From positions 496,001 to 560,000 of the forward strand of contig NZ_JALEGV010000012.1 in the NCBI RefSeq assembly GCF_022763245.1: a DNA stretch of 64,000 bases, in the 5' to 3' direction. The notes below the pieces were generated by a model that ran no database searches, had not been told where the DNA came from, and was given only the letters and a program-made list of their open reading frames with translations. Positions 1 through 64,000 of the stretch are shown here, one piece after another. The DNA is from Oricola sp. Lineage in GTDB: Bacteria; Pseudomonadota; Alphaproteobacteria; Rhizobiales; Rhizobiaceae. The position numbers were made by a program, and so were the translations under genes. Each line of letters opens with the position of its first letter. Position 1 is the stretch's first letter.

Positions 1-286
1 ATGCGATGCCGCGATGCAGGAATTCCCGCTTTTCGTCAGCCTTGTCTTCCGGCTTGGCGCCTGCGACGGTCAGGACGTTGGAACGGGCTTCGATGGTCAG
101 GTCGTCTTCGGCGAAACCGGCGACGGCCATGGTGATGCGATAGGCGTTCTCACCGGTCCGCTCGATATTGTAGGGCGGATAGGTCTGGCCGTTGCTCTCC
201 GGCTGGGCAAGCGTGTCCAGCATGGAAAACAGGCGGTCGAAACCGACGGTGGAACGGAACAGGGGCGAATAGTCGACGTGACGCAT
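1..286 (-). CDS. Small heat-shock protein Hsp20/IbpA, 3' end beyond the window
   Basis: ATP-independent cytoplasmic holdase of the alpha-crystallin family. The visible 95 residues start MRHVDYSPLFRSTVGFDRLF, the usual IbpA-class N terminus. They run into the first strands of the alpha-crystallin domain (YNIERTGENAYRITMAVAGF), followed by DLTIEARSNVLTV. The ATG at 284-286 is preceded by a GGAGGA ribosome site. The gene leaves the left edge before its stop, so its full length is unknown. Its leader can fold into a ROSE-type thermometer and has a RpoH-like promoter (separate entries), as is common for rhizobial small heat-shock genes. Family identity is secure; which paralogue it is cannot be said. 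Confidence 0.9.
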   Translation of the reverse strand, partial: MRHVDYSPLFRSTVGFDRLFSMLDTLAQPESNGQTYPPYNIERTGENAYRITMAVAGFAEDDLTIEARSNVLTVAGAKPEDKADEKREFLHRGIA

Positions 287-388
287 AATGGTCCTCCATT
301 GGATGAGCGACTGTGTTTGCGTTTGACGTTGGCGACCACCCTCACGAGGCGCGGTCCTTGACGTCAGCGAACCCGTTACCGGCGTCCG
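287..388 (-). promoter_or_regulatory. ROSE-like RNA thermometer in the Hsp20 leader
   Basis: In the minus-strand leader, bases 311 to 291 can form a hairpin in which GUC-G-CUC pairs with GAG-GAC. This masks the ribosome site GGAGGA and leaves one bulged G. That arrangement (UYGCU opposite the Shine-Dalgarno with a mismatched G) is the signature of ROSE elements, which melt on heat shock and open the start of small heat-shock genes in rhizobia. The leader is about 100 nt if transcription starts near 388, the usual size. The other stems of the element were not resolved by hand. Confidence 0.6.
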
Positions 389-394
389 CTCCCG

Positions 395-425
395 ATATCT
401 GGTGATTGCCCGAAATCGGTTCAAG
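395..425 (-). promoter_or_regulatory. RpoH-like promoter for the Hsp20 gene
   Basis: Read on the minus strand, CTTGAA (425-420) is followed after 17 bases by CCAGATAT (402-395). This is close to the alphaproteobacterial heat-shock sigma factor pattern CTTGAA/CCATAT. It would start RNA near 388 and give a leader of about 100 nt holding the ROSE-like hairpin. Confidence 0.45.
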
Positions 426-567
426 GGGGCGAATTTCGACGAACCTCGCTTCATGAACGGCAGATGAACAGTGCCTTCCGGACACGTTCAGGTCGGTTAC
501 GCCATTTTGTCTCCAACGTCGAACGGGTCGCCCACTGCGAGCCGGATACGAAGACAGGAGATCGAAC

Positions 568-969
568 ATGAAATCGCTTTCGACCATCGCCCTCGCCGCG
601 CTTCTTTCCACCGGAACGATCGTTGGCGCGCACGCCATGCCGGCCATGCAGGCACCGGCCGCTGCGACCGCGACTGCTGCAGATGTCGAACTTGTTGGCC
701 ATCATCGCTACAGCCATCGCATTTTGCCCAAGCACGTCGTCCAGCGCTCGCTGCAGCGCCGCGGCTATCGCCACATCCGCAACATGCGCCTTGTGCGCGG
801 CGACTACTTCCTGACCGCGCGCGGCCATCGCGGCGAGGTTCGCCTGAGGGTTGACGGACGCACCGGCCGGATCCTCTCGCGCCAGGCATTGCACCACAGG
901 CCGCACCGTCCCGGCATCCGGCTTCATGGCGGCAATGGCAACTTCTCCTACTCCTTCGGCATTCACTGA
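568..969 (+). CDS. Secreted PepSY-like small protein
   Basis: A 133-residue protein with a classical signal peptide (MKSLSTIALAALLSTGTIVG, cleavage after AHA near residue 23). The mature part is rich in His and Arg. Residues about 55-105 follow the PepSY outline: an amphipathic segment with RRGYRHI, then a YFLTARGHRGEVRLRVDG strand pair ending in DGRTGRIL. Such single-PepSY periplasmic proteins are common in rhizobia and mostly uncharacterised. It stands alone, and a strong intrinsic terminator follows it. The start has GGAGA-like purines upstream (GACAGGAG). The biological role is not known. Confidence 0.7.
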   Translation: MKSLSTIALAALLSTGTIVGAHAMPAMQAPAAATATAADVELVGHHRYSHRILPKHVVQRSLQRRGYRHIRNMRLVRGDYFLTARGHRGEVRLRVDGRTGRILSRQALHHRPHRPGIRLHGGNGNFSYSFGIH

Positions 970-1024
970 GGAGAGACAAGAGTTCGGCCGGGCCGCATCG
1001 TCCCTTCCGGTTCGGCCGTCCATG

Positions 1025-1056
1025 CCGGGAGCGCCTTCGTGGCGCTCCCGGTTTTT
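1025..1056 (+). terminator. Intrinsic terminator after the PepSY-like gene
   Basis: A perfect 11-bp stem (CCGGGAGCGCC at 1025-1035 with GGCGCTCCCGG at 1041-1051) has a 5-base TTCGT loop and is followed by TTTTT. Confidence 0.9.
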
Positions 1057-1137
1057 CTTTGACCTTTCGCGAACCGCCTCCTATCAATGCCGCCGACCCT
1101 TTTGGCGGGCCGGGGCCCGCAAGCGATCCCGTAGGCG

Positions 1138-2112
1138 ATGACGGAACTCCGGCTTTTCGAACACAACCCCAATCCCCCTGTCTATTCCGACGGCTTCGTG
1201 GAGACGCCGGACGGGTTTTCGATCCGCTACGCCGCCTTCAGGACCGACCGGAATCCCGTGAAGGGATCGGTTTTCCTGCTGCAGGGCCGCAACGAGACGA
1301 TCGAGAAATACTTCGAGACGATCGGCGACTTCATCAGCGCCGGGTTCGACGTCGCCACCTTCGACTGGCGCGGACAGGGCCGATCCAGCCGCTTCTTCGA
1401 AACGAGCGACGCCGGCTATGTCGACAGTTTCGAGCAATATGCGGTCGATGCCGAAACGGTGTTCCGGCATGTCGTCCTTCCGGACTGCAGACCGCCCTAT
1501 TTCATCCTCGCCCACTCCACCGGCGGCCTTGTTGCCCTGCTCCTCGCCCCGCGCATGGTCAACCGGATCCACCGCATGGTGCTGCTCGCGCCCTTCCTGG
1601 GAATGCCCGTCTCGGAACGCCAGGAATGGCTGATGCGCACGGCCACGAAGTCGATGAGCTTCCTCGGCCTGGGCAATCTCGGCGTCTCGAACCGGGCAAA
1701 CCGGCGGGTCAACAAGCCGTTTCAGGTCAACAACCCGGTGACGAGCGACGCCCATCGCTACGCGCGCAACATTTCCCTGCCGATCCGTTTTCCGGAATTG
1801 AAGCTCGGCGGCCCATCGGCCGCCTGGGTCTCCGCCGTGTTCGACGCCATCGACAAGGTCAACGACCCCGCCCACCTCGCCAAGACCATCATCCCGACGC
1901 TGGTCTTCATGGCAGGCGAAGAGCGCGTGGTCTCAAACGAAGCGATCCGACAATTGGTGGCCAACCTGCGCTCGGCGTCCCTGTTGACCATCGACGGGGC
2001 GTCCCACGAGATCCTGCAGGAAGCCGATCCGTTCCGCGAGCAGTTCTTCGCCGCCTTCAACACCTTCGTGCCCGGCTCGGGACCGGAGCATATCGACAAG
2101 CTCAGCGATTGA
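1138..2112 (+). CDS. Alpha/beta hydrolase, lysophospholipase (PldB) type
   Basis: A 324-residue protein of the serine aminopeptidase/monoglyceride-lipase branch of the alpha/beta hydrolases, expected to cleave lysophospholipids or monoacylglycerols. Visible features are FDWRGQGRSSR (about 75-85), typical of this branch, the nucleophile elbow AHSTGG with Ser127, and GASHE with His290. The acid normally lies in a GxxD turn before the last strand; here that stretch reads MAGEERVV (258-265), so Glu261 or Glu262 may take the role. No signal peptide is seen. Its last 11 bases overlap the convergent hisN. Substrate is inferred from the family only. Confidence 0.8.
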   Translation: MTELRLFEHNPNPPVYSDGFVETPDGFSIRYAAFRTDRNPVKGSVFLLQGRNETIEKYFETIGDFISAGFDVATFDWRGQGRSSRFFETSDAGYVDSFEQYAVDAETVFRHVVLPDCRPPYFILAHSTGGLVALLLAPRMVNRIHRMVLLAPFLGMPVSERQEWLMRTATKSMSFLGLGNLGVSNRANRRVNKPFQVNNPVTSDAHRYARNISLPIRFPELKLGGPSAAWVSAVFDAIDKVNDPAHLAKTIIPTLVFMAGEERVVSNEAIRQLVANLRSASLLTIDGASHEILQEADPFREQFFAAFNTFVPGSGPEHIDKLSD

Positions 2113-2890
2113 GGATGTCGAGCGCTGCGGCATGCAGCGCGGGCGTCGCAGCAGCGATCACGTCACCACCATCGACGGCATTTCCCCCCTCCCAGGTGGT
2201 GACCACCCCACCCGCAAGTTCGATCAGGGGGATCAGCGCGGCAATGTCGTAGGTCTGCAGCCCGGCCTCGATGACGATGTCGGCGAAGCCCGCCGCGAGC
2301 ATGGCGAACGCGTAGCAATCGCATCCATAGCGGGGTAGCCGCACCCTGGACTCCAGTCGATCATAGGCCGTGCGCTTGGCATCCTTGAAAAGCGCAGGCG
2401 TGGTGGTGAACAGCGTCGCCTCCTCCACCGCGTGATGCTTGCGGGTGGCAAGCTCCACCGGCGCCTTACCGTCTCGCAACAACATGCTGGCTTCGCCATC
2501 AGCGACGAAGAGCTCGCCGGTGTAGGGCTGCGACATGAAGCCGGCCTTCGACACACCGTCGACCCTCAGCCCAACCAGTGTTCCCCAAACCGGCAATCCC
2601 GAGATGAAGGCGCGCGTTCCGTCGATGGGGTCGATGATCCAGACATGCGACGCCGTCGCGCGCACCGTGCCGTATTCCTCGCCGATGATCCCGTGATCGG
2701 GATAGACTTCCTCGATCACGGCGCGAATCGCCGCCTCCGCCTGCTTGTCGGCCGCAGTTACGGGATCGAAGCCGTCCTGATCCTTGTTGTCGATCAGCGA
2801 GACGCTGCGAAACAAGGGCAGCGTCTCGGCGGCTGCCGCAGCGGCAAGTCGTTGCAGGAACGCAACATCGGGGAGATTTTGATCTGTCAT
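2102..2890 (-). CDS. hisN: Histidinol-phosphate phosphatase, inositol-monophosphatase family
   Basis: A 262-residue Mg-dependent phosphatase of the IMPase fold. The metal-site motifs are GEEYG (Glu71) and WIIDPIDGTRAFISG (Asp87, Asp90), with a YD pair near 210. The variant DPIDGTRAF rather than DPLDGT is typical of the HisN subgroup, which removes phosphate from histidinol phosphate in histidine synthesis in alphaproteobacteria that lack the other phosphatase types. A longer reading frame exists upstream, but MTDQNLPD is the usual start. It belongs to a block (hisN, small RNA, N-formylglutamate amidohydrolase, cpdR) that I recall as conserved in Sinorhizobium. HisN rather than a generic IMPase is likely but inferred. 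Confidence 0.85.
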   Translation of the reverse strand: MTDQNLPDVAFLQRLAAAAAAETLPLFRSVSLIDNKDQDGFDPVTAADKQAEAAIRAVIEEVYPDHGIIGEEYGTVRATASHVWIIDPIDGTRAFISGLPVWGTLVGLRVDGVSKAGFMSQPYTGELFVADGEASMLLRDGKAPVELATRKHHAVEEATLFTTTPALFKDAKRTAYDRLESRVRLPRYGCDCYAFAMLAAGFADIVIEAGLQTYDIAALIPLIELAGGVVTTWEGGNAVDGGDVIAAATPALHAAALDILNR

Positions 2891-2955
2891 GCGTGCTTTC
2901 TGGGGAATCTGGGCAAAAGACTCAAGTGGCCCTCTAAAAAATGCGGCAGCGCACA

Positions 2956-2983
2956 TTGACAATTGTGCATCGCAACATACTCT
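2956..2983 (+). promoter_or_regulatory. Sigma-70-type promoter of the small RNA
   Basis: TTGACA (2956-2961), a 16-base spacer and TACTCT (2978-2983) would start transcription near 2990. No plus-strand protein gene follows, but a three-hairpin RNA ending in a terminator does. The -35 box sits inside an imperfect palindrome (GCACA..TGTGC, 2951-2968) that could be an operator. Confidence 0.6.
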
Positions 2984-2989
2984 GAATCT

Positions 2990-3069
2990 CGGCAGTCCGC
3001 TGCCACGCCCTCCTTGGGCGTTTCCTCCCCAGACTTTGGCCGCGTCGTCTCCGATGCGGCCACTTTTTT
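2990..3069 (+). ncRNA. Alpha-r8 / MmgR-type trans-acting small RNA
   Basis: A transcript of about 80 nt has three stem-loops. Stem 1 is GGCAG/CTGCC (2991-2995 with 3000-3004). Stem 2 is CGCCC/GGGCG (3006-3010 with 3016-3020). The terminator stem is TGGCCGC/GCGGCCA (3037-3043 with 3056-3062), followed by C and six T. Between stems 2 and 3 lies the unpaired UUUCCUCCCC. This is the layout I recall for the alpha-r8 family: three hairpins with a single-stranded UUUCCUCCC core. Its S. meliloti member MmgR limits polyhydroxybutyrate granules. The position next to N-formylglutamate amidohydrolase also fits that family. Targets here are unknown. Confidence 0.8.
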
Positions 3070-3089
3070 GAGAAGTCGGCCCGCTCTGC

Positions 3090-3980
3090 CTATTCGGCCG
3101 CGATGGAATAGTCGTGGAAGCGGCTGTCCGGCAGCGCCATCAACCGATCGATGAAGCTGGCGAGGTCTTCCTTCAGGAGGGCGAAGGACGGCTTCTTGGT
3201 GATGGTCTGCTCGTCCATGTAGAGACCGCGATTGACTTCGATCTGAAGCGCATGCAGCCCCTTGAGCGGCCGGCCGTAATGCTCGGTGATGAAGCCGCCT
3301 GCATAGGGCTTGTTGGCAGTCACCAGATAGCCCATGCCGGAGAGGATCTCGGCCGCCGCCTCGCTCAGCCCCCGGCTCGCGCTGGCGCCGAACCGGTCGC
3401 CGATGATGAAGTCGGGCCGGATGCCTTCCGTTCCGTAGCGCACCGATGCCGGCATGGAATGACAATCGATCAGCACGGCATAACCGAAACGGCGATGGGT
3501 CTTTGCCAGCAGGTCGCGCAGCGCCTGGTGATACGGCTTGTAGATATTGGCGATTCGGTCCTTCGCCTCCGCCACAGGAATTCGGGAGCGATAGATCTCG
3601 ATCCCCTCCGAAACGACCCGAGGCACCGTGCCCAGCCCGCCGGCGACCCGGATGGAGCGGGAGTTGGCGAAGGGCGGCAGCCGGTCGCCAAACATGCGCG
3701 GATCGAGCTCGTAGGGCTCGCGGTTGACGTCAAGGTAGGCGCGCGGGAAATGCGCCAGCAGCATCGGCGCGCCCTGCGGCACCGCGCCCGAGAACAACTC
3801 GTCGACGAAAAAATCCTCCGACCGGCGGATCGAAACCGCGTCGAGGCGGCTCATTTGCAGGAAACGGGACGGGTAGAAACGGCCGCTATGCGGCGAGTTG
3901 AACACGAAGGGCACCCTTTGATCGGCCGGCTGCCGCACCTCGAAGGCCGGATGCTCCGAGAAATCGGGATCGCTGTACAT
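3090..3980 (-). CDS. N-formylglutamate amidohydrolase family protein
   Basis: A 296-residue zinc hydrolase of the FGase family, which releases formate and glutamate from N-formyl-L-glutamate, the last step of one histidine-degradation route. Characteristic motifs are VPFVFNSPHSGRFYP near residue 23 (metal His in SPHSG), FPRAYLDVNREPYELD (about 78-93), VLIDCHSMP (about 168-176) and ANKPYAGGFITEHYG (about 222-236). No other hut genes are nearby, so a housekeeping role in this conserved rhizobial block is as likely as histidine use. It is divergent from cpdR across 219 bp. Family is secure; substrate is inferred. Confidence 0.9.
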   Translation of the reverse strand: MYSDPDFSEHPAFEVRQPADQRVPFVFNSPHSGRFYPSRFLQMSRLDAVSIRRSEDFFVDELFSGAVPQGAPMLLAHFPRAYLDVNREPYELDPRMFGDRLPPFANSRSIRVAGGLGTVPRVVSEGIEIYRSRIPVAEAKDRIANIYKPYHQALRDLLAKTHRRFGYAVLIDCHSMPASVRYGTEGIRPDFIIGDRFGASASRGLSEAAAEILSGMGYLVTANKPYAGGFITEHYGRPLKGLHALQIEVNRGLYMDEQTITKKPSFALLKEDLASFIDRLMALPDSRFHDYSIAAE

Positions 3981-4199
3981 GATGGGCGTCGGTCCGGGTC
4001 GGTGATTCCTGTGTTCGCCCTGCGATTGTTGACAGGTGACCTGCCCCCTGTCCAGCCTCGCGCAAGGCGCTGCGTGCCAAAAACGCTTGCCAAGCGCCCC
4101 GGTTTGAGCGTGAAATAAACCCGATATTTACCCTGTCCGGTAATGAGTGGGGCAACATTTCCAGCCTTGCCGCCGGGCGGCGCAGCGAACGGGACAATC

Positions 4200-4562
4200 A
4201 TGAACCGCATCCTTCTTGCCGAAGACGACAACGACATGCGCAGCTTTCTGGTGAAGGCGCTGGAGAGGGCCGGATACCAGGTCATCGACTTCGACAATGG
4301 CGCAAGCGCCTATGAACGGCTGCGCGAGGAGCCCTTCTCGCTTCTCCTGACCGACATCGTCATGCCGGAGATGGACGGCATCGAACTGGCCCGCCGTGCC
4401 ACAGAACTCGATCCGGACCTCAAGGTGATGTTCATCACCGGCTTCGCCGCCGTCGCACTGAACCCGGATTCCAACGCACCGAAGGACGCCAAGGTCCTGT
4501 CGAAGCCGTTCCATCTGCGCGAATTGGTCTCCGAAGTCGACAAGCTCATCAAGGCCGCCTGA
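4200..4562 (+). CDS. cpdR: Single-domain response regulator CpdR
   Basis: A 120-residue receiver domain with no output domain. Asp9-Asp10, the phospho-acceptor Asp52 in LLLTDIVMPEMDG, FITGFAAVAL (78-87) and Lys102 in LSKPFHLRELV are all present. This wording, especially FITGFAAVAL and KVLSKPFHLRELV, is that of CpdR. In Caulobacter and Sinorhizobium, unphosphorylated CpdR brings ClpXP to the pole and primes turnover of cell-cycle substrates. The frame is open further upstream, but MNRILLAEDD is the conserved start. It is separated by 82 bases from the tRNA gene that follows. Confidence 0.92.
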   Translation: MNRILLAEDDNDMRSFLVKALERAGYQVIDFDNGASAYERLREEPFSLLLTDIVMPEMDGIELARRATELDPDLKVMFITGFAAVALNPDSNAPKDAKVLSKPFHLRELVSEVDKLIKAA

Positions 4563-4644
4563 CCGCCTCGGCACGACCGCCACAAATCTGACACGGAACC
4601 TATTGACCGGCCCCGTCTCTTGTGGTGTATGCGCGGCTCTGGAC

Positions 4645-4719
4645 GGGCGGTTAGCTCAGCGGGAGAGCACTACGTTGACATCGTAGGGGTCACTGGTTCA
4701 ATCCCAGTACCGCCCACCA
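4645..4719 (+). tRNA. tRNA-Val (GAC)
   Basis: A full 75-nt cloverleaf. The acceptor stem is GGGCGGT with ACCGCCC, and the D arm is TAGCTCAGCGGGAGAGC. The anticodon stem is CTACG/CGTAG with loop TTGACAT (anticodon GAC), and the T stem is ACTGG/CCAGT with loop TTCAATC. CCA is encoded. Its 3' half is repeated in diverged form at 14499-14544, which makes it the likely integration target of the island to its right. Confidence 0.97.
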
Positions 4720-4724
4720 TCCAA

Positions 4725-4752
4725 AACCTAAGTTATTACTGACACTTAGGTT
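4725..4752. repeat. Inverted repeat beside the tRNA 3' end
   Basis: AACCTAAGT (4725-4733) is inverted as ACTTAGGTT (4744-4752) with a 10-base AT-rich loop, six bases after the tRNA CCA. It has no T run, so it is a weak terminator. It could be part of an integrase core or arm site, since an integrase remnant follows. Confidence 0.45.
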
Positions 4753-4822
4753 GACAATTTTCCGACGAACGAACCTTAAGCATTTCTACTGGCCATACTC
4801 TGGTCACAGCAGAGGCTTCGCG

Positions 4823-5047
4823 ATGGCTGCAATCCGCAAGCATCGGGAAAAATGTCAGGCCGAAATCTGCGGACACCGTGTCCCATCAATCTCCCGCTTG
4901 TGCCGTCAGCTGAAAGACACCAAAGAATGGGCGAGGCGGATGGAGGCGCAGGCGGACAGGCAAGAAACTATACCCGGCAAGAAGGCTCTGGAAACAATCT
5001 TAGTCGGTGATTTGGTGCAGCGCGCCCACAAACTGCCGTTTGTATGA
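4823..5047 (+). pseudogene. Truncated tyrosine-type phage integrase, N-terminal remnant
   Basis: The 74 codons from MAAIRKHREK onward match the arm-binding N terminus of rhizobial island integrases. The expected pattern is MATIRKHRxKWQ, then P-x-SRSF, then A-EWARxMEAxADR, then LE-x-x-x-x-DLVxRY. Here it reads CQAEICGH, PSISRLC, EWARRMEAQADR and LETILVGDLVQR, and is lost right after DLVQR. The catalytic domain is absent. Adjacent to the 3' end of a tRNA, this is the normal place for an island integrase; the gene is dead. The first 20 codons of the open frame before 4823 have no family likeness. Confidence 0.65.
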
Positions 5048-5105
5048 CGACTTGAGGTCTCTCAAATGTATCCCGGTCAAGTACGACAACGACTTTCGCA
5101 GAGCA

Positions 5106-5282
5106 AAAGCCTTTCATCGCCGTGTGCCAAAGCGCTGCATCGACGCCGCGGAACATGCTGCAATCGAATGGGTCGATCAGTCTAACAACCGCTGCCTATT
5201 AATACCCATCGCATACGTCCCGCCAGTAGATGTCACAACTGACTTCTACGCTGTTCTGGATATGTCATTAGAGGCCGCGTAG
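5106..5282 (+). pseudogene. IS3-family transposase OrfB, C-terminal remnant
   Basis: About 58 codons resemble the C-terminal end of IS3-type transposases: FHRRVPKRCIDAAEHAAIEWVD, then NNRCLLIPIAYVPP, then FYAVLDMSLEAA. The usual wording is IHRRGPWRSFEAVEYATLEW, then NNRRLLEPIGNIPP, then YYAALE. Only this tail survives, with several unusual substitutions, and it ends at a stop at 5280-5282. No terminal inverted repeats were identified. Together with the broken integrase it marks an old, inactive island end. Confidence 0.65.
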
Positions 5283-5327
5283 CTCATGCCAACCAGCCTT
5301 TGGCAAGCCCGGCGCGGTTCAGATCGG

Positions 5328-6455
5328 TCACGACGAAACCGCAGACGATATTACATGCTCTGATTCACTTCTCTCGAATGCAACTCCTTTGCCGTCGAAG
5401 AGATGGGCGACTGTCTGCGAGAAAGTCAGATGGACCTCGTCGCCGGCACGCAATCCGGACCGCTCGCGGGCCTTGATGACGAATTCGGTTCCCGTCGGAG
5501 ACACCGCCTCCACAAGCGTTTCGTCACCCAGTTCCTCGACAAGGGTTATTGTCGCGTTTCCTGCTTCTTTCCCCGCGGGGTCGAGAACCAGATCTTCCGG
5601 ACGAATCCCGAGCGTCACGCTTTCTCCCGCTCTCGCGTCGCGGCCGTCTGCAACCGGGATGTGGCTCTCGCCGAATTCGTCGCTTGCCACGCGCAAGCCC
5701 GTCGTGTCGGCGGAGACGACTCGACATTCGATGAAGTTCATCTTCGGCGACCCGAGGAAGCCGGCCACGAACAGATTGCGCGGTGCATGGTAGAGCTCCA
5801 GCGGCGTTCCGACCTGCTGCACTTCGCCGGCATTCAGGACGACAATGCGGTCGGCCAGCGTCATCGCTTCCACCTGATCATGGGTGACGTAGATCATCGT
5901 CGCTTCGAGCCGGGCATGCAGCCGGGCGATCTCGCGGCGCATGCTGACGCGCAAGGCCGCATCAAGGTTCGATAGCGGTTCGTCGAACAGGAACACTTTT
6001 GGATTGCGAACGATCGCGCGACCGATCGCGACGCGCTGCCGCTGCCCCCCAGACAGTTGCCCCGGCTTGCGCTCCAACAAATGCTCCATCTGGAGTATCT
6101 TTGCGGCGTCCCTGATACGCCGGTCGATCTCGTCCTTGGGTCGCCGCGACAGTTTGAGGGCGAACGCCATGTTCTGGTAGACGGTCTTATGCGGATAGAG
6201 CGCATAGGTCTGGAAGACCATCGCAATGCCGCGCTCCTTGGGAGACTCGTCGTTGCAGATCTCGCCGCCGATGCGCACATTGCCGTCGCTGACGTCGTCG
6301 AGACCGGCGATCATCCGCAACAGTGTCGATTTTCCGCAGCCCGAAGGCCCAACGAAAACGATGAACTCGCCGTCGGCAACCTTGAGATCGACGTTGCGAA
6401 TGATCTCGACGGCGCCGATGGATTTCGAGATGTTTTCCAATTGCAGCGTGGCCAT
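5328..6455 (-). CDS. Sugar ABC importer ATPase (UgpC/MsmK class)
   Basis: A 375-residue cytoplasmic ATPase that powers the sugar importer encoded upstream in the same operon. It has Walker A GPSGCGKST (36-44), signature LSGGQ (134-138), Walker B VFLFDEP (154-160) and a switch His in YVTHDQVEAMTLADR. The C-terminal third is a TOBE/OB domain (about 240-370) as in MalK/UgpC. The open frame extends far upstream, but the ATG at 6453-6455 with GGAAAG before it starts the conserved MATLQLENIS. It is the last gene of the amino-sugar operon, 23 bp after the SIS deaminase gene. In related clusters this ATPase can be shared between importers. Confidence 0.9.
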   Translation of the reverse strand: MATLQLENISKSIGAVEIIRNVDLKVADGEFIVFVGPSGCGKSTLLRMIAGLDDVSDGNVRIGGEICNDESPKERGIAMVFQTYALYPHKTVYQNMAFALKLSRRPKDEIDRRIRDAAKILQMEHLLERKPGQLSGGQRQRVAIGRAIVRNPKVFLFDEPLSNLDAALRVSMRREIARLHARLEATMIYVTHDQVEAMTLADRIVVLNAGEVQQVGTPLELYHAPRNLFVAGFLGSPKMNFIECRVVSADTTGLRVASDEFGESHIPVADGRDARAGESVTLGIRPEDLVLDPAGKEAGNATITLVEELGDETLVEAVSPTGTEFVIKARERSGLRAGDEVHLTFSQTVAHLFDGKGVAFERSESEHVISSAVSS

Positions 6456-6478
6456 GAAGTTCGTCTTTCCGGACGGAC

Positions 6479-7507
6479 CTACACGGTCCGCGTCACTTTC
6501 CTGAGATGGCGCGGATTGTCGGGATCGTTTCCGAGCTTGCGCGACAGACGCTCGATGAAAACATAGAAGGAAACCGCCTGACAGATCGGCGTCAACGCCG
6601 GATGCGGAGCAGCGGGGCTTTCGAGATGGCCCGGAATTTCCCCATCGAAATCGTCGACGAGCCAAACATCCGCCCCGGCTTCCCGCATCCTTTGAGCGGT
6701 TTCCAGGACCCCTCCGCGGCTTTCGTCCGACGGCACGAAGAAGAGTCCTTTCAATCCCGCATCGGCGAGCGCGAACGGGCCATGGAGGACTTCCGCGGAA
6801 CTGTAGGCCTCCGCATGGAGCCGGCAGGTTTCCTTGAACTTGAGCGCCGCTTCCGCCGCGACCGCCAGGCCCATGCCGCGGCCCACGCAGAAGATCGGCC
6901 CGGGCGCCCGGAAGGCCTCGTCGGCAGCCGTCCAATCGGCTGAGATTGCGCGGTCAAGTGCGTCCGGCAAGGCGTGGAGTCCCTCTTCAAGGTCGCTGTC
7001 TCCGGTCCATTCCGCGACGATACAGGCCATCGCGATCAACGATGCCACATAGCTCTTCGTCGCAGCCACAGAGACCTCCGGCCCCGCAAGCAGCGGCGCT
7101 GGCAGATCGACCAATTCCTCGAGCGGAGATCCGCCGGCATTGACCAGCGCGGCCGTCGTCGCCCCGCCCTGCGCACCAGCGGTGACAAGCGACAGAAGAT
7201 CGGGGCTCGCGCCGGACTGCGAGATCGCAATCAGCGCTGCGCCGTCCAGACGCAACCGCGTCCCATAGACCGAAGCGACGGACGGACCAAGCGACGCGAC
7301 GGGCCGCCCCACATGCGTCTCCACCACATATTTCAGGTAGGAGGCCGCATGGTCCGAAGAACCGCGTGCAGCCGTTACGAGCACGGGCGGATCGAGGCGT
7401 CGAAAACGCGCCCCGATCTCGCGATAGGCATCCAGCCCGTCCGTCAGCTGTCTGCGCGAGACCTCGGGAATCTCCCGTGTCTCGCGCGCCATCATCGTCT
7501 CAACCAT
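6479..7507 (-). CDS. SIS-domain aminosugar deaminase/isomerase (NagB-II/AgaS type)
   Basis: A 342-residue protein with two SIS domains, resembling the isomerase half of GlmS without the glutaminase half. Motifs are ARGSSDHAA (about 48-56), ISQSGASPD (about 95-103), VAATKSYVASL (about 147-157) and LKFKETCRLHAEAYSSAEVLHGP, containing the Glu/His residues of the GlmS isomerase site. Such proteins replace NagB and turn glucosamine-6-phosphate into fructose-6-phosphate plus ammonia in several proteobacteria. The context (nagA, sugar kinase, importer) supports that role. The start at 7507 has GGAG eight bases upstream; an upstream ATG at 7552 overlaps the previous stop but lacks good spacing. Confidence 0.85.
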   Translation of the reverse strand: MVETMMARETREIPEVSRRQLTDGLDAYREIGARFRRLDPPVLVTAARGSSDHAASYLKYVVETHVGRPVASLGPSVASVYGTRLRLDGAALIAISQSGASPDLLSLVTAGAQGGATTAALVNAGGSPLEELVDLPAPLLAGPEVSVAATKSYVASLIAMACIVAEWTGDSDLEEGLHALPDALDRAISADWTAADEAFRAPGPIFCVGRGMGLAVAAEAALKFKETCRLHAEAYSSAEVLHGPFALADAGLKGLFFVPSDESRGGVLETAQRMREAGADVWLVDDFDGEIPGHLESPAAPHPALTPICQAVSFYVFIERLSRKLGNDPDNPRHLRKVTRTV

Positions 7508-7544
7508 TCGCGTCTCCGAACCATGTCGCGCGCGAGCCGCTGGA

Positions 7545-8339
7545 TCAGGCATCCCCTTTCATTCGCGACTTGAAGAAGTCGAGATGCTTCTCCTGGGCGT
7601 CGATCATGCGGGCGCGATACTCGCCATAGATCTGGTCGGTATCGTGCAACGTCACACCCTCGATCGTGGGCGACGCGAATGTCGGCAGTTCGATACCCTT
7701 CTCGGCGAGTTTCTGTGCTGTCTGCGCGACGAGCTCGTGCATCATCATCATCGCCAGCACGGTCGACGACCCCGCGACCGGGCGCGACCAGCCGTCCACG
7801 GGCACGATGGCGTCCTCGATCGGTGCGCAGGTGTCGATCACGACATCCGCGGCGTCGGCCAGGCGCTTGCCGGAGGAATGAGTCGCCGGTTTGTCCAGAT
7901 TCGCCTTCGCGTTGATCGCGATGACGGTCATGCCGCGCTTCTTCGCGTAGAGCGCCGTATCGATACCGGACGCATTGCGGCCGCTATGGCCGAAGATCAC
8001 GATGCTGTCGCCGGGATTGAGCGGCTGGTGATCGAGAAACTTGTCGGCGTAATTTTCGGTGCGCTCCAGCCAGAGCAGCTCTCGCACGCCACCGGCGCCC
8101 AGCACGTTATGCCACATCAGGCGCGGATCGGTGAGCGGGTTGAAACCGACATAACTGCCGTAGCGCGGAAAGGTTTCTTGCGCCGGCAGAACGGAATGGC
8201 CCGAACCGTAGAGGTGGATCAACCCCTTGCCCGCGAGGGTCTCGGCGAGAGCGGTCGCGGCAGCCTCGAACGCCTGCGCGTTATCCTTGGCTGCGCGCTC
8301 CGCCAGTTCGAGCAAACGGCTGATATAGAGCGTGGTCAT
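7545..8339 (-). CDS. SIS-domain protein, UPF0309-like
   Basis: A 264-residue single-SIS protein. It has HLYGSGHSVLPAQETFPRYG (42-61, phosphosugar-binding loop), IVIFGHSGRNASGIDTALYA (about 113-132) and VIAINAKAN with the following SSGKRLADAADVVID. This is the UPF0309 pattern, whose substrates are poorly known; related SIS proteins are phosphosugar isomerases or etherases. Lying in the same operon as the deaminase-type SIS protein, it may handle a second phosphosugar, for example from N-acetylmuramate or mannosamine, but nothing in the sequence decides that. The gene starts 27 bp after the regulator gene ends. Confidence 0.75.
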   Translation of the reverse strand: MTTLYISRLLELAERAAKDNAQAFEAAATALAETLAGKGLIHLYGSGHSVLPAQETFPRYGSYVGFNPLTDPRLMWHNVLGAGGVRELLWLERTENYADKFLDHQPLNPGDSIVIFGHSGRNASGIDTALYAKKRGMTVIAINAKANLDKPATHSSGKRLADAADVVIDTCAPIEDAIVPVDGWSRPVAGSSTVLAMMMMHELVAQTAQKLAEKGIELPTFASPTIEGVTLHDTDQIYGEYRARMIDAQEKHLDFFKSRMKGDA

Positions 8340-8366
8340 TATATTCGATGCCTTTCTATAGCGATT

Positions 8367-9110
8367 TCAAATGTGAAGTTTGGAACGGATCTCGTAGCGG
8401 TCTCCCCGCATGGTCGAGACCGCAAATTCGAATGGGCCCTTGCTGTCGGAGGTGATCCTGCGAACGATGAAGGCAGGGCTGCCGGCGTCGACATCGAGTA
8501 GCGACGCATCCTGCTCCGAGACGGTGCCTACGCGATAAATTTCGCGGGCCAGTTTCGGCTCGATCGCGAACCGGTCGCGCAGGACGTCGTAGAGCGAGAG
8601 GATGGGTTCTGCGATTTCCAGCAGCCCGGTAACGCGGCCGGACGGCAGGTAAGCAGTCTGGATGCCGATGGGTTGATCGTTGCCCGCCCTCAACCGGCGG
8701 AGCTTGACGACGGGCGAGCCTTCCGGGATTTCAAGCGCGCCCGCGACTTCCGTATCGGCAGGCAATTCGATCATCTCCAGAATCGTGGAACCGACCACCA
8801 GTCCCCGGTCAGCCATCTCCTGCGTGAAGCTCGTCAGACCGCGAACACCGGCGATAACCGTCGAGCTTCGCACGAAAGTCCCGCGTCCGTGTTCACGTCG
8901 CAGCAGGCCCGATTCCTCCAAGTTGCCGAGCGCATGCCGGATCGTGATGCGGCTGACACCCAGCATCTCGCTGAGTTTTCCCTCGTTGGGGAGTTGCGTA
9001 CCGTCCTGCCACGTCCCGTCGGCGATAAGTGACCGCAGAGCCGATTCGGCCTGGTGCCAGAGCGGTTCCGGCCGCTTGCGGTCCGGCCGAGCGATATTGC
9101 CGATTTTCAT
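8367..9110 (-). CDS. GntR/HutC-family repressor of the amino-sugar operon (NagR-like)
   Basis: A 247-residue regulator. The N-terminal winged helix (about 15-80) has LWHQAESALRSLIADG, LPNEGKLSEMLGVSRITIRH and LLRREHGRGTFV. The C-terminal UTRA effector domain (about 90-240) has IPEGSPVVKLRRLR and LAREIYRV. UTRA domains of NagR/YvoA bind GlcNAc-6-P or GlcN-6-P and release DNA. The start at 9110 has GGGAGGG upstream and overlaps the kinase stop (ATGA). The palindrome GGTTATAACC in the SBP-nagA intergenic region is the best operator candidate. That it controls this cluster is inferred from position. Confidence 0.88.
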   Translation of the reverse strand: MKIGNIARPDRKRPEPLWHQAESALRSLIADGTWQDGTQLPNEGKLSEMLGVSRITIRHALGNLEESGLLRREHGRGTFVRSSTVIAGVRGLTSFTQEMADRGLVVGSTILEMIELPADTEVAGALEIPEGSPVVKLRRLRAGNDQPIGIQTAYLPSGRVTGLLEIAEPILSLYDVLRDRFAIEPKLAREIYRVGTVSEQDASLLDVDAGSPAFIVRRITSDSKGPFEFAVSTMRGDRYEIRSKLHI

Positions 9111-9988
9111 GAGCCCTCCCTCCCCGTCCAAAGTGCGTGCACTCCTGCGGCAAGCCCGGCTCCAAAGAGGCTTGCACGCGGTCCAAAACGTCCCGTCACG
9201 ATTTCGATTGCTCGCAGATGCGGCGGAAGCTGACGCCTCAGTGCAGGCAGGATCATCGGCGAAAGCACACCGATGCCCTCGGCTACGCCACCCGAAACGA
9301 TTACCGCCTCGCTGCCGAGGAGAGCGACCGCTCCGGCAAGCGTCGCCGCTAGGGCATTTGCCGGGCCTGCAAGAACCGCTTTGGCATCCGCATGGCCTTC
9401 TGTTGCCGCGGCAATGAGATCGGCTCCCTTGTTCAACTCCGTGCGGCGGGCAAGGGCATCGAGCGCTCGTCCCGAGGCCTGCCGTTCAAGCCAGCCATGC
9501 TTGTCGTCACCGCCGTCACTCATGTCGGCACTCGCCCATCCAAAGGATGTCGCAGCGCCGTTCGCGCCACGAACGATGCGCCCGTCGGCAAGAACAGCCG
9601 AACCAATCCCTGTACCGATGGCCAGGAGAATTGCATTGGAAACGGTTTGTGCCGCGCCATGGGCTGCCTCGGCCAGCAGCGCCAGCTGGGCATCGTTTCC
9701 AAGCGCCAGCCGGACATCCGGGAAGGTCGAGGCCAGATCGACCCCGTCGAGATACGGAAGATTAGGTACCCAGGCGCAGCGCGAACCGGTCGCAAGACCG
9801 GGCACCGCGACCCCGAGGCGCGAAACACCGTGTGCGGAGATGAGATCATCGATCCTGTCACGAAACGCGCCAAGGCTTTCTGGTGCGGGCCAGTGGCCGA
9901 CAGGTTGCGGCTCCGCCACGGAACCTTCGGCTATCACGCCCGCTCGAAGGTTTGTCCCACCGAGATCGATGCACAGGGTCGCGCTCAT
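9107..9988 (-). CDS. ROK-family sugar kinase (GlcNAc kinase candidate) lacking the zinc motif
   Basis: A 293-residue ATP-dependent sugar kinase. The phosphate-1 motif DLGGTNLRAG (8-17), catalytic Asp99 in LALGNDAQLALLAE, and phosphate-2 LAIGTGIGSAVLADG (about 122-136) are present. The C-terminal adenosine motif is VSGGVAEG. The ROK zinc motif CxCGxxGCxE is missing: the equivalent stretch (158-169) reads DGGDDKHGWLER, with Trp where the second Cys pair ends. The ASG after it is kept. It probably phosphorylates imported GlcNAc to GlcNAc-6-P, the NagA substrate. ATG overlap with the permease gene upstream (4 bp) and the repressor downstream (4 bp) shows tight coupling. Confidence 0.85.
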   Translation of the reverse strand: MSATLCIDLGGTNLRAGVIAEGSVAEPQPVGHWPAPESLGAFRDRIDDLISAHGVSRLGVAVPGLATGSRCAWVPNLPYLDGVDLASTFPDVRLALGNDAQLALLAEAAHGAAQTVSNAILLAIGTGIGSAVLADGRIVRGANGAATSFGWASADMSDGGDDKHGWLERQASGRALDALARRTELNKGADLIAAATEGHADAKAVLAGPANALAATLAGAVALLGSEAVIVSGGVAEGIGVLSPMILPALRRQLPPHLRAIEIVTGRFGPRASLFGAGLAAGVHALWTGREGS

Positions 9989-10854
9989 CCCTTGACCCCC
10001 GTGCTGACGATGCTGTCGACGAAGAAGCGCTGCAGGAACACGAAGAGCAACAATGGCGGCAAAACGGCCAGCGTCGCACCCGCCATCACGAGACCGGTGT
10101 TCATCGCGCCCCTGTTGTAGCTCAGGAGGCGACCGAGGCTAAGCACGATCGGATAGTCATCCGTGTTGCCCTGCAGCACGGTGAGCGGCCAGAGATAAGT
10201 ATTCCAGTGGTAGACGAACGCGAACAGCGCGAGGGCAGCAATGGCCGGGATTACTGCCGGCGCGACCACCGAGAAGACGATACGTAATTCCGACGCACCG
10301 TCGACGCGAGCCGCATCGATGAGATCGTCCGGAACGCCGGCAATGAATTGCCGCATGAGGAAAATGCCGAATGCGTTCGCCAGATAGGGAACGATGACAC
10401 CGAACAGGTGACCGTCCAGACCCATGTAGGTGACCATTCGGAACAACGGTATCAGCACGACGATCGGAGGCAGAAACATCGTCGATATCAGCACGGCAAA
10501 CAGGATATCCCGGCCGCGGAAACGGTACTTCGCAAAGGCATAACCCGCCATGAGACTGGTCACCAGAATACCGGCCGTCGTTACCGTGGCGATCACCGCG
10601 GAATTCCAGAATGATCGTGCAGCATCGATGACGTCGGCAACTTCACGATAGGCCGTCAGCGAGGGCGTGGACGGGATCCAGACGGGTGGCGTCTGCATGC
10701 TTTCGGCCGGTGTCTTCAGGCTCGACAGCAACATCCAGACCAGCGGAAATGCGGCGATCACCGAAATCGCGACGATCGCAAAGAAGAGCAGGGAATTGCC
10801 AGTATGACGGCGAATCCTGCGCAGGCTGCGCCTTCCCGGCGACATCGCCGTCAT
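9985..10854 (-). CDS. Sugar ABC importer permease, MalG/UgpE type
   Basis: A 289-residue inner-membrane protein with six predicted spans (first at about 20-42). The EAA loop that docks on the ATPase reads DAARVDGASELRIVFSVVAP (about 181-200). The MalG-type C terminus ends FFVDSIVSTGVKG. It overlaps the MalF-type permease gene by 4 bp and the kinase gene by 4 bp. Substrate specificity comes from the binding protein at the head of the operon; an amino sugar or chitooligosaccharide is inferred. Confidence 0.92.
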   Translation of the reverse strand: MTAMSPGRRSLRRIRRHTGNSLLFFAIVAISVIAAFPLVWMLLSSLKTPAESMQTPPVWIPSTPSLTAYREVADVIDAARSFWNSAVIATVTTAGILVTSLMAGYAFAKYRFRGRDILFAVLISTMFLPPIVVLIPLFRMVTYMGLDGHLFGVIVPYLANAFGIFLMRQFIAGVPDDLIDAARVDGASELRIVFSVVAPAVIPAIAALALFAFVYHWNTYLWPLTVLQGNTDDYPIVLSLGRLLSYNRGAMNTGLVMAGATLAVLPPLLLFVFLQRFFVDSIVSTGVKG

Positions 10855-11741
10855 GTCCTCTCCTCCTTCTGACGCGCGAGCGAGAATATCAGGACGATCA
10901 CGACGATTAGAGAGAGCATCAGCATCACCGCCATCGCGGAACCCAGCCCGCCCTGCGCGCGCTCGATGCCAACGCGTCGGATATGGAAGGTCAGCACATT
11001 CGTCGAATTTGCGGGGCCGCCCTGGGTGATCAGCGCAACTGGCTCGAAGACCTGGACCGCGTTGATCACGGCAATCACCGCCGAGAACAGCAAGGTCCGC
11101 CGCAACAGCGGCAGGGTCACTCCGAAGAATTCCTGAACCGGGTTCGCCCCATCGATCCTGGCCGCCTCATGAAGCGACGACGGTATCTGGGTGAGACCCG
11201 CGATGGCGAGAATTGTGAAGTAGCCGACCTGCTGCCAAACATTAAGAATGACGATGGAATAGAGAGCGGTGTCGGGCGATGACAGCCATGCCTGAGGTCC
11301 GATCCCGATCCAGGAAAGGATCTGGTTCAACGGCCCCTCGCTCGGCGAATAGAGCTTCGACCAGACCAGCGCAACGGCGATCATAGGCACCATGTAGGTG
11401 GAGAACAGTATCGTGCGCAGGAATTGCCCGCCCGCGACTCGGCTCTGATAGACAAGCAGCCCGAAAATCACGGAAAGCGGCAGGATCGCGATGACCGAGA
11501 GAGCCGTATAGATGGCCGTGTTCAGGAAAGCCCGCTTGAAATCCCGTCCCACCGATATCGGACCGAGAATGTCTTCATAGTTGCGGAGGCCAACAAAACG
11601 CGCGGCCTCGAATCCGGTCTGTGTCGACCATTGGTGAAACGACAACCAGATCGTCAGCACCATCGGCACGAAAATGAAGACACCGATCAGCGCCACCGCT
11701 GGTGACACCATGATCCAGGCCGACCGTTTCTCAGCGCGCAT
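10851..11741 (-). CDS. Sugar ABC importer permease, MalF/UgpA type
   Basis: A 296-residue membrane protein with six spans. The EAA motif is EAARIDGANPVQEFFGVTLP (about 204-223), and FVGLRNYEDIL (about 49-59) is typical of the periplasmic part. The start chosen is MRAEKRSAW at 11741, which has TCTGGA upstream; an in-frame start at 11789 would add 16 residues and overlap the leader after the binding-protein gene. It pairs with the permease encoded next. Confidence 0.92.
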   Translation of the reverse strand: MRAEKRSAWIMVSPAVALIGVFIFVPMVLTIWLSFHQWSTQTGFEAARFVGLRNYEDILGPISVGRDFKRAFLNTAIYTALSVIAILPLSVIFGLLVYQSRVAGGQFLRTILFSTYMVPMIAVALVWSKLYSPSEGPLNQILSWIGIGPQAWLSSPDTALYSIVILNVWQQVGYFTILAIAGLTQIPSSLHEAARIDGANPVQEFFGVTLPLLRRTLLFSAVIAVINAVQVFEPVALITQGGPANSTNVLTFHIRRVGIERAQGGLGSAMAVMLMLSLIVVIVLIFSLARQKEERT

Positions 11742-11807
11742 CGATATCCAGACCCAAATGACGCGGGCGCGCCGAAACGCGCCCGCCAATGAAGTTGCCG
11801 CCGCGAC

Positions 11808-13091
11808 CTAGCGCTGCGCGCGTTCGAGAATGGAATCCGCGTCGGCCTGAGCGTTCTGTTGAGCCTCCTGCGCAGAAATCTGTCCATACTCCAGCTGTTC
11901 GATCACCTGCTGGAGCGCGTCGGAGAACTCCTGACCGCCGAGGACGACCGGGAAGGCACGCGCGTTTTCGAGCGACGAGACATAACCCTCGAGGAACGGG
12001 CGGCCCAGCGCTTCCTCGAACGCCGCGACATCCGAAGTGCGCGATGGCAGGATACCCATCGACTGCAGGATCCCAGCCATCGCCGAAGCGCCGTTCTCGC
12101 CGGAAGCTGGTCCGTCCAGCCACGCCAGGAAATCCCAGGCGGCGGCCTGTTCCGTATCCTCGGCGCCGGCGTTGACCACGGTCATCCAGGAATAGGAAAT
12201 CGACCGCGACGTATCGCCGCTCGGTCCGACCGGAATCGGCGCGGTTCCGATATTGGCGACATCCTCGCCCATGCCGGCCTTCAGCGCGCTTTCCCACCAG
12301 TTCGCCATGATGATCATGCCGGTATTGCCGGACACGAAATTGTCCAGGAACGGCCCTGTCGTGTTGGCATCCGACGTTCCCATCGCGGGATCGGTGTAAC
12401 CTTCCTTGATCATGGTCTCGTAGAGCTCGAACGTCTCGAGCGCCTGCTGGCTGTCGAGCTGCGGCTTGCCGTCAGCGATCAGCGCTCCACCGTTGGAGGC
12501 AAGAAGAGACGCGAAGGGGTGAACGACGCCCGCCGCCCAGGAATTGATCAGGCCGAAGCCCTGCTTGCCGTCCGCGCTCAGCTTCGCGGCCGCATCCTGG
12601 AGTTCGGCCCAGGTTGTCGGGGGCGCGGAAATACCCGCTTCCTCGAACATCGCCTTGTTGTAGTTCAGGGCGTAGACGTTGATTTCATTGGGGATGCCGT
12701 AAATTTGACCATTGACGGCCGCCGCGGAGGCAATGCCCTCGGGCCATTCGGACGTCACCTCGTCTGAAACGGATTGCGGTGCGGGCGCGACAAGTCCGTC
12801 ACGAACGAGTTCGGGAAGCCAAAGGTCGTAGATGCTCGCGATGGTCGGGCCATCGCCCGAACCGCCGGAGCGAATCGTCGTCAGCAGATCTCCGAAAGGA
12901 ACCGCGCGGACGGAAATCGTGACGCCGGGATTCTGCTCGCTATAGGCGCTTGCAGCCTCTTCGAGGAGCTTGACGGTATCCGGAGCCCAGTGCGTCAAAT
13001 AGGTAAGTTCGACGTCCTGCGCGGAGGCCGCGAAGGGCGTCAATACAGTGGCGGCGAATGCTGCGATGCGGATCTTGGTCATTGCGTTCAT
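11808..13091 (-). CDS. Sugar ABC importer periplasmic binding protein
   Basis: A 427-residue family-1 extracellular solute-binding protein. A signal peptide (about residues 1-24) ends at ASA, with the mature protein starting QDVELTYLTHW. The fold markers of family 1 are the early VELTYLTHWAPD strand, INSWAAGVVHPFASLLASNGG in the middle and a GENGASAMAGILQSMGILPS hinge near 355-375. It is the first and largest gene of the minus-strand operon, as is common for high-abundance binding proteins. The start at 13091 has GAGGGAGAA upstream. Ligand is not readable from sequence; N-acetylglucosamine or its oligomers is inferred from the operon. Confidence 0.9.
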   Translation of the reverse strand: MNAMTKIRIAAFAATVLTPFAASAQDVELTYLTHWAPDTVKLLEEAASAYSEQNPGVTISVRAVPFGDLLTTIRSGGSGDGPTIASIYDLWLPELVRDGLVAPAPQSVSDEVTSEWPEGIASAAAVNGQIYGIPNEINVYALNYNKAMFEEAGISAPPTTWAELQDAAAKLSADGKQGFGLINSWAAGVVHPFASLLASNGGALIADGKPQLDSQQALETFELYETMIKEGYTDPAMGTSDANTTGPFLDNFVSGNTGMIIMANWWESALKAGMGEDVANIGTAPIPVGPSGDTSRSISYSWMTVVNAGAEDTEQAAAWDFLAWLDGPASGENGASAMAGILQSMGILPSRTSDVAAFEEALGRPFLEGYVSSLENARAFPVVLGGQEFSDALQQVIEQLEYGQISAQEAQQNAQADADSILERAQR

Positions 13092-13127
13092 GCCGGTTCT
13101 CCCTCGGAATGCGGACGTGGATAGGTG

Positions 13128-13179
13128 GTGACAATCATTCCTAAAATAGGTTATAACCACATAACGATTTGTCTGTAAA
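13128..13179. promoter_or_regulatory. Overlapping divergent promoters sharing one palindromic -10, with operator
   Basis: The palindrome GGTTATAACC (13149-13158) contains TTATAA (13151-13156). On the plus strand GTGACA (13128-13133) lies 17 bases before it and points to nagA. On the minus strand TTTACA (13179-13174) lies 17 bases before the same TTATAA and points to the binding-protein operon. Two promoters therefore use one symmetrical -10. The palindrome also has the TGGT..ACCA-like outline recognised by HutC-type GntR repressors, so one bound repressor would shut both. Confidence 0.6.
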
Positions 13180-13200
13180 TCACTTCGGAGAAAAATCGCC

Positions 13201-14295
13201 ATGACAGTCATCGAGGGGCGCGTGCTTACCCCGGACGGCCTCCGCAACGCCCGGGTGTCGATCGAGCACGGACGGATCGCCCGGATCGAGAAGCGTGGTG
13301 TGGTGGGAAACGACCTGATCCTGCCCGGCTTCATCGACCTGCATTGCCATGGCGGTGGAGGAGCTGACATCATGGAGGCCGGCGACGCCCCAAGCCGCGT
13401 CGCGAGCGCGCACGCGGCAAACGGCACGACGGCATTTCTCGCCACAACGATGACCGCGCCGCTCATCGACATTGAGGCAGCACTCGTTTCCGTCCGCGAC
13501 TGCGCGAGCGCCTTGCGAAACGACGAGGCCGCCATTCTCGGAGTCCATCTCGAAGGCCCCTTCATCGATCGCGAGAAGCTCGGCGCGCAGCCGGACTTCG
13601 CGATCGATGGCGACACGGCGCTGATGCAGCGCTTGATGGCGCTCGCCGAAATCCGAGTTGTGACCTGCGCGCCGGAGGCGGATCCGGACGGCGCGATGAC
13701 ACGCTGGCTGCGCGACCGTGGCGTCCGCGTGCAGATCGGGCATTCGTCCTGCGATTACGAAACCGCCGCGAAGTGTTTCCTGGGCGGTCGCCACGGCGTA
13801 ACCCATATGTTCAACGCGATGTCGCCGCTACACCATCGCGCACCGGGCATCGTCGGCGCCGCTCTCGCCCACGCGGAACATGCCGAACTCATTCCCGATC
13901 TCCTGCACGTCCATCCGGGCGCCATCAGGGCAGCTCTCCGGGCCATCCCGAACCTCTATGCCGTCACCGACGCGACCCCGGCATCGGGTATGCCCGATGG
14001 CGATTACCGTTTGGGTACGCAGCATGTGCGCAAATGCGGAAATGGCGTTCGGCTCGAGGACGGAACGCTCGCCGGCTCCAGCCTCACGATGCACCAGGCA
14101 TTCCGCAATCTCGTGGAAATCGGGCTCTCGCCGGAAGAGGCGTCGCGAAGGACATCAACCATTGCGGCGGACTATTTGGGCATTCGCGACCGCGGCCGCA
14201 TCGCGCCAGGTGCGATCGCGGACCTCGTGATTGTCGACGAATCTCTCGAGATGAAGTCAGTTGTCTTGCGGGGAACTGAGTTCAGCGGATCGTGA
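13201..14295 (+). CDS. nagA: N-acetylglucosamine-6-phosphate deacetylase
   Basis: A 364-residue amidohydrolase that converts GlcNAc-6-P to GlcN-6-P and acetate. Signature residues are FIDLHCHGGGGADIMEAG (45-62, with Cys49 between His48 and His50), Glu118 in HLEGPF, His181 in GHSSCD, His202 in THMFNAMSPLHHR and Asp257 in VTDATPASG. CGGAG lies 11 bases before the ATG. It is divergent from the importer operon and shares its control region. Its product feeds the SIS deaminase. It is the last gene before the tRNA-like repeat that may end the island. Confidence 0.93.
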   Translation: MTVIEGRVLTPDGLRNARVSIEHGRIARIEKRGVVGNDLILPGFIDLHCHGGGGADIMEAGDAPSRVASAHAANGTTAFLATTMTAPLIDIEAALVSVRDCASALRNDEAAILGVHLEGPFIDREKLGAQPDFAIDGDTALMQRLMALAEIRVVTCAPEADPDGAMTRWLRDRGVRVQIGHSSCDYETAAKCFLGGRHGVTHMFNAMSPLHHRAPGIVGAALAHAEHAELIPDLLHVHPGAIRAALRAIPNLYAVTDATPASGMPDGDYRLGTQHVRKCGNGVRLEDGTLAGSSLTMHQAFRNLVEIGLSPEEASRRTSTIAADYLGIRDRGRIAPGAIADLVIVDESLEMKSVVLRGTEFSGS

Positions 14296-14498
14296 ACGAA
14301 CTTAGACGTTGTGAACAATCGGCTCACACATCGACTTGGCATCGAACGCTGATCCGGTATCACAACAAGCGACATACGTCGTTCCAGGTAGGGTCACCGA
14401 CCCTGTTGAGCCTCATACTGGTGCCGAATCTGCCCGGCACGGCCTTTTGCGAAGTGCTCTTTTCCCGGAGTTCCAACGCGTTCCGGTAGGTCCGGAAT
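14296..14498. other. Gene-poor right end of the island
   Basis: No credible gene lies between the nagA stop and the tRNA-like repeat. The reading frames here are short and have no family likeness. The sequence is somewhat richer in A+T than its surroundings at 14330-14400. I see no clear terminator after nagA. Confidence 0.5.
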
Positions 14499-14544
14499 GT
14501 TGATATCGTCGGGGTCACTGGTTCGATCCCAGTGCCGCCCACCA
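14499..14544 (+). repeat. Diverged copy of the tRNA-Val 3' half (probable attachment-site remnant)
   Basis: These 46 bases match the tRNA-Val 3' half (4674-4719, anticodon loop through CCA) at 42 positions. The differences are C to T in the anticodon, A to C in the anticodon stem, A to G in the T loop and A to G in the acceptor stem. The 5' half of a tRNA is absent, so this is not a functional gene. Together with the integrase remnant beside the intact tRNA it fits the two ends of an integrated island of about 9.8 kb. Confidence 0.75.
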
Positions 14545-14626
14545 TCATCCCGAAAAGCACCTTGAGACAAAGCAGCCTCACTGGCTTCGAGAATCGGCCC
14601 GTCACGAGCCGATCCCCCGCTACCGA

Positions 14627-15619
14627 TCAAAGATAGTCGATGTGAATGAACAGGTCGCCTCCGGCGATCGGATCCAGCGGGCCGAGGCCGCCCAGATCGC
14701 CGCCGAAGTCGCCCGGGATGGTGACTGAGATCCAGAAATCCTCCGCCTTGTCGCCCTTCTCGTCGATCAGGTCAGACAGGAGGATGTCGTTCCAGCCGTC
14801 GTCCCCGCCCTCGCCCGAGGGGTAGGACACGAAGTCGAACTTGGTGTCCGACAGCATCGCGATCAGCGCGGCACCATCCTGGATGTCCAGGCCATTGTCG
14901 TCGCCATCCTTCAGAATCAATCGTTCGCGCAGGCTCGCGAGGAACTCCTCCATCTCTTCCGATGTCATGTCGGCCTTGTAGACCGGCCCGTCGGGGTCAC
15001 TCGTCGAGGTCTTGGGAATTCCGGTCGTGTGTTGACCGCCCAGAAGACTGTCCTCGGTGTTTCCGCCGCCGCCCTCGCCGGATTCATTGGAGGTGCCGCC
15101 ACCGCCCAGGCCGGTCGTGTGTTGGCCGCCCAGCAGGCTGTCGGCGGTGCTTCCGCCATCCGAGCCGCCCTCGCCGTCATTGGCGGTGTCGCCCTTGCCG
15201 AGACCGTTGGTGTGCTGGCCACCCAGGAGGCCGTCGTCAGTGGAGGAACCGTCCTCGTTGGCGAGATAGGATCCGCCGCGCGGCCCGATGTCCAGAAGAT
15301 CGAGCAACAGATCGTCGCCCGCCGCATCCGTGACATTGATGAAATCGGTCAGGATCCCGAAATCCATCGCCTCGACGACGCTTCCGAGCTTGGTGATCAG
15401 ATCGACCGCGGTCTGAAAATTCCCCGCATCGAAAGCGTCGGAGATCGAACCGAGCACCTTGATGAAATCGGAGAACGCGTCCCCGGACGCAGACCCCTTG
15501 CCATCCAGGCTGAATGACTTTTGCCATTCGCCCGAGGCAACAAGCTTGGAATCGAGGAAGTCGGATATGTCGGCGATCAACTGAGAATAGATGATCGGAT
15601 TTGTTTTCAAAGCTGCCAT
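14627..15619 (-). CDS. Unrecognised acidic protein with three LLGGQHT repeats
   Basis: A 330-residue protein I do not recognise. Residues 1-120 are helical and contain AFSDFIKVLGSISDAF and DLITKLGSVVEAMDFGILTDF. Residues 125-205 are a Gly/Ser/Asp/Thr-rich linker carrying LLGGQHT at 131, 162 and 192, a spacing of 31 and 30 residues, each followed by a small variable Gly-rich piece. A calcium-loop-like DGDDNGLDIQDG lies at 238-249. The C terminus (300-330) is Gly-Asp rich and ends FIHIDYL. There is no signal peptide or membrane span. Acidic, repetitive, Gly/Asp-rich and without Cys, it recalls proteins secreted by type I systems, but no RTX nonapeptides are visible. It lies between the island end and the surface-sugar operon. 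Confidence 0.7.
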   Translation of the reverse strand: MAALKTNPIIYSQLIADISDFLDSKLVASGEWQKSFSLDGKGSASGDAFSDFIKVLGSISDAFDAGNFQTAVDLITKLGSVVEAMDFGILTDFINVTDAAGDDLLLDLLDIGPRGGSYLANEDGSSTDDGLLGGQHTNGLGKGDTANDGEGGSDGGSTADSLLGGQHTTGLGGGGTSNESGEGGGGNTEDSLLGGQHTTGIPKTSTSDPDGPVYKADMTSEEMEEFLASLRERLILKDGDDNGLDIQDGAALIAMLSDTKFDFVSYPSGEGGDDGWNDILLSDLIDEKGDKAEDFWISVTIPGDFGGDLGGLGPLDPIAGGDLFIHIDYL

Positions 15620-15790
15620 CTCTAGTCCCCTTCAACAGAATTTGACGGCAAGCCTGACTCCAATCGAAGCAGAAGAATGTGCTTTCCGGCACACCTGAAG
15701 CGGAAGGGGCAATATCCGCCCGGCAATACTGCCGAATTGAGCTCTTCGACGGAGACCATGTCGATGCAGCAACTCGGTCGAACCGGATCG

Positions 15791-16750
15791 TCAGGCGGTC
15801 TTCGCCTGGAAACGCGCCTGCGTCAGGTCGACGAAACGCTGCACCGTCCGTTGCCCGTCCTTTTCCTGCTGGCGCAGATACCCCTCGACGAGATGCCGGG
15901 TTGCGCGCGCATGCGTCAGATCGTCGAGCCCGTAGGCAATGCCGTAGCGGCCCGGCGGGTGATTGCGCACCCATTCCTCGCGGCAAGAATAGCGCGACGG
16001 GACGACGACGCTCAGGCACCCGCACAAAGCGGCGTATTGGGAGTAGAAGCTCGCCTCGTCATAGGAATAGAAGATGGTGCTGCGATTGAAGATCTCGGCG
16101 ATCTCGCCATGCGACATGCCATCGATTTGAACGGCATTCGCGGTCTCAGGGATCCGCGGCGTGTTCGCGCCCTTGCGCACGAGATAGCACGCCCCGGCAC
16201 GGTCGCTGCGCCCTTCGTCGCGATAGGCCGGATTGACCGTCCAGACGAAGAGATCCGTCGCGCCGCCCGTGATCTCCGGAATGTCGCAGATTTCCCCGAC
16301 CCGGAAGAACATCTCGTCCTTCGTGAAGGCATAAGGGTCTCTCAGGCCCGGCCTGTAGAGGAGCCAGCGGACCACGTTGGTGGCCTTGAGCGGATTGCCT
16401 AATGTCACTTCCGGATAGACGACGATGCTGGAAGAGCGCAGGTCGCGCGCCGTCGCCAACGGCGTGTTGAGGTCGGTGCTGACCGCGAACGGTTCCCAGA
16501 CAGCTCTCGGCGTCCGTCCACGCAGAACGCGCAACCCGTGCCTGAAGGACGTCCAGTCGAGGCTCCGCCCCGGCGGGCGATGCCATGGCCAGAGATAGGC
16601 TTCCTCGCCAAGCGAATTCAGGGCGTGAACCAGCTGGTGCAGGAATATCGACCCGCCGCCATCCGGGTCGTATGAGCTCGCATAGACGATATAGTTCGGG
16701 CGGTCAGGCCGCGCCCGTCCCCTCATCCCTCGACCGAGACTGGGAATCAC
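15791..16750 (-). CDS. Glycosyltransferase-like protein A (paralogue of 52583-53467)
   Basis: A 319-residue cytosolic protein of probable GT-B fold. The N-terminal half has VYASSYDPDGGGSIFLHQLV, where a Gly-rich loop precedes a helix as in GT4 enzymes. The middle has IVVYPEVTLGNPLKATNVVR followed by WLLYRPG. The C-terminal half has FYSYDEASFYSQYAALCGC, resembling the nucleotide-sugar site region. The protein at 52.6 kb has the same three blocks in the same order. A GTG start at 16750 overlapping the acetyltransferase stop (GTGA) has GAGG upstream; ATG at 16726 is the alternative. Last gene of the operon with a WecE-like aminotransferase, it probably transfers a sugar to a surface glycan. Donor and acceptor are unknown. 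Confidence 0.65.
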   Translation of the reverse strand: MIPSLGRGMRGRARPDRPNYIVYASSYDPDGGGSIFLHQLVHALNSLGEEAYLWPWHRPPGRSLDWTSFRHGLRVLRGRTPRAVWEPFAVSTDLNTPLATARDLRSSSIVVYPEVTLGNPLKATNVVRWLLYRPGLRDPYAFTKDEMFFRVGEICDIPEITGGATDLFVWTVNPAYRDEGRSDRAGACYLVRKGANTPRIPETANAVQIDGMSHGEIAEIFNRSTIFYSYDEASFYSQYAALCGCLSVVVPSRYSCREEWVRNHPPGRYGIAYGLDDLTHARATRHLVEGYLRQQEKDGQRTVQRFVDLTQARFQAKTA

Positions 16751-17313
16751 TCGCCCGCCTCGGACGCCAGGTAGCGTGCCTCCAGGTCGAGGAGATCGCG
16801 CCTGCGGTCCTTCAGCTTGCGGGCGGGAACTCCCGCATAGATCGACCACGGTTCGGTCGTCTCGCGGACGAGGGCGGCCGCGCCCACCGAGGTGCCTGCC
16901 GATAACGTGACGCCCGGCATGACGATCGCCCCTGCGCCGACAATGCTGTGACGGCACAAGCGCACCGGCTGCTTCACTTCGGTCTTGTAGCGCGCCGGCA
17001 CGGTCGGGTTGGTCATGGTCGCGCCGCTGTAATCGTCGGATTGGGTGAAGACCTGCGTGTGATAGGAAAGTGTCACGAAATCCTCCATCACGATGCCGGG
17101 CATGCCGCCCGCGACCAGCGCGAACGGGCCCACATAGACATTGCGCCCCAGTTCGACGCGGCCGGAAATCACGCAGAAATCGTCGATGCGGCTGTTGTCG
17201 CCGACATGCATCTGTTCAGCGCCATAGATCGAGGCCTTGTCGCTGATCTTCACGTCGCGGCCAAGCGACGCGAAGCCGAGCGCCTCCAATGCGTCACGCG
17301 ACAGATACGGCAT
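16747..17313 (-). CDS. Left-handed beta-helix acetyltransferase
   Basis: A 188-residue hexapeptide-repeat acyltransferase. Repeats with I/V/L every sixth residue run from about 20 to 170, for example VKISDKASIYG, VGDNSRIDDFCVISG and HSIVGAGAIVMPGVTLSAGTSVGAAALV, ending YAGVPARKLKDR. The loop with YHTQVFTQSDDY resembles the O/N-acetyltransferases that act on nucleotide-amino sugars or sugar residues. It lies 87 bp after the WecE-like gene and overlaps the glycosyltransferase gene, so acetylation of a 4-amino-4,6-dideoxyhexose is a reasonable inference. GGAGGAGG precedes the ATG at 17311-17313; an upstream in-frame start is less likely. Confidence 0.85.
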   Translation of the reverse strand: MPYLSRDALEALGFASLGRDVKISDKASIYGAEQMHVGDNSRIDDFCVISGRVELGRNVYVGPFALVAGGMPGIVMEDFVTLSYHTQVFTQSDDYSGATMTNPTVPARYKTEVKQPVRLCRHSIVGAGAIVMPGVTLSAGTSVGAAALVRETTEPWSIYAGVPARKLKDRRRDLLDLEARYLASEAGE

Positions 17314-17400
17314 GGCTCCTCCTCCGCGCTCACCCAACGCAAGACCTAGTCGGCTTTGACGCCACGGGAAAGCCGCTTCAGCGATGAACCGGAAGAAGGC

Positions 17401-18573
17401 TCAGGCCGCGCGCCGGTCGCGCAGGCTTGCTCGCGCCGCCTCGATCACCACCTCGATATCCGCATCCAGTGCAGCGAACATTGGCAGGCGAACGAGGCGC
17501 TCGGCGGTGTCATTCGTCACGGGAAGATCGCCAGTGGATCGGCCGAAGCGACGACCGGCAGGTGACGAGTGCAACGGAACATAGTGGAAGGGCGTCACGA
17601 TGCCGGCCTCGCGCATATGCGCGATGAAAGCGTCCTGGTCGGCGCGATCGCGCATCAAAAGATAAAACATGTGGCCGTTGCCGGCGCAATCGTCCGACGC
17701 ATGCGGAAGGCCGACACGCCCCGCCGCCTCCAGATCGCGAAACGCTTCGGCATAGCGCTCGAACAGCGCCAGGCGCTTCTGTCTGATCGATCCGGCATGC
17801 CTGAGCTGAGCATAGAGAAACGCAGCCATCAGCTCGCCCGGCAGGAAGGATGAGCCGACATCGACCCATCGATAGGCATCCACCTCGCCGCGCGTGAAGG
17901 AGGTGCGGTTCGTCCCCTTCTCGCGGATGATTTCCGCTCGTGCGACGAGGTCGGCCCTGCGCAGCGCGAGCGCGCCGCCCTCGCCGCTCGTGACATTCTT
18001 CGTCTCGTGGAAACTGAACGTCGCGAGATCGCCGAGCGAGCCGACCGGACGCCCCTTGTAGCTGGAGCCATAGGCATGCGCGGCGTCTTCGACCAGGAAC
18101 AGGTCATGCGCGGCGGCGATCTCGGCCAGCCGGTCCATGTCCGCGGGAAAGCCCGCGTAATGCACCACGAAGATCGCACGCGTTCTCGGCGTGACGGCTG
18201 CCGCAACCTTGCCCGGGTCGATGTTGAGCGTGACAGGATCGATATCGACGAAAACGGGGGTCGCCCCGCGCAGGACGACCGCGTTCGCCATGGAGACGAA
18301 GGTGAAGGACGGCATGATCACCTCGTCCCCCGGCCCAATGTCACAGAGAAGCGCGGCCATCTCCAATGCAGCCGTGCAGGAATGGGTCAGCAGCGCGGCG
18401 CTTGCACCGGTCTCCTTGACGATCAGTTCGTTGCAAAGACGCGTGAAGGCGCCGTCGCCGGAAAGTTGCCCTTCCCGGATGGCGGCCTGGATGAAACCGA
18501 ACTCCTCCCCAACGACATATGGCCGGTTAAAGGGGATCCTCACCTCCGCCACTGCGTTCCTTTCATCTCCCAT
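17401..18573 (-). CDS. wecE: dTDP-4-amino-4,6-dideoxygalactose transaminase (WecE/RffA-like)
   Basis: A 390-residue PLP aminotransferase of the DegT/DnrJ/EryC1/StrS family. Lys192 in FSFHETKN forms the Schiff base. Long stretches follow the E. coli WecE wording: IPFNRPYVVGEEF, CTAALEMAALL with GDEVIMPSFTFVS, VVHYAGF, REKGTNRTSF, GNGHMFYLLM and FHYVPLHSSPAG. WecE makes dTDP-4-amino-4,6-dideoxy-D-galactose (thomosamine) for enterobacterial common antigen. Here the partner acetyltransferase is of the hexapeptide type and a glycosyltransferase follows, so a Fuc4NAc-like residue in a surface polysaccharide is inferred. The start could instead be the GTG at 18552 (AAAGGA upstream), seven codons later. 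Confidence 0.88.
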   Translation of the reverse strand: MGDERNAVAEVRIPFNRPYVVGEEFGFIQAAIREGQLSGDGAFTRLCNELIVKETGASAALLTHSCTAALEMAALLCDIGPGDEVIMPSFTFVSMANAVVLRGATPVFVDIDPVTLNIDPGKVAAAVTPRTRAIFVVHYAGFPADMDRLAEIAAAHDLFLVEDAAHAYGSSYKGRPVGSLGDLATFSFHETKNVTSGEGGALALRRADLVARAEIIREKGTNRTSFTRGEVDAYRWVDVGSSFLPGELMAAFLYAQLRHAGSIRQKRLALFERYAEAFRDLEAAGRVGLPHASDDCAGNGHMFYLLMRDRADQDAFIAHMREAGIVTPFHYVPLHSSPAGRRFGRSTGDLPVTNDTAERLVRLPMFAALDADIEVVIEAARASLRDRRAA

Positions 18574-18633
18574 GCCGGGGCTGCTCGCAGGACAAGCCGG
18601 TGAAAGCACCGTGCGAGGTGGCCTCGACCTGCC

Positions 18634-20058
18634 TCACCTGACAAGTCCGGCATGCGCCGCAGCGAGACCTTCCAGCGCCGACCGCACCGCATCCGTCGGC
18701 TCGCAGGCGCGCCGTGTTTCCAGGCTGACATGGATCAGCAGCTGTTCGCCGGTCGCGTGCAACGTGCCGTCTTCGCCAAGCAGGCTGTGGCGCAGGCGCA
18801 GCTTCTTTCCGGCGCCCTCCGTAACGACCGTCTCGACGTGGATCGGCGCACCGGCGTGAAGCTCGGCCAGATATTTGATCCCCGTCTCGACGGTGAAGAA
18901 GCTGTTGCCGGCGGCGACATAGTCCTCGCCGGCGCCGATGACCGCCAGCACGGCATCCGCGGCGTCGGAAAACGCCTGCCCGTAGCGGCTCTCGTTCATG
19001 TGGCCGTTATAGTCCGTCCAGTCGACCGGCACGATCCGCGAAATGGTCTGAAGCGCCTGTCCGGCGACGGCTTCGGAAGGCGGTGCGATGGTCTTCTCGT
19101 GGGCGTTGAGAAGCACGCCCACCGCCGCGTTGCGCCCTTTCAGCGCCCGCATCTTGGCCACGAGATTGTCGTCGCGCAAACGCTCCAGTTCCCGGATCGT
19201 CATGTGACCGGATTGCGCGTCCGACTGGGCGGCGATGCGTTCGACCAGTTCGTCGGTCAAATCCGGCACGTCCATCAGCTTGGTCCAGGGCCATTGCAGC
19301 GCCGGGCCGAACTGCGCGAGAAAATGCCGCATCCCTGCCTCTCCGCCGGCGATCCGGTAGGTCTCGAACAGTCCCATCTGCGCCCAGCGCAGGCCGAAAC
19401 CGTAGCGGATCGCGTCATCGATCTCGCCTGTGGTGGCAATCCCGTCCTTGACCAGCCAGAGCGCCTCGCGCCACACCGCTTCCAGCAGCCTGTCGGCGAT
19501 ATGGGCGTCGATCTCCTTGCCGATCGTCAGCGGGAACATTCCGATCGACCGCAATATGTCGGCCGCCCGCGTCACCGTATCCGGCGCATTGACGGCGGAC
19601 GGCACCAGTTCGACCAGCGGCAGCAGGTAGACAGGGTTGAACGGATGGGCGACGAGCACCGCGCCCGGCCGTTCCAGTCCCTCCTGCAATTGCGATGGCC
19701 GGAAGCCGGAGGTCGACGATCCGATGATCGCGTCGGCAGGCGCATGACGCTCGACATCGGCGAGAATCGCATGCTTCAGATCGAGCCGCTCGGGCGCGCT
19801 CTCCTGGATCCAGGTTGCGCCTGCGACCGCCTCGGCAAGCGTGTCGCAAAAGACGAGCCGTCCCTCAGCCGGCAGCCGCACCTCGTAGAGCATCGGCAGC
19901 GCCCTGCGGGCATTTGCCAGCACCGCGCCGATCTTGCGCTCGGCCTCGGGGTCAGGGTCGTAGACCGCGACGTCCCAGCCATTGAGCAGGAACCGCGCCA
20001 GCCAGCCCCCGCCGATCACGCCGCCGCCAAGGATGGCGGCCTTCTGCGAGGTCGTCAT
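18634..20058 (-). CDS. lcdH: L-carnitine 3-dehydrogenase fused to betainyl-CoA thioesterase
   Basis: A 474-residue two-domain protein. Residues 1-185 are an NAD-binding 3-hydroxyacyl-CoA dehydrogenase domain (ILGGGVIGGGWLARF, 9-23; HPFNPVYLLPLVELVP, about 138-153; GSSTSGFRPS). Residues 186-310 are its C-terminal helical domain. Residues about 335-450 are a hotdog thioesterase (VDWTDYNGHMNESRYGQAFS). The first part oxidises L-carnitine to 3-dehydrocarnitine; the second hydrolyses betainyl-CoA to glycine betaine. The fusion is known from rhizobia. It overlaps the upstream cleavage-enzyme gene by 4 bp, which supplies the missing middle step. Confidence 0.9.
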   Translation of the reverse strand: MTTSQKAAILGGGVIGGGWLARFLLNGWDVAVYDPDPEAERKIGAVLANARRALPMLYEVRLPAEGRLVFCDTLAEAVAGATWIQESAPERLDLKHAILADVERHAPADAIIGSSTSGFRPSQLQEGLERPGAVLVAHPFNPVYLLPLVELVPSAVNAPDTVTRAADILRSIGMFPLTIGKEIDAHIADRLLEAVWREALWLVKDGIATTGEIDDAIRYGFGLRWAQMGLFETYRIAGGEAGMRHFLAQFGPALQWPWTKLMDVPDLTDELVERIAAQSDAQSGHMTIRELERLRDDNLVAKMRALKGRNAAVGVLLNAHEKTIAPPSEAVAGQALQTISRIVPVDWTDYNGHMNESRYGQAFSDAADAVLAVIGAGEDYVAAGNSFFTVETGIKYLAELHAGAPIHVETVVTEGAGKKLRLRHSLLGEDGTLHATGEQLLIHVSLETRRACEPTDAVRSALEGLAAAHAGLVR

Positions 20059-20966
20059 TTCGGCGCCCTCTTGGTCAGTCCGAGCCGTTCGCGCACGGCG
20101 TCCGGCCCGATCACCCGCGCACCCATGCGTTCGACAATACCGACCGCGCGCTCGACCAATTGCGCGTTGGTCGCCAAAACGCCCTTGTCGAGAAACAGAT
20201 TGTCCTCAAGCCCCACGCGCACATTCCCGCCGGCCAGCACCGCTGCGGCCGCATAGGCCATCTGGTCGCGTCCGAGCGAAAAACCCGACCAATGCCAGTC
20301 GGACGGGATGTTGTTGACCATCGCCATGAAGGTGTTGAGATCGTTCGGCGCGCCCCAGGGAATGCCCATGCACAATTGCACCAGCGCCGGCCCCTCCAGC
20401 ACGCCTTCCTCGACAAGCTGGCGCGCAAACCACAGATGGCCGGTGTCGAACGCCTCGATTTCCGGCCGCACGCCGAGTTCGGTCATCATCGCGCCCATGG
20501 CGCGCAGCATGCCGGGCGTGTTGGTCATCACGTAGTCGGCCTCGGCGAAATTCATCGTGCCGCAATCGAGCGTGCAGATTTCCGGCAGGCACTCCGCCAC
20601 ATGCGCCACGCGTTCAGCCGCGCCGACCATGTCGGTACCCGCAATTCTCAATGGCAGCGGCGCTTCGGTCGAACCGAAGACGATGTCGCCGCCCATGCCC
20701 GCCGTCAGGTTCAAGACGACATCGGTCTCCGCGTCGCGAATGCGCTCCGTGAGCTCGCGATAGAGCGCCAGGTCGCGTGACGGTGCGCCGGATTCGGGGT
20801 CGCGAACGTGGCAATGCACGATCGCAGCGCCCGCCTTCGCCGCCTCGATGGCGCTGTCGGCGATCTCCTTCGGCGAGCGGGGCACGTGCGGACTCCGATC
20901 CTGTGTGCCGCCCGAGCCCGTCACGGCGCAGGTGATGAAGACCTCTCGGTTCATGGAAAGCGGCAT
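20055..20966 (-). CDS. Beta-keto acid cleavage enzyme (dehydrocarnitine:acetyl-CoA trimethylamine acetyltransferase)
   Basis: A 303-residue BKACE (DUF849) protein, a zinc TIM barrel that transfers the acyl part of a beta-keto acid to acetyl-CoA. The zinc pair is His51/His53 in AAIVHCHVRDP, with LNLTAGMGGD (about 90-99) and the later VRVGLEDNLFL (C-terminal Glu/Asp site). With the carnitine dehydrogenase next to it, the likely reaction is dehydrocarnitine plus acetyl-CoA giving acetoacetate plus betainyl-CoA. Start at 20966 (MPLSMNREVF) has AGGGGG upstream. It begins the two-gene operon. No transporter or regulator for carnitine lies next to it. Confidence 0.88.
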   Translation of the reverse strand: MPLSMNREVFITCAVTGSGGTQDRSPHVPRSPKEIADSAIEAAKAGAAIVHCHVRDPESGAPSRDLALYRELTERIRDAETDVVLNLTAGMGGDIVFGSTEAPLPLRIAGTDMVGAAERVAHVAECLPEICTLDCGTMNFAEADYVMTNTPGMLRAMGAMMTELGVRPEIEAFDTGHLWFARQLVEEGVLEGPALVQLCMGIPWGAPNDLNTFMAMVNNIPSDWHWSGFSLGRDQMAYAAAAVLAGGNVRVGLEDNLFLDKGVLATNAQLVERAVGIVERMGARVIGPDAVRERLGLTKRAPK

Positions 20967-21169
20967 GCCGACCCCCTCTGCAAATGCCTGTTGACGGTGA
21001 AGGCTAGGCGAAACGGCCTCCCGTCCGCCACCGCTTCCACGCCATTCCACCGACCGTTTGCGCCACGCCTGGACAAAGCGGCGCGGCCTCGTCACATTTT
21101 CGATCCGCCGCCGCTATCATGATGTAAGAGGAAAGGCGACAACGAACCGAATGCGAAGTGGAGACAGGC

Positions 21170-21421
21170 ATGTTGATGGCAATTCTCATCATGGTGATCG
21201 TCGGCGGAATCGCGGGCTGGCTTGCCGGCCTGATCGTTCGCGGCGGCGGCTTCGGCCTTGGCGGCAACATCGTCGTCGGCATTCTCGGCGCGGTGATCGC
21301 CGGTTTCCTGCTGCCGCGCGCCGGCTTCATGATCGGCGGCGGACTCATCGGCTCGATCGTGTCGGCCACGATCGGCGCGGTCATCCTGCTCGTCATCGTC
21401 AAGGTTCTCAAGCGCGCCTGA
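21170..21421 (+). CDS. GlsB/YeaQ/YmgE-family membrane protein
   Basis: An 83-residue inner-membrane protein of three spans with the transglycosylase-associated pattern IVGGIAGWLAGLIVRGGGFG and then GNIVVGILGAVIAGFLLPRAG. Family members are induced by envelope or acid stress; the mechanism is unknown. ATG at 21170 has GGAG seven bases upstream, better than the GTG at 21158. It is divergent from the carnitine operon. Confidence 0.9.
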   Translation: MLMAILIMVIVGGIAGWLAGLIVRGGGFGLGGNIVVGILGAVIAGFLLPRAGFMIGGGLIGSIVSATIGAVILLVIVKVLKRA

Positions 21422-21516
21422 CCCGCATGCGTCCGGCGCATCGCAGGCCTTGATCACGCCACGGCCGATGCGTAAGGCAGGCATGACCTCCCTGAATCCG
21501 GACTGTGCGAAAAGAC

Positions 21517-21984
21517 ATGCGAACAATCACCGTCGACGACATCCCCGGCGCGGTCGGCACCGAGATCGGCCGCTCCGAGTGGCGCCCCGTGACCCAGGAG
21601 ATGATCGACCGCTTCGCCGATGCGACCGACGATCATCAATGGATCCACGTCGATCCCGAGCGCGCCGCCAGGGAAACGCCTTTCGGCGGCTCAATCGCCC
21701 ATGGCTTCCTGACGCTGTCGCTTCTGTCGACGCTCGCCTATGAGGCCCTGCCCACGCTGGAAGGCGCGACGATGGGCATCAATTACGGCTTCGACAAGAT
21801 CCGCTTCCAGGCCCCGGTCAAGACCGGATCACGCGTCCGCGCCGTCTTCATGCTTGCGAACGCCGACATCCGCCCCTCGGGCCGCGTGCTCAACACTTAC
21901 GAGGTGACGCTGGAAATCGAGAACAGCCTCAAGCCGGCGCTCACCGCCACATGGATCACCATGTCCGTGGTGGCGCGCGATTAG
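21517..21984 (+). CDS. MaoC-family (R)-specific enoyl-CoA hydratase-like protein
   Basis: A 155-residue hotdog protein with the hydratase-2 motif DDHQWIHVDPERA (Asp and His catalytic pair, about 38-50), then FGGSIAHGFLTLSL. It resembles MaoC/NodN proteins that hydrate trans-2-enoyl-CoA. It starts 95 bp after the GlsB-like gene; the chosen ATG (21517) opens the conserved MRTITVDDIPG, while a GTG four codons earlier is possible. The physiological substrate is not indicated by neighbours. Confidence 0.85.
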   Translation: MRTITVDDIPGAVGTEIGRSEWRPVTQEMIDRFADATDDHQWIHVDPERAARETPFGGSIAHGFLTLSLLSTLAYEALPTLEGATMGINYGFDKIRFQAPVKTGSRVRAVFMLANADIRPSGRVLNTYEVTLEIENSLKPALTATWITMSVVARD

Positions 21985-21986
21985 GG

Positions 21987-22541
21987 TTATCCCCGGCCCG
22001 CCGAATAGCGGCGGTAGGCCTCGGCGATCCCGATCACGGCGCCGAGCGGCATCTGGCCGAAGATGAATCCGCGTCCGGGCCGCCTCGACGTCAAGGTCGC
22101 TTCGGTTTGGTCGCCATACCGGGCGATCTGCCCGTAGACCTCGTGGGTGTCCCCGTCATCGATCGGAGAGGCAAAGTCGTATCGCCCGAGATGCTCGGTC
22201 CGGGTGAGTGCGTCGAAGAAGCGCCCGAACCCAGTCCGGTCGTCGCGCAGCAATCCGTTCTGCGGCCCGTTCGCAAAAGCCTCGAGATCCGCGATCACGG
22301 CGCCCAGCGCCGCCGGATCGTCCGTCGCATAAGGCCACTTGATCACGCGCGTCTTTGTGAAGCCGCGCCCGCGGCTGTGACGAACCGTGATCCGCACGAA
22401 ATGCGCGTCGCGCCATGTTTCCAGCCCGGCAAGCACCGCGCAATCCGTGTAGCCGACCTTGCCTTCATGGACGACGCCGAAATCGGCGACAGGCCGGATG
22501 CCGGCGCCTTTCTCCAGCCTGGCCGCAACGTGTTCCAGCAT
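21987..22541 (-). CDS. Conserved-looking protein of unknown function
   Basis: A 184-residue soluble protein I do not recognise. It has an N-terminal amphipathic helix (MLEHVAARLEKG), mixed strands (VHEGKVGYTDCAVLAGLETW, HFVRITVRHSRGRGFTKTRV) and a Gly/Arg-rich C terminus. GGGAGG precedes the ATG. It is on the strand of the sarcosine oxidase operon, 75 bp after soxG, and could be its last gene. It converges on the MaoC-like gene with 2 bp between the stops. Confidence 0.6.
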   Translation of the reverse strand: MLEHVAARLEKGAGIRPVADFGVVHEGKVGYTDCAVLAGLETWRDAHFVRITVRHSRGRGFTKTRVIKWPYATDDPAALGAVIADLEAFANGPQNGLLRDDRTGFGRFFDALTRTEHLGRYDFASPIDDGDTHEVYGQIARYGDQTEATLTSRRPGRGFIFGQMPLGAVIGIAEAYRRYSAGRG

Positions 22542-22616
22542 GACGCCTCCCGGTCTCTCCGCCCCGCCTCATGCAAACATGCAAGGCTTAAGGCCGGGTT
22601 GACCGGTCGGAAACGC

Positions 22617-23162
22617 TCACTGACCCCGCGTTGCGTCCTTCAGGAAGTCGAACGCGTAGTCGGAGAAGCTGCGCCAGCATTCCACGCGAAACGCGTCGTC
22701 CGCCATGCGCCACAGCACGATCTCGATCTTGCCGAGCACGGTGCGCGAGCAGGCGCTAACCGGAAACGTCTCCAGCGACAGGTCGCGCGGACAGCCGGCA
22801 TTGAGGACATCGGCCGCCGCCGGCCCCGTCACGAGAATGGCCGTGTTGCGGTGAGACACGTCGACCGCGGCAAAGAGCACGCCGGCGCCCTCGAGATCCG
22901 CCATCGGGTAGCGTTCGCCTTCCTCGATCACCAGCCACTCGTCCGGGCCGAGCCACAGCACCGCCCGCGCGCCGGCCTGAGCCGAAGCGCCGGGTCGCGT
23001 CGGAAGCTCGACGCCGAGGCTGTTCGACACCGCCGCGACACTCTCCGCCGGCACGCGCAGCGAAACCCGTCGCGCAGCACCCGCCGGTCGCACGCTCACG
23101 GATGCGCCGCCCGCGAACCGGCCGTCCAGCGGCAATTCACGCGTCACCTGACCCTCAGCCAT
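22617..23162 (-). CDS. soxG: Sarcosine oxidase gamma subunit
   Basis: A 181-residue subunit of the heterotetrameric sarcosine oxidase, which oxidatively demethylates sarcosine to glycine, passing the methyl carbon to tetrahydrofolate as 5,10-methylene-THF and making H2O2. It has a GcvT-like fold; typical wording is AVLWLGPDEWLVIEE (about 67-81), VDVSHRNTAILVTGPAAADVL (seen as consecutive motifs near 98-118) and AFRVECWRSFSDYAFDFL (about 157-174). It overlaps soxA by 8 bp. Confidence 0.93.
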   Translation of the reverse strand: MAEGQVTRELPLDGRFAGGASVSVRPAGAARRVSLRVPAESVAAVSNSLGVELPTRPGASAQAGARAVLWLGPDEWLVIEEGERYPMADLEGAGVLFAAVDVSHRNTAILVTGPAAADVLNAGCPRDLSLETFPVSACSRTVLGKIEIVLWRMADDAFRVECWRSFSDYAFDFLKDATRGQ

Positions 23163-26160
23163 GGAGCCTGCCTCCTTCCTTGTCGAAGAACACCGTGTCG
23201 CACACCTCGACCTCGATCACCCGGTCCGGCATCGGCACATGCAGCGTCTCGCCCATGCGCTTGAAGCCGTCGTCGATCAGCGCCAGGGCGATCGGCTGGC
23301 CGCAGTTTTCCGACCAGTAGGACGACGACACCCAGCCGATGATCTTCATCGGAACCGGCTGATGCGGATTGGCGACGATCTGGGCGCCTTCCTCCAGAAC
23401 GGTCTTGCCGTCCTTCACCTTCAGCCCGACGAGCTGGCGGCGGCCGTCCGCCGCCAGATCGGGTCGCTTCAGGCCGCGAATGCCGACGAAATCCGTCTTC
23501 TTCTTGCCAACCGCCCAGGAAAGCCCGGCGTCATGCGGGGTCACCGTGCCGTCCGTGTCCTGGCCGACGATGATGTAGCCCTTTTCGGCACGCAGAACGT
23601 GCATCGTCTCCGTGCCGTAGAGGCACATGCCCATCGGCGCTCCGCGCTCGTGGATCGCGTCCCACACCATGCGGCCATGGTCGGCCGGCACGTTGATCTC
23701 GTAGCCCGCCTCGCCCGTAAACGACATTCGGAAGACCCGGGCCGGCACCCCACAGACCGTGCCCTCGGCATAGGACATGTGCGGAAAGGCCTCGTTGGAC
23801 AGGTCGATGCCGGAGACGAAAGGCTCCACGATCTCGCGCGCCTTCGGTCCTTGCACCGCGATCACCGCCCATTGTTCCGAAGTGGACGTCAGCCACACTT
23901 TCAGATGCGGGAACTCGGTCTGGAGATAGTCCTCCATGTGGTGCAGCACGCGCGGCGCGCCGCCCGTCGTGGTCGTCACGTGGAACCGGTCCTCGGCGAC
24001 ACGCGCCACGACGCCGTCGTCATAGATGAAGCCGTCCTCGCGGCACATGATGCCGTAGCGCAGCTTGCCGACGCCGAGCTTCATGAACGGGTTGGTGTAG
24101 AGGAGATCGAGGAACTGCGCCGCATCCGGACCGACCACCTCGATCTTGCCAAGCGTCGAGGCGTCGAACATGCCGGCAACCTCGCGCACAGTCTTGCACT
24201 CGCGATTGACGGCGGCATGCATGTCCTCGCCCGAGCGCGGATAATACCAGGCGCGCTTCCACTGCCCGACATCCTCGAAGACTGCGCCGGCGGCCTCTTC
24301 GGAGGCGTGCATCGGCGTCCGGCGAACCGGATCGAACAGCTTTCCCCGCGCATGATTGACAATCGCGCCGAAGGTGGTCGGCGTGTAGGGCGGACGGAAG
24401 GTCGTCAGCCCCACCTGCGGGATCGGACGGCCCAGCGCCTCGGCAGCGATCGCCAGACCGTGCAGGTTCGACAACTTGCCCTGGTCGGTCGCCATGCCGT
24501 TGGTGGTGAAGCGTTTGACATGCTCGATGGAGTGCATACCTTCCTGAACCGCGAGGCGGATGTCCTTCGCCGTCACATCGTTCTGGTAATCGACGAAAGC
24601 CTTGATGACCTTGCCTGGCGTCGAACCCGGCGCGGCGCCGGACATGCCGCCGGACCATTTGCCTTCGCCGTCGACCCGGATTGTGACGCCCGATGTCGTC
24701 GCGCCCGGACGCGCCTGTTTCGCCATCGTTTCGCCGACGGCCAGCGCTTCGGCGACGCTCGCCTCCAGACCGTCCGTTCCGTTGCAGGCACCGACGGAGA
24801 CGCAATCCTGCGCATAGGTTCCTGGCAGGAACCGCTCGCTCGCCTCATCCCAGGCCACCTTGCCGCGCGACTGGGAGAACATGTGCACCGACGGCGTCCA
24901 GCCGGCGCTCATGAGCAACGCGTCGATCGGAATGATCTCGGCTTTCGCCGTGCCCTTTGCGGGCTCCACCGTCATCGATGCAACCCGCAACTTGCCGCCC
25001 GCGCCCGTCACGGCGTGGCCCGTCAGCACGCGGATCCCGAGCGCCCTGGCCTCTTCCGCCACGCCGCTGTCCGGCGCGTCGCGCAGATCGACGATGGCGG
25101 GAATGTCGACGCCGGCCTTCTTCAGGTCGATCGCCGCGGCATAGGCGCTGTCATTGGCGGTATAGACGCCGACGCTGCGCCCCACGGCGACGCCGTAATG
25201 GTTCAGATACATGCGCGCGGCCGAGGCCAGCATGATGCCCGGGCGGTCGTTGTTGGCGAACACCATGTGCCGCTCGATCGCGCCCGCGGCGATGATCACG
25301 CGCCGGGCGCGCAACTGCCACAGCCGTTCGCGCGGCAGGTCCGGATCGGGCGCGGCCACATGGTCGCTCACCCGCTCCACCAGCCCGACGAAATTCTGCG
25401 CGTAATAGCCGAAGGCCGTCGTGCGCGTCAGCAGCCGCACATTGTCCATCGCGGCGAGGCGGCCAGCCGCCTGCTCGGCCCAGTCGAAGCCGCCGAGCCC
25501 GTCCAGCCGGGCCTCGGTTTCGAAGCGCAGCGCGCCGCCGACCTGCGCATTCTCGTCGCACAGGATCACCTGCGCCCCGGTCTCGGCGGCGGCAAGCGCC
25601 GCGGCGAGCCCGGCGGCGCCGCCGCCGATCACCAGAACGTCGCAATGCACGTAGCGCGAGGCATAGTGGTCCGGATCGATCTCCGTCGGCGCGACGCCAA
25701 GCCCTGCCGCGTTGCGGATGAAGGGTTCGTAGAAATGCTTCCAGGCGACCTTCGGCCACATGAAGGTCTTGTAGTAGAAACCGGCCGAAAACAGCGGCGA
25801 GGCGATGTCGTTGACCGCGCCGATGTCGAAGCCGAGCGACGGCCAGCGGTTCTGGCTGACCGCGTCCAGCCCGTCATGGATTTCCTGCACGGTGGCGCGG
25901 ATGTTCGGCGCACGGCGCGCCGCGTCGCGGCGCACGCCGACCAGCGCGCTGGGCTCTTCCGCCCCGGCCGACAGCACCCCGCGCGGGCGGTGATATTTGA
26001 ACGACCGGCCGACCAGGTGGACGTTGTTGGCGATCAGCGCGGACGCCAGCGTGTCTCCGGCAAGCCCCGTGAAGCTCTTGTCGTCGAAGGTGAAACGAAC
26101 GGTGTTGGCGGGCGTCAGCCGGCCCTTGCCGGCGATGCGGTTGATACCGGCGGCGGTCAT
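23155..26160 (-). CDS. soxA: Sarcosine oxidase alpha subunit
   Basis: A 1001-residue subunit, normal length for the family. The N-terminal ferredoxin-like region has FTFDDKSFTGLAGDTLASAL and FKYHRPRGVLSAGAEEPSAL. The NAD-binding Rossmann motif is VLVIGGGAAGLAAALAAAE near 175-193, and IIAAGAIERHMVFANNDRPG follows near 292. The C-terminal third (about 610-990) is a GcvT-type folate-binding domain (FDASTLGKIEVVGPDAAQFL, then FTGEAGYEINVPADHG). Folate there accepts the C1 unit produced at the beta-subunit flavin. It overlaps soxD by 4 bp and soxG by 8 bp. Confidence 0.97.
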   Translation of the reverse strand: MTAAGINRIAGKGRLTPANTVRFTFDDKSFTGLAGDTLASALIANNVHLVGRSFKYHRPRGVLSAGAEEPSALVGVRRDAARRAPNIRATVQEIHDGLDAVSQNRWPSLGFDIGAVNDIASPLFSAGFYYKTFMWPKVAWKHFYEPFIRNAAGLGVAPTEIDPDHYASRYVHCDVLVIGGGAAGLAAALAAAETGAQVILCDENAQVGGALRFETEARLDGLGGFDWAEQAAGRLAAMDNVRLLTRTTAFGYYAQNFVGLVERVSDHVAAPDPDLPRERLWQLRARRVIIAAGAIERHMVFANNDRPGIMLASAARMYLNHYGVAVGRSVGVYTANDSAYAAAIDLKKAGVDIPAIVDLRDAPDSGVAEEARALGIRVLTGHAVTGAGGKLRVASMTVEPAKGTAKAEIIPIDALLMSAGWTPSVHMFSQSRGKVAWDEASERFLPGTYAQDCVSVGACNGTDGLEASVAEALAVGETMAKQARPGATTSGVTIRVDGEGKWSGGMSGAAPGSTPGKVIKAFVDYQNDVTAKDIRLAVQEGMHSIEHVKRFTTNGMATDQGKLSNLHGLAIAAEALGRPIPQVGLTTFRPPYTPTTFGAIVNHARGKLFDPVRRTPMHASEEAAGAVFEDVGQWKRAWYYPRSGEDMHAAVNRECKTVREVAGMFDASTLGKIEVVGPDAAQFLDLLYTNPFMKLGVGKLRYGIMCREDGFIYDDGVVARVAEDRFHVTTTTGGAPRVLHHMEDYLQTEFPHLKVWLTSTSEQWAVIAVQGPKAREIVEPFVSGIDLSNEAFPHMSYAEGTVCGVPARVFRMSFTGEAGYEINVPADHGRMVWDAIHERGAPMGMCLYGTETMHVLRAEKGYIIVGQDTDGTVTPHDAGLSWAVGKKKTDFVGIRGLKRPDLAADGRRQLVGLKVKDGKTVLEEGAQIVANPHQPVPMKIIGWVSSSYWSENCGQPIALALIDDGFKRMGETLHVPMPDRVIEVEVCDTVFFDKEGGRLHG

Positions 26161-26465
26161 GGCGCGCTCTGTCCTTCCTGCGGCTCCTCAAGCACCGGCT
26201 TCGGCTCGCCGGCCTTGTAGGTCATGACGAATTTGTCGGTCACCGTGTGGCGCACCGCGTTGAAGAAGCGCCCGCAGCCGTGCATGTGCCGCCAGCGCTC
26301 GAACGCCATGCCCTTCGGGTTGTCGCGATAGAAGAAATACTGCGCGAACTCCTCGTCGGAGATGTCCGCGATATTCTCGGGTCGCGCGATGTGCGCCTCG
26401 CCGGCATGGCGGAATTCGAGCTCGGGGCGCTCTTCTTCGCAATAGGGGCAACGGATCAGAAGCAT
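26157..26465 (-). CDS. soxD: Sarcosine oxidase delta subunit
   Basis: A 102-residue zinc-binding subunit. Cys-X2-Cys in IRCPYCEEER (6-9), EFRHAGEAHIARP, FFYRDNPKG and WRHMHGCGRFFNAVRHTVTD are the standard SoxD blocks; His and Cys from the latter complete the zinc site. GAGG lies 9 bases before the ATG. The 195 bp before it hold no convincing gene. Confidence 0.96.
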   Translation of the reverse strand: MLLIRCPYCEEERPELEFRHAGEAHIARPENIADISDEEFAQYFFYRDNPKGMAFERWRHMHGCGRFFNAVRHTVTDKFVMTYKAGEPKPVLEEPQEGQSAP

Positions 26466-26660
26466 GGAGCCATCCTCACTTGAACTTGAAGCAGGGGCGT
26501 GTGTTGGCCGCGCGGTTGAGGGAGCACGGGTCGGCGCATCGCCGTGGCGAATATCCGAAGCGGATTGGTGGACAGAACGAGACGACGTCCTTCATCTGGG
26601 ATGAGGCTCACGGTCCTGTGCCGATCGACGCCATGGCAAGTCAGCAACTCGGTCATCGCG

Positions 26661-27071
26661 TCAGATCTCCTGTCCTTCGCACAGTTCCCGCCCCTTGGCC
26701 TCGTAAGGCGCCAGCCGCCGGATCAGCGTCTCCAGACTGTCGAACGGCCGGTAGAGCGCCCGATCCTCGATCGAGGCCAGCAGGGCGAATGGATTGACGG
26801 ACACGATCACGTTGCGTGGCAGTTTTATGTTGCCGAAACCGCCGGCGTCCTCCGGCCACGGTTCGGAAAAGAGCACCACCTTCTGTCCGTTGACCTCGAC
26901 GCAGGTGAGCGTCCCTTGCTCGACGGCGAAGGGCCATTCCCCGATCGTGTCGCGCGCATCGATCGCCAGTTCCGGCAGACCGCCGCCGAACGCCGCCTCG
27001 TTTGCCGCCGACGAGGCCGGCCAGCCGAGCGACGCGCCAAGCGCTGCGGATATGGCGATCGCCGATCGCAT
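26661..27071 (-). CDS. Secreted DUF2511/YebY-like protein inside the sox operon
   Basis: A 136-residue protein with a signal peptide ([20 protein letters not shown], cut near SAANEA). The mature part has IGEWPFAVEQGTLTCVEVNG (residues about 42-61) and a late Cys (GRELCEG), recalling the YebY pattern WxFxxxxxxLxCxxG...LC, so one disulfide between the two Cys is likely. Its ATG overlaps the soxB stop as TGATG, so it is translated with soxB and lies between soxB and soxD. Sarcosine oxidase is cytoplasmic, so the reason for an exported partner is not known. The family match is by recall, not search. Confidence 0.7.
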   Translation of the reverse strand: MRSAIAISAALGASLGWPASSAANEAAFGGGLPELAIDARDTIGEWPFAVEQGTLTCVEVNGQKVVLFSEPWPEDAGGFGNIKLPRNVIVSVNPFALLASIEDRALYRPFDSLETLIRRLAPYEAKGRELCEGQEI

Positions 27072-28324
27072 CAGTGGGCCACCGCCGCCGCAGCCGCCTC
27101 GTCGATCAGGCGTCCCGTCGTGAAGCGCTCCATCGTGTATCCGGCGTTGATCGCATGCGGCGCGTTCTGCGCGATCGTGTGGGCGAAAACGTGGCCCGAG
27201 CCGGGCGTCGCCTTGAAGCCGCCGGTGCCCCAGCCGCAATTGACGAACAGGCCGGGAACCGGCGTCCTGGAGATGATCGGCGAACGGTCCGGCGTCACAT
27301 CGACGATGCCGCCCCAGGAGCGCAGCATGCGCATCCGGGTGAAGACCGGGAACATCTCGCAGATCGCGTCCAGCGTATGCTGGATGATGTGCAACCCGCC
27401 GGTCTGCGAATAAGAGGTGTACTGGTCGGTGCCGGCCCCGATCACCAGTTCGCCCTTGTCGGACTGGGAGATATAGGCATGCACGGTGTTCGACATCACG
27501 ACGCACGGAAAACACGGCTTGACCGGCTCTGAGACCAGCGCTTGCAGCGGGAAGCTCTCCAGCGGCATGCGCACACCCGCCATCTCCATGATGACGGAGG
27601 TGTTGCCCGCGGCGACGACGCCGACCTTCTTGGCGCCGATGAAGCCGCGCGACGTCTCAACGCCGGTCACCGCGCCGTCGGCGCCGCGGCGGACGCCCGT
27701 CACTTCGCAATTCTGGATGACGTGGACGCCACGATCCGAGGCAGCACGCGCATAGCCCCATGCGACCGCGTCGTGGCGGGCCGTGCCGCCGCGCCGTTGC
27801 AACGCCGCACCCATCACGGGGTAGCGCGCCGTCTGCGAGATGTTGAGCGGCGGGCAGTATTCCTTCGCCTCTTCCGGCGTCAGCCATTCATTGTCGACGC
27901 CGTTCAGCCGGTTGGCGTGGATGTGCCGCTTGAACACCTGAACGTCATGGACATTGTGCGCCAGCATCATGACGCCGCGCGGCGAATACATGACGTTGTA
28001 GTTGATATCCTGGCTGAGATTCTCCCACAGCTTCACCGCGTGATCGTACAGGCCTGCGGATTCGTCGTAGAGATAGTTGGAGCGGATGATCGTCGTGTTG
28101 CGTCCGGTATTGCCGCCGCCGAGCCAGCCCTTCTCCAGAACGGCGACATTCGTGACACCATGTTCCTTGGCCAGGTAGTAGGCTGTGGCGAGGCCGTGGC
28201 CGCCGGCCCCGATGATGATCACGTCATAGTCGCTGCGCGGCTCGGGCGAGGCCCATTGCCGGCCCCAGCCCTTGTGCCCCCGCATTGCTTCGCGCGCCAG
28301 GGCGAATCCGGAAAATTTCCGCAT
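27071..28324 (-). CDS. soxB: Sarcosine oxidase beta subunit
   Basis: A 417-residue flavoprotein of the DAO family with [20 protein letters not shown] (dinucleotide loop, about 34-53) and [40 protein letters not shown] and a late [14 protein letters not shown] follow. It carries the covalent FMN and noncovalent FAD that oxidise sarcosine. The chosen start ([20 protein letters not shown]) has GAGGTG upstream; longer frames add unrelated residues. First gene of the operon soxB-x-soxD-soxA-soxG. Confidence 0.96.
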
Positions 28325-28503
28325 CGCAACACACCTCGTCAGGTCGTCCAGAAATGCGCATCGGGACATGCTCCGAGCGCCGCAGAATGCTAGCATTATC
28401 GGCGGGCCGCAGCATACCCTGCCCTTTTTGCGACCTGCCATGGCGCGCACGGCATTGGCGCGGCGCGCATCGACTCGTCGGCAACTTGGAAAAAGCGGGC
28501 ATG

Positions 28504-28545
28504 AAAAAAGGAAGGCACGGGGATGGGGCGTATCCCGTGCCTTCC
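28504..28545 (-). terminator. Intrinsic terminator with no known upstream gene
   Basis: On the minus strand a 12-bp perfect stem (28545-28534 with 28521-28510, GGAAGGCACGGG and its complement) is followed by six U (28509-28504). It lies 180 bp upstream of soxB on the same strand, so it ends an RNA that starts between it and the divergent rpsU, not soxB itself. Confidence 0.8.
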
Positions 28546-28741
28546 CGGCAGCGTGATCCGGAGAAGACAGCTGCCAAACAGGTCACGCGGAACCGTGTCC
28601 GCTCCCGCTCGACCATCCCGTTGATTTACGTAAGGTCATAACTTGAATCTGACCATGCGGGAGAAATTTCGAGGGAAAGCCGGGTTCACAAATCCGTGAA
28701 TGGCCGGATTTGGCGGCCTGCAAGTATCCCCGCCGCGATAG

Positions 28742-28770
28742 TGGACAATCCTTGGTTATTCTGCTACTAG
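28742..28770 (+). promoter_or_regulatory. Probable rpsU promoter
   Basis: TGGACA (28742-28747), a 17-base spacer and TACTAG (28765-28770) would start RNA near 28777 and give a leader of about 80 nt before the GTG of rpsU. Confidence 0.5.
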
Positions 28771-28856
28771 GCCGCTCGAATCCGCGATGACGCGTCGCGG
28801 AACGGGAACGTTGTGTTCCGCCATTTGCCGTCATTCAGAAGAAAGTTGGGATCCAC

Positions 28857-29078
28857 GTGCAAGTTCTCGTACGCGACAACAATGTTGACCAGGCGCTTCG
28901 CGCGCTGAAGAAAAAGATGCAGCGCGAAGGCATTTTCCGCGAAATGAAGATGCGCGGACATTACGAAAAGCCCTCCGAGAAGCGCGCCCGCGAGAAGGCG
29001 GAAGCCGTCCGCCGCACGCGCAAGCTCGCCCGCAAGCGCGCTCAGCGCGAAGGATTGCTGGGCGGCCGCGGCCGATAA
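28857..29078 (+). CDS. rpsU: 30S ribosomal protein S21
   Basis: A 73-residue basic protein that joins the small subunit near the anti-Shine-Dalgarno end of 16S rRNA. The sequence [20 protein letters not shown], then [20 protein letters not shown] and [13 protein letters not shown], is the rhizobial S21 pattern. It starts with GTG, as S21 often does in this order. A terminator follows at 29130-29166. Confidence 0.97.
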
Positions 29079-29129
29079 GACGCCGACGGAGCGCTTTGTC
29101 GCGATTTCGTCCCTTTTCGATTTGAAGAA

Positions 29130-29166
29130 GGTGGCGCTGCTTCAACAAAAGCGCGCCGCCTTTTTT
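29130..29166 (+). terminator. Intrinsic terminator of rpsU
   Basis: GGTGGCGCTGCTT pairs with AAGCGCGCCGCC (one G-U pair and one bulge) and is followed by six T. Confidence 0.8.
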
Positions 29167-29230
29167 CATATGCGGCGCCGACAGGATGGGAAACGAGCCA
29201 ATGGAAATGATGGGCAGGACGAGGCGGTCC

Positions 29231-30085
29231 ATGCGCCCCTCCGGCACGAACCGCCAGCCCTTCGGCGGAAAGGCCGGACTGGCCGCGGCGACGATCGTGC
29301 TGGCGGGCTTCGCGGTCGCGGGCTGTGAAACGTCCGACGTCGATACCCGTTTCGCCACCACCATCGAGGCCGAACAGGGCAGCGAGGAGAACATCGCTTC
29401 CCTCTCCAACGTGATTCGCGCCAATCCGCAGGATCCCAACGGCTACAACGTCCGCGGCTCCGCCTTCGGCCGCGCCGGGCGCTACGAGGACGCGCTGCGC
29501 GATTTCGATCGCGCCATCCAGATCAATCCGCGGTTCCACGAAGCCTACGCCAATCGCGCGCTGATCTATCGCAACATGGGCGATCTCGGCCGGGCGGCCG
29601 AGGACTATGATCGCGCCATCCGGCTCAATCCGCGCTACGACGCGGCCTATATCGGTCGCGGCGAGCTCTACCGCCGTGCCGGTCGCGTGACGGAGGCCTT
29701 CAACGATTTCCAGAAGGCCATCCAGCTCGACACGACCGATCCCCGCGCCTTCTTCCGGCGCGGCCTGATCTACCAGACCCGCGGCCAGCACGACTTCGCC
29801 ATCGACGACTTCTCCACCGCCATCTCGCTGCAGCCCAGCGCCCCCGAGCCCTATAACGGCCGTGGCCTGTCCTACATGGCGCTCGGCCAGACCGACAACG
29901 CGTTCGACGACTTCAACTACGCCCTACGCCTAGACGAACGCATAGCCGAAAGCTGGGCGAACCAGGCGCTGGTCTATGAGAAGCGCGGCGAACTGGACAA
30001 GGCCAAGAAATCCTACCTGCGCGCACTGCAGCTCGACGGCGAATACGAGCCGGCCCGCAGCGGCCTCGCCCGCGTCGGCGGCTGA
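29231..30085 (+). CDS. TPR-repeat lipoprotein
   Basis: A 284-residue protein. MRPSGTNRQPFGGKAGLAAA leads into a lipobox (VAGC, Cys32), so it is probably anchored in the outer membrane or periplasm as a lipoprotein. About six TPR units run from 58 to 275, each with the W/Y-A-Y..RG..Y...G....A..D...AI..NP pattern, for example AYANRALIYRNMGDLGRAAE and AAYIGRGELYRRAGRVTEAF. It resembles NlpI-type TPR lipoproteins, which scaffold peptidoglycan enzymes. The chosen ATG has GAGG seven bases upstream; ATGs from 29186 on would add up to 15 residues. Confidence 0.85.
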   Translation: MRPSGTNRQPFGGKAGLAAATIVLAGFAVAGCETSDVDTRFATTIEAEQGSEENIASLSNVIRANPQDPNGYNVRGSAFGRAGRYEDALRDFDRAIQINPRFHEAYANRALIYRNMGDLGRAAEDYDRAIRLNPRYDAAYIGRGELYRRAGRVTEAFNDFQKAIQLDTTDPRAFFRRGLIYQTRGQHDFAIDDFSTAISLQPSAPEPYNGRGLSYMALGQTDNAFDDFNYALRLDERIAESWANQALVYEKRGELDKAKKSYLRALQLDGEYEPARSGLARVGG

Positions 30086-30129
30086 CGTCGACGGGCCCCG
30101 CCTTTATCGAACGTCGACACTGATCCCAG

Positions 30130-30168
30130 AACAAGAAAACGGACCGCCCGCGTCAGCGAGCGATCCGT
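30130..30168 (-). terminator. Intrinsic terminator of the oxidase subunit IV gene
   Basis: On the minus strand ACGGATCGCTCGC (30168-30156) pairs fully, with two G-U pairs, with GCGGGCGGTCCGT (30151-30139), followed by TTTTCTTGT. Confidence 0.8.
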
Positions 30169-30177
30169 GATGCATGC

Positions 30178-30204
30178 GATGACCGTTCCGTCGGAACGGT
30201 CATC
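30178..30204. repeat. Perfect inverted repeat after the subunit IV stop
   Basis: GATGACCGTTCCG (30178-30190) and CGGAACGGTCATC (30192-30204) are separated by one base. With no T run it is not a classical terminator. It lies 4 bp past the stop codon and before the true terminator, and may protect the mRNA 3' end. Confidence 0.55.
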
Positions 30205-30208
30205 CGGA

Positions 30209-30433
30209 TCAGGCCAGGAAGTAGCCCAGGATCATCAGCAGGACGAAGGCGACGATGCCGCCGAACAGGCCGCCGCCGGCGAAGAAGCCGAAGGACATGG
30301 CAATGAGCAGGGCGACGCACATCACGACGAGCCATTTGCTCATGTTCAGGAACATCGCGTAGGTGCGCTCATGTTCCGTGTAATCCATTTCGGCTCCGGT
30401 TTCCGCAGGACCGGAAGGGTGAGTGTCGGCCAT
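30209..30433 (-). CDS. aa3-type cytochrome c oxidase subunit IV
   Basis: A 74-residue protein with the bacterial COX4 layout: an acidic N terminus, MDYTEHERTYAMFLNMSKW (about 16-34), then a hydrophobic stretch long enough for one or two spans (FGFFAGGGLFGGIVAFVLLM in its second half). The HERTYAMFL element is the family hallmark. The upstream extension of the frame is not conserved-looking, and MADTHPSG is the natural start. It stands apart from the catalytic oxidase genes, as in other Hyphomicrobiales. Confidence 0.88.
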   Translation of the reverse strand: MADTHPSGPAETGAEMDYTEHERTYAMFLNMSKWLVVMCVALLIAMSFGFFAGGGLFGGIVAFVLLMILGYFLA

Positions 30434-30521
30434 GGCTTCTGCTCCGCTCGGCAAGTGTCTGACTGGCTTGCGATTAGCGAAAAGCCCGGCCGACTGCAAT
30501 GCCTTCGATGAAACTGCGTGA

Positions 30522-31265
30522 TTATGCCGCCAGAATTGCAATCTTCGCGGTCGGCAGCACGTTCAGCGCCGGGAGGCGCGACGCCGGCGTGTCGAACAAG
30601 AGCCTGCGCTCCGTTTCCGTGGAGTGGAACAACGGATAGCGCTGGCAGATCTCGGCTTCACGCAGCGGGCTGGCAAACAGCACCGGCTCCACCAGAAACT
30701 CCTTCACCTTCTTCGGCCCGGCGATGATCGTCGATCGGAACACCCGCCGATAGAACGGAATGTGGTCTTGGGCGACAAGCCCGAGACAGGCATTCACCTT
30801 GAAGTGCTTGGTCGCCATGAAGGCGATCCGCAACGTCATGAGCGCCAGACCCGGCACCTCGCGCGACATTTCCTCGTCCACCGCGAAACGGCTCGGATCG
30901 ATGAATGTCTGCCCCTGCGCCAGAAGCGGCTTCATGACTTCGGGAAAAATCCGCACCGCCTGACAGTCCGGGGTTTCCGCGGTCACGTGGGCGATGCGCA
31001 GCGTGGAGGCGAGCTGTTCCTCGTAATAGACGCCGAACACCTGCGCCCCCGGCAGCCGGTCGCTCTCGTCCACCGCGTCGCCATGCAGCTTGTGGGCGTA
31101 AAGGTCATGCGCGTCGAAGGCCCGGCTGCGCAATTGGCTGATGTCTTCGAAGTCCTCCGGCGAAACGACGCGCCGGTATTCCATGCGCTGCGTCGCTTCG
31201 AGAATGTGTTCATTCAGGTTGGCAGCGCCACCCGTCCCCTCGGCATGTCCAAGCGGTACGCTCAT
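30522..31265 (-). CDS. N-acyl amino acid synthase FeeM / autoinducer-synthase-like acyltransferase
   Basis: A 247-residue GNAT-fold protein. The pattern is that of the FeeM/LuxI-like branch: a Y/R-R entry (EYRRVVSPEDFEDISQLRSR), an Asp-rich turn (VDESDRL), FGVYYEEQLASTLRIAHV (about 77-94), FIDPSRFAVDEEM (about 120-132) and a late IPFYRRVFRS (about 168-177). FeeM joins acyl-ACP to an amino acid, while LuxI relatives make acyl-homoserine lactones; which reaction applies here is open. A consensus CtrA box lies 69-84 bp upstream of the ATG. GGGGA precedes the start. Confidence 0.65.
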   Translation of the reverse strand: MSVPLGHAEGTGGAANLNEHILEATQRMEYRRVVSPEDFEDISQLRSRAFDAHDLYAHKLHGDAVDESDRLPGAQVFGVYYEEQLASTLRIAHVTAETPDCQAVRIFPEVMKPLLAQGQTFIDPSRFAVDEEMSREVPGLALMTLRIAFMATKHFKVNACLGLVAQDHIPFYRRVFRSTIIAGPKKVKEFLVEPVLFASPLREAEICQRYPLFHSTETERRLLFDTPASRLPALNVLPTAKIAILAA

Positions 31266-31333
31266 ATCGTGTCCCCATATGTCCCGGGAAACAGGGTAAA
31301 CAAGCTCTTAACGTTGTAAATAGCAATATCTGA

Positions 31334-31349
31334 TTAAGTCCTTGTTAAC
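31334..31349 (-). promoter_or_regulatory. CtrA-type binding site
   Basis: TTAA (31334-31337), seven bases, then TTAAC (31345-31349), continuing as CAT. This matches the CtrA box TTAA-N7-TTAAC with the TTAACCAT extension seen in Caulobacter. It lies between the end of the GGDEF-EAL gene and the start of the FeeM-like gene, so the latter is the likely target. The companion inverted repeat TTAACCA...TGGTTAA (31345-31374) may add a second half-site. Confidence 0.6.
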
Positions 31350-31441
31350 CATGATCGATTGCGAGCGTGGTTAAGGCCGGGCAATTGCCCCTGGGTCACT
31401 TTGAGCGCTTTCGCGCCCCTCTAACGGGGCCTCCCGGCGCT

Positions 31442-33778
31442 TCAGGAAGCGACGGCGGCTTTCGGGGAAATGTAGCGGACCGGCGAGACTGGCAGCAGCG
31501 AATGGCGGGCCAGTTCGAGGATCGAGGCGGTCGGCAGGGCCGGCCCGAGCACGAAGCCCTGGATGCGGCTCACCCCCTTGGTGGCAAGCACGAGACTGAG
31601 TTGCGCATCCGAAGACACACCCTCGATCGTCACTTCGAGGCCGAGCATGATGCACAGGTTGGTCACGCCGCGCAGCAGGTCGATCGGCGTCTTCCCGCTC
31701 TCGATGCCCTCCACGAAGGAGCGGTCGATCTTCACCTTGTCCAGCGGCAGCTTGTGCAGATAGCTGAGCGACGAGTAGCCCGTGCCGAAATCGTCCAGCG
31801 AGACCTTGATGCCGCGGTCGCGGATCGTCTGCAGCATGGTGAGCATTTCCGCCTCGTTGGAGATGACGGCGGTTTCCGTCACCTCGATCTCGAGACGGTT
31901 CGTCGAGATGCCGGACTTGCGGATAGCGTCGTCGATTTCGTCGAGCAGGCGCGAACGGCGGAAGTCGATGGCCGACAGGTTGACGGAAACGCTCACGTCG
32001 CCCGGCCATTTCACGCAATCCTGCATCGCCCGCAGCAGCACCGACCGGCTCACCTTGCCGATCATGCCCATCTCTTCGGCGAGCGGAATGTACTCGGCCG
32101 GCGAGATGTCGCCCAATTCCGGGTGGCTCCACCGCGACAGCGCCTCGCAGGCGACGATCTTGCCCGTATGCGCATCGACGATCGGCTGGTAACGCACCGA
32201 AAGCGCGTCTTCGTCCAGCGCCTTGGCCAACTCGCCCTTCACCAGCTGGCGGCGCTTGTATTCGGCGTCCATGGAATCCTCGAACACCGAGCAAACGCCC
32301 TTGCCCTGCGCCTTGGATCGATAGAGCGCGAGGTCGGCGCGCACCATCATGCGGGTGAGGTCGAAGCCGGCGCCCTCCGCCGCGGCAAGGCCGATGCTAA
32401 CCGTCACATGCACCTGCTCGCCACTCAGCTCGTAGACGCCCATCAGCTTGGACCGCACCAGCTCGGCTGTTTCGTTCGGCGACAGGGCGTTGGCCTGCTC
32501 GGGCACGAACACCATGAATTCGTCGCCGCCCTGGCGCGAGACCAGCACGTCGCTGAGGCGGAAATCCTTTAGCCGGGACGCCACGGTGCGCAGAAGCATG
32601 TCGCCCTGCGCGTGGCCGAGCGTGTCGTTGACATGCTTGAAATCGTCGATGTCGAGCATGATCAGCATGCAGCCGCTTTCGCACGACTTCTGCTTCAGCC
32701 GTTCGGAGATCAGCGTCGCGAAATAACTGCGATTGGGCAGGCCCGTCAGCGCGTCGTAGCGCGCCATGGACAGCATCTGCCGCTCGGCATTGATGCGTTC
32801 GGTGATGTCCTCGAAGGTCAGCACTGCACCGGACGAACCGCGCGGGTTCGACCGGAATTCCACGTGGCGCCCGTCATTGAGCACGAAGCGCTTTTCCGTG
32901 CCGCCCCGGAGGATCATCGGCAGCAACTGCCGCCGCAGCTTGTCGACCTGGCGCACGGACAGCACCTTGCGCGCCCGTCCATAACGCAGGATCGTCTCGA
33001 AGTGACGGCCCTCCAGAACGATGTGGTCGGGAATGTCGAACAGTGTACGCGCCGTCTTGTTGGCGACCAGAACCCGCAGATCGTCGTCGAACATGATCAG
33101 ACCGTGCGACATGTTGTTGAGCGCGATGTCGAAGCGCTCGGCGATTTCCTGGTTCTTGGCGCGGCCCTGGATCGCGTCGATCACCGAGGCGCGAATGTTG
33201 CGCACCAAGGTCTGCATGAGCGCGATGTAGGGCACGCACATCAGCGCCGCGAGCAGATGCGCGAGATCGCCATAGAGCGCGGCGCCCACGGAGGCAGGCA
33301 CCAGCAGCGACACCACGATCGTGAAGACCAGCCGGGGCGAGCCGTAGAGCCTGGCAACGACGGTCGGCAAGGTGGCGAAGACCAGCGTGAAGGCGGAAAT
33401 CAGGGTGTATTCGCTGGAGGCGACATGCATCGCCACGAAGGCGTAGACGCCGATCAGGCCCGCTCCGACCGCGGAGGTCCACATGTAGCGGGTTTCCCAC
33501 ATGGTCGCCCACTCGACCTTCTCGTCGCCCTCCAGAGCGGCGGCCCGCTCCTTGTCCGCATGGTACGCGCCGAACTGGCGAACCCGGACATAGGCCGTCA
33601 GCAGGATCGCGACGACGAGCACCGGATAGACGATATGGCCGGTGTCCAGCCACGCCGCGCCGACGACGATGAACTGCATCACGGCGCCGACGACGAGAGA
33701 GTGCGAATCCCTGAAGAAGGTGTCCACGAACGACGTGTACACCTCGGCCATCATCGATTTTGAGATGGTTTGCTTCAA
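31442..33778 (-). CDS. Membrane PAS-GGDEF-EAL cyclic-di-GMP enzyme
   Basis: A 778-residue inner-membrane signalling protein. Residues 25-195 hold about five or six spans, 210-330 a PAS-like domain (MSHGLIMFDDDLRVLVANKT), 340-500 a GGDEF domain and 515-765 an EAL domain. GGDEF (417-421) is intact, with an RLSD I-site-like motif one residue further upstream than usual. EAL (545-547), VTETAV and DDFGTGYSSL (662-671) are intact, and the usual AEGVE is IEGVS. Both making and breaking c-di-GMP are possible; which dominates cannot be read. It is 176 bp upstream of the FeeM-like gene on the same strand. Confidence 0.92.
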   Translation of the reverse strand: MKQTISKSMMAEVYTSFVDTFFRDSHSLVVGAVMQFIVVGAAWLDTGHIVYPVLVVAILLTAYVRVRQFGAYHADKERAAALEGDEKVEWATMWETRYMWTSAVGAGLIGVYAFVAMHVASSEYTLISAFTLVFATLPTVVARLYGSPRLVFTIVVSLLVPASVGAALYGDLAHLLAALMCVPYIALMQTLVRNIRASVIDAIQGRAKNQEIAERFDIALNNMSHGLIMFDDDLRVLVANKTARTLFDIPDHIVLEGRHFETILRYGRARKVLSVRQVDKLRRQLLPMILRGGTEKRFVLNDGRHVEFRSNPRGSSGAVLTFEDITERINAERQMLSMARYDALTGLPNRSYFATLISERLKQKSCESGCMLIMLDIDDFKHVNDTLGHAQGDMLLRTVASRLKDFRLSDVLVSRQGGDEFMVFVPEQANALSPNETAELVRSKLMGVYELSGEQVHVTVSIGLAAAEGAGFDLTRMMVRADLALYRSKAQGKGVCSVFEDSMDAEYKRRQLVKGELAKALDEDALSVRYQPIVDAHTGKIVACEALSRWSHPELGDISPAEYIPLAEEMGMIGKVSRSVLLRAMQDCVKWPGDVSVSVNLSAIDFRRSRLLDEIDDAIRKSGISTNRLEIEVTETAVISNEAEMLTMLQTIRDRGIKVSLDDFGTGYSSLSYLHKLPLDKVKIDRSFVEGIESGKTPIDLLRGVTNLCIMLGLEVTIEGVSSDAQLSLVLATKGVSRIQGFVLGPALPTASILELARHSLLPVSPVRYISPKAAVAS

Positions 33779-33913
33779 AACTCGCCTCTGTGGATTCCGG
33801 CGGGGACCAGCGCCGACGCTAACGCTCCGCGCTTAAGGAAGCGTTTAGGGGATACCCAAGACTGGAAGAAACGGGCGCATGCCGGCCGCGGAAGGGCGGT
33901 TCGCCCGGCAGGT

Positions 33914-36900
33914 TCAGATCTTTGCCTTCAACGGCTGGTTGTGATCCGCCCGACGCGCCATCGCGGTATCGATGCTGGCCGCGCGAACATGACCGTAACC
34001 GGCGATCTCGGCCGGCCAGGACGCGAACGCAACGGCATCGGCCAGATTGTCCCGGTCGAGCGTGCCGGCGATCCGGTCCACGTCGCGCTCATAGGTCGCC
34101 AGCATTTCCAGGTCGAGCCGGCGGTCGGCGTGGCGCGCGAACGGATTGAGCGGCGAAAACCGGAGAAATTTCAGACGGCTGAGCAAATGGAAGGCCGTCA
34201 TCATGCGCGGGCCGAAAACACGCTTCTTCGGCCTGCCCTGCGCGTCGCGCTCTCCGAGGATCGGCGGTGCGAGGTGGAATTCGATTTCGCGCCAGCTTTC
34301 GAATTCGATGCCGAGCTGGCGGCGAAATTCCGGCGACGCGTAGAGCCTTGCAACCTCGAATTCGTCCTTGATCGCCATCAGCCGGAACAACTGCCGCGCC
34401 ACGGTCTCGGTCAGCACGCCCGAATCACCGTCCACTTCCGCCTCGCGCCGGGCGAGCTGCGCGACACGGTCCCGGTAGCGCTCGGCATAGGCGCGATTGT
34501 GGTAGGCGGCGAGGAACTCCGCCCGGACGGAAATGACGTGGTCGAGCGTCTGCGCGATCTCGCGCCCGCGGCCGGCATGCGCCTCGAGAATGTCCGCAAG
34601 CGCTTGCGGGTCATGCGCCAACCGGCGCCCCCAACGGAACGCCTCGACATTCATCGCCACCGCCTGCCCGTTGAGCTGAATGGCCTGCTCGATCGACGCG
34701 CTCGCGACCGGCAGCGCGCCCTTCTGGGCGGCGAAGCCTAGCATGAGCATGTTGGCGGCGATGGTGTTGGCGAACAACGTGCTCGCGGCACGGCCCGCGT
34801 CGACCAGGTGCAGGTCGTCTTCGCCGGCGGCGTCGCGGATCGCCGAGACGAGCCGGTCCGTCGGCAGGCGGTAGTCGCGGTCGCGGGCGAAATCGCCGGG
34901 CATCACCTCGGCGCGGTTGACCACGACTACGGTTTCGTCCTTGCGGATCGCGGCGAGCACCTTGCGGCTGCCCGTCACGACGAGATCGCAGCCGAGCACC
35001 AGATCCGCCTTGCCCGGCGAAACCCGGATCGAGGAGACGGCGTCGGGCGTGCGGCCGATGCGCATGTGCGAGAACACCGCGCCGCCCTTCTGCGCGAGAC
35101 CCGCCATGTCGATGATGCCGACGCCCTTGTTCTCCAGATGCGCCGCCATGCCGAGAATGGCGCCGATCGTCACGACGCCGGTGCCGCCGATGCCGTCGAT
35201 GATCGCCGCCCATTCCTCGTGCCCCTCGCCGAACGCAACGACGGGCGCGTCGGGCACGCCGTCCAGCGGATCGGCCTTCTGCTTGACCGGTTCCGGCTTG
35301 CGCAACTTGCCGCCATGCACCGTGACGAAGGACGGGCAGAACCCCTTGAGGCAGGAAAAGTCCTTGTTGCAGGCCGACTGGTCGATGCGACGCTTGCGGC
35401 CGAATTCCGTCTCGACCGGCTGGATCGCGACACAGTTCGACTGCACGCCGCAATCGCCGCAGCCCTCGCAGACGAGTTCGTTGATCAGCACCCGCTTGTC
35501 GGGATCGGGGAAGGTGCCGCGCTTGCGCCGACGGCGCTTCTCCGCCGCGCAGGTCTGGTCGTAGATCAGCACGGAGACGCCGGGCACGGTCAGCAACTCG
35601 CGCTGCACCGCGTCGAGATCGTCGCGGTGATGAATCGTCACCCCGCCCGGAAAATTGGCGTGGCCGGCATATTTCCCGGGCTCGTCGCTCACGACCGCGA
35701 TCCGCTCGACACCCTCGCCGCGCACCTGATTGGCGATCGCATCGACCGTCAGATCGCCCTCGACATGCTGGCCGCCGGTCATCGCCACGGCGTCGTTGAA
35801 GAGGATCTTGTAGGTGACGTTGACGCCGGAGGAGACCGCGAAGCGGATCGCCAGCGAGCCGGAGTGGTTGTAGGTCCCGTCACCGAGATTCTGGAAGATG
35901 TGGCCGCGCCGCGAGAATGTTGCCTCGCCGACCCAGTTGGCCCCCTCGCCGCCCATCTGCGTGAAGCCCGACGTGTCGCGCTCCATCCACAGCGCCATGA
36001 AATGGCAGCCGATGCCGGCCGAGGCGCGCGCGCCTTCGGGAACCCGTGTCGAGGTGTTGTGCGGGCAGCCCGGACAGAAGGTCGGCACGCGCGCGCCGGC
36101 GTCCTTGGTCTGTGCGAAGCGCTCCTGAAGCTGCCGGATATGCGAGACGCGCAACGCAACGTCCTCGTTCGGCCCGCACACCGCCAGGACCCGCTCGCCG
36201 ACCGCGACCGCCACGTCGTTGGGGTCGAGCGCGCCCATCACGGGGAACAGCTCGCGGTTGCGTTCGTCGCGCTTGCCGATCACCTGCGGACGGTCGGTCA
36301 GCCCGTAAAGCTCCTCCTTGATCTGCACCTCGATCAGCCCGCGCTTCTCCTCGACCACGAGGATCGTGTGCAGCCCGTCGGCGAAGCGCTTCAGGTCTTC
36401 CGGATCGAGCGGCCAGGGCATGCCGACCTTGTAGAGGCGGATGCCGAGATTAGCCGCGGCGACCTCGTCGATGCCGAGATCGCCCAGCGCCTCCCGCAGG
36501 TCGAGATAGTTCTTGCCCGCCGCGACCAGCCCGAGTTTCGGATTTCGACCGCCCTGCCAGACCACGTGGTCGATCTGGTTGGCCCGGTTGTAGGCCACCG
36601 CCGCCTCGCGCTTGTAGCGGTGCAGCCGCTCCTCCTGCCCGAGGAAATCCAGTTCCGTTCGGCGGATGTTGAGACCGCCGGGCGGCATGTCGAAGTCGGG
36701 AATGACGGGCCTGATCCGGTCGAGACCCACCTCGATCGAACCGGTCGATTCGATGTTGTCCTTGACGCATTTCATCGCCGCCCAGGTGCCGGCGAAGCGG
36801 CTGAGCGCATAGGCGTGCAGCCCGTAATCGACGATCTCCTGCACGCCCGCCGGATTGAAGATCGGGATCAGCGTGTCGACGAAGGCAAACTCCGACTGAT

Positions 36901-37366
36901 GCGCGTTGGTCGAGGATTCCGCCGTGTGATCGTCCCCCATCAGCGCCAGCACGCCACCATGCTTGGACGAGCCGGCGAGATTGGCGTGACGGAACACGTC
37001 GCCGGTGCGATCGACGCCCGGCCCCTTGCCGTACCAGAGCGCGAACACGCCGTCATGGCGGCCCATGCCGTCGAGTTCGGCCTGTTGCGTGCCCCAGCAG
37101 GCGGTCGCCGCCAGTTCCTCGTTGACGCCCGGCTGGAAGCGGATGCCGGCCTGTTTCAGGAGATCGCCCGCCGCCCAGAGCTGCTGGTCGAGCCCGCCGA
37201 TCGGCGAGCCGCGATAGCCGGAGACGAAACCGGCCGTGTCGAGGCCCGCGCGCCGGTCGCGCTCGCGCTGCATCATCAGCATGCGCACGATCGCCTGGCT
37301 GCCCGAAACGAAGATCCGCTCGCAGGACAGATCATATTTGTCACCGAGCGTGACCGGTCTCGTCAT
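33914..37366 (-). CDS. Indolepyruvate ferredoxin oxidoreductase, fused alpha-gamma form
   Basis: A 1150-residue thiamin-diphosphate enzyme that decarboxylates aryl-pyruvates to acyl-CoA while reducing an electron carrier. Early residues have ERIFVSGSQAIVRMLMMQRE and GYRGSPIGGLDQQLW. The TPP-binding part has FCPGCPHNTSTRVP, then GIGCHFMALW and NLGDGTYNHSG near 430-520. An iron-sulfur region has CEGCGDCGVQSNC and FSCLKGFCPSF near 630-690. The C-terminal gamma-like domain starts WAAIIDGIGGTGVVTIGAIL. This long form is typical of aerobic alpha- and betaproteobacteria. The start MTRPVTLGDKYDL has GGAG upstream; a frame extension of eight residues is unlikely. It stands alone. Confidence 0.92.
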   Translation of the reverse strand: MTRPVTLGDKYDLSCERIFVSGSQAIVRMLMMQRERDRRAGLDTAGFVSGYRGSPIGGLDQQLWAAGDLLKQAGIRFQPGVNEELAATACWGTQQAELDGMGRHDGVFALWYGKGPGVDRTGDVFRHANLAGSSKHGGVLALMGDDHTAESSTNAHQSEFAFVDTLIPIFNPAGVQEIVDYGLHAYALSRFAGTWAAMKCVKDNIESTGSIEVGLDRIRPVIPDFDMPPGGLNIRRTELDFLGQEERLHRYKREAAVAYNRANQIDHVVWQGGRNPKLGLVAAGKNYLDLREALGDLGIDEVAAANLGIRLYKVGMPWPLDPEDLKRFADGLHTILVVEEKRGLIEVQIKEELYGLTDRPQVIGKRDERNRELFPVMGALDPNDVAVAVGERVLAVCGPNEDVALRVSHIRQLQERFAQTKDAGARVPTFCPGCPHNTSTRVPEGARASAGIGCHFMALWMERDTSGFTQMGGEGANWVGEATFSRRGHIFQNLGDGTYNHSGSLAIRFAVSSGVNVTYKILFNDAVAMTGGQHVEGDLTVDAIANQVRGEGVERIAVVSDEPGKYAGHANFPGGVTIHHRDDLDAVQRELLTVPGVSVLIYDQTCAAEKRRRRKRGTFPDPDKRVLINELVCEGCGDCGVQSNCVAIQPVETEFGRKRRIDQSACNKDFSCLKGFCPSFVTVHGGKLRKPEPVKQKADPLDGVPDAPVVAFGEGHEEWAAIIDGIGGTGVVTIGAILGMAAHLENKGVGIIDMAGLAQKGGAVFSHMRIGRTPDAVSSIRVSPGKADLVLGCDLVVTGSRKVLAAIRKDETVVVVNRAEVMPGDFARDRDYRLPTDRLVSAIRDAAGEDDLHLVDAGRAASTLFANTIAANMLMLGFAAQKGALPVASASIEQAIQLNGQAVAMNVEAFRWGRRLAHDPQALADILEAHAGRGREIAQTLDHVISVRAEFLAAYHNRAYAERYRDRVAQLARREAEVDGDSGVLTETVARQLFRLMAIKDEFEVARLYASPEFRRQLGIEFESWREIEFHLAPPILGERDAQGRPKKRVFGPRMMTAFHLLSRLKFLRFSPLNPFARHADRRLDLEMLATYERDVDRIAGTLDRDNLADAVAFASWPAEIAGYGHVRAASIDTAMARRADHNQPLKAKI

Positions 37367-37531
37367 GGGGCTTCTCCGCATCCTGTTCAACAGTGCCGTC
37401 GGGGCAGTGTTGGGTCTCGCCGGGATCGCGTCAAATCTTTTCCGTTGTGCGGCGCGAAAGAGAAAGATCCCGAAAATTCAGGCTGTTCCGTCGCAACAAT
37501 CGGTCGTTTGGAACACTCTCGGCGAAATGCG

Positions 37532-38287
37532 TCAGGCGCCCGCCGAAAAGCCGCCATCGACCGTGAGCACGGTTCCCGTCATGTAGCGCGAGGCGTCGGA
37601 AGCGAGCAGCAGCAGCGCGCCGTCCAGATCGTCCGGCCGGCCGAGACGGCGCATCGGAATGCGGCCCTTCAGAAAGCCGCCCGCGCCCTTGTCGAGAAAG
37701 GGCTTGGTCATCGCGGTTGCGAACCAGCCCGGCGCGAGCGCGTTGATGCGCACCCCGGAGCGCGCCCACTCGATCGCCTGGGCGCGCATCATCTGTTCCA
37801 GCGCCGCCTTGGTGCCGGCATAGGCGCAGACGCCGGCCATGCCGGTGCGCGCGAGCACGCTGGTCACCTGGATGATCGAGCCGCTGCGCTTCGCCGCCAG
37901 CATCCGCGTCGCCGCCTCCCGTGTCACCCGCATCGTGCCCGCGACATTGGTCGAGAACACGTCCGCCAGCGCTTCGTCGTCGAATTGTTCGGCGCGTTCG
38001 AAATGCGCGATCCCCGCGGCGTTGACCAGCACGTCGACCGGTCCCAGGTCGCGCTCGACCGCCTCGAACACCGCCTCGACCGCCGCGCCGTCGCGAATGT
38101 CGCAATCGTAGTGCCGCACGGACGCGTCTTCGCCGACCGGCGGCGCGCAGCTCGCGCCGGCAACGAGAGCGCCCCGCCCGGCCAGGAGCGCGGCGAAATG
38201 CGCTCCAAGGCCGGACGAGGCGCCGGTTACCAGGCAGACCTTGCCTGCCACTCCAAGAATGTCGTCCGCCACTCGGAACCTCTGCAT
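37532..38287 (-). CDS. Short-chain dehydrogenase/reductase
   Basis: A 251-residue classical SDR with the cofactor loop TGASSGLG (21-28), NAAG (about 88-91), catalytic Ser in QVTSVLART and Tyr-x3-Lys in YAGTKAALE (about 155-163), and PGW after it. CDIRDG at the second strand end suggests NAD or NADP without a clear preference. It ends DGGFSAGA like 3-oxoacyl reductases. It is upstream of and co-directional with the indolepyruvate oxidoreductase gene. Substrate unknown. Confidence 0.9.
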   Translation of the reverse strand: MQRFRVADDILGVAGKVCLVTGASSGLGAHFAALLAGRGALVAGASCAPPVGEDASVRHYDCDIRDGAAVEAVFEAVERDLGPVDVLVNAAGIAHFERAEQFDDEALADVFSTNVAGTMRVTREAATRMLAAKRSGSIIQVTSVLARTGMAGVCAYAGTKAALEQMMRAQAIEWARSGVRINALAPGWFATAMTKPFLDKGAGGFLKGRIPMRRLGRPDDLDGALLLLASDASRYMTGTVLTVDGGFSAGA

Positions 38288-38355
38288 CGCCCGTCGGGGT
38301 TGAACTACCCCAACGTCAGCGCAATCGGCAACCCCGAATGGCGAACGCCGTCAGG

Positions 38356-39945
38356 TCAGGCGAACCACCAGCGCTCCATCCAGCGCTCGCCGTCGCAGTC
38401 GAAGTTCGACGCCATGTCGCCATGGCCGATCTTGCCGTTGGTGGCGAAGACGAAGTTCGCGAACATCGGCAGCACCGTTCCGCCGTCCTGCGACACGAGG
38501 CTCTGCATCTCCGAATACATCTCGCGACGTTTCGCCTCGTCCAGCTCGGCGCGGGCGGCAACGAGGAGTTCGTCGAAGCGCGCGTTCTTCCAGTGGCTGT
38601 CGTTCCAGGCCGCACCCGACTCGTAGGCCGTGGTGAAGATCTGGTCTTCCGTCGGACGACCGCCCCAATAGACGGCGGAGAACGGATGCTTCAGCCAGAC
38701 ATCCGACCAGTAGCCGTCATTCGGCACGCGGTTGACATTGACCTTGATGCCGGCGCTTTCCGCCGAGTTCTGGTAGAGGACCGCGGCTTCCACGGCGCCC
38801 GGGAAGGCGGCGTCGGCAGCCGACAGCGTGACCTCGAGGCTGTCGAGGCCGGCCTGCTTCAGGTAGAACTTCGCCTTGTCGGGATCGTACGGCGTCTGCG
38901 GCAGTTCCTTGTCGTAGAAGCGGTAGCTCGGTCCGATCGGCTGGTCGTTGCCGACCGTGCCGTGGCCGAACAGGATCTTGTCGACGAGTTCCTGGCGGTT
39001 GATGGCGTGCTTGAGCGCCAGGCGCACATTCACGTCGTCCAGCGGCGCCTGGTCGGTCAGCGCGGCAAAGGAGTAGTACTGCGGGCCGGCGATCGAGTTG
39101 ATCTCCACGCCCGGCTTGCGGCCGAGCAGGCCGACGGTCTTCAGGTCCAGCTTGTCGATCATGTCGACCTGGCCGGAAACGAGCGCCGTGGTGCGTGCGT
39201 TGAGATCGACCACCGAGAGCATTTCCACGGCGTCGAACCAGCCGCGATCCTGGTTCCAGTCGTCGGTGAAGCGCTCGAGCTGAGCGACCACGCCCGGATC
39301 GAAATGCACCAGCTTGTAGGCGCCGCAGCCGTCGCCGGACTTCCAGTCGATGCCGCCATTGCCGTCGGACGGGCAGATGGCCATGTGGTAGTCGGTGAAC
39401 ACGAACGGGAAGTCGGCGCTGCCGGCTTCGAGTTCGAAGACCACCGTGTCGTCACCGTCCTTGCTGATGCTGGTGATGGACGCGACCAGCGGCTTTGCGA
39501 CCGAGGTCGACTTCTCGCCGCGGTGATAGTTCACGGAGTCGATCACGTCGTCGGCCGTCAGCGGCTTGCCGGAATGGTAGGTGACGCCCTGGCGGATCTT
39601 GAAGCGCCAGGTCTTGGCGTCCGGCGTCGCTTCCCAGCTCTCGGCCAGCGACGGTTCCAGGGAGCCGTCGGTGCCGACGACGGTCAGGTAGCCATGCATG
39701 CCGAAGGGCAGGGCGACGGTGAAGCCGTTGGTCCACGTTGCCGGATCGAGCGTGTCATTGGTGTTGCCATGGCCCTTGGCGTGGCGAATGGTGCCGCCTC
39801 GCTTCGGCTGCGCGTAGGCGCGGCCGGGCATGAGTCCGGCGGACAGCCCGGCGACGGCGAGACCCGTTGCCGCACCCGCCTGCAGGAAACGGCGGCGCGT
39901 CGTCGAGCCCGCACCCGGCGTCCATAGAGTCCGAGAATTCATCAT
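38356..39945 (-). CDS. Tat-exported peptide/opine-type ABC binding protein (family 5), orphan
   Basis: A 529-residue periplasmic binding protein. The N terminus has a twin-arginine signal (TTRRRFLQAGAATGLAVAG, 15-33) with cleavage near AYAQ. Family-5 blocks are PSLAESWEATPDAKTWRFKI, GVTYHSGKPLTADDVIDSVN, then VRLALKHAINRQELVDKILF. The family carries oligopeptides, nickel or glutathione. No permease or ATPase gene is adjacent, so it either works with a distant importer or acts in chemotaxis. GGGAG precedes the start. Confidence 0.9.
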   Translation of the reverse strand: MMNSRTLWTPGAGSTTRRRFLQAGAATGLAVAGLSAGLMPGRAYAQPKRGGTIRHAKGHGNTNDTLDPATWTNGFTVALPFGMHGYLTVVGTDGSLEPSLAESWEATPDAKTWRFKIRQGVTYHSGKPLTADDVIDSVNYHRGEKSTSVAKPLVASITSISKDGDDTVVFELEAGSADFPFVFTDYHMAICPSDGNGGIDWKSGDGCGAYKLVHFDPGVVAQLERFTDDWNQDRGWFDAVEMLSVVDLNARTTALVSGQVDMIDKLDLKTVGLLGRKPGVEINSIAGPQYYSFAALTDQAPLDDVNVRLALKHAINRQELVDKILFGHGTVGNDQPIGPSYRFYDKELPQTPYDPDKAKFYLKQAGLDSLEVTLSAADAAFPGAVEAAVLYQNSAESAGIKVNVNRVPNDGYWSDVWLKHPFSAVYWGGRPTEDQIFTTAYESGAAWNDSHWKNARFDELLVAARAELDEAKRREMYSEMQSLVSQDGGTVLPMFANFVFATNGKIGHGDMASNFDCDGERWMERWWFA

Positions 39946-40279
39946 TGCTACTCCCTGGGTTGTTTGACTGGTCAATCAAATATCTTTTTGACCGCGAGAG
40001 CAAGGTCCGAGGCCGGGTCCCTCCCGGCCTCGGATCTCGCGCCACGATCCCTGAACGTAGACCGTTATTGTGTAGAACGGGCAACAAATCACCCGAAAAA
40101 GTGGTCAGAAAAATTGACCACTCGATTGTGCTTCCCCCACGCCAATGCTAGCAAACCGCGCGATCCGCCTTGACCGGCGGCGCTTTTCATGTGCGTCTGC
40201 GGAACTGACGCGACGGCCGGGAGGATCGGCGGCCGGGACGCAGTTCACCGGCTGGCGCGGCCCGCATCTGGGGAGAGAA

Positions 40280-40870
40280 ATGGCTCCATTGCTGAAATTG
40301 TCACGCGCCATCGACGCGGTGACCGGCTTCATCGGCCGGTCCGCGTCATGGCTGATCCTGGTCGCCGTGCTGGTCAGCGCCGGCAACGCCACGATCCGCA
40401 AGGTCTTCGACACCTCGTCCAACGCCTGGCTGGAACTGCAGTGGTATCTCTACGGCGCCGTCTTCATGATGGCGACGGCCTACACGCTGCAGCGCAACGA
40501 GCATGTGCGCATCGACATCGCCACCTCCGGCCTGTCGAAGAAGACGCGCGACTGGATCGACCTGTTCGGCCACGTCTTCTTCCTCCTGCCCTTCTGCGGC
40601 ATCATGGTGTGGCTGTCCTGGTCCTTCATGACCCGGTCGATCCGCTCCGGCGAGGTATCGATCAACGCCGGCGGCCTCGTCCTTTGGCCTGCCAAGACGA
40701 TGATCTTCCTCGGCTTCGCGCTTCTGACCGCGCAGGCCGTGTCGGAGATCATCAAGCGCGTCGCGGTCATTGCCGGCAAGATCGAAGACCCGACGGTCAA
40801 GCATGACCTGCCCCCGATCGTGGAAGAGCTGGAATCGGCTGCCGACCTCGACGAGAGGAGAAAGGCATGA
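40280..40870 (+). CDS. TRAP transporter small permease (DctQ-like)
   Basis: A 196-residue membrane protein with four spans. The DctQ-type pattern has WLELQWYLYGAVFMMATAYT and then VRIDIATSGLSKKTRDWIDL (about 75-95). GGGGAGAG precedes the ATG; upstream extension of the frame lacks family likeness. It overlaps the large permease by 4 bp. The pair belongs to the TRAP branch with long large subunits (mannitol/chloroaromatic group). No TRAP binding protein (DctP) is present on either side. Confidence 0.9.
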   Translation: MAPLLKLSRAIDAVTGFIGRSASWLILVAVLVSAGNATIRKVFDTSSNAWLELQWYLYGAVFMMATAYTLQRNEHVRIDIATSGLSKKTRDWIDLFGHVFFLLPFCGIMVWLSWSFMTRSIRSGEVSINAGGLVLWPAKTMIFLGFALLTAQAVSEIIKRVAVIAGKIEDPTVKHDLPPIVEELESAADLDERRKA

Positions 40871-42753
40871 TCGAGCTCATCGCCCACAATCTCGCGCCCA
40901 TCATGTTCACATCCGTGATGGCGCTTCTCCTGCTCGGCTATCCGGTCGCCTTCACCCTGGCCGCGGGCGGGCTCGTCTTCTTCTTCATCGGCGTCGAGCT
41001 CAGCCAGTTCGCGCCAGACCAGATCAACCTGTTCTACCCGCTGATCCAGGCGCTGCCGAACCGCGTCATGGACGTCATGCGCAACGACACGCTGCTGGCG
41101 ATCCCCTTCTTCACCTTCATGGGGCTGATCCTGGAGCGCTCGCGCATGGCCGAGGACCTGCTCGACACGATCGGCCAGCTGTTCGGGCCCATCCGCGGCG
41201 GCCTCGCCTATGCCGTGATCCTCGTCGGCGCGCTGCTTGGCGCCACCACCGGCGTCGTCGCGGCCTCCGTCATCGCCATGGGCCTGATCTCGCTTCCGAT
41301 CATGATGCGCTACGGCTACGACCGGTCGCTCGCCACCGGCACGATCGCGGCGTCCGGCACGCTGGCCCAGATCGTGCCGCCGTCGCTGGTGCTGATCGTC
41401 ATGTCCGACCAGCTCGGCCGCTCCGTCGGCGACATGTATGCCGGCGCGCTTCTGCCGGCGATCATGATCATCGTCATGTACTGCGCCTACATCTTCTTCG
41501 TCACGATGGTCCGCCCCAAGGCGGCGCCGGCCCTGCCCGCCGAATTCCGCACGCTCGGCGGCGGCGTCTTCTCGCTGGTCGCCGTGATCGCCGCGACGGT
41601 GGCGCTCGCCTATGCGCTTTACTATTTCGTCTTCGACGCCCTGCGCTACGAGACCCGTTTCGTCTGGTCGGCGACGCTCGCCACCGCGGCGGCCCTGATC
41701 TTCAGCCTCGTCAACCGCCACCTGAAGCTCGGCATCATCTCGCGTCTCGCCGAACAGGTCGTCATCGTGCTGATCCCGCCGCTGGCGCTGATCTTCCTCG
41801 TGCTCGGAACCATCTTCCTCGGCATCGCCACGCCGACCGAGGGCGGCGCCATGGGCGCGACGGGCGCGCTGGTCCTGTCGCTGGTGAAGCGTCGCCTCGG
41901 CATGAAGACGCTCAAGGAAGCGCTCGATTCCACCACCAAGCTGACCGCCTTCGTGATGTTCATCCTGATCGGCGCGCGCGTCTTCGGCCTGACCTTCTAC
42001 GGCATCAACGGCCATCTGTGGATCGAGGAACTGCTGCTGGCGCTGCCGGGCGGAGAACACGGCTTCCTCGTCTTTGTGACGGTCGTCGTCTTCATCCTCG
42101 GCTGCTTCCTCGACTTCTTCGAGATCGCCTTCATCGTGGTGCCGCTGCTCATCGCCCCGGCGGAATCGCTCGGCATCGACCTGATCTGGCTCGGCATCAT
42201 CCTCGGCATCAACCTGCAGACGTCGTTCCTGACGCCGCCCTTCGGCTTCGGCCTGTTCTATCTGCGCTCCATCGCCCCCTCCAGGGCGTGGAAGGACGAC
42301 GTCACCGGCAAGACCATCGAGGGCATCCGCACGCTGGAGATCTACAAGGGCGCCCTGCCCTATATCGTGATCCAGTTCCTGGCGATCATGATCGTGATCT
42401 TCTTCCCCCGCCTCGTCACCCACTACAAGGACGACGTCAAACCGGTGAACCTGGACGACGTGCAGATCCAGCTGCCGGGAATGGGCGCGCCGGGCGGCCT
42501 GCCTGGCCTGCCCGGACTGCCGGGCCAGGGTGGCGGCGGTGCCGCTCCCGGCGGACTGCCCGGATTGCCGGGCGGCCTCAATCTCAACAACGCCCCGCCT
42601 GCGGGTCTCGGCAACCAGTCCGGCGGCAGCGCGCCCGCCATGGGCCTGCCAGGCCTTCCGGGCGGACTGAACCTGAACGGCACGCCGCCGGCGATCGAGA
42701 CCGCGCCAGCCGACCCGGCGGTCGATCTCAGCCAGCCGCCGGTCATCCAGTGA
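40867..42753 (+). CDS. TRAP transporter large permease (DctM-like) with collagen-like tail
   Basis: A 628-residue membrane protein with about 12-14 spans up to residue 525. DctM hallmarks are ALLGATTGVVAASVIAMGLI (about 118-137), IAASGTLAQIVPPSLVLIVM, FLGIATPTEGGAMGATGALV (about 317-336) and LGIILGINLQTSFLTPPFGF. The middle contains a long extra hydrophobic loop (about 215-300) typical of the long branch. Unusual is the C-terminal tail (about 530-628), made of GGLPGLPG and PGLPGGLNLN units with Gly every third residue in places, then a Pro-rich end. The membrane core is complete. Substrate unknown. Confidence 0.9.
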   Translation: MIELIAHNLAPIMFTSVMALLLLGYPVAFTLAAGGLVFFFIGVELSQFAPDQINLFYPLIQALPNRVMDVMRNDTLLAIPFFTFMGLILERSRMAEDLLDTIGQLFGPIRGGLAYAVILVGALLGATTGVVAASVIAMGLISLPIMMRYGYDRSLATGTIAASGTLAQIVPPSLVLIVMSDQLGRSVGDMYAGALLPAIMIIVMYCAYIFFVTMVRPKAAPALPAEFRTLGGGVFSLVAVIAATVALAYALYYFVFDALRYETRFVWSATLATAAALIFSLVNRHLKLGIISRLAEQVVIVLIPPLALIFLVLGTIFLGIATPTEGGAMGATGALVLSLVKRRLGMKTLKEALDSTTKLTAFVMFILIGARVFGLTFYGINGHLWIEELLLALPGGEHGFLVFVTVVVFILGCFLDFFEIAFIVVPLLIAPAESLGIDLIWLGIILGINLQTSFLTPPFGFGLFYLRSIAPSRAWKDDVTGKTIEGIRTLEIYKGALPYIVIQFLAIMIVIFFPRLVTHYKDDVKPVNLDDVQIQLPGMGAPGGLPGLPGLPGQGGGGAAPGGLPGLPGGLNLNNAPPAGLGNQSGGSAPAMGLPGLPGGLNLNGTPPAIETAPADPAVDLSQPPVIQ

Positions 42754-42895
42754 TCGCATGCGGTCCCGCTGCCGGCGGGACCGCGCCCAACCCGCCGAAC
42801 ATCGTGATCTTGTTGCATTTGCCCGCCACCCTCACCACCTGAGGCGAGGCCGCGCTGGCGGTCGCCAAACCGTGACGCGCAAGAGGAGAGCGGCA

Positions 42896-43603
42896 ATGTT
42901 CGATCCGAAAAAGCTTCTGACCGACCTGTTGGAAAGCAAGGTTCCCGGCACCGAGGGAACGGTGCGCGACAAGGCCGGCCAGGTCGGCCAGCTCGCCAAG
43001 GACAATCCCATCGCCACCGGCGCGATCGCCGCCGTCCTGCTCGGCACCGGCACCGGACGCTCGATCACCGGCTCGGCGCTGAAGCTCGGTGGTCTCGCCG
43101 CCGTCGCCGGCCTCGCCTACAAGGCCTACCAGAACTATCAGGACGGCAAGTCGCCCGAACAGAGCCGCTCCGACACCGCGGGCGCGCCGGACCTGCTGCC
43201 TCCCCCCGCCGACACCGCCTTCGATCCGGCCGCGGCGCCTCAGGGCGAAGACGCGTTCACGCTCGCCCTCATCCGCGCCATGATCGCCGCCGCCCGCGCC
43301 GACGGCCATGTCGATGACGCCGAACGCGAACAGATCGCCGGCAAGCTCGCCATGTCCGGTCTCGACGACGACGCCGCCGACTTCATCAACCGCGAACTCG
43401 CCGCCCCGCTCGACCTCGACGCCATCCTCTCGGCCGCGCAGACCGACGCCCAGAAGCTGGAGCTCTACACCGCTTCGCGCCTGACCATCCGGCCCGACAG
43501 CCGCGCCGAACGGGGCTATCTCGACCTTCTGGCCGGCCGCCTCGGACTGCCCGAGGCGCTCGTCGACCATGTCGAGGCGACGATCGAAGGCGCGACCGCC
43601 TGA
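42896..43603 (+). CDS. DUF533 / TerB-like protein
   Basis: A 235-residue protein. The N terminus (MFDPKKLLTDLLE) and a hydrophobic Gly/Ala stretch (about 40-80, ATGAIAAVLLGTGTG) precede a C-terminal TerB-like helical domain (about 118-232) with ALIRAMIAAARADGHVDDAE. This is the pattern of DUF533 (YebE) proteins, inner-membrane associated and induced by envelope stress in enterobacteria; the role is unknown. AGAGGAG lies before the ATG. It is separate from the TRAP genes by 142 bp and is not obviously co-regulated. Confidence 0.85.
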   Translation: MFDPKKLLTDLLESKVPGTEGTVRDKAGQVGQLAKDNPIATGAIAAVLLGTGTGRSITGSALKLGGLAAVAGLAYKAYQNYQDGKSPEQSRSDTAGAPDLLPPPADTAFDPAAAPQGEDAFTLALIRAMIAAARADGHVDDAEREQIAGKLAMSGLDDDAADFINRELAAPLDLDAILSAAQTDAQKLELYTASRLTIRPDSRAERGYLDLLAGRLGLPEALVDHVEATIEGATA

Positions 43604-43695
43604 CGCTGCGGGAGACGCGGCGCGCGCCTTCTGCTACAGATTCGCCGCGCCGCTCCCGGCCCCAAAGGAACGCCTCTCGCCATGGCGGCACTCTC

Positions 43696-44076
43696 ATGAC
43701 GAACAATCCCGACCGGCCGCTGCACCTGCGCATCGCGCTCGAAAACGACATCGCCATCGGGCCTGGCAAGGCCGACCTTCTGGAAGGCATCCGGGACACC
43801 GGTTCGATCGCGGCGGCGGGTCGCCAGATGGGCATGAGCTACAAGCGCGCGTGGTCGCTGATCGAGGCGATGAACACCGCCTTCAGCCAGCCGGTCATCG
43901 AAACCGCGCGCGGCGGCAGCGCCCGCGGCGGCGCGCGGCTGACCCCGACCGGCGAAACGGTGCTCGCCACCTATCGCCACATGATGCGGGCCGCCGAAAG
44001 CGCCATCGCCCCGGACGTCGAAATCCTGCAATCCCTTCTTGACCCCGATCAGCGCAAACGTGAAAACTTCGATTGA
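43696..44076 (+). CDS. modE: ModE-type molybdate regulator, DNA-binding domain only
   Basis: A 126-residue winged-helix protein with the ModE N-terminal pattern LLEGIRDTGSIAAAGRQMGM (28-47) then SYKRAWSLIEAMN, and RGGARLTPTGE in the wing. The C-terminal Mop domains that bind molybdate in E. coli ModE are absent, as in many alphaproteobacterial short ModE proteins. It lies upstream of modABC on the same strand; a perfect palindrome in the 53-bp gap is its likely operator. How it would sense molybdate without Mop domains is open. The Shine-Dalgarno is weak. Confidence 0.85.
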   Translation: MTNNPDRPLHLRIALENDIAIGPGKADLLEGIRDTGSIAAAGRQMGMSYKRAWSLIEAMNTAFSQPVIETARGGSARGGARLTPTGETVLATYRHMMRAAESAIAPDVEILQSLLDPDQRKRENFD

Positions 44077-44089
44077 CAGGAATGGTAGT

Positions 44090-44117
44090 CCCGATATGTT
44101 TTGCGAAACATATCGGG
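44090..44117. promoter_or_regulatory. Perfect 12-bp inverted repeat, probable ModE box
   Basis: CCCGATATGTTT (44090-44101) and AAACATATCGGG (44106-44117) are separated by TGCG. The core with ATAT half-sites resembles molybdenum boxes. Its right edge is 12 bases before the modA ATG and touches the modA ribosome site, so a bound regulator would block both transcription and access to that region. Confidence 0.75.
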
Positions 44118-44129
44118 AAAGGGCACGCC

Positions 44130-44921
44130 ATGACGCATTCGACTGCCATATTCAGGACCGCCATCTGCGCGGCCGGCCTTGCTGCGCTCGTCCTCGGACG
44201 GCCATCGGCGGCGGCCGCACAGGTTGAGTGCGGCGACACGCCGCTCATCGTCTTCGCCGCCGCCTCCATGACCGACGCCGTCGGCGAGATCGCGACGGCC
44301 TTCGCCGAGCAGACCGGTTGCGAAACCAGCGTGTCGTTTGCCGGCTCCTCGACGCTCGCCCGGCAGATCGCCCAAGGCGCGCCGGCCGGCGTCTTCCTGT
44401 CCGCCAATCGCGACTGGGTCTCCTGGCTGACCGAGAACGCCCCCGAACAGGTCGCTGGCACAGCCGTGACCGTCGCCCGCAACGGCCTTGTCGCCGTTTC
44501 GCGGTCCGGCGAGACCGGCGACATCGCGGAATTGCTGTCCGCCCGCTTCGCCATGGGCGACCCCGAACACGTGCCCGCCGGCATCTACGCCAAATCGGCG
44601 CTGGAGACGCTCGGCATCTGGCAAGACGTGTCGCCCAATGCCGCCTTCACCGAAAATGTCCGCGTCGCGCTGGCACTGGCCGCACGCGGCGAAGTCGGGG
44701 CGGCGATCGTCTATTCCACCGACGCGCGCATGGAGCCAGACCTCGCCGTCGCCTATCGCTTCGATCCGGCCAGCCACCCGGAGATCGCCTATGAGGCCGT
44801 CCTCCTGAAGCGTGGCGGGCCGGCCGGCGCGGCCTTTCTCGACATGCTCTCCGGCCCGCAAGGCCGCAGGATCCTCTCCACCTACGGCTTCCTGCCGGGC
44901 AGCGACGGCGGCAGCGGCTAG
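44130..44921 (+). CDS. modA: Molybdate ABC binding protein
   Basis: A 263-residue periplasmic protein. The signal peptide (about 1-31) ends SAAAAQ. Molybdate-site blocks are VFAAASMTDAVGEIATAF (about 42-59), VSFAGSSTLARQIAQGAPAG (about 70-89), a G-DPEHVPAGIYA turn (about 145-155) and AAIVYSTDAR. GGAAAGGG lies upstream. First gene of modABC, behind the ModE box. Confidence 0.95.
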   Translation: MTHSTAIFRTAICAAGLAALVLGRPSAAAAQVECGDTPLIVFAAASMTDAVGEIATAFAEQTGCETSVSFAGSSTLARQIAQGAPAGVFLSANRDWVSWLTENAPEQVAGTAVTVARNGLVAVSRSGETGDIAELLSARFAMGDPEHVPAGIYAKSALETLGIWQDVSPNAAFTENVRVALALAARGEVGAAIVYSTDARMEPDLAVAYRFDPASHPEIAYEAVLLKRGGPAGAAFLDMLSGPQGRRILSTYGFLPGSDGGSG

Positions 44922-44924
44922 GCC

Positions 44925-45620
44925 ATGACGGGTGGGGGCGAACTTGCAATCATCATACTCTCCCTGAAGGTCGCCGCGACCGCGATGGTCGTCACCCTGC
45001 CCTTTGCATTCTTCGTCGCCTACGCGCTCGCCCGCTGGCGCTTCCGCGGCCGCGGCCTCCTGCAGGCCGTCACCACCCTGCCCCTCGTGCTTCCGCCGGT
45101 CGTGACCGGTTACGCGCTGCTCGTATTGTTCGGCGCCAACGGCCCGCTCGGCTGGCTCTTTCGTGAAACGATCGGCCTCGAATTCGCCTTTCGCTGGACC
45201 GGGGCGGCCCTCGCCGCCTCCGTCATGGCCTTCCCGCTCCTCGTCCGGCCGATCCGCCTGTCGCTGGAGGCCATCGATCCCGGTCTGGAGGAAGCCGCCG
45301 AAACGCTCGGCGCCAGCCGGCTGCGCATCCTCGCCACGGTCACCTTGCCGCTCGCCCTGCCCGGCGTGCTCGCCGGCGTCATTCTCGGCTTCGCCAAGGC
45401 GCTCGGCGAATTCGGCGCCACGATCACCTTCGTCTCCAACATTCCCGGCCAGACCCGAACCCTGTCGCTGGCGATCTATTCCTTCCTGCAAAGCCCGACT
45501 GGCGACGCCGCCGCGCTGCGCCTGATCGGCTTTTCCGTCTTCCTCGCCATCGTCGCCATCATCGGTTCCGAATGGATCGCCACCCGCCTTTCGCGAAACG
45601 GGAAGAGCCGCAATGGCTGA
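44925..45620 (+). CDS. modB: Molybdate ABC permease
   Basis: A 231-residue membrane protein with five spans. Typical wording is LPLVLPPVVTGYALLVLFG (about 45-63), the cytoplasmic EEAAETLGASRLRILATVTL loop that meets ModC, and LGEFGATITFVSNIPGQTRT (about 160-179). It starts 3 bp after modA and overlaps modC by 8 bp. Confidence 0.96.
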   Translation: MTGGGELAIIILSLKVAATAMVVTLPFAFFVAYALARWRFRGRGLLQAVTTLPLVLPPVVTGYALLVLFGANGPLGWLFRETIGLEFAFRWTGAALAASVMAFPLLVRPIRLSLEAIDPGLEEAAETLGASRLRILATVTLPLALPGVLAGVILGFAKALGEFGATITFVSNIPGQTRTLSLAIYSFLQSPTGDAAALRLIGFSVFLAIVAIIGSEWIATRLSRNGKSRNG

Positions 45621-46767
45621 GATCGACGTCGATGTCGCCGTCCAGGCCGGCGAATTCACGCTGGAGGCCGCCTTCGAGGCCGGCCCCGGCATCTGCGCGA
45701 TCTTCGGCCAGTCGGGCGCCGGCAAGTCCACCCTGCTGCGCAGCGTCGCCGGCCTCGTCGCCCCGCAACGCGGCCGCATCGAAATCGGCGAAGAGGTCAT
45801 CCTCGACACCGACGAGGGGATCTGCGTGCCCGCCCGCGAGCGCCGGGTCGGCTATGTCTTCCAGGACGACCGCCTGTTTCCGCATATGAGCGTCCAGCGC
45901 AACATCGCCTATGGCGCGCGCGGCGCCGCGCAACCGGAAGCGTCCGAAGCCGAGCAGGTCGTCGCCATGCTCGGCATCGCCGACCTGCTCGACCGCTACC
46001 CCGCGACCTTGTCCGGCGGCGAGCGCAAGCGCGTGGCGATCGCACGCGCCCTGCTGTCTCAGCCGCGCATCCTCCTGATGGACGAGCCGCTGGCCTCGCT
46101 CGATCACGCCCGTCGCGAACGCATCATGCCCTATCTGGAGCGCATCCGCTCCGAGACCCGCATTCCGATCCTTTATGTGAGCCACGAGATCGACGAGATC
46201 GCGCGACTGGCCGACACGCTGGTGATCCTGTCGCAGGGCCGCGTCGTCGCCTCCGGCCGAACCCCGGCGCTGTTCGCGCGCACCGATCTCGGCGCCTGGC
46301 TCGGCCAGAACGGCGGCGGCGTATTGTTGCGCGGCATCTTCCGTCACTTCGATCCCGAATACCGCATGATCGAAGTCGATCTCGACGGCTACACGCTGCA
46401 CCTGATCGGTCCCGACGACGAACGGGACCTGCCGGAGCCCGGCACGAACCTGCGCCTGCGGGTCCATGCCCGCGACGTCGCCATCGCCCTCTCGCCGCAT
46501 GGCGACCTCTCGGTGCGCAACCAGATGCCTCTCGTCATCGAGTATATCGAGAAGGTCGACAACGCCTACAGCATCATCCACGGCCTGATCGGCCTGCAGC
46601 CGCTGAGATCCCGCATCACCCGCAAGACCGTCGACGATCTGGGTCTGCATGCCGGCATGACCGTCTATGCGCTGATCAAGTCCGCCGCCTTCGACCGGCG
46701 GCTGGTGCGCGAGCAACACGGCTCCCGCAAGATCCACGCATGGCGCAGCGGAAGCCAGGACGACTAG
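45613..46767 (+). CDS. modC: Molybdate ABC ATPase
   Basis: A 384-residue ATPase. Walker A GQSGAGKST (32-40), signature TLSGGERKRVAIARALLSQP, Walker B LLMDEPLASLDHARR and switch YVSHEIDEIARLADT are present. The C-terminal part (about 300-365) is a Mop/TOBE-like domain, usual for ModC, where molybdate or tungstate may modulate the pump. Its last bases reach the convergent aminotransferase region. Confidence 0.95.
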   Translation: MAEIDVDVAVQAGEFTLEAAFEAGPGICAIFGQSGAGKSTLLRSVAGLVAPQRGRIEIGEEVILDTDEGICVPARERRVGYVFQDDRLFPHMSVQRNIAYGARGAAQPEASEAEQVVAMLGIADLLDRYPATLSGGERKRVAIARALLSQPRILLMDEPLASLDHARRERIMPYLERIRSETRIPILYVSHEIDEIARLADTLVILSQGRVVASGRTPALFARTDLGAWLGQNGGGVLLRGIFRHFDPEYRMIEVDLDGYTLHLIGPDDERDLPEPGTNLRLRVHARDVAIALSPHGDLSVRNQMPLVIEYIEKVDNAYSIIHGLIGLQPLRSRITRKTVDDLGLHAGMTVYALIKSAAFDRRLVREQHGSRKIHAWRSGSQDD

Positions 46768-47143
46768 CCGCCGGAAATCGCCCTTACGCAAAGGGAGGCA
46801 GGGAAATACTCGGTCTTTCTTCCGCCGTACGCAGTACCGCAAAGCGCAATGACGGAGTTGCTGGACCACGCCCCTGCTTCAATGCGGCCAGCGCGTGCGA
46901 ACATTTTTTTGAATGGTTGGAATTGCATGTATTCGCGAATTCGGTAACCATTCATTAAATGATTCGTTCCAGTTTGGAACGACGACGTCATTCAGCGTCG
47001 CCAGCTCCTCCCTCTGCGGCCTGAAAAGTCGGGCGATCTTTTGCACCAAGAGATCGCCCGCTTTGTGTCAGGCCTCCCCGCACACATCGCCAGCCGCGCA
47101 AAGCCATGCGCTATCGGACGGCAAGCCGCAAAGTCGTGGCGGT
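46768..47143. other. Intergenic region between modC and the aminotransferase
   Basis: 375 bp without a convincing gene. The part at 46890-46985 is clearly AT-rich, with several small dyads such as GTTCCA...TGGAAC (46964-46978), and could hold a promoter or an operator. The right part holds the aminotransferase terminator. Confidence 0.45.
47022..47060 (-). terminator. Terminator of the aminotransferase gene
   Basis: On the minus strand CGGGCGATCT (47060-47051) pairs perfectly with AGATCGCCCG (47039-47030), followed by ACTTTTC. The opposite strand has only a short T run, so the main direction is minus. Confidence 0.7.
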
Positions 47144-48322
47144 TCAGGGTGCGGGCTGCTCCAGGAAAGCCCCGATACGCTCGATCGCCCGCTCGATGTT
47201 CTCAGCCGAATTGGCGAACGACAGGCGAATGTAGCCCTCGCCGAGAATGCCGAAATCCGGACCGCCGATCAGCGCCACGCCCGCATCGTCCAGCAGCGCG
47301 GAAGCCAGCGGCTTGGCTTTCCAGCCGGTCGCCGAAACGTTCGGAAAGGCGTAGAAGGCGCCCTTCGGCGTGGCGCAGCTCACATTCGGCAGCGCGTTCA
47401 TGCGCTCCACGACGATTTTGCGCCGCGCGTCGAAGGCAGCCATCATCGTGTCCACCGCGTCCTGCGGCCCGTCGATCGCCGCGATGCCGGCAAACTGCGA
47501 CGGCGCGTTGACGCACGACCAGCAATTGACCGCCAGCTTGCGCACCTTGTCGATCAGCCCGTCGGGCCAGATCGACCAGCCCATGCGCCAACCGGTCATC
47601 GCCCAGGTCTTCGACCAGCCGTTCAACACGATCAGCCGGTCGCGCAACTCGGGATAGGTCAGAAGCGAGGTGTGGCGCTCGCCGTCATAGGTCATCACGT
47701 CGTAGATCTCGTCGGACATGACCGCCACGTCGGGGAAGTCGGCCAACCCCTTGACCAGCGCGTCGATCTCCGATTTCGGCGTCACCCCGCCGGTCGGGTT
47801 GGCCGGCGAATTGAGGATGATCAGCCGCGTCTTGTCCGTGATCAGAGACAGCGTTTCGGCCGCCGAGAAGGCGAAGCCGTTCTCCTCGCGGATCGGCACC
47901 GGCACCGGCGTCGCGCCGGTGAACTCGATCATCGAGCGATAGATCGGAAAGCCCGGATCGGGATAGAGGATCTCCGCGCCTGGCTCGCCGAACAGCGTGA
48001 TCGCCGCATACATGGTCGGCTTGCCGCCGGGCATGATCATCACGCTTTCCGGCGAAACCTCGACGCCGGTCGTGGTCAGCGTACGCCGCACGACGGCTTC
48101 GCGCGCCGGAAGGATGCCGTTTGCCGGCGTATAGCCGTGATGGCCGTCGCGCAGCGCCTTGATCGCGGCCTCGACGATATGCTCCGGCGTTTTGAAGTCC
48201 GGCTGGCCGATGCCCAGATTGATGATGTCGCGCCCCTCGGCGGCCAGCTTGGTGGCGCGCGCCAGCACGGCGAAGGCGTTTTCCTCGCCCATACGATCAT
48301 ATGCGGCAACGGTGTGCAGCAT
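47144..48322 (-). CDS. Class I/II PLP aminotransferase (aspartate aminotransferase-like)
   Basis: A 392-residue fold-I aminotransferase. INLGIGQPDFKTPEHIVEA (34-52), NSPANPTGG (171-179), DEIYD (204-208), Lys238 in NGWSKTWAMTGWRMGW (PLP Schiff base) and a C-terminal YIRLSFA with the substrate-carboxylate Arg are present. It resembles the alphaproteobacterial AspC-like group that accepts several amino acids. Single gene; a terminator follows. Exact substrate cannot be told. Confidence 0.9.
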   Translation of the reverse strand: MLHTVAAYDRMGEENAFAVLARATKLAAEGRDIINLGIGQPDFKTPEHIVEAAIKALRDGHHGYTPANGILPAREAVVRRTLTTTGVEVSPESVMIMPGGKPTMYAAITLFGEPGAEILYPDPGFPIYRSMIEFTGATPVPVPIREENGFAFSAAETLSLITDKTRLIILNSPANPTGGVTPKSEIDALVKGLADFPDVAVMSDEIYDVMTYDGERHTSLLTYPELRDRLIVLNGWSKTWAMTGWRMGWSIWPDGLIDKVRKLAVNCWSCVNAPSQFAGIAAIDGPQDAVDTMMAAFDARRKIVVERMNALPNVSCATPKGAFYAFPNVSATGWKAKPLASALLDDAGVALIGGPDFGILGEGYIRLSFANSAENIERAIERIGAFLEQPAP

Positions 48323-48426
48323 GCCTTCCCTCCGAAAAAATCAAAAAAATCGAGATGTTGTCTGGCATTCACCCGCGCTTTTTGCAATCCAGCAAGCACT
48401 GGACATTTGCCAACGATTGGGGACCG

Positions 48427-49560
48427 ATGCGCGATCTGTCGAAATGGGAGGGTTGCGCCCTCCCCAACGCCTCGGTCCTGGACGGCCGTTTCGTCCGGCT
48501 GGAGAGGCTGACGGCCGCCGATCACGGCGACGGCCTCTATGACTGCTCCACCATGCCGGACGCCGCCGAGCGCTTTCGCTGGCTGCCGGAATTCCCGCCG
48601 CGCAACCGCGCCGAGTTCCAGACCTGGCTGGACAAGGCGGAAGCCAGCCGCGATCCGCTCTATTACGCGATCATCGACAAGGCGTCGGGCAAGGTGGCGG
48701 GCCGCCAGACCCTGCTTCGCATCGACGCGGCCAACGGCGTCGTCGAGATCGGCCACGTCCTCTGGTCCTCGCTCATGGCCCGCAAGCCGGCGGCGACCGA
48801 GGCCTTCTACCTCCTCGCCCGCCACGTCTTCGACGATCTCGGCTATCGCCGCTTCGAATGGAAGTGCAACGACCACAACGAGCCCTCGAAACGCGCCGCC
48901 ATCCGCTTCGGCATGGTGGCGGAAGGCGTGTTTCGCCAGGCCGCCGTCGTCAAGGGCGCCAATCGCGACACGGCATGGTTCTCCATGATCGACGGCGAAT
49001 GGCCGATGACCCGCGCATCCTTCGAGACATGGCTGGCGCCGAAGAACTTCGACGAGACGGGCCATCAGCGGACCCCGTTGTCGACGCTCAACGCCCGGCA
49101 GCTGATCGCCAACGGCCTGAAGCTGCACCGCGTCGGCCTGGAAGCCCAGTCCACCGTCGAGACGCTCCAGGCCCTCTCCTACGCCCGGACGCGCAACCTG
49201 ATCGGCGCCGAGCCGATCCCGCTGGAATGGGACTATCGCGAGATCCTGGCGGAATGCGAGGTCTGGGTCTTCGACCGCGAGAACAAGCCGGCCGGCGCGC
49301 TCATCCTGCGCCGCCGCGAGGACGACCTCTATGTGGAGTCCATCGCCACCATGCCGGCCGTCGCCGGCTACGGCTATGGCCGCGCGATGATGGCCGCCGC
49401 CTTCAACCGCGCCGAAACGCTCCGCCTGCCGAAGGTCCGGCTGATGACCAACACGCTCAATCCGGCGCTGGACTGGTACCGTCGCCTCGGCTTCGTGGTA
49501 GAAGGCGAGGAAACGCTCGGGGACCGCAAGGCCTTGCACATGGTCGCTGCCGTGGCGTAA
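48427..49560 (+). CDS. Tandem GNAT protein (RimL-like plus second GNAT)
   Basis: A 377-residue protein with two acetyltransferase domains. Domain 1 (about 10-210) is RimJ/RimL-like: RLERLTAADHGDGLYD, FEWKCNDHNEPSKRAAIRFG and VAEGVFRQA. Domain 2 (about 255-377) has IGAEPIPLEWDYREILAECE, LYVESIATMPAVAGYGYGRA (acetyl-CoA loop) and NPALDWYRRLGFVVEGEE. Either each domain works alone or one is a scaffold. The start has GGGGA upstream. It is divergent from the aminotransferase. Substrate is unknown; protein N termini or small molecules are both possible. Confidence 0.8.
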   Translation: MRDLSKWEGCALPNASVLDGRFVRLERLTAADHGDGLYDCSTMPDAAERFRWLPEFPPRNRAEFQTWLDKAEASRDPLYYAIIDKASGKVAGRQTLLRIDAANGVVEIGHVLWSSLMARKPAATEAFYLLARHVFDDLGYRRFEWKCNDHNEPSKRAAIRFGMVAEGVFRQAAVVKGANRDTAWFSMIDGEWPMTRASFETWLAPKNFDETGHQRTPLSTLNARQLIANGLKLHRVGLEAQSTVETLQALSYARTRNLIGAEPIPLEWDYREILAECEVWVFDRENKPAGALILRRREDDLYVESIATMPAVAGYGYGRAMMAAAFNRAETLRLPKVRLMTNTLNPALDWYRRLGFVVEGEETLGDRKALHMVAAVA

Positions 49561-49605
49561 GCGCTGGAGGAGCGTGAACCGAAGAGCGCAAAGCGAGGGA
49601 AGAGA

Positions 49606-50361
49606 GTGCCTGGACATCTGCAAGGTAAGATCGCCGTCGTCACCGCGGCCGGCCAGGGCATCGGCCGGGCCATCGCCGAAGCCTTCGCCGCCGAGGGCGC
49701 GACCGTGCATGCCTCCGACCGCGACATCGACAAGCTCGACGGGCTCGACGCCGTCAAGGCGCGCCTCGACGTCACCGACACGGACGCCGTCAACGCCTAT
49801 GCGTCGGCCGTCGGCGGCATCGACATCCTCGCCAACGTCGCCGGCTTCGTGCATCACGGCACCGTCCTCGATTGCGAGGAGGCCGACTGGGATTTCTCCT
49901 TCGACCTCAACGTGAAATCCATGCACCGCATGATCCGCGCCTTCCTGCCGGAGATGATCACCCGGGCGCAGGCCAACGGCTCGTCGGCTTCGATCATCAA
50001 CATGTCGTCGGGCGCCTCGTCGCTGAAGGGCGCGCCGAACCGTTATGTCTACGGCGCCACCAAGGCGGCCGTGATCGGACTGACCAAGTCGGTGGCGCAG
50101 GACTTCATCCGCCAGTCGGTCCGCTGCAACGCCATCTGCCCCGGTACCGTCGAATCACCCTCGTGGCATCAGCGGGTGGAAGAACTCGGCAAGACCGCCG
50201 GCGGCGTCGATGAAGCGATGCGCATGTTCGTCGAGCGCCAGCCCATGGGCCGGGTCGGCAGGCCGGAGGAAGTGGCCGCGCTCGCCGTCTACCTGGCCAG
50301 CGACGCCGCCGCGTTCACCACCGGAACGGCGATCCCCATCGACGGAGGATGGACCCTGTGA
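49606..50361 (+). CDS. SDR of the BDH2/2-keto-3-deoxy-fuconate dehydrogenase type
   Basis: A 251-residue SDR starting with GTG. The cofactor loop is TAAGQGIG (13-20), Asp in ASDRD selects NAD, NVAG lies near 84, Ser in INMSSGASSLKG and Tyr-x3-Lys in YVYGATKAAV near 147-152 are catalytic, and a PGTVESPSWHQR motif follows. That last motif and the overall pattern match BDH2/KDF dehydrogenases. Its stop overlaps the next gene (TGATG), and a DenD-like dehydrogenase follows, so the operon probably degrades a sugar acid or ketose; which one is not clear. Confidence 0.85.
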   Translation: MPGHLQGKIAVVTAAGQGIGRAIAEAFAAEGATVHASDRDIDKLDGLDAVKARLDVTDTDAVNAYASAVGGIDILANVAGFVHHGTVLDCEEADWDFSFDLNVKSMHRMIRAFLPEMITRAQANGSSASIINMSSGASSLKGAPNRYVYGATKAAVIGLTKSVAQDFIRQSVRCNAICPGTVESPSWHQRVEELGKTAGGVDEAMRMFVERQPMGRVGRPEEVAALAVYLASDAAAFTTGTAIPIDGGWTL

Positions 50362-50576
50362 TGTCTGACAAGAACAGCCAATACGACGCCAGGACACTGG
50401 CCGCAGCCGCCGCGATCTTCATCGGTTTCGCGCTGATCATCTTCTTCCTGCCGAACATCATGCTGGCCGTCGGCGAGCAGAACCGCGTCCTGGCCGGCGC
50501 CGTCGTCATCGGCGTCCTCGTCCTGCCCTTCGTCGGCCTGTGGCTGCGCGGCCGCATGCGCCGCAAGGGCGATTGA
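50361..50576 (+). CDS. Small two-span membrane protein
   Basis: A 71-residue protein with two hydrophobic segments (AAAAAIFIGFALIIFFLPNI, then VLAGAVVIGVLVLPFVGLWL) and a basic C terminus RGRMRRKGD. It is translationally linked to the SDR upstream (TGATG overlap; GGAGGATGG as ribosome site) and ends one base before the next start. The function is unknown; position suggests an accessory of the dehydrogenase operon. Confidence 0.75.
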   Translation: MSDKNSQYDARTLAAAAAIFIGFALIIFFLPNIMLAVGEQNRVLAGAVVIGVLVLPFVGLWLRGRMRRKGD

Positions 50577-50577
50577 T

Positions 50578-51543
50578 TTGCGTATCCTGATCACCGGGGC
50601 GGCCGGCATGATCGGCCGCAAACTCACCGAACGCCTCGTTTCGGATCGCGCACTCGCGGGCCAGCCGATCGCCAGCTTGCACCTGCAGGACGTCGTCGCC
50701 TTCGATCCGCCCGCAGCCGAATTCACCGTGACCACCGAGACGAGCGACGTCGCCGACCCCGGCGTCGCCGACGCGCTCGGCGCGCGCGAGGCCGATGTGA
50801 TCTTCCATCTCGCCGGCGTCGTCTCGGGCGAGGCCGAAGCCGACTTCGCCAAGGGCTACCGCGCCAATCTGGACGGCACCCGCGCCCTGTTCGACGCCAT
50901 TCGCCGCCACGAGGCCACGAAACCCCGGCTGGTCTACGCCTCCTCCATCGCGGTTTACGGCGCGCCTTTCCCGACCGTCATCGACGACGACTTCCAGCCG
51001 GTCCCGCTGACTTCCTACGGCAGCCAGAAGCTGATCGGCGAATTGCTCCTGACCGACTACACGCGCCGCGGCTTCTTCGACGGCGTCGGCCTGCGCCTGC
51101 CGACAATCTGCGTGCGCCCCGGCAAGCCGAACCGCGCCGCCTCCGGCTTCTTTTCCTCCATCATTCGCGAACCGCTCGCCGGTAAGGAAGCCGTCCTGCC
51201 GGTGTCGCGCGACGTGGTGCACACCCATGCGAGCCCGCGCTCGGCCGTCGGCTTCCTGCTGCATGCGGCGGCCCTGCCGTCCGATGCGATCGGTGCCCGG
51301 CGCAACCTGACGCTGCCGGGCGTCGCGGTCTCCGTCGACGAGCAGATAGAAGCCCTGCGCCGCGCAGCCGGCAATGCCGCCGTCGCACTGATCCGTGAAG
51401 AGCCCGATCCGGCGGTGGCCGCGATCGTCGATTTCTGGCCGCAGCGCTTCGAGGCCAAACGCGCCCGCGCCCTGGGATTCGTCGCCGAGACCAGTTTCGA
51501 CGACATCATCCGCGCCCATGTCGAAGACGAGTTGGACGGCTAG
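50578..51543 (+). CDS. denD: D-erythronate dehydrogenase-like NAD-dependent epimerase/dehydratase family protein
   Basis: A 321-residue extended SDR beginning with TTG, since the Rossmann loop ILITGAAGMIGRKL is at residues 3-16 and no earlier ATG fits. AREADVIFHLAGVVSGEAEA, Ser in VYASSIAVYG and Tyr-x3-Lys in YGSQKLIGE are standard. LRLPTICVRPGKPNRAASGF and FSSIIREPL are typical of the DenD/LigD-type group. DenD oxidises D-erythronate to 2-oxo-tetronate. Kinase and isomerase partners of that pathway are not in the window, so the substrate remains an inference. Confidence 0.75.
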   Translation: MRILITGAAGMIGRKLTERLVSDRALAGQPIASLHLQDVVAFDPPAAEFTVTTETSDVADPGVADALGAREADVIFHLAGVVSGEAEADFAKGYRANLDGTRALFDAIRRHEATKPRLVYASSIAVYGAPFPTVIDDDFQPVPLTSYGSQKLIGELLLTDYTRRGFFDGVGLRLPTICVRPGKPNRAASGFFSSIIREPLAGKEAVLPVSRDVVHTHASPRSAVGFLLHAAALPSDAIGARRNLTLPGVAVSVDEQIEALRRAAGNAAVALIREEPDPAVAAIVDFWPQRFEAKRARALGFVAETSFDDIIRAHVEDELDG

Positions 51544-51641
51544 AACCGGCCCTGTGCCGCCGCAGCCGCTGCGAGCGGCACCGACGGTGAAAAGGGATCA
51601 CACGAAGCGCCGATCAATTGCTCCGGGCTGAGGATACGAGA

Positions 51642-52586
51642 ATGGACCGCAGCCAAGCCGATCGCCCGCCCCCGGAAGCCGGGCCGCCGCATCCGTTTCA
51701 CACGCGGACCTATCTGCGGGGCCTCGACAATATCGGCGAAACCGTTGCGGACGGACGGGGAAGGTTTCATCTTCTGCGCCGACCGATCCCGGGCAGCGAA
51801 CTCTTCGACGGCGCAGGGCCCTGGCCCTATTACCGAGTCTCCGGGGATGAAGACCTTCACACCCTGCGTGAGGGTTTCGCCGATCTCGTCACCATCACCG
51901 TGGTCACCCAACCGGGCTATGTGCCGCCGGCCGATCAGGTCGACAGCATCTTCCTGAAGGATCACTTCGCCTACGATCCGCGCCTCCCGCGCACGGTACT
52001 CAGCGCCCGCACGGCAAAGCGGCTGCAGGCCGGCCTGGCGATCAGCCGCTTCGAGGTCGCGGACGACCGGCCGGCGACGACACGCATGGCGGCCGAGATG
52101 ACGCCCCTCTACCGGCGCCAAGCGGCGCGGCGCGGCTTCTCGGAATTCTTCCGCAGCTTCTCCGACACGCATTTCACCTCGATCGCGGACCTGGATGCAG
52201 GCCGCTATTTCAAGGTGACGATCGATGGCGAGACCGGCGCGATGGCCTGCGGCATCCTGCATCAAGGCGTACTCCAGATCCTGCACATCGCGATTTCCGA
52301 CATCGGCCTGCAACACAACGCGTCCTACGTTCTCATGAGCGGCCTGCTCGAACAGGCCGACGAAGCACAGGCCAAGCTTCTCACAGGGGGCATGCCGGAC
52401 AGCGCCCGCGACACGCTCGAGACCTTCAAGCGGCGCTGGGCGAACAGCTACGAGCCGGTCTACCTGCTGCGGATCGTCAACGACCGCCGCAAATATGAGG
52501 AACTGAGCGCGAACCGGAACCCGAAGGGTTTCTTTCCCGCCTACAGGCAGGCGATTGCCAGCGACGGACGGAGCGAACGGACATGA
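51642..52586 (+). CDS. FemAB/GNAT-fold acyltransferase-like protein
   Basis: A 314-residue cytosolic protein. The second half resembles the Acetyltransf_6/FemAB pattern: LYRRQAARRGFSEFFRSFSD, YFKVTIDGETGAMACGILHQ, HNASYVLMSGLLEQADEAQA, then a GGMPDSARDTLETFKRRWAN block with YLLRIVNDRRKYEEL after it. The first half (FHLLRRPIPGSELFDGAGPW) is less familiar. It overlaps the following glycosyltransferase-like gene by 4 bp (ATGA), so the two act together, probably on a surface sugar or lipid. ATG at 51642 has GAGGAT upstream. Chemistry unknown. Confidence 0.65.
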   Translation: MDRSQADRPPPEAGPPHPFHTRTYLRGLDNIGETVADGRGRFHLLRRPIPGSELFDGAGPWPYYRVSGDEDLHTLREGFADLVTITVVTQPGYVPPADQVDSIFLKDHFAYDPRLPRTVLSARTAKRLQAGLAISRFEVADDRPATTRMAAEMTPLYRRQAARRGFSEFFRSFSDTHFTSIADLDAGRYFKVTIDGETGAMACGILHQGVLQILHIAISDIGLQHNASYVLMSGLLEQADEAQAKLLTGGMPDSARDTLETFKRRWANSYEPVYLLRIVNDRRKYEELSANRNPKGFFPAYRQAIASDGRSERT

Positions 52587-53467
52587 GACCGGGTTTCATC
52601 ATCCATGCGCCGCCCTACACCAACCGCAGTTCCGGGGTCCGGGCGCTCTACCGACTCTGCCACCATTTGAACATGTCCGGCCACGACGCCGCGATGTTCG
52701 TGCCCGGCCTCTCCAGCGCCAGACCTCTCACGCCCTTCCGCCGCCTGCGCCGGCACATGCGGTCTGGCTTCCGCGCCCAGCCGCCTTATGTCGTGGAGGA
52801 TGGCTGGCTCGCACCGCTTCACAAGGGCGGCACGGTTGGCGACAACATCGTCATCTACCCCGAAGTCGCGCATGGAAACCCGCTCTCGGCGCGCAAGGTC
52901 GTTCGCTGGCTTCTGCACGAACCCGGGTTCCTCGGCGGCGATGACACCTATCCCGACAACGAACTGGTCTTCGTCTTCGACCGGCAGAAGCTCGACCGGG
53001 CAAGCCGGGCGACCAGGCAGACGCTGGGCGAGAACCGCGTCCTGTGGACCGGCCTTGTCGATCCGAAACACATCCACCCGAACGGAGCGCAGGAACGGGA
53101 TCTCGTCCTGACCTTCGAGCACAAGGGCAAGGCGCTCGCCGAACGGTTCCCGCTGGACGAGACCGTCGGCGCCGTCAGGCTGGAGGACTTGACCCCGGAC
53201 TATGCGGCGCTCGGAGACATCTTGCGCCGCACCCGAACCCTCCATTCCTACGACCACTACAGCAACGTGCTGCGTGAGGCGGTGATTTGCGGGTGCGAGG
53301 TCTTGGCGATCGACGAGGCCGGTCGCTGGCACGACCCGCGCCACTGCGACTGCCGCCAGAACATCGACTGGACAAAGGCGACGCCGCGGACCTACGCGCA
53401 GGAATTCGAAGACAGCACCTTCGTCGAGGGCTTCGTCGCCGAACTCGAACGCGAAGGATATCTTTGA
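52583..53467 (+). CDS. Glycosyltransferase-like protein B (paralogue of 15791-16750)
   Basis: A 294-residue protein of probable GT-B fold. IIHAPPYTNRSSGVRALYRL (6-25) is the acceptor-side Gly loop and helix, IVIYPEVAHGNPLSARKVVR followed by WLLHEPG (about 90-116) the central block, and HSYDHYSNVLREAVICGC (about 222-239) the C-terminal block. All three match protein A at 15.8-16.7 kb in order and spacing. It overlaps the FemAB-like gene. Its C-terminal stretch has an extra Cys/His cluster (HDPRHCDC). Donor and acceptor are unknown. Confidence 0.65.
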   Translation: MRPGFIIHAPPYTNRSSGVRALYRLCHHLNMSGHDAAMFVPGLSSARPLTPFRRLRRHMRSGFRAQPPYVVEDGWLAPLHKGGTVGDNIVIYPEVAHGNPLSARKVVRWLLHEPGFLGGDDTYPDNELVFVFDRQKLDRASRATRQTLGENRVLWTGLVDPKHIHPNGAQERDLVLTFEHKGKALAERFPLDETVGAVRLEDLTPDYAALGDILRRTRTLHSYDHYSNVLREAVICGCEVLAIDEAGRWHDPRHCDCRQNIDWTKATPRTYAQEFEDSTFVEGFVAELEREGYL

Positions 53468-53479
53468 GGGCGTTGCGCC

Positions 53480-54544
53480 TCAGGCCGCCAGCGCGCCGCC
53501 GAGCAGGATCAGCCCGAGCACCATCACCAGCGCCGCGCCGCCGATCTCGATGCCGCGATGCACCCGCGACGACATGGCGCCGGAACCGGAAATGCGCAGC
53601 GCCGCGTTCTTCGCCGTCACCGCCAACGTCGCCAGCGCCGACACCGTGATCGCGGTTCCCACCGCCATGGCGAAGACCGACAGGATGCCGCCGAGATAAA
53701 GGCCGTTCAGGAGGGCGAAGGTCAGCACGATCAGCGCGCCGGAACACGGCCGCAGCCCGACCGCCAGCACGGCCGCGCCGGCGGAGCGCCAATTCATCGG
53801 CCCGGCCAGCATCTTCGGATCGGGCGCATGGGCGTGCCCGCACGTGTCACACACCGCACCGTCACCGGTGTGATCGTGGTCGTGATGATGATTATGGGCA
53901 TGATGGTGATGATGATCGTGCCCGTGGCCGCCGGCATGATCGTGATGATGGTCGTGGTGGTGCTCGGCCACCGCCGCCGACGACAGCGAGGCCGGGGCGC
54001 GGCGCGGGCGCAGTTTCGTCACCAGCAGCCAGAAGCCGAACAGCGCGATCAGCGCATAGCTCGCCGCCTCCATGAACCAGGTCGCATCCGTCATCGACAC
54101 CGCCGTGCCGCGCAGCACCAGGAAGGCCGCGCCGACCAGAACCACCGCGGAAACGGCCTGCGCCATGGCCGACACGAAGGAGAGAATGACGCCGCGACGC
54201 AGAAGCGTCTCGTTGGCCAGCATGTAGGAGGAAATCACCGCCTTGCCGTGGCCGGGCCCGGCAGCGTGGAAGATGCCATAGGCGAAACTCAGCCCGACGA
54301 GCAGCCATGCCGCGTTGCCGTCCTCGCGCATCGCCTTCAAGGCGCCCGTCATCTCGCGATAGAAGGAGCGCTGCATCTCGTTGATCCACAGGAAGAACCC
54401 GGCAAACACGCCGCCGCTCGGCTGCATCGAGACTTCGTTGGATCCGATACCGAGGGACGATTGCGCCGACGCCAGTTCCGCGCCGGCAACGGCCAGGACC
54501 AGTGCCGCCCCCACGATCAGCAGCGCCTTGCGCGACCGTGTCAT
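53480..54544 (-). CDS. NicO/RcnA-type nickel-cobalt (metal) exporter with His-rich loop
   Basis: A 354-residue membrane protein with a signal-like first segment (ends ASAQ) and six to seven spans. NicO hallmarks are AYGIFHAAGPGHGKAVISSY (88-107) and VLAVGLRPCSGALIVLTFAL near 257-276. The loop 195-225 is almost entirely His and Asp, followed by CDTCGHAHA (232-240), a metal-binding sensor or funnel. It overlaps the DUF1007 gene by 4 bp; this pair recurs in proteobacteria and is linked with nickel, cobalt or zinc handling. Which metal is not decided. Confidence 0.88.
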   Translation of the reverse strand: MTRSRKALLIVGAALVLAVAGAELASAQSSLGIGSNEVSMQPSGGVFAGFFLWINEMQRSFYREMTGALKAMREDGNAAWLLVGLSFAYGIFHAAGPGHGKAVISSYMLANETLLRRGVILSFVSAMAQAVSAVVLVGAAFLVLRGTAVSMTDATWFMEAASYALIALFGFWLLVTKLRPRRAPASLSSAAVAEHHHDHHHDHAGGHGHDHHHHHAHNHHHDHDHTGDGAVCDTCGHAHAPDPKMLAGPMNWRSAGAAVLAVGLRPCSGALIVLTFALLNGLYLGGILSVFAMAVGTAITVSALATLAVTAKNAALRISGSGAMSSRVHRGIEIGGAALVMVLGLILLGGALAA

Positions 54545-55191
54545 TTGCACGTCACCTCCATGCGCGTCGCCAATAGGCTCGACAGGTCGTTGCCGGTCGG
54601 CTCGTTGAAGAAGGCCTCGGTCAGCGACGCCTGGTTCTGCGCGATCGCCTCGTCGGGATCGGGCACGACCATCTTGAAGCTGCAATTGGCGGGCGCCCCG
54701 CGCAGCTCCATGTTGCTTTCGTCGTAGAAATCGATCGCCGTGTAGAAGGTGGGATCGTAGACGCCGAAGCTCGGCGACGCGGCGATGTCGATCGTCTCGT
54801 CCGGCTCGGCGGTGAAGAACATGATCAGCTGGCCGTCCTCGAACAGCGCCTTCATGTCCGTGACCGGTTTGACGCCGACGCTCTTGCCGCCCACCAGGAT
54901 CGTCTGGAAATAGTCGAATTCGGCAAGCGAACCCGTGACGACGGAGGCCACCTCCGCAAGTTCGGGCTCTTCGAGCTGGTTGTCCAGGTCGGCGTCGAAC
55001 TCCAGGAGAACGGTAGAGGAGAACAATTCGTCGAAGCGCCAGACATGACGCAGCGCGCTCACATGTCCGTCGGGCGCGACCTCCACTTCAAGCCGGGCCT
55101 CGGCGAAGACATGCGGGTGGGCCGAAGCCGGCCCGGAGAGACCGAGAAATCCCGCGGCGCAGGCGAGCGCGGAGGCTGATATCCGTTTCAT
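54541..55191 (-). CDS. DUF1007 periplasmic protein
   Basis: A 216-residue exported protein. The signal peptide ends PASAHPHVFAEARLEV; the mature N-terminal HPH is the family mark and probably a metal ligand. DADLDNQLEEPELAEV (about 68-83) looks like an EF-hand calcium loop. Two late Cys (NCSF, VTCK) could form a disulfide. DUF1007 genes pair with NicO exporters, as here. ATG at 55191 (MKRIS) is preferred; TTG at 55203 is possible. Confidence 0.85.
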   Translation of the reverse strand: MKRISASALACAAGFLGLSGPASAHPHVFAEARLEVEVAPDGHVSALRHVWRFDELFSSTVLLEFDADLDNQLEEPELAEVASVVTGSLAEFDYFQTILVGGKSVGVKPVTDMKALFEDGQLIMFFTAEPDETIDIAASPSFGVYDPTFYTAIDFYDESNMELRGAPANCSFKMVVPDPDEAIAQNQASLTEAFFNEPTGNDLSSLLATRMEVTCK

Positions 55192-55248
55192 GGCAACCGG
55201 CAACGTGAAGAGAACTCCTGTCAGGCGAACCGCACAAACCCGGCGGCA

Positions 55249-56154
55249 TTATGACCACCGCTGCTCATAACCCCGAAACCACTCGGCAAGGAAGTCGACC
55301 AATGCGCGCACTTTGGCGGGCAGGTAGCGCCGATGCGGATAGACGACGTAGATGCCCGCCGCCGCGGTGGTGGAACCGGGCAGCAATTCACGCAGCGCGC
55401 CGCTCGCCAGATCGTCGCGGACGATGAAATCCGGGCACATAGCAAAGCCCAGATTGGCGAGCGCCGCCGCCCGTGTCGAAAGCGGGCTGTTGACCTCCAC
55501 CGGGCCGGACACCGTGACCGCCTGCGACGAGCCGTCGGCGGAATGCAGCACCCAGGTGTTGCGCCGCCGGGCATTGGTGTCGATCACGCAGGGCCGGTCG
55601 GCCAGATCCTCGGGCTCTTGCGGCGCCCCGTATTTCTCGATCGTCTCCGGCGTCGCCACCAGCAGCGTGCGAAACGGCGCGAGCCGGCGCGCGATCAGCC
55701 CGGAATCCTCGAGCGTCGTCACCCGGATGGCGAGGTCGAACCCCTCCTCCACGAGATCGACGAAGCGGTCGTCGAGATGGATGTCGAGGCCGACCTCGGG
55801 ATTGGCGGCGCAGAAATCGATCAGCGCCTGGTCCAGCCCGGCATCGGCAAACGACCGCGGCGCGGAAACCTTGATTCGCCCGCGCACCCCCTCGCGGCTG
55901 TCGCGCACCATGTCCTGCAGCGTGTCGATCTCGCGCACGATCTCCACCGAGCGCTTGTAATAGGTGTGGCCGAGTTCGGTCAGCGAGAACTGCCGGGTCG
56001 TGCGGTTCAGGAGAAGCGCCCCCAATTCGTCCTCCAATTCGCGCACATATTTCGACAACAGCGCCTTCGAGCGGCCAATCTTGCGTGCGGCGGCGGAGAA
56101 ACCTTCATTCTCCACCACGGCGATGAAAGCGCGCATGCGGGTCAGCGTGTCCAT
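55249..56154 (-). CDS. LysR-family transcriptional regulator
   Basis: A 301-residue regulator. The N-terminal HTH has MDTLTRMRAFIAVVENEGFS, AAARKIGRSKALLSKYVREL and LLNRTTRQFSLTELG (1-75). The effector domain spans about 90-295 with GRIKVSAPRSFADAGLD, LDIHLDDRFVDLVEEGFDLA and the closing AKVRALVDFLAEWF. It belongs to the large DmlR/YhjC-like group whose targets are usually next door, but the adjacent gene (the decarboxylase) is separated by a 520-bp region and the metal genes are convergent in order. GGAAAGGAG precedes the start. Confidence 0.9.
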   Translation of the reverse strand: MDTLTRMRAFIAVVENEGFSAAARKIGRSKALLSKYVRELEDELGALLLNRTTRQFSLTELGHTYYKRSVEIVREIDTLQDMVRDSREGVRGRIKVSAPRSFADAGLDQALIDFCAANPEVGLDIHLDDRFVDLVEEGFDLAIRVTTLEDSGLIARRLAPFRTLLVATPETIEKYGAPQEPEDLADRPCVIDTNARRRNTWVLHSADGSSQAVTVSGPVEVNSPLSTRAAALANLGFAMCPDFIVRDDLASGALRELLPGSTTAAAGIYVVYPHRRYLPAKVRALVDFLAEWFRGYEQRWS

Positions 56155-56677
56155 GCCGGCGCACTCCTTTCCGGTGTCAATCCAGCCGTCTACATGCATC
56201 GAACGGCATGCCGGCTTCGTTCACAATCTGCACCACACAAATCTTTGCGCAAGCCCTCGATTTGCCATTGATTCCCGTCGGTTCTGGTCCTATATCCGCG
56301 TTGCCCTAAGTCGCACGTGCCTGTGGGTGTCCGCCGACCTCTCGAATTTGGTGAGAGGCCCGGCAAGGTACCCGGAGCTAACCCCTCCGGTCGCTTCCCG
56401 GCCAACCGGACAAGCGAGGACATCTTGAAGCAACGACGGTCGGGTCTATCACTCGTCTGGCGGTCCACACGCCGGAATAGCGAGAGACACAACCATCCTT
56501 GCCAAACGTGCGGTCGGTACTTCCACCAATCATTGGCAAATCAAGGCCGATCTTTTTCGGTCTGAGATTTTTCGCCTGGTTTCGGACCCGGGGAAGACGC
56601 GCGTCGTCTTTCGCGGAGTGCGAGGCCTGAACGTCGACGCAGCACGCGCTGCCCGAACCTTTTTGATTGGGACCGCC
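56155..56677 (+). promoter_or_regulatory. Long leader region of the ornithine decarboxylase gene (candidate speF RNA)
   Basis: 520 bp separate the LysR gene from the decarboxylase start. The last 150 bases contain several possible stems: GGCCGA/TCGGTC (56543-56562), AAGACG/CGTCTT (56594-56610), GCAGC/GCTGC (56638-56651) and T-rich single strands between them. In alphaproteobacteria a structured RNA of up to 400 nt, the speF motif, precedes ornithine decarboxylase genes. Position, length and gene fit; the consensus was not aligned. A short TTG-started frame (56425-56565) is present, with no evidence of translation. Confidence 0.45.
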
Positions 56678-57811
56678 ATGACGACCGCTCGCATCCACGA
56701 TTTCCTCGCCACCCGCCGCCCGGCCTCCCCCTGCCTCGTGGTCGATCTCGACGTGGTCCAGGACAATTACTGCGCCTTCCGCAAGGCGCTGCCGGACAGC
56801 CGCATCTACTACGCCGTCAAGGCGAACCCGGCCCCGGAAATCCTGCGCCTGCTCGCATCCCTCGGCTCCTCCTTCGACACCGCTTCGGTGCCGGAGATCG
56901 AGATGGCGCTCGACGCCGGCGCAACCCCGGACCGCATCTCCTTCGGCAACACCATCAAAAAGGAACGCGACGTCGCGCGCGCCCATGAGCTCGGCATCAA
57001 CCTCTTCGCCGTCGATTCCGTCGAGGAAGTCGAGAAGATCGCCCGCTCCGCACCCGGCGCCCGCGTCTTCTGCCGCGTCCTCACCGATGGCGAAGGCGCC
57101 GAGTGGCCGCTGTCGCGCAAATTCGGCTGCGCGCCGAAAATGGCGATCGACGTGCTCGCCCAGGCAGCCCGCATGGGCCTCGTCGCCTATGGCGTCTCCT
57201 TCCATGTCGGTTCGCAGATGACCCACCTCGCCGCCTGGGACAAGGCGCTCGCCGACGCGCGCTTCGTCTTCGAAGGCATGCTGGAAAAGGGCATCACCCT
57301 GAAGATGGTCAACATGGGCGGCGGTTTCCCGACCCGTTACCTCAAGGACGTCCCCACGGCGGAAGCCTATGGCCGCGCCATCTTCGACGCGCTGCGCAAG
57401 CATTTCGGCAACCGCATCCCCGAGACGATCATCGAACCGGGCCGCGGCATGGTCGGCAATGCCGGCGTCATCAAGTCGGAAGTCGTGCTCGTCTCGAAGA
57501 AATCCGAGGAAGACGACGTGCGCTGGGTGTTCCTCGACATCGGCAAGTTCGGCGGCCTGGCCGAAACCATGGACGAGGCGATCCGCTACGAGATCCTCAC
57601 CCCGCGTGACGGCGATGCGGCCGAACCCTGCGTGCTCGCCGGACCGACCTGCGACAGCGCCGACGTGCTCTACGAGAAGAACCCCTATCCGCTGCCGCTG
57701 TCCCTGACCGTCGGCGACGAGATCTTGATCGCGGGCACAGGGGCCTACACGACGACCTATTCGGCCGTCGCCTTCAACGGCTTCGAGCCGCTCCGCTCCT
57801 ACGTCATCTGA
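56678..57811 (+). CDS. Ornithine/lysine decarboxylase, fold-III PLP type
   Basis: A 377-residue cytosolic decarboxylase making putrescine (or cadaverine). Lys48 in YYAVKANPAP binds PLP; FDTASVPEIEMALDAG (67-82), FHVGSQ (about 176-181), MVNMGGGFPTRYL and IIEPGRGMVGNAG follow. CDSADV (about 326) carries the catalytic Cys of the partner subunit. The eukaryote-like fold III with a short sequence is the usual alphaproteobacterial ODC/LODC. It starts MTTARIHDFL; the frame extends 20 residues upstream without likeness. Regulation by the long leader is likely. A GNAT gene follows 25 bp later. Confidence 0.93.
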   Translation: MTTARIHDFLATRRPASPCLVVDLDVVQDNYCAFRKALPDSRIYYAVKANPAPEILRLLASLGSSFDTASVPEIEMALDAGATPDRISFGNTIKKERDVARAHELGINLFAVDSVEEVEKIARSAPGARVFCRVLTDGEGAEWPLSRKFGCAPKMAIDVLAQAARMGLVAYGVSFHVGSQMTHLAAWDKALADARFVFEGMLEKGITLKMVNMGGGFPTRYLKDVPTAEAYGRAIFDALRKHFGNRIPETIIEPGRGMVGNAGVIKSEVVLVSKKSEEDDVRWVFLDIGKFGGLAETMDEAIRYEILTPRDGDAAEPCVLAGPTCDSADVLYEKNPYPLPLSLTVGDEILIAGTGAYTTTYSAVAFNGFEPLRSYVI

Positions 57812-57836
57812 CGCGGCGCCGGCAGGACACACGACA

Positions 57837-58418
57837 ATGGAAACGCTTGTTCATGACGGCGACGCCGTCACGATCGCGCTCGAGCAGGCTTCGGACGTCA
57901 TCGCACGCGATGGCGTCCTGGCCCGCGCGATGCAGCCGAACTGGAAGAAGAAGACCTCCCAGAAGCTGCGCGCCGGCCGCCGCCCGGCCGAGGGCCTCGC
58001 CTTCGTCGCGCGCGACAATGCCGGCGCGATCGTCGGCACCGTGCGCCTTTGGCACATCCAGGCCGGCATCGACGGCTTCGGCCGGCCGGTCTCCGCGCTG
58101 ATGCTCGGCCCGCTCGCCGTCGATCCGGACGCGAAGAGCCGCGGCACCGGCACGGTGCTGATGCGCCATGCCCTGTCGGAGGCCGCCCGCCTCGGCCACG
58201 GCGCGGTGCTGCTGGTCGGCGACGCGCCCTATTACGCCCGCTTCGGCTTCTCGACCGCCAATACCGGCGCGCTCGCCCTGCCCGGTCCGGTGGAGCGTGA
58301 CCGCTTCCTGGCGATCGAACTGGTCGAAGGCTGGCTCGACGGTGCCGCCGGCATGGTCGTCGCCACCGGCACGAAGACCCACAAGGCCCGTGCGGCCAAG
58401 ACCCGCCTCGCCGCCTGA
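57837..58418 (+). CDS. GNAT acetyltransferase (YhbS-like) linked to ornithine decarboxylase
   Basis: A 193-residue GNAT. The acetyl-CoA loop follows ALMLGPLAVDPDAKSRGTGT, and DAPYYARFGFSTANTGALAL is the YhbS-type C-terminal motif. A basic stretch (NWKKKTSQKLRAGRRPAEGL, about 35-54) precedes the fold. It lies 25 bp after the decarboxylase, so a polyamine or its precursor as acceptor is a fair guess, but unproven. Confidence 0.85.
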   Translation: METLVHDGDAVTIALEQASDVIARDGVLARAMQPNWKKKTSQKLRAGRRPAEGLAFVARDNAGAIVGTVRLWHIQAGIDGFGRPVSALMLGPLAVDPDAKSRGTGTVLMRHALSEAARLGHGAVLLVGDAPYYARFGFSTANTGALALPGPVERDRFLAIELVEGWLDGAAGMVVATGTKTHKARAAKTRLAA

Positions 58419-58530
58419 ACGGGCAGAGGGGCTGCAAGCGGCGCGGTCGAGCCTTGAGGAGGGCTCCCGCGCCGCACTGGCTTGATCCCGGTTCCCGCTG
58501 CTGGCAGCATGCCGCGACGGGAACCGGGCC

Positions 58531-59037
58531 ATGACCATTTCGATATCGCTGGCGGAGACTGAAGACGAAGTGGAAGCGGTTCGTGACCTGTGCCGCGACT
58601 TCGTTTCCTGGCAGCTCGAAGCGTTCCCGGAAAAGCGCGAGACGATCCTCGCCTATTTCGACCCTGTCAGCTTCGAAGAGGCCTTGGCCGAGTTGCCGGC
58701 CATCCATGCCCGCCCGGGCGGGGCCATCCTCCTTGCGACGGAGGACGCGCAGCCGCTCGGCTGCATCTCCTACAAGCCGTTGGAGAGTGGAGCGGCAGAG
58801 GTGAAACGGCTCTTCGTCTCGCCGTCGGCGCGCGGCAAGGGCGTCGGCGGCGCCCTGGTCGAGGCGATGATCGGCGAGGCCCGCGCCGACGGCTATCGCG
58901 AACTGCGCCTCGACACTGCCGATTTCCTCACCGACGCCTGCCGCCTCTACCACCGCCACGGCTTCGAGGATGTTACGCCCCCGGCCACGCCCGGCGCCGC
59001 GTCATCTCATGCCGTCTTCATGCGGCGAGCGCTTTAG
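58531..59037 (+). CDS. GNAT acetyltransferase
   Basis: A 168-residue single GNAT domain: AEVKRLFVSPSARGKGVGGA (about 90-109, acetyl-CoA loop), LRLDTADFLTDACRLYHRHG and then FEDV. It resembles the small-molecule acetyltransferases common in rhizobia. It lies 112 bp after the YhbS-like gene and converges on higA. Substrate unknown. Confidence 0.82.
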   Translation: MTISISLAETEDEVEAVRDLCRDFVSWQLEAFPEKRETILAYFDPVSFEEALAELPAIHARPGGAILLATEDAQPLGCISYKPLESGAAEVKRLFVSPSARGKGVGGALVEAMIGEARADGYRELRLDTADFLTDACRLYHRHGFEDVTPPATPGAASSHAVFMRRAL

Positions 59038-59093
59038 CCGCCCGTCCATTCTGGTGATGAAGCGTTCACATCGCCTGGCGATGCCGCTTCCGT

Positions 59094-59393
59094 TCAGGCG
59101 ACTGCGCCCATCGGCTCGATGGCGTCGAGATTCATCTGCCCGGCCGCGATCGCAAGGTCATGATTGGCCTGCAGGTTCAGCCAGAACTGTGGCGTCGTGC
59201 CGAAATAGCGCCCCAGGCGCAGCGCGGTGTCCGGCGTCACGCCGCTCTGCTCATTGGCAAGCCGTTCGATGCGCGTGCGCGGCACATCCAGCGCCCTGGC
59301 AAGCCTGCCCGCGCTCAGCTTCAGCGGAACGAGATATTCCTCGCGAAGCACTTCGCCTGGGTGGACGGCCGGCACCGGCCGATAATCGGACAT
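59094..59393 (-). CDS. higA: HigA-type antitoxin
   Basis: A 99-residue helix-turn-helix protein with the HigA signature VHPGEVLREEYLVPLKLSAG (9-28), LARALDVPRTRIERLANEQS and LRLGRYFGTTPQFWLNLQAN (59-78). It should neutralise the toxin encoded just before it and repress the operon with it. It starts 20 bp after the toxin stop and ends 56 bp from the convergent GNAT gene. Confidence 0.93.
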   Translation of the reverse strand: MSDYRPVPAVHPGEVLREEYLVPLKLSAGRLARALDVPRTRIERLANEQSGVTPDTALRLGRYFGTTPQFWLNLQANHDLAIAAGQMNLDAIEPMGAVA

Positions 59394-59413
59394 GGTTCGC
59401 CTCCTTGTTCCTC

Positions 59414-59695
59414 TCAATGATAATCCACGATCTCGACCCGGTCCGGCCCGGCAGGCGTCCAGATGAAACAGATACGCCATTGGCTGTTGATCCGGATCGA
59501 ATGCTGGCCCGCGCGATCGCCTTTCAGCTCTTCCAGCCGGTTGCCCGGCGGCGAACGAAGATCGTCCAGTTGCACCGCAGCCTCCAGCATCGCGAGCTTG
59601 CGCAACGCCACTCGGAATATCTCGGCCGGAAACCCTTTGGGACATCGGCCGCCCGCAACCGTCTCGGTTCGCCTGTCGCTGTAACCGACGATCAA
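59414..59695 (-). CDS. higB: HigB-type toxin (RelE fold)
   Basis: A 93-residue ribosome-dependent endoribonuclease. The family core ALRKLAMLEAAVQLDDLRSP (about 30-49), then PGNRLEELKGDRAGQHSIRI, NSQWRICFIW and VEIVDYH is intact. It starts with TTG, with GGGAGG seven bases upstream, preceding the antitoxin gene as is normal for higBA (toxin first). The N-terminal 20 residues (RRTETVAGGRCPKG) differ from the common sequence, but the catalytic part is intact. Transcription probably starts near the two operators at 59753-59804. Confidence 0.92.
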   Translation of the reverse strand: MIVGYSDRRTETVAGGRCPKGFPAEIFRVALRKLAMLEAAVQLDDLRSPPGNRLEELKGDRAGQHSIRINSQWRICFIWTPAGPDRVEIVDYH

Positions 59696-59752
59696 GCCAG
59701 AACGCCTCCCGCGATGTCACCGGCTTCGACCGGCACCCGAGTTCACAGGACT

Positions 59753-59804
59753 TGTATCATGGAGCGATACAGGCATCAACAAGATTGTATCACTGAGTGA
59801 TACA
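59753..59804. promoter_or_regulatory. Two tandem palindromic operators of higBA
   Basis: TGTATCAC-TGA-GTGATACA (59786-59804) is perfect; TGTATCAT-GGA-GCGATACA (59753-59771) is a near copy. The centres are 33 bp apart, about three helical turns, so two HigA dimers would sit on the same face. They lie 58-109 bp before the higB start and also just beyond the end of the WD40 gene. Confidence 0.75.
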
Positions 59805-59824
59805 TACCTGAACAAGAAACCGGC

Positions 59825-60799
59825 CTACCCCCGGATGTCGATCACGCCGCAATCGCCGGCCTCCGAGCCGAAGACGACGCGGTAGCCGTCCTTGTCCCAG
59901 GCCATGGACGAGATCGGCCCCTTGCCGCCACGGCGCAGGAGCACTTCCTTCTCGTCGGCGAAGCGCACCGCCAGCACCATGCCGTCGGCATAGCCGACCG
60001 CGACGATGTCTTCCTGCGGATGGCAGGCGACGGCTGTCGCCATGGAATCGCCGCGCACGCCCAATTCCAGCGGCGCCTTGCCCATCGGGCCGTCCTTGCC
60101 GGTAAACGGCCAGACGATCGCGCCCTGAGCGCCGGACGTCGCCAGCCACTTGCCCTTCATCGACCACGACCAGTCCTTCACCTTGGCCGGATAGCCCGAC
60201 ATGCGCATGTGCTTCATGTCGTCGAGCCGCCAGCCATGCAGCGCGTTTTCCTGCATGGTCGTGACGAAATACTTGCCGTCCGGAGAGAAGGTCGCGGCCA
60301 TGTGCGCGCCCTTCCAATCCAGGTCGATCGGCTTTCCCGCCGTCATCACCCAGTGCAGCGTGCCGCCATTGTAACGCGCCGTCGCGAGCCGCAAGCCCTT
60401 CGGCGCGAAAGCAAGCCCCTCGATGGAGCGTTCCTCTGCGAACTCCTTCACCGTGCCGTCGGCAAGCCGCGCCCAGGCCTGCTTGCCCGCCGCCCAGGCG
60501 ATCGCGCCCTGCGGCCCCGCGGCGACCGTCGTCACCCATTTGCGCCCAGCCGAGCCGACCTCTTCGGTCGCACCGGCCGCGTCCATGCGCTTGACCAGCC
60601 CGTCCTCGCCGCCGGTGATCAGCGTCTTGCCGTCGAGCGACACCGTCGCGCAGGTCAGCCCGTCATGCATGGCCGTCGGCCGGTCGCCGCCGTCGAGCCG
60701 GTGCACGACGCCGTCGGCCAGCGCGAAGACCGGCGTGTCCTCGAGAAATCCGGCGAACAGGCAGTAGCCGTCGAGATCAAGCGGAGCGACAGTGGGCAT
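59825..60799 (-). CDS. WD40-type beta-propeller protein
   Basis: A 324-residue propeller. About seven weakly conserved repeats contain phrases such as CATVSLDGKTLITGGEDGLV, AATFSPDGKYFVTTMQENAL and ACHPQEDIVAVGYADGMVLA. There is no signal peptide or enzyme motif. It is 18 bp after the Imm45-like gene and is the last gene of the CobW operon on the minus strand, so it may act as a scaffold in metal delivery. Similar WD40 genes beside CobW GTPases are known from rhizobia. Confidence 0.85.
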   Translation of the reverse strand: MPTVAPLDLDGYCLFAGFLEDTPVFALADGVVHRLDGGDRPTAMHDGLTCATVSLDGKTLITGGEDGLVKRMDAAGATEEVGSAGRKWVTTVAAGPQGAIAWAAGKQAWARLADGTVKEFAEERSIEGLAFAPKGLRLATARYNGGTLHWVMTAGKPIDLDWKGAHMAATFSPDGKYFVTTMQENALHGWRLDDMKHMRMSGYPAKVKDWSWSMKGKWLATSGAQGAIVWPFTGKDGPMGKAPLELGVRGDSMATAVACHPQEDIVAVGYADGMVLAVRFADEKEVLLRRGGKGPISSMAWDKDGYRVVFGSEAGDCGVIDIRG

Positions 60800-60817
60800 G
60801 GCAGCGATTTTCCGGTT

Positions 60818-61183
60818 TCAGTCCTTGCGAGGCACGATCTCGTAGCACTCGTTCTTCAGAACCACCACCTGCGAGATCGGGATCGGCGTCAGCTCGTTGT
60901 GGCCGTAGACGAACCACGTGTCCCAATTGGCGCGCAGCCAGTCGAGCGACAGCGACCGCGTCCCGCCCGGGCAACTCGCCTCCGGAAAGATCGACAGCGT
61001 CCGCCCGGCCTTGCCGCCCGTGACGGTCATGACGCCGAGGCCGCAGCCGACATCGATCGGATCGTAGACCATCAGGTCCACCGGCGCCGAACCCGGACCG
61101 GTCGCATAGTTGAACGGCAGCCGGATCACGTCGCCGCACCACAGCGCGTCGTTGCGCATCGACATAAGCGGGACGGGTTCCAT
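60818..61183 (-). CDS. Imm45-like small protein
   Basis: A 121-residue protein. CGDVIRLPFN, then VDLMVYD, GLGVMTVTGGKAGRTLSIFP (49-68) and LDWLRANWDTWF (about 80-91) recall the Imm45 family (polymorphic-toxin immunity proteins), by memory only. No toxin gene is near. It begins 4 bp after the GTPase stop, so it belongs to the metal GTPase operon. It may therefore be a metal-linked protein misnamed after its fold. Other ATG codons within nine residues could serve as start. Confidence 0.6.
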   Translation of the reverse strand: MEPVPLMSMRNDALWCGDVIRLPFNYATGPGSAPVDLMVYDPIDVGCGLGVMTVTGGKAGRTLSIFPEASCPGGTRSLSLDWLRANWDTWFVYGHNELTPIPISQVVVLKNECYEIVPRKD

Positions 61184-61187
61184 GCGG

Positions 61188-62273
61188 TCAGGCCGCGCAG
61201 GCCGCGAAGGTCCGCTCCAGCTTCTCGCGGTCGAGCTCGCGGCCGATGAAGACGATGCGGCTCTCGCGCTTCTCGCCGTCCTTCCAGTCGCGCTCGTGAT
61301 CGCCCTCGATGATCATGTGCACGCCCTGCACCACGTAACGCTGCGGATCGTCCGGAAACGCGATGATCCCCTTCAGGCGCAGGATGTTCGGCCCGTCGAG
61401 CTGGGAGATCTTCTGGATCCACGGCATGAATTTGCGCGGGTCCACCTCCCCGCCACGCAGCGAGACCGACTGGATCGTCGTGCCGTGGATGCCGCCATGG
61501 TCGTGATGATGGTCTCCGTCGCCATGATGGTGGTGGTGATGTCCGTGCCCGTGATCATGTCCGTGATCGTGGTGATGGTCGTGATCGTGATCGCAATCCG
61601 GTCCGCAGGCGTGGTCCGGGTGATCATGGTCGAGGAAATGCGGATCGCTCGCCAGCGCCCGCTGCAGGTCGAAGGCGCCGCGGTCGAGGATGTCCTTCAG
61701 CGCCACGTTGGAACGCTCGGTGCGGTGAATGCGCGCATGCGGATTGATCGCCCGGATCGTGTGTTCCAGCCCGTGCAGATCCTCTTCCGAGACGAGGTCG
61801 GTCTTGTTCAGGAGCACGACGTCGGCGAAGGCGATCTGGTCCTCGGCCTCGCGGCTGTCCTTCAGCCGCAGCGGCAGGTGCTTGGCATCGACCAGCGCGA
61901 CCACGGCGTCGAGCCGGGTCTTCTCGCGCACGTCGTCATCCATGAAGAAGGTCTGCGCCACCGGCGCCGGATCGGCAAGCCCGGTCGTCTCCACCACGAT
62001 GGCGTCGAAACGGCCCGGCCGGCGCATCAACCCCTCGACCACACGCACAAGGTCGCCGCGCACCGTGCAGCACACGCAGCCATTGTTCATCTCGTAGATT
62101 TCCTCGTCGGATTCCACGATCAGGTCGTTGTCGATGCCGATCTCGCCGAATTCGTTGACGATCACGGCATAGCGCTTGCCGTGGTCTTCGGTGAGGATAC
62201 GGTTCAAGAGGGTGGTCTTGCCGGAGCCGAGATAGCCGGTCAGCACGGTGACGGGGATGGATTGTTCGCTCAT
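61188..62273 (-). CDS. CobW/ZNG1-type G3E GTPase metal chaperone with His-rich insert
   Basis: A 361-residue GTPase. Walker [10 protein letters not shown] (13-21), metal motif CVCC (66-69), ETTGLADP (95-102) and NKTD (156-159) are the G3E signature. A stretch at about 214-263 is dominated by His and Asp, and the C-terminal CobW domain (about 265-355) has [20 protein letters not shown]. Such proteins hand zinc or cobalt to enzymes under limitation. Start at 62273 ([10 protein letters not shown]); the longer frame is not homologous. First gene of an operon with the Imm45-like and WD40 genes. Confidence 0.93.
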
Positions 62274-62467
62274 TGTGGCCTCGAAATGGGCTTGTCTGTC
62301 TCCACCGCATATAGGCAATCGCCGCCCGCCCCGCCACAGGCGTTTGACGCAGAAGCGGCGGCCCTGCGCTGAAATACCGGTTGATCGTCCGATGGATCGG
62401 TGCGAAATCGGACGCCACAAAAAACCGGCCGCGATCGTCGGCCGGAAAATCTCACGGGAGAAGCACG

Positions 62468-62839
62468 ATGCCGCTTTATCATGTCCGCCTTGAAATGGCC
62501 CGCGAACCGGGTTTCCCGGAGGGCAATCCGCGCCGTGGCTACGAACTCGTCCTGCCGCTCGGCGACGACATGAAGATCGACGCGGCGGAGTGGAAGAAGC
62601 ATCCCGAGGCTTGCACGGTGGAACGCTTCTGGGACGGCGAGACGGCCGCACTCGGCTATCTGGAGCGCCACAAGAAGGGCATCTGGGTCTTCGACTACGA
62701 TTTCGACGACGACGAAGACGAGGAAACCGGCTTCCGTCTCGGCGAGCACGCCTTCAACCGCGGCGAATACGTGTCCGTCTCCGGCCACGACGGCAAGATG
62801 CACACCTTCACCGTCGTCAAGGCGACGCCGGCCGGCTGA
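62468..62839 (+). CDS. Conserved-type small protein of unknown function
   Basis: A 123-residue acidic protein: [20 protein letters not shown], an [20 protein letters not shown] segment, and [20 protein letters not shown] (about 76-95) with an acid cluster, then [12 protein letters not shown]. There is no signal peptide or known motif. GGGAGAAG precedes the ATG. It is divergent from the CobW operon. I have seen similar frames in rhizobial genomes but know no function. Confidence 0.75.
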
Positions 62840-62848
62840 GGCTGCTCG

Positions 62849-62879
62849 CAAAAATGCCTGACGCGGGTCCGCGTCAGGC
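62849..62879 (-). terminator. Terminator inside the 3' end of the EthD-like gene
   Basis: On the minus strand GCCTGACGCG (62879-62870) pairs with CGCGTCAGGC (62865-62856), followed by ATTTTTG. The stem includes the stop codon of the EthD-like gene, an economical arrangement. Confidence 0.85.
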
Positions 62880-63185
62880 GATCACCTCGCCGATCAGGAA
62901 CTTCGGCGCAGTCGTCGTGAAATTGGCGAGGTCTTCGCCGAGCGGGCCGCTCTTCGCCAGGGCCGCCTTCATCGCCGCGTCGTCCGCGAAGATGAACGTC
63001 GCCACCGCGAAGAAATCCGGCGGCGCGTCCGGGCCGCCGCCCGCCAGCCCCTTCGTCACCACCATCGACTGGAGATGCGGGCCCATGGTCTCGTCGACCA
63101 GCTTCATGTGCTTGTCGGCATAATAGTCATAGTCGAACGTGGTGCCTTCCACGATCGGATAGATCACCTGTACCGATACTGCCAT
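62874..63185 (-). CDS. EthD-family protein
   Basis: A 103-residue ferredoxin-like alpha+beta dimer-type protein: VQVIYPIVEGTTFDYDYYAD, KHMKLVDETMGPHLQSMVVT, and FFAVATFIFADDAAMKAALA. The H-M-K-L-V segment is the EthD pattern. Family members serve in ether or polyketide degradation or have unknown roles. It is a single gene with GGGAGG before the ATG. Confidence 0.88.
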   Translation of the reverse strand: MAVSVQVIYPIVEGTTFDYDYYADKHMKLVDETMGPHLQSMVVTKGLAGGGPDAPPDFFAVATFIFADDAAMKAALAKSGPLGEDLANFTTTAPKFLIGEVIA

Positions 63186-63310
63186 TCGTTCCTCCCGAAA
63201 AAAATCAGGGCGCGCGGCCCTGACACCGGCAGGATAACCGCGGAACGGCGCCGGTCAATATTGGCGCGTGATTTTCTCACCATGTGGGAATTGCTGCGCG
63301 CGACTCGGGT

Positions 63311-64000
63311 TCAGCCGCCAAATCCCGGATGTTTCTCCACATCCTTCAAGAGCTGCAGCAAGCCGCTCACGGCGTGATCGAGGATCCGCTCGCCGATCTC
63401 GGCGGACGCGCCAGCGGCATTGCCGACCGCGCCGATCTCGGACAGGTCCTCCATCGTCCAGCCGAAGGCGTGCGGGCCGTAGGCGCGCAGATGCGCGTAA
63501 TCGCGGATGAAGTCGTCCTGGCGCGACGGGAAGTCGCCGGCCTTGTCCATCTCCACCAGGTCCGGGTGGATGGCCAGCATCACCGAGGTCTCGATCAGCC
63601 CGCCATGGATGTCGAGATGCTTTGCCTCCGGGCTCATCACGCCGTCCGGCAAGCCGAAGCGGCTCCAGCTCGTCGCCACCGCCAGCATGTCGAAGCGCGT
63701 GCGCAACTCGGTCGCCACGATCGTCATCAAGGGCGAATTGCCGCCATGGGCGTTCAGCATGACGAATTTCCGTATGCCGGAGCGGCGTGCCTGTTCGCCG
63801 ATCCCGATCCAGTGGCGGACGGCCTCGTTCCAGGTCAGCGTCTCGGTGCCTTCCACATGCATGTGTTCGGGCGAATAGCCGACCTCCTCCACCGGCAGGA
63901 ACACGACCGGCGCGGAATCCGGCAGCCGGGCGATCAGCCTCTCGACCACCGCCTCGGCGATCAGGCTGTCGGTCTCGAACGGCAGATGCGGCCCGTGCTG
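63311..64000 (-). CDS. Creatininase-family amidohydrolase, 5' end beyond the window
   Basis: The visible 229 residues open inside the metal site motif QHGPHLPFETDS (normally near residue 35-45 of the family) and include EEVGYSPEHMHVEGTETLTW, FVMLNAHGGNSPLMTI (Asn/His metal region) and HGGLIETSVMLAIHPDLVEM. These are creatininase-family zinc or manganese amidohydrolases; they act on creatinine, on formamidopyrimidines or in mycofactocin maturation. The start lies past 64000, so length and exact subgroup are unknown. Confidence 0.88.
   Translation of the reverse strand, partial: QHGPHLPFETDSLIAEAVVERLIARLPDSAPVVFLPVEEVGYSPEHMHVEGTETLTWNEAVRHWIGIGEQARRSGIRKFVMLNAHGGNSPLMTIVATELRTRFDMLAVATSWSRFGLPDGVMSPEAKHLDIHGGLIETSVMLAIHPDLVEMDKAGDFPSRQDDFIRDYAHLRAYGPHAFGWTMEDLSEIGAVGNAAGASAEIGERILDHAVSGLLQLLKDVEKHPGFGG

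Follow-up and report, generated by a model that had tools for sequence, protein, structure and literature searches.

A nine-gene amino-sugar unit beside tRNA-Val in Oricola, probable cargo of a decayed integrative element

How did nine genes for amino-sugar use come to lie between an intact tRNA-Val gene and a displaced copy of its 3' half in Oricola sp.? We analysed the window, that is, the whole stretch of 64,000 nucleotides from contig NZ_JALEGV010000012.1 (assembly GCF_022763245.1), whose features are collected in Table 1. ARAGORN and an identity scan bore out an earlier sequence-only reading, which had placed the tRNA gene at 4645 and counted 42 identities over 46 bases in the copy. The runner-up matches to tRNA bases 30–75 in the window reached 24 (plus strand) and 25 (minus strand) of 46 positions, and the copy is therefore not due to chance. 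Bases 30–75 thus stand at both ends of the nag element, as attL and attR defined by sequence only. The tRNA 3' half from base 30 is likely to be the integration core on the attL side, and the copy at 14499–14544 the likely right attachment site, which, with its 4 changes, may have ceased to work.

A broken integrase and an IS3 tail had also been read behind the tRNA gene, and both proved real by homology. The segment 4823–5023 matched (61% over 67 residues, E 6e-18) an intact 334-residue tyrosine recombinase of the same family that adjoins tRNA-Val in congener G001, and the leader plus integrase start showed 71% DNA identity to G001 over 244 columns. In the G001 integrase, the catalytic domain PF00589 begins at about residue 164 (C19:4535-5008), so that the 67-codon stump ends well ahead of it. 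Residues 28–91 encoded by 5007–5282 matched IS3 transposases (47% over 64 residues), with an annotated IS3-family transposase at 5 of 8 places among the matches listed, and the DNA similarity to other copies on the IS3 side ended at 5321–5326 in the best 8 of 20 records. Pfam searches with the integrase stump alone and with the IS3 tail gave no match, and no further copies of the tail were found in the genome. The nag unit contains no working integrase; besides the stump and the IS3 tail it consists of nine metabolic genes, and no transfer gene was seen in it. The left edge of the unit shared with O. indica is the IS3 end rather than an attachment site, an observation that counts against the explanation preferred below.

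Table 1. Features in and around the nag unit of the window
Feature	Position	Strand	Basis or remark
tRNA-Val (GAC), intact	4645..4719	+	sole tRNA called by ARAGORN in window
Tyrosine recombinase (integrase) start, 67 codons, broken before catalytic domain	4823..5023	+	match to G001 integrase
IS3-family transposase 3' tail and likely IS end; left edge of nag unit	5088..5324	+	homology
ABC transporter ATPase, UgpC/MalK type	5328..6455	-	Pfam, NCBIfam; start set by O. indica gene comparison
NagB-II-like glucosamine-6-phosphate deaminase (SIS)	6479..7507	-	NF046059
SIS_2 protein, distantly related to Streptomyces NagS	7545..8339	-	NF002805 above cut-off; 9eol E 3.5e-32; catalytic residues compared
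GntR/UTRA transcription regulator	8367..9131	-	Pfam/NCBIfam
ROK family kinase, likely N-acetylhexosamine kinase	9107..9988	-	Pfam, NCBIfam
ABC permease, MalG/UgpE type	9985..10854	-	Pfam, NCBIfam
ABC permease, MalF/UgpA type	10851..11789	-	Pfam, NCBIfam
ABC sugar-binding protein	11808..13091	-	Pfam/NCBIfam and further homology search
Predicted operator of GntR regulator, GGTTATAACCACATAAC	13149..13165	+	single match in window, 0.03 expected
NagA, N-acetylglucosamine-6-phosphate deacetylase	13201..14295	+	TIGR00221; 2vhl E 2e-61
Displaced copy of tRNA-Val bases 30-75	14499..14544	+	42/46 identical
Second foreign segment, polysaccharide-type genes	14546..18640	.	same hotspot
3-hydroxyacyl-CoA dehydrogenase/thioesterase and BKACE genes	18649..21095	-	same place in G003, not in G004
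Conserved backbone start	21505..21984	+	173 bp behind tRNA-Val in G004

Pfam and NCBIfam confirmed nine intact genes (5328–14295), which had been read as a full GlcNAc-type regulon. NagA scored 251 bits with TIGR00221 (cut-off 225.65) and has PDB entry 2vhl as a solved relative. The NagB-II-like protein scored 288 bits with model NF046059 (cut-off 430); among its solved relatives, 8eol is named glucosamine-6-phosphate deaminase and the best two, 7kqa and 3fj1, are otherwise named. Because the NCBIfam scores of NagB-II, the ROK protein, the binding protein and the permeases were below the curated cut-offs, the exact substrate of the cargo is unsure. The operator pattern TTATAACNNNATAA was present in 12 of 23 cluster stretches. 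The predicted proteins make the cargo resemble known nag regulons, and the nine genes likely let this Oricola strain import amino sugars and use them as food. Uptake of an N-acetylated amino sugar, most likely GlcNAc or a short oligomer of it, would fall to the binding protein, the two permeases and the ATPase. After phosphorylation of the sugar by the ROK kinase, NagA would take off the acetyl group and NagB-II would deaminate GlcN-6-P to Fru-6-P; the GntR protein, acting at the conserved TTATAAC-ATAA site, may govern the two promoters. A similar cluster is presumably present in S. meliloti.

The SIS_2 protein matched 9eol (NagS) over residues 6–229 (115 bits, E 3.5e-32), the closer of the only two solved relatives that a sequence search gave. 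NagS is the GlcNAc-6P dehydratase of Streptomyces; its clade (at least 58.7% identity) is described as confined to Streptomycetaceae, and three distant homologues (26–36% identity) as having negligible or no activity (PMC12680351). The residues essential in NagS (H53, R64, E94 and D179) were retained in 6 of 6 cluster SIS_2 proteins compared, and positions S91, S119 and N228 were substituted in all six. Because of the distant match, these three replacements and the published assays of distant homologues (PMC12680351), we rejected the identification of the SIS_2 protein as NagS. Its AlphaFold2 model was poor (mean pLDDT 58.8). The gene illustrates that NagS-like proteins belong regularly to an alphaproteobacterial amino-sugar module.

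Among five congeners, only O. indica (G005) had the nag unit, and it had a tRNA copy too. Window 5325–14545 showed 89.4–89.6% DNA identity to G005, while DNA outside the unit gave no match between the two on either outer side. Median dS to G005 was 0.40 for the 9 unit genes versus 0.86 for 34 flanking genes (one-sided p 3.5e-6). The pS values of the unit genes were 0.23–0.34, the lowest among the flanking genes was 0.324, and 1 of 34 flanking genes had diverged as little as the unit. The nine nag genes were paired by name, which replaced a pair at 13773–14279 that looked out of frame (pS below pN); the flanking comparison used 34 of 35 pairs, the one at window 14–361 being left out for the same look. 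The lower dS of the unit could also stem from homologous exchange between the species, a further point against the explanation that we prefer.

The codon use of the unit was unlike that of its flanks, with a mean GC3 of 0.736 in the 9 unit genes versus 0.842 (sd 0.039) in 34 flanking genes of the window (p 3e-5). This comparison, proposed by the sequence-only reading, and the mobility remnants support its view that an element whose cargo is metabolic was integrated here and that its mobility genes are dead. Its term 'domesticated' agreed with the purifying selection on the nine cargo genes, whose dN/dS was 0.02–0.20, as predicted. Trees of NagA and of the binding protein, also proposed there, placed the two Oricola sequences together as sisters. 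Their closest relatives belonged to the same family or order; no distant donor was indicated or can be named, which also counts against the preferred explanation. Such a sister position would be expected from vertical inheritance, with nag genes old in Oricola and an incidental tRNA repeat. We find this hardly credible, since the synonymous divergence of the unit is half that of the flanks, its codon use deviates, and it is absent from 4 of 6 Oricola genomes, with an empty site in G004.

The 203-bp spacer between nagA and the tRNA copy was homologous in the window and in O. indica (75% identity), which indicates that the link between unit and copy predates the split of the two units. Had both lineages changed alike, about 6.6 changes would be expected in the O. 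indica copy from this spacer; 0 of 46 positions had changed (P 0.0014). Left of the ATPase gene, the O. indica DNA differed from the window and matched DNA next to the ATPase gene of the clusters in G316 and G140 (65–67%, about 320 bp). As this DNA is akin to that of other clusters, the window probably acquired its IS3 join secondarily. It is quite improbable that IS3 transposition or illegitimate recombination placed the nag genes by the tRNA, with the copy stemming from an unrelated earlier element: although the shared unit of the window begins at the IS3 end, copy and spacer accompany the unit in O. indica, where other DNA takes the place of that join.

The same data bear on the possible, though doubtful, scenario in which a common ancestor of the two species acquired unit and copy in a single event, later homologous exchange between the species, by way of the tRNA that they share or of the unit, cut the divergence, and the other congeners lost the unit. 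The homologous spacer agrees with it, as does the likely location of the unit at the same locus in both species (O. indica has its tRNA and its unit on separate contigs, and the two are presumed to adjoin, which is another point against the preferred explanation). However, the outer flanks have nothing in common on either side, the O. indica copy is unchanged and the unit is missing from most Oricola genomes compared. We also consider it unlikely that the unit is a living, integrase-less cassette moved between Oricola species by resident tRNA-Val integrases, its copy being renewed at each re-integration. The time of the last jump could then be read from the divergence of the copy, old and drifting here (4/46) and fresh in O. 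indica (0/46), although the operons are about 10% apart; the conserved SIS_2 enzyme would contribute a so far undescribed step in amino-sugar metabolism. Among 297 family genomes, the right arm (14330–14500) occurred only in G000 and G005, and it led to no sister element that carries different cargo.

The sequence-only reading predicted an empty site joining 4719 directly to 14545. This exact junction was not found: among the at most 7 candidates scored per genome, none of 40 relatives had the DNA behind 14546 next to tRNA-Val, which counts against the preferred explanation. In G004, the nag unit was missing at the orthologous tRNA, and 173 bp separate this tRNA from the sequence that starts at window 21505, so that the copy at 14499 would be a scar lying within a bigger, composite hotspot. 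Thus the decayed integrative element stood, and the predicted empty site did not. Foreign DNA that had been missed runs on past 14545, beyond the tRNA copy, which makes the locus likely a hotspot with side-by-side accretion. Of the segment 14546–18640, only pieces of at most 128 bases matched in 40 relatives, at other places; sequences behind tRNA-Val in five congeners did not match the DNA behind 14546, and a search of plasmids with the 388-residue protein at 15791–16957 gave no match. The content at tRNA-Val differed among the six Oricola genomes compared, integrases being found at this tRNA in G001 and G003, and G001 had a 60/60 tRNA copy on another contig, 3.8 kb from the conserved backbone. 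A count by exact pattern (at most 3 mismatches, 61 genomes), which overlooks the 42/46 copy of this genome and those tRNAs of other genera that have diverged further, gave a second tRNA copy only in G001 and G005. The tRNA-Val(GAC) gene is a place to seek species-specific catabolic genes in Oricola.

For other genera, 8 candidate tRNA copies were chosen from partial matches and inspected. Three of them (G012, G018 and G021, three genera) were perfect tRNA-Val(GAC) copies on one contig with the tRNA, 12.6, 23.4 and 52 kb downstream of it, respectively; G012 had a recombinase domain at about 0.14 kb from its tRNA, and G018 had one at 1.4 kb from its copy. The remaining candidates were rejected as copies of tRNA-Val(CAC) (G040 and G050), stretches without intact tRNA (G035 and G036) or the end of a tRNA-Leu (G030). 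None of the 21 non-Oricola cluster stretches had a tRNA-Val copy. The cluster placed elsewhere without tRNA repeats, named beforehand as grounds for abandoning the island, was thus found in these stretches outside the genus; inside it, O. indica keeps the copy.

Most probably, the nine genes came in as cargo when a tyrosine recombinase, now a stump, put an integrative element into the tRNA 3' end. The element would have entered at tRNA bases 30–75, the tRNA being rebuilt at the left end and the old 3' end being left at 14499. An IS3 element may later have deleted the left part of the integrative element together with the bulk of the integrase, after which the copy would have drifted and selection kept the cargo. 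The acquisition of genes is here of an ordinary kind. The locus offers a small, well-bounded case, with one catabolic operon and a tRNA scar that can be compared in two species, likely at the same hotspot, and in which the age of integration (scar divergence) can be weighed against that of the cargo.

Like the NagQ-type GlcNAc regulons of Proteobacteria, the unit combines nagA and a predicted nagB-type gene, as catabolic core, with a regulator of the GntR kind; the core described there names a PTS transporter, in place of which Oricola has an ABC transporter and a ROK kinase, and the SIS_2 gene is additional (PMC5343134). With respect to NagS, the Oricola SIS_2 protein is alike in the four retained residues and unlike in the three replaced ones (PMC12680351). 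The symbiosis ICEs of Bradyrhizobium are reported to integrate near a tRNA-Val gene, an att scar being left in one case; the Oricola unit also lies near tRNA-Val in an alphaproteobacterial host, but those are symbiosis ICEs that carry conjugation genes, of which this 9-kb catabolic unit has none (PMC9239051). The ssrA islands of Dehalococcoides are described as tandem islands, some without integrase, whose catabolic genes are bounded by repeated ends of an RNA gene, and the flanked catabolic cargo of Oricola is similar to them; they target tmRNA with serine recombinases, whereas Oricola has tRNA-Val and the stump of a tyrosine recombinase (PMC3146451). CIMEs are defined as integrated elements stripped of integration and transfer genes in which attL and attR persist; through accretion, they often stand in tandem (PMC5704250). 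The nag unit departs from this definition in that its right site has 4/46 changes and its sites are known here from comparison of letters. It agrees in having cargo between the intact tRNA 3' end and its copy with a reduced integrase, further foreign DNA straight past the copy, and integrases at the same tRNA in G001 and G003; its layout appears to fit this known, cis-mobilizable kind of element.

The 5.63-Mb host genome carries, between its tRNA-Val and a displaced copy of the 3' part of that tRNA, what is likely an integrated and domesticated element, as the sequence-only reading had proposed: an integrase stump, an IS3 tail, nine intact amino-sugar genes (the nag unit) and the copy itself are all in place. 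The island is real and well explained. The integrase that matches the stump in another Oricola genome (G001) is intact, comprises 334 residues and occupies the same place beside tRNA-Val. Among the records listed, the DNA likeness of the IS3 tail to other copies stops at 5321-5326, and neither the integrase remnant nor the IS3 tail alone had a Pfam match. The second-best match to the tRNA segment within the window had 24 or 25 identities out of 46. Direct reading of the copy showed four changes; these include a C-to-T change in the third anticodon position, which turns GAC into GAT, and an A-to-C change within the anticodon stem. Neither is fitting for a functional tRNA-Val, and the copy therefore probably drifted once it had been displaced, rather than deriving from a donor's tRNA-Val variant. 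The peptide read from an antisense frame over the copy is presumably a frequent spurious annotation over tRNA ends.

Features of the island, of its surroundings and of comparable loci (window coordinates unless stated otherwise)
Feature	Position	Remarks
tRNA-Val(GAC)	4645-4719	intact
Tyrosine recombinase start	4823-5023	first 67 residues, directly behind tRNA-Val; 61% identity to G001 integrase
IS3 transposase tail		after integrase remnant; 47% over 64 residues
nag unit	5328-14295	nine intact genes, filling the whole interval
Antisense frame over tRNA copy	14360-14605 (-)	reads GGTGIEPVTPT
tRNA copy	14499-14544	tRNA-Val bases 30-75, 42/46 identities
Second foreign segment	14546-18640	repetitive protein, unknown 388-residue protein, hexapeptide acetyltransferase, WecE-type aminotransferase
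Protein of second segment	14627-15619 (-)	330 residues; three repeats of type LLGGQHT-GLG or GIP (by eye)
Protein of second segment	15791-16957 (-)	388 residues
Hexapeptide acetyltransferase and WecE-type aminotransferase	16747-18609 (-)	polysaccharide-type pair of second segment
Flanking gene	56618-57811 (+)	synonymous divergence as low as nag unit, pS 0.324
Recombinase remnant, O. indica	L074 16773-16931 (G005:C39:206772-206930)	C-terminal, right behind tRNA copy
tRNA-Gly(CCC), G179 and G096 (one genus)	L270 8287-8361; L272 8329-8403	80-90 bp from ATPase end of nag-type cluster

Contrary to the sequence-only reading, the foreign DNA does not end at the tRNA copy. In the one-contig genome G004, 173 bp separate tRNA-Val from the gene that starts at window position 21505, and in G003 the genes of window 18649-20967 are present too, adjoining the same backbone. 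Relative to these two arrangements, the window has extra DNA that begins at 4720 and reaches about 18640 or 21500, which places the copy at 14499 inside it. The predicted empty site, joining 4719 to 14545, was not recovered: in none of 40 relatives did the DNA from 14546 onwards adjoin tRNA-Val. In the same 40 relatives, the second foreign segment had matches no longer than 128 bases, all located elsewhere. No Pfam, NCBIfam or PHROGs match was obtained for its 330- and 388-residue proteins. In O. indica, the DNA right behind the copy contains a remnant of another tyrosine recombinase (PF00589, 18.4 bits, below cut-off), as expected if an older element had lain beyond the copy.

The nag unit of O. 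indica (G005) shares 89.4-89.6% DNA identity with window 5325-14545, the match being bounded by the IS3 end and, on the opposite side, by the tRNA copy. Flanking syntenic DNA of the two genomes is 74-84% identical where the pieces exceed 100 bp; a single 81-bp piece reaches 88%. The median dS was 0.40 in the nine nag genes versus 0.86 in 34 flanking genes (Mann-Whitney, one-sided p 3.5e-6), dN/dS within the unit was 0.02-0.20, and GC3 was 0.736 in the unit versus 0.842 (sd 0.039) in the flanks (p 3e-5). One flanking gene falls within the nag dS range; strong codon bias or exchange could each account for the low divergence of the gene at 56618-57811.

Since the 203-bp spacer from nagA to the tRNA copy is homologous in both species (75% identity), the linkage of copy and unit predates the divergence of the two units. 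From this spacer, and assuming equal change in both lineages, the 46 bases of the copy should have taken up about 6.6 changes in each lineage. The present genome has 4 (P of 4 or fewer, 0.22) and O. indica none (P 0.0014). This result suggests a renewal of the copy in O. indica, through re-integration or conversion from the intact tRNA. Left of its nag unit, O. indica has about 320 bp of DNA that is 65-67% like the DNA beside the cluster ATPase of two other genomes (G316 and G140); the window's IS3 join is therefore likely the younger state.

NagA of this type was found in only one of five congeners, O. indica; G002 has a NagA at 38%, and none was detected in G001, G003 or G004 at E 0.001. SIS_2 proteins with at least 75% identity occur in 19 of 297 genomes of the family, both Oricola genomes included. 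The comparison covered 23 cluster stretches: the window, that of O. indica, those of the remaining 17 SIS_2-positive family genomes, and 4 further loci picked from 79 for holding the cluster. The SIS_2, GntR and ROK genes were together in all 23, and within the reach of each stretch the binding protein and permeases accompanied them. NagA of this type was beside them in 7/23, a NagB-II match at >45% identity in 3/23, and the tRNA-Val copy in two, both Oricola. Read by eye, two frames of G140, one NagB-II-like and one a further NagA-like frame, are oriented divergently from the binding protein. The SIS_2-GntR-ROK-ABC core looks like a separable module, because other NagA-like or amidohydrolase frames fill the nagA slot beside it in three stretches (L263, L267 and L264, by eye). 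The tRNA-Gly(CCC) near the cluster in two genomes of one genus may point to a second insertion of this module linked to a tRNA.

The predicted pathway, likely GlcNAc catabolism, would proceed through GlcNAc import, phosphorylation, deacetylation and deamination. In the window, a TTATAACNNNATAA site lies in the interval from the binding-protein gene to nagA; the site is present in 12 of the 23 stretches and is predicted to serve the GntR protein as operator. Among solved structures, the SIS_2 protein is closest to Streptomyces coelicolor NagS (9eol, E 3.5e-32), for which H53, R64, E94 and D179 are described as essential (PMC12680351). These four are kept in 6/6 cluster proteins and their columns are invariant in 11/11, while S91, S119 and N228 (the last from the pairwise match with 9eol) are not kept; three NagS homologues at 26-36% identity are reported to have negligible or absent GlcNAc-6P dehydratase activity (PMC12680351). 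On these grounds, we consider the SIS_2 protein a putative enzyme related to NagS.

The locus is likely an insertion hotspot, for the DNA behind this tRNA-Val differs among the six Oricola genomes compared. G004 has 173 bp there, G002 has 9.4 kb and G003 15.5 kb, the last two with transporter and catabolic genes (frames read). G001 has its intact integrase there, and a 60/60 tRNA copy on another contig, 3.8 kb from the backbone; in G005 the locus is divided between two contigs. The window shares the integrase start with G001 (71% DNA identity) and the nag unit with G005, and G003 also has an integrase beside tRNA-Val, recognisable across 119 residues only. In other genera of the family, bases 29/30-75 of tRNA-Val(GAC) are copied, identical to the genome's own tRNA, at distances of 12.6 kb (G012), 23.4 kb (G018) and 52 kb (G021). 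In G012 a recombinase domain lies about 0.14 kb from the tRNA, and in G018 one lies 1.4 kb from the copy.

Among the papers listed in literature searches, and judged mostly from these listings, none dealt with this island. With its att sites taken as putative, the layout of the island fits cis-mobilizable elements in accretion as they are defined in the literature (PMC5704250). Alphaproteobacterial ICEs are already known to integrate at tRNA-Val, as described for Bradyrhizobium (PMC9239051), and integrase-less catabolic islands between RNA-gene repeats are already known from Dehalococcoides, according to PMC3146451.
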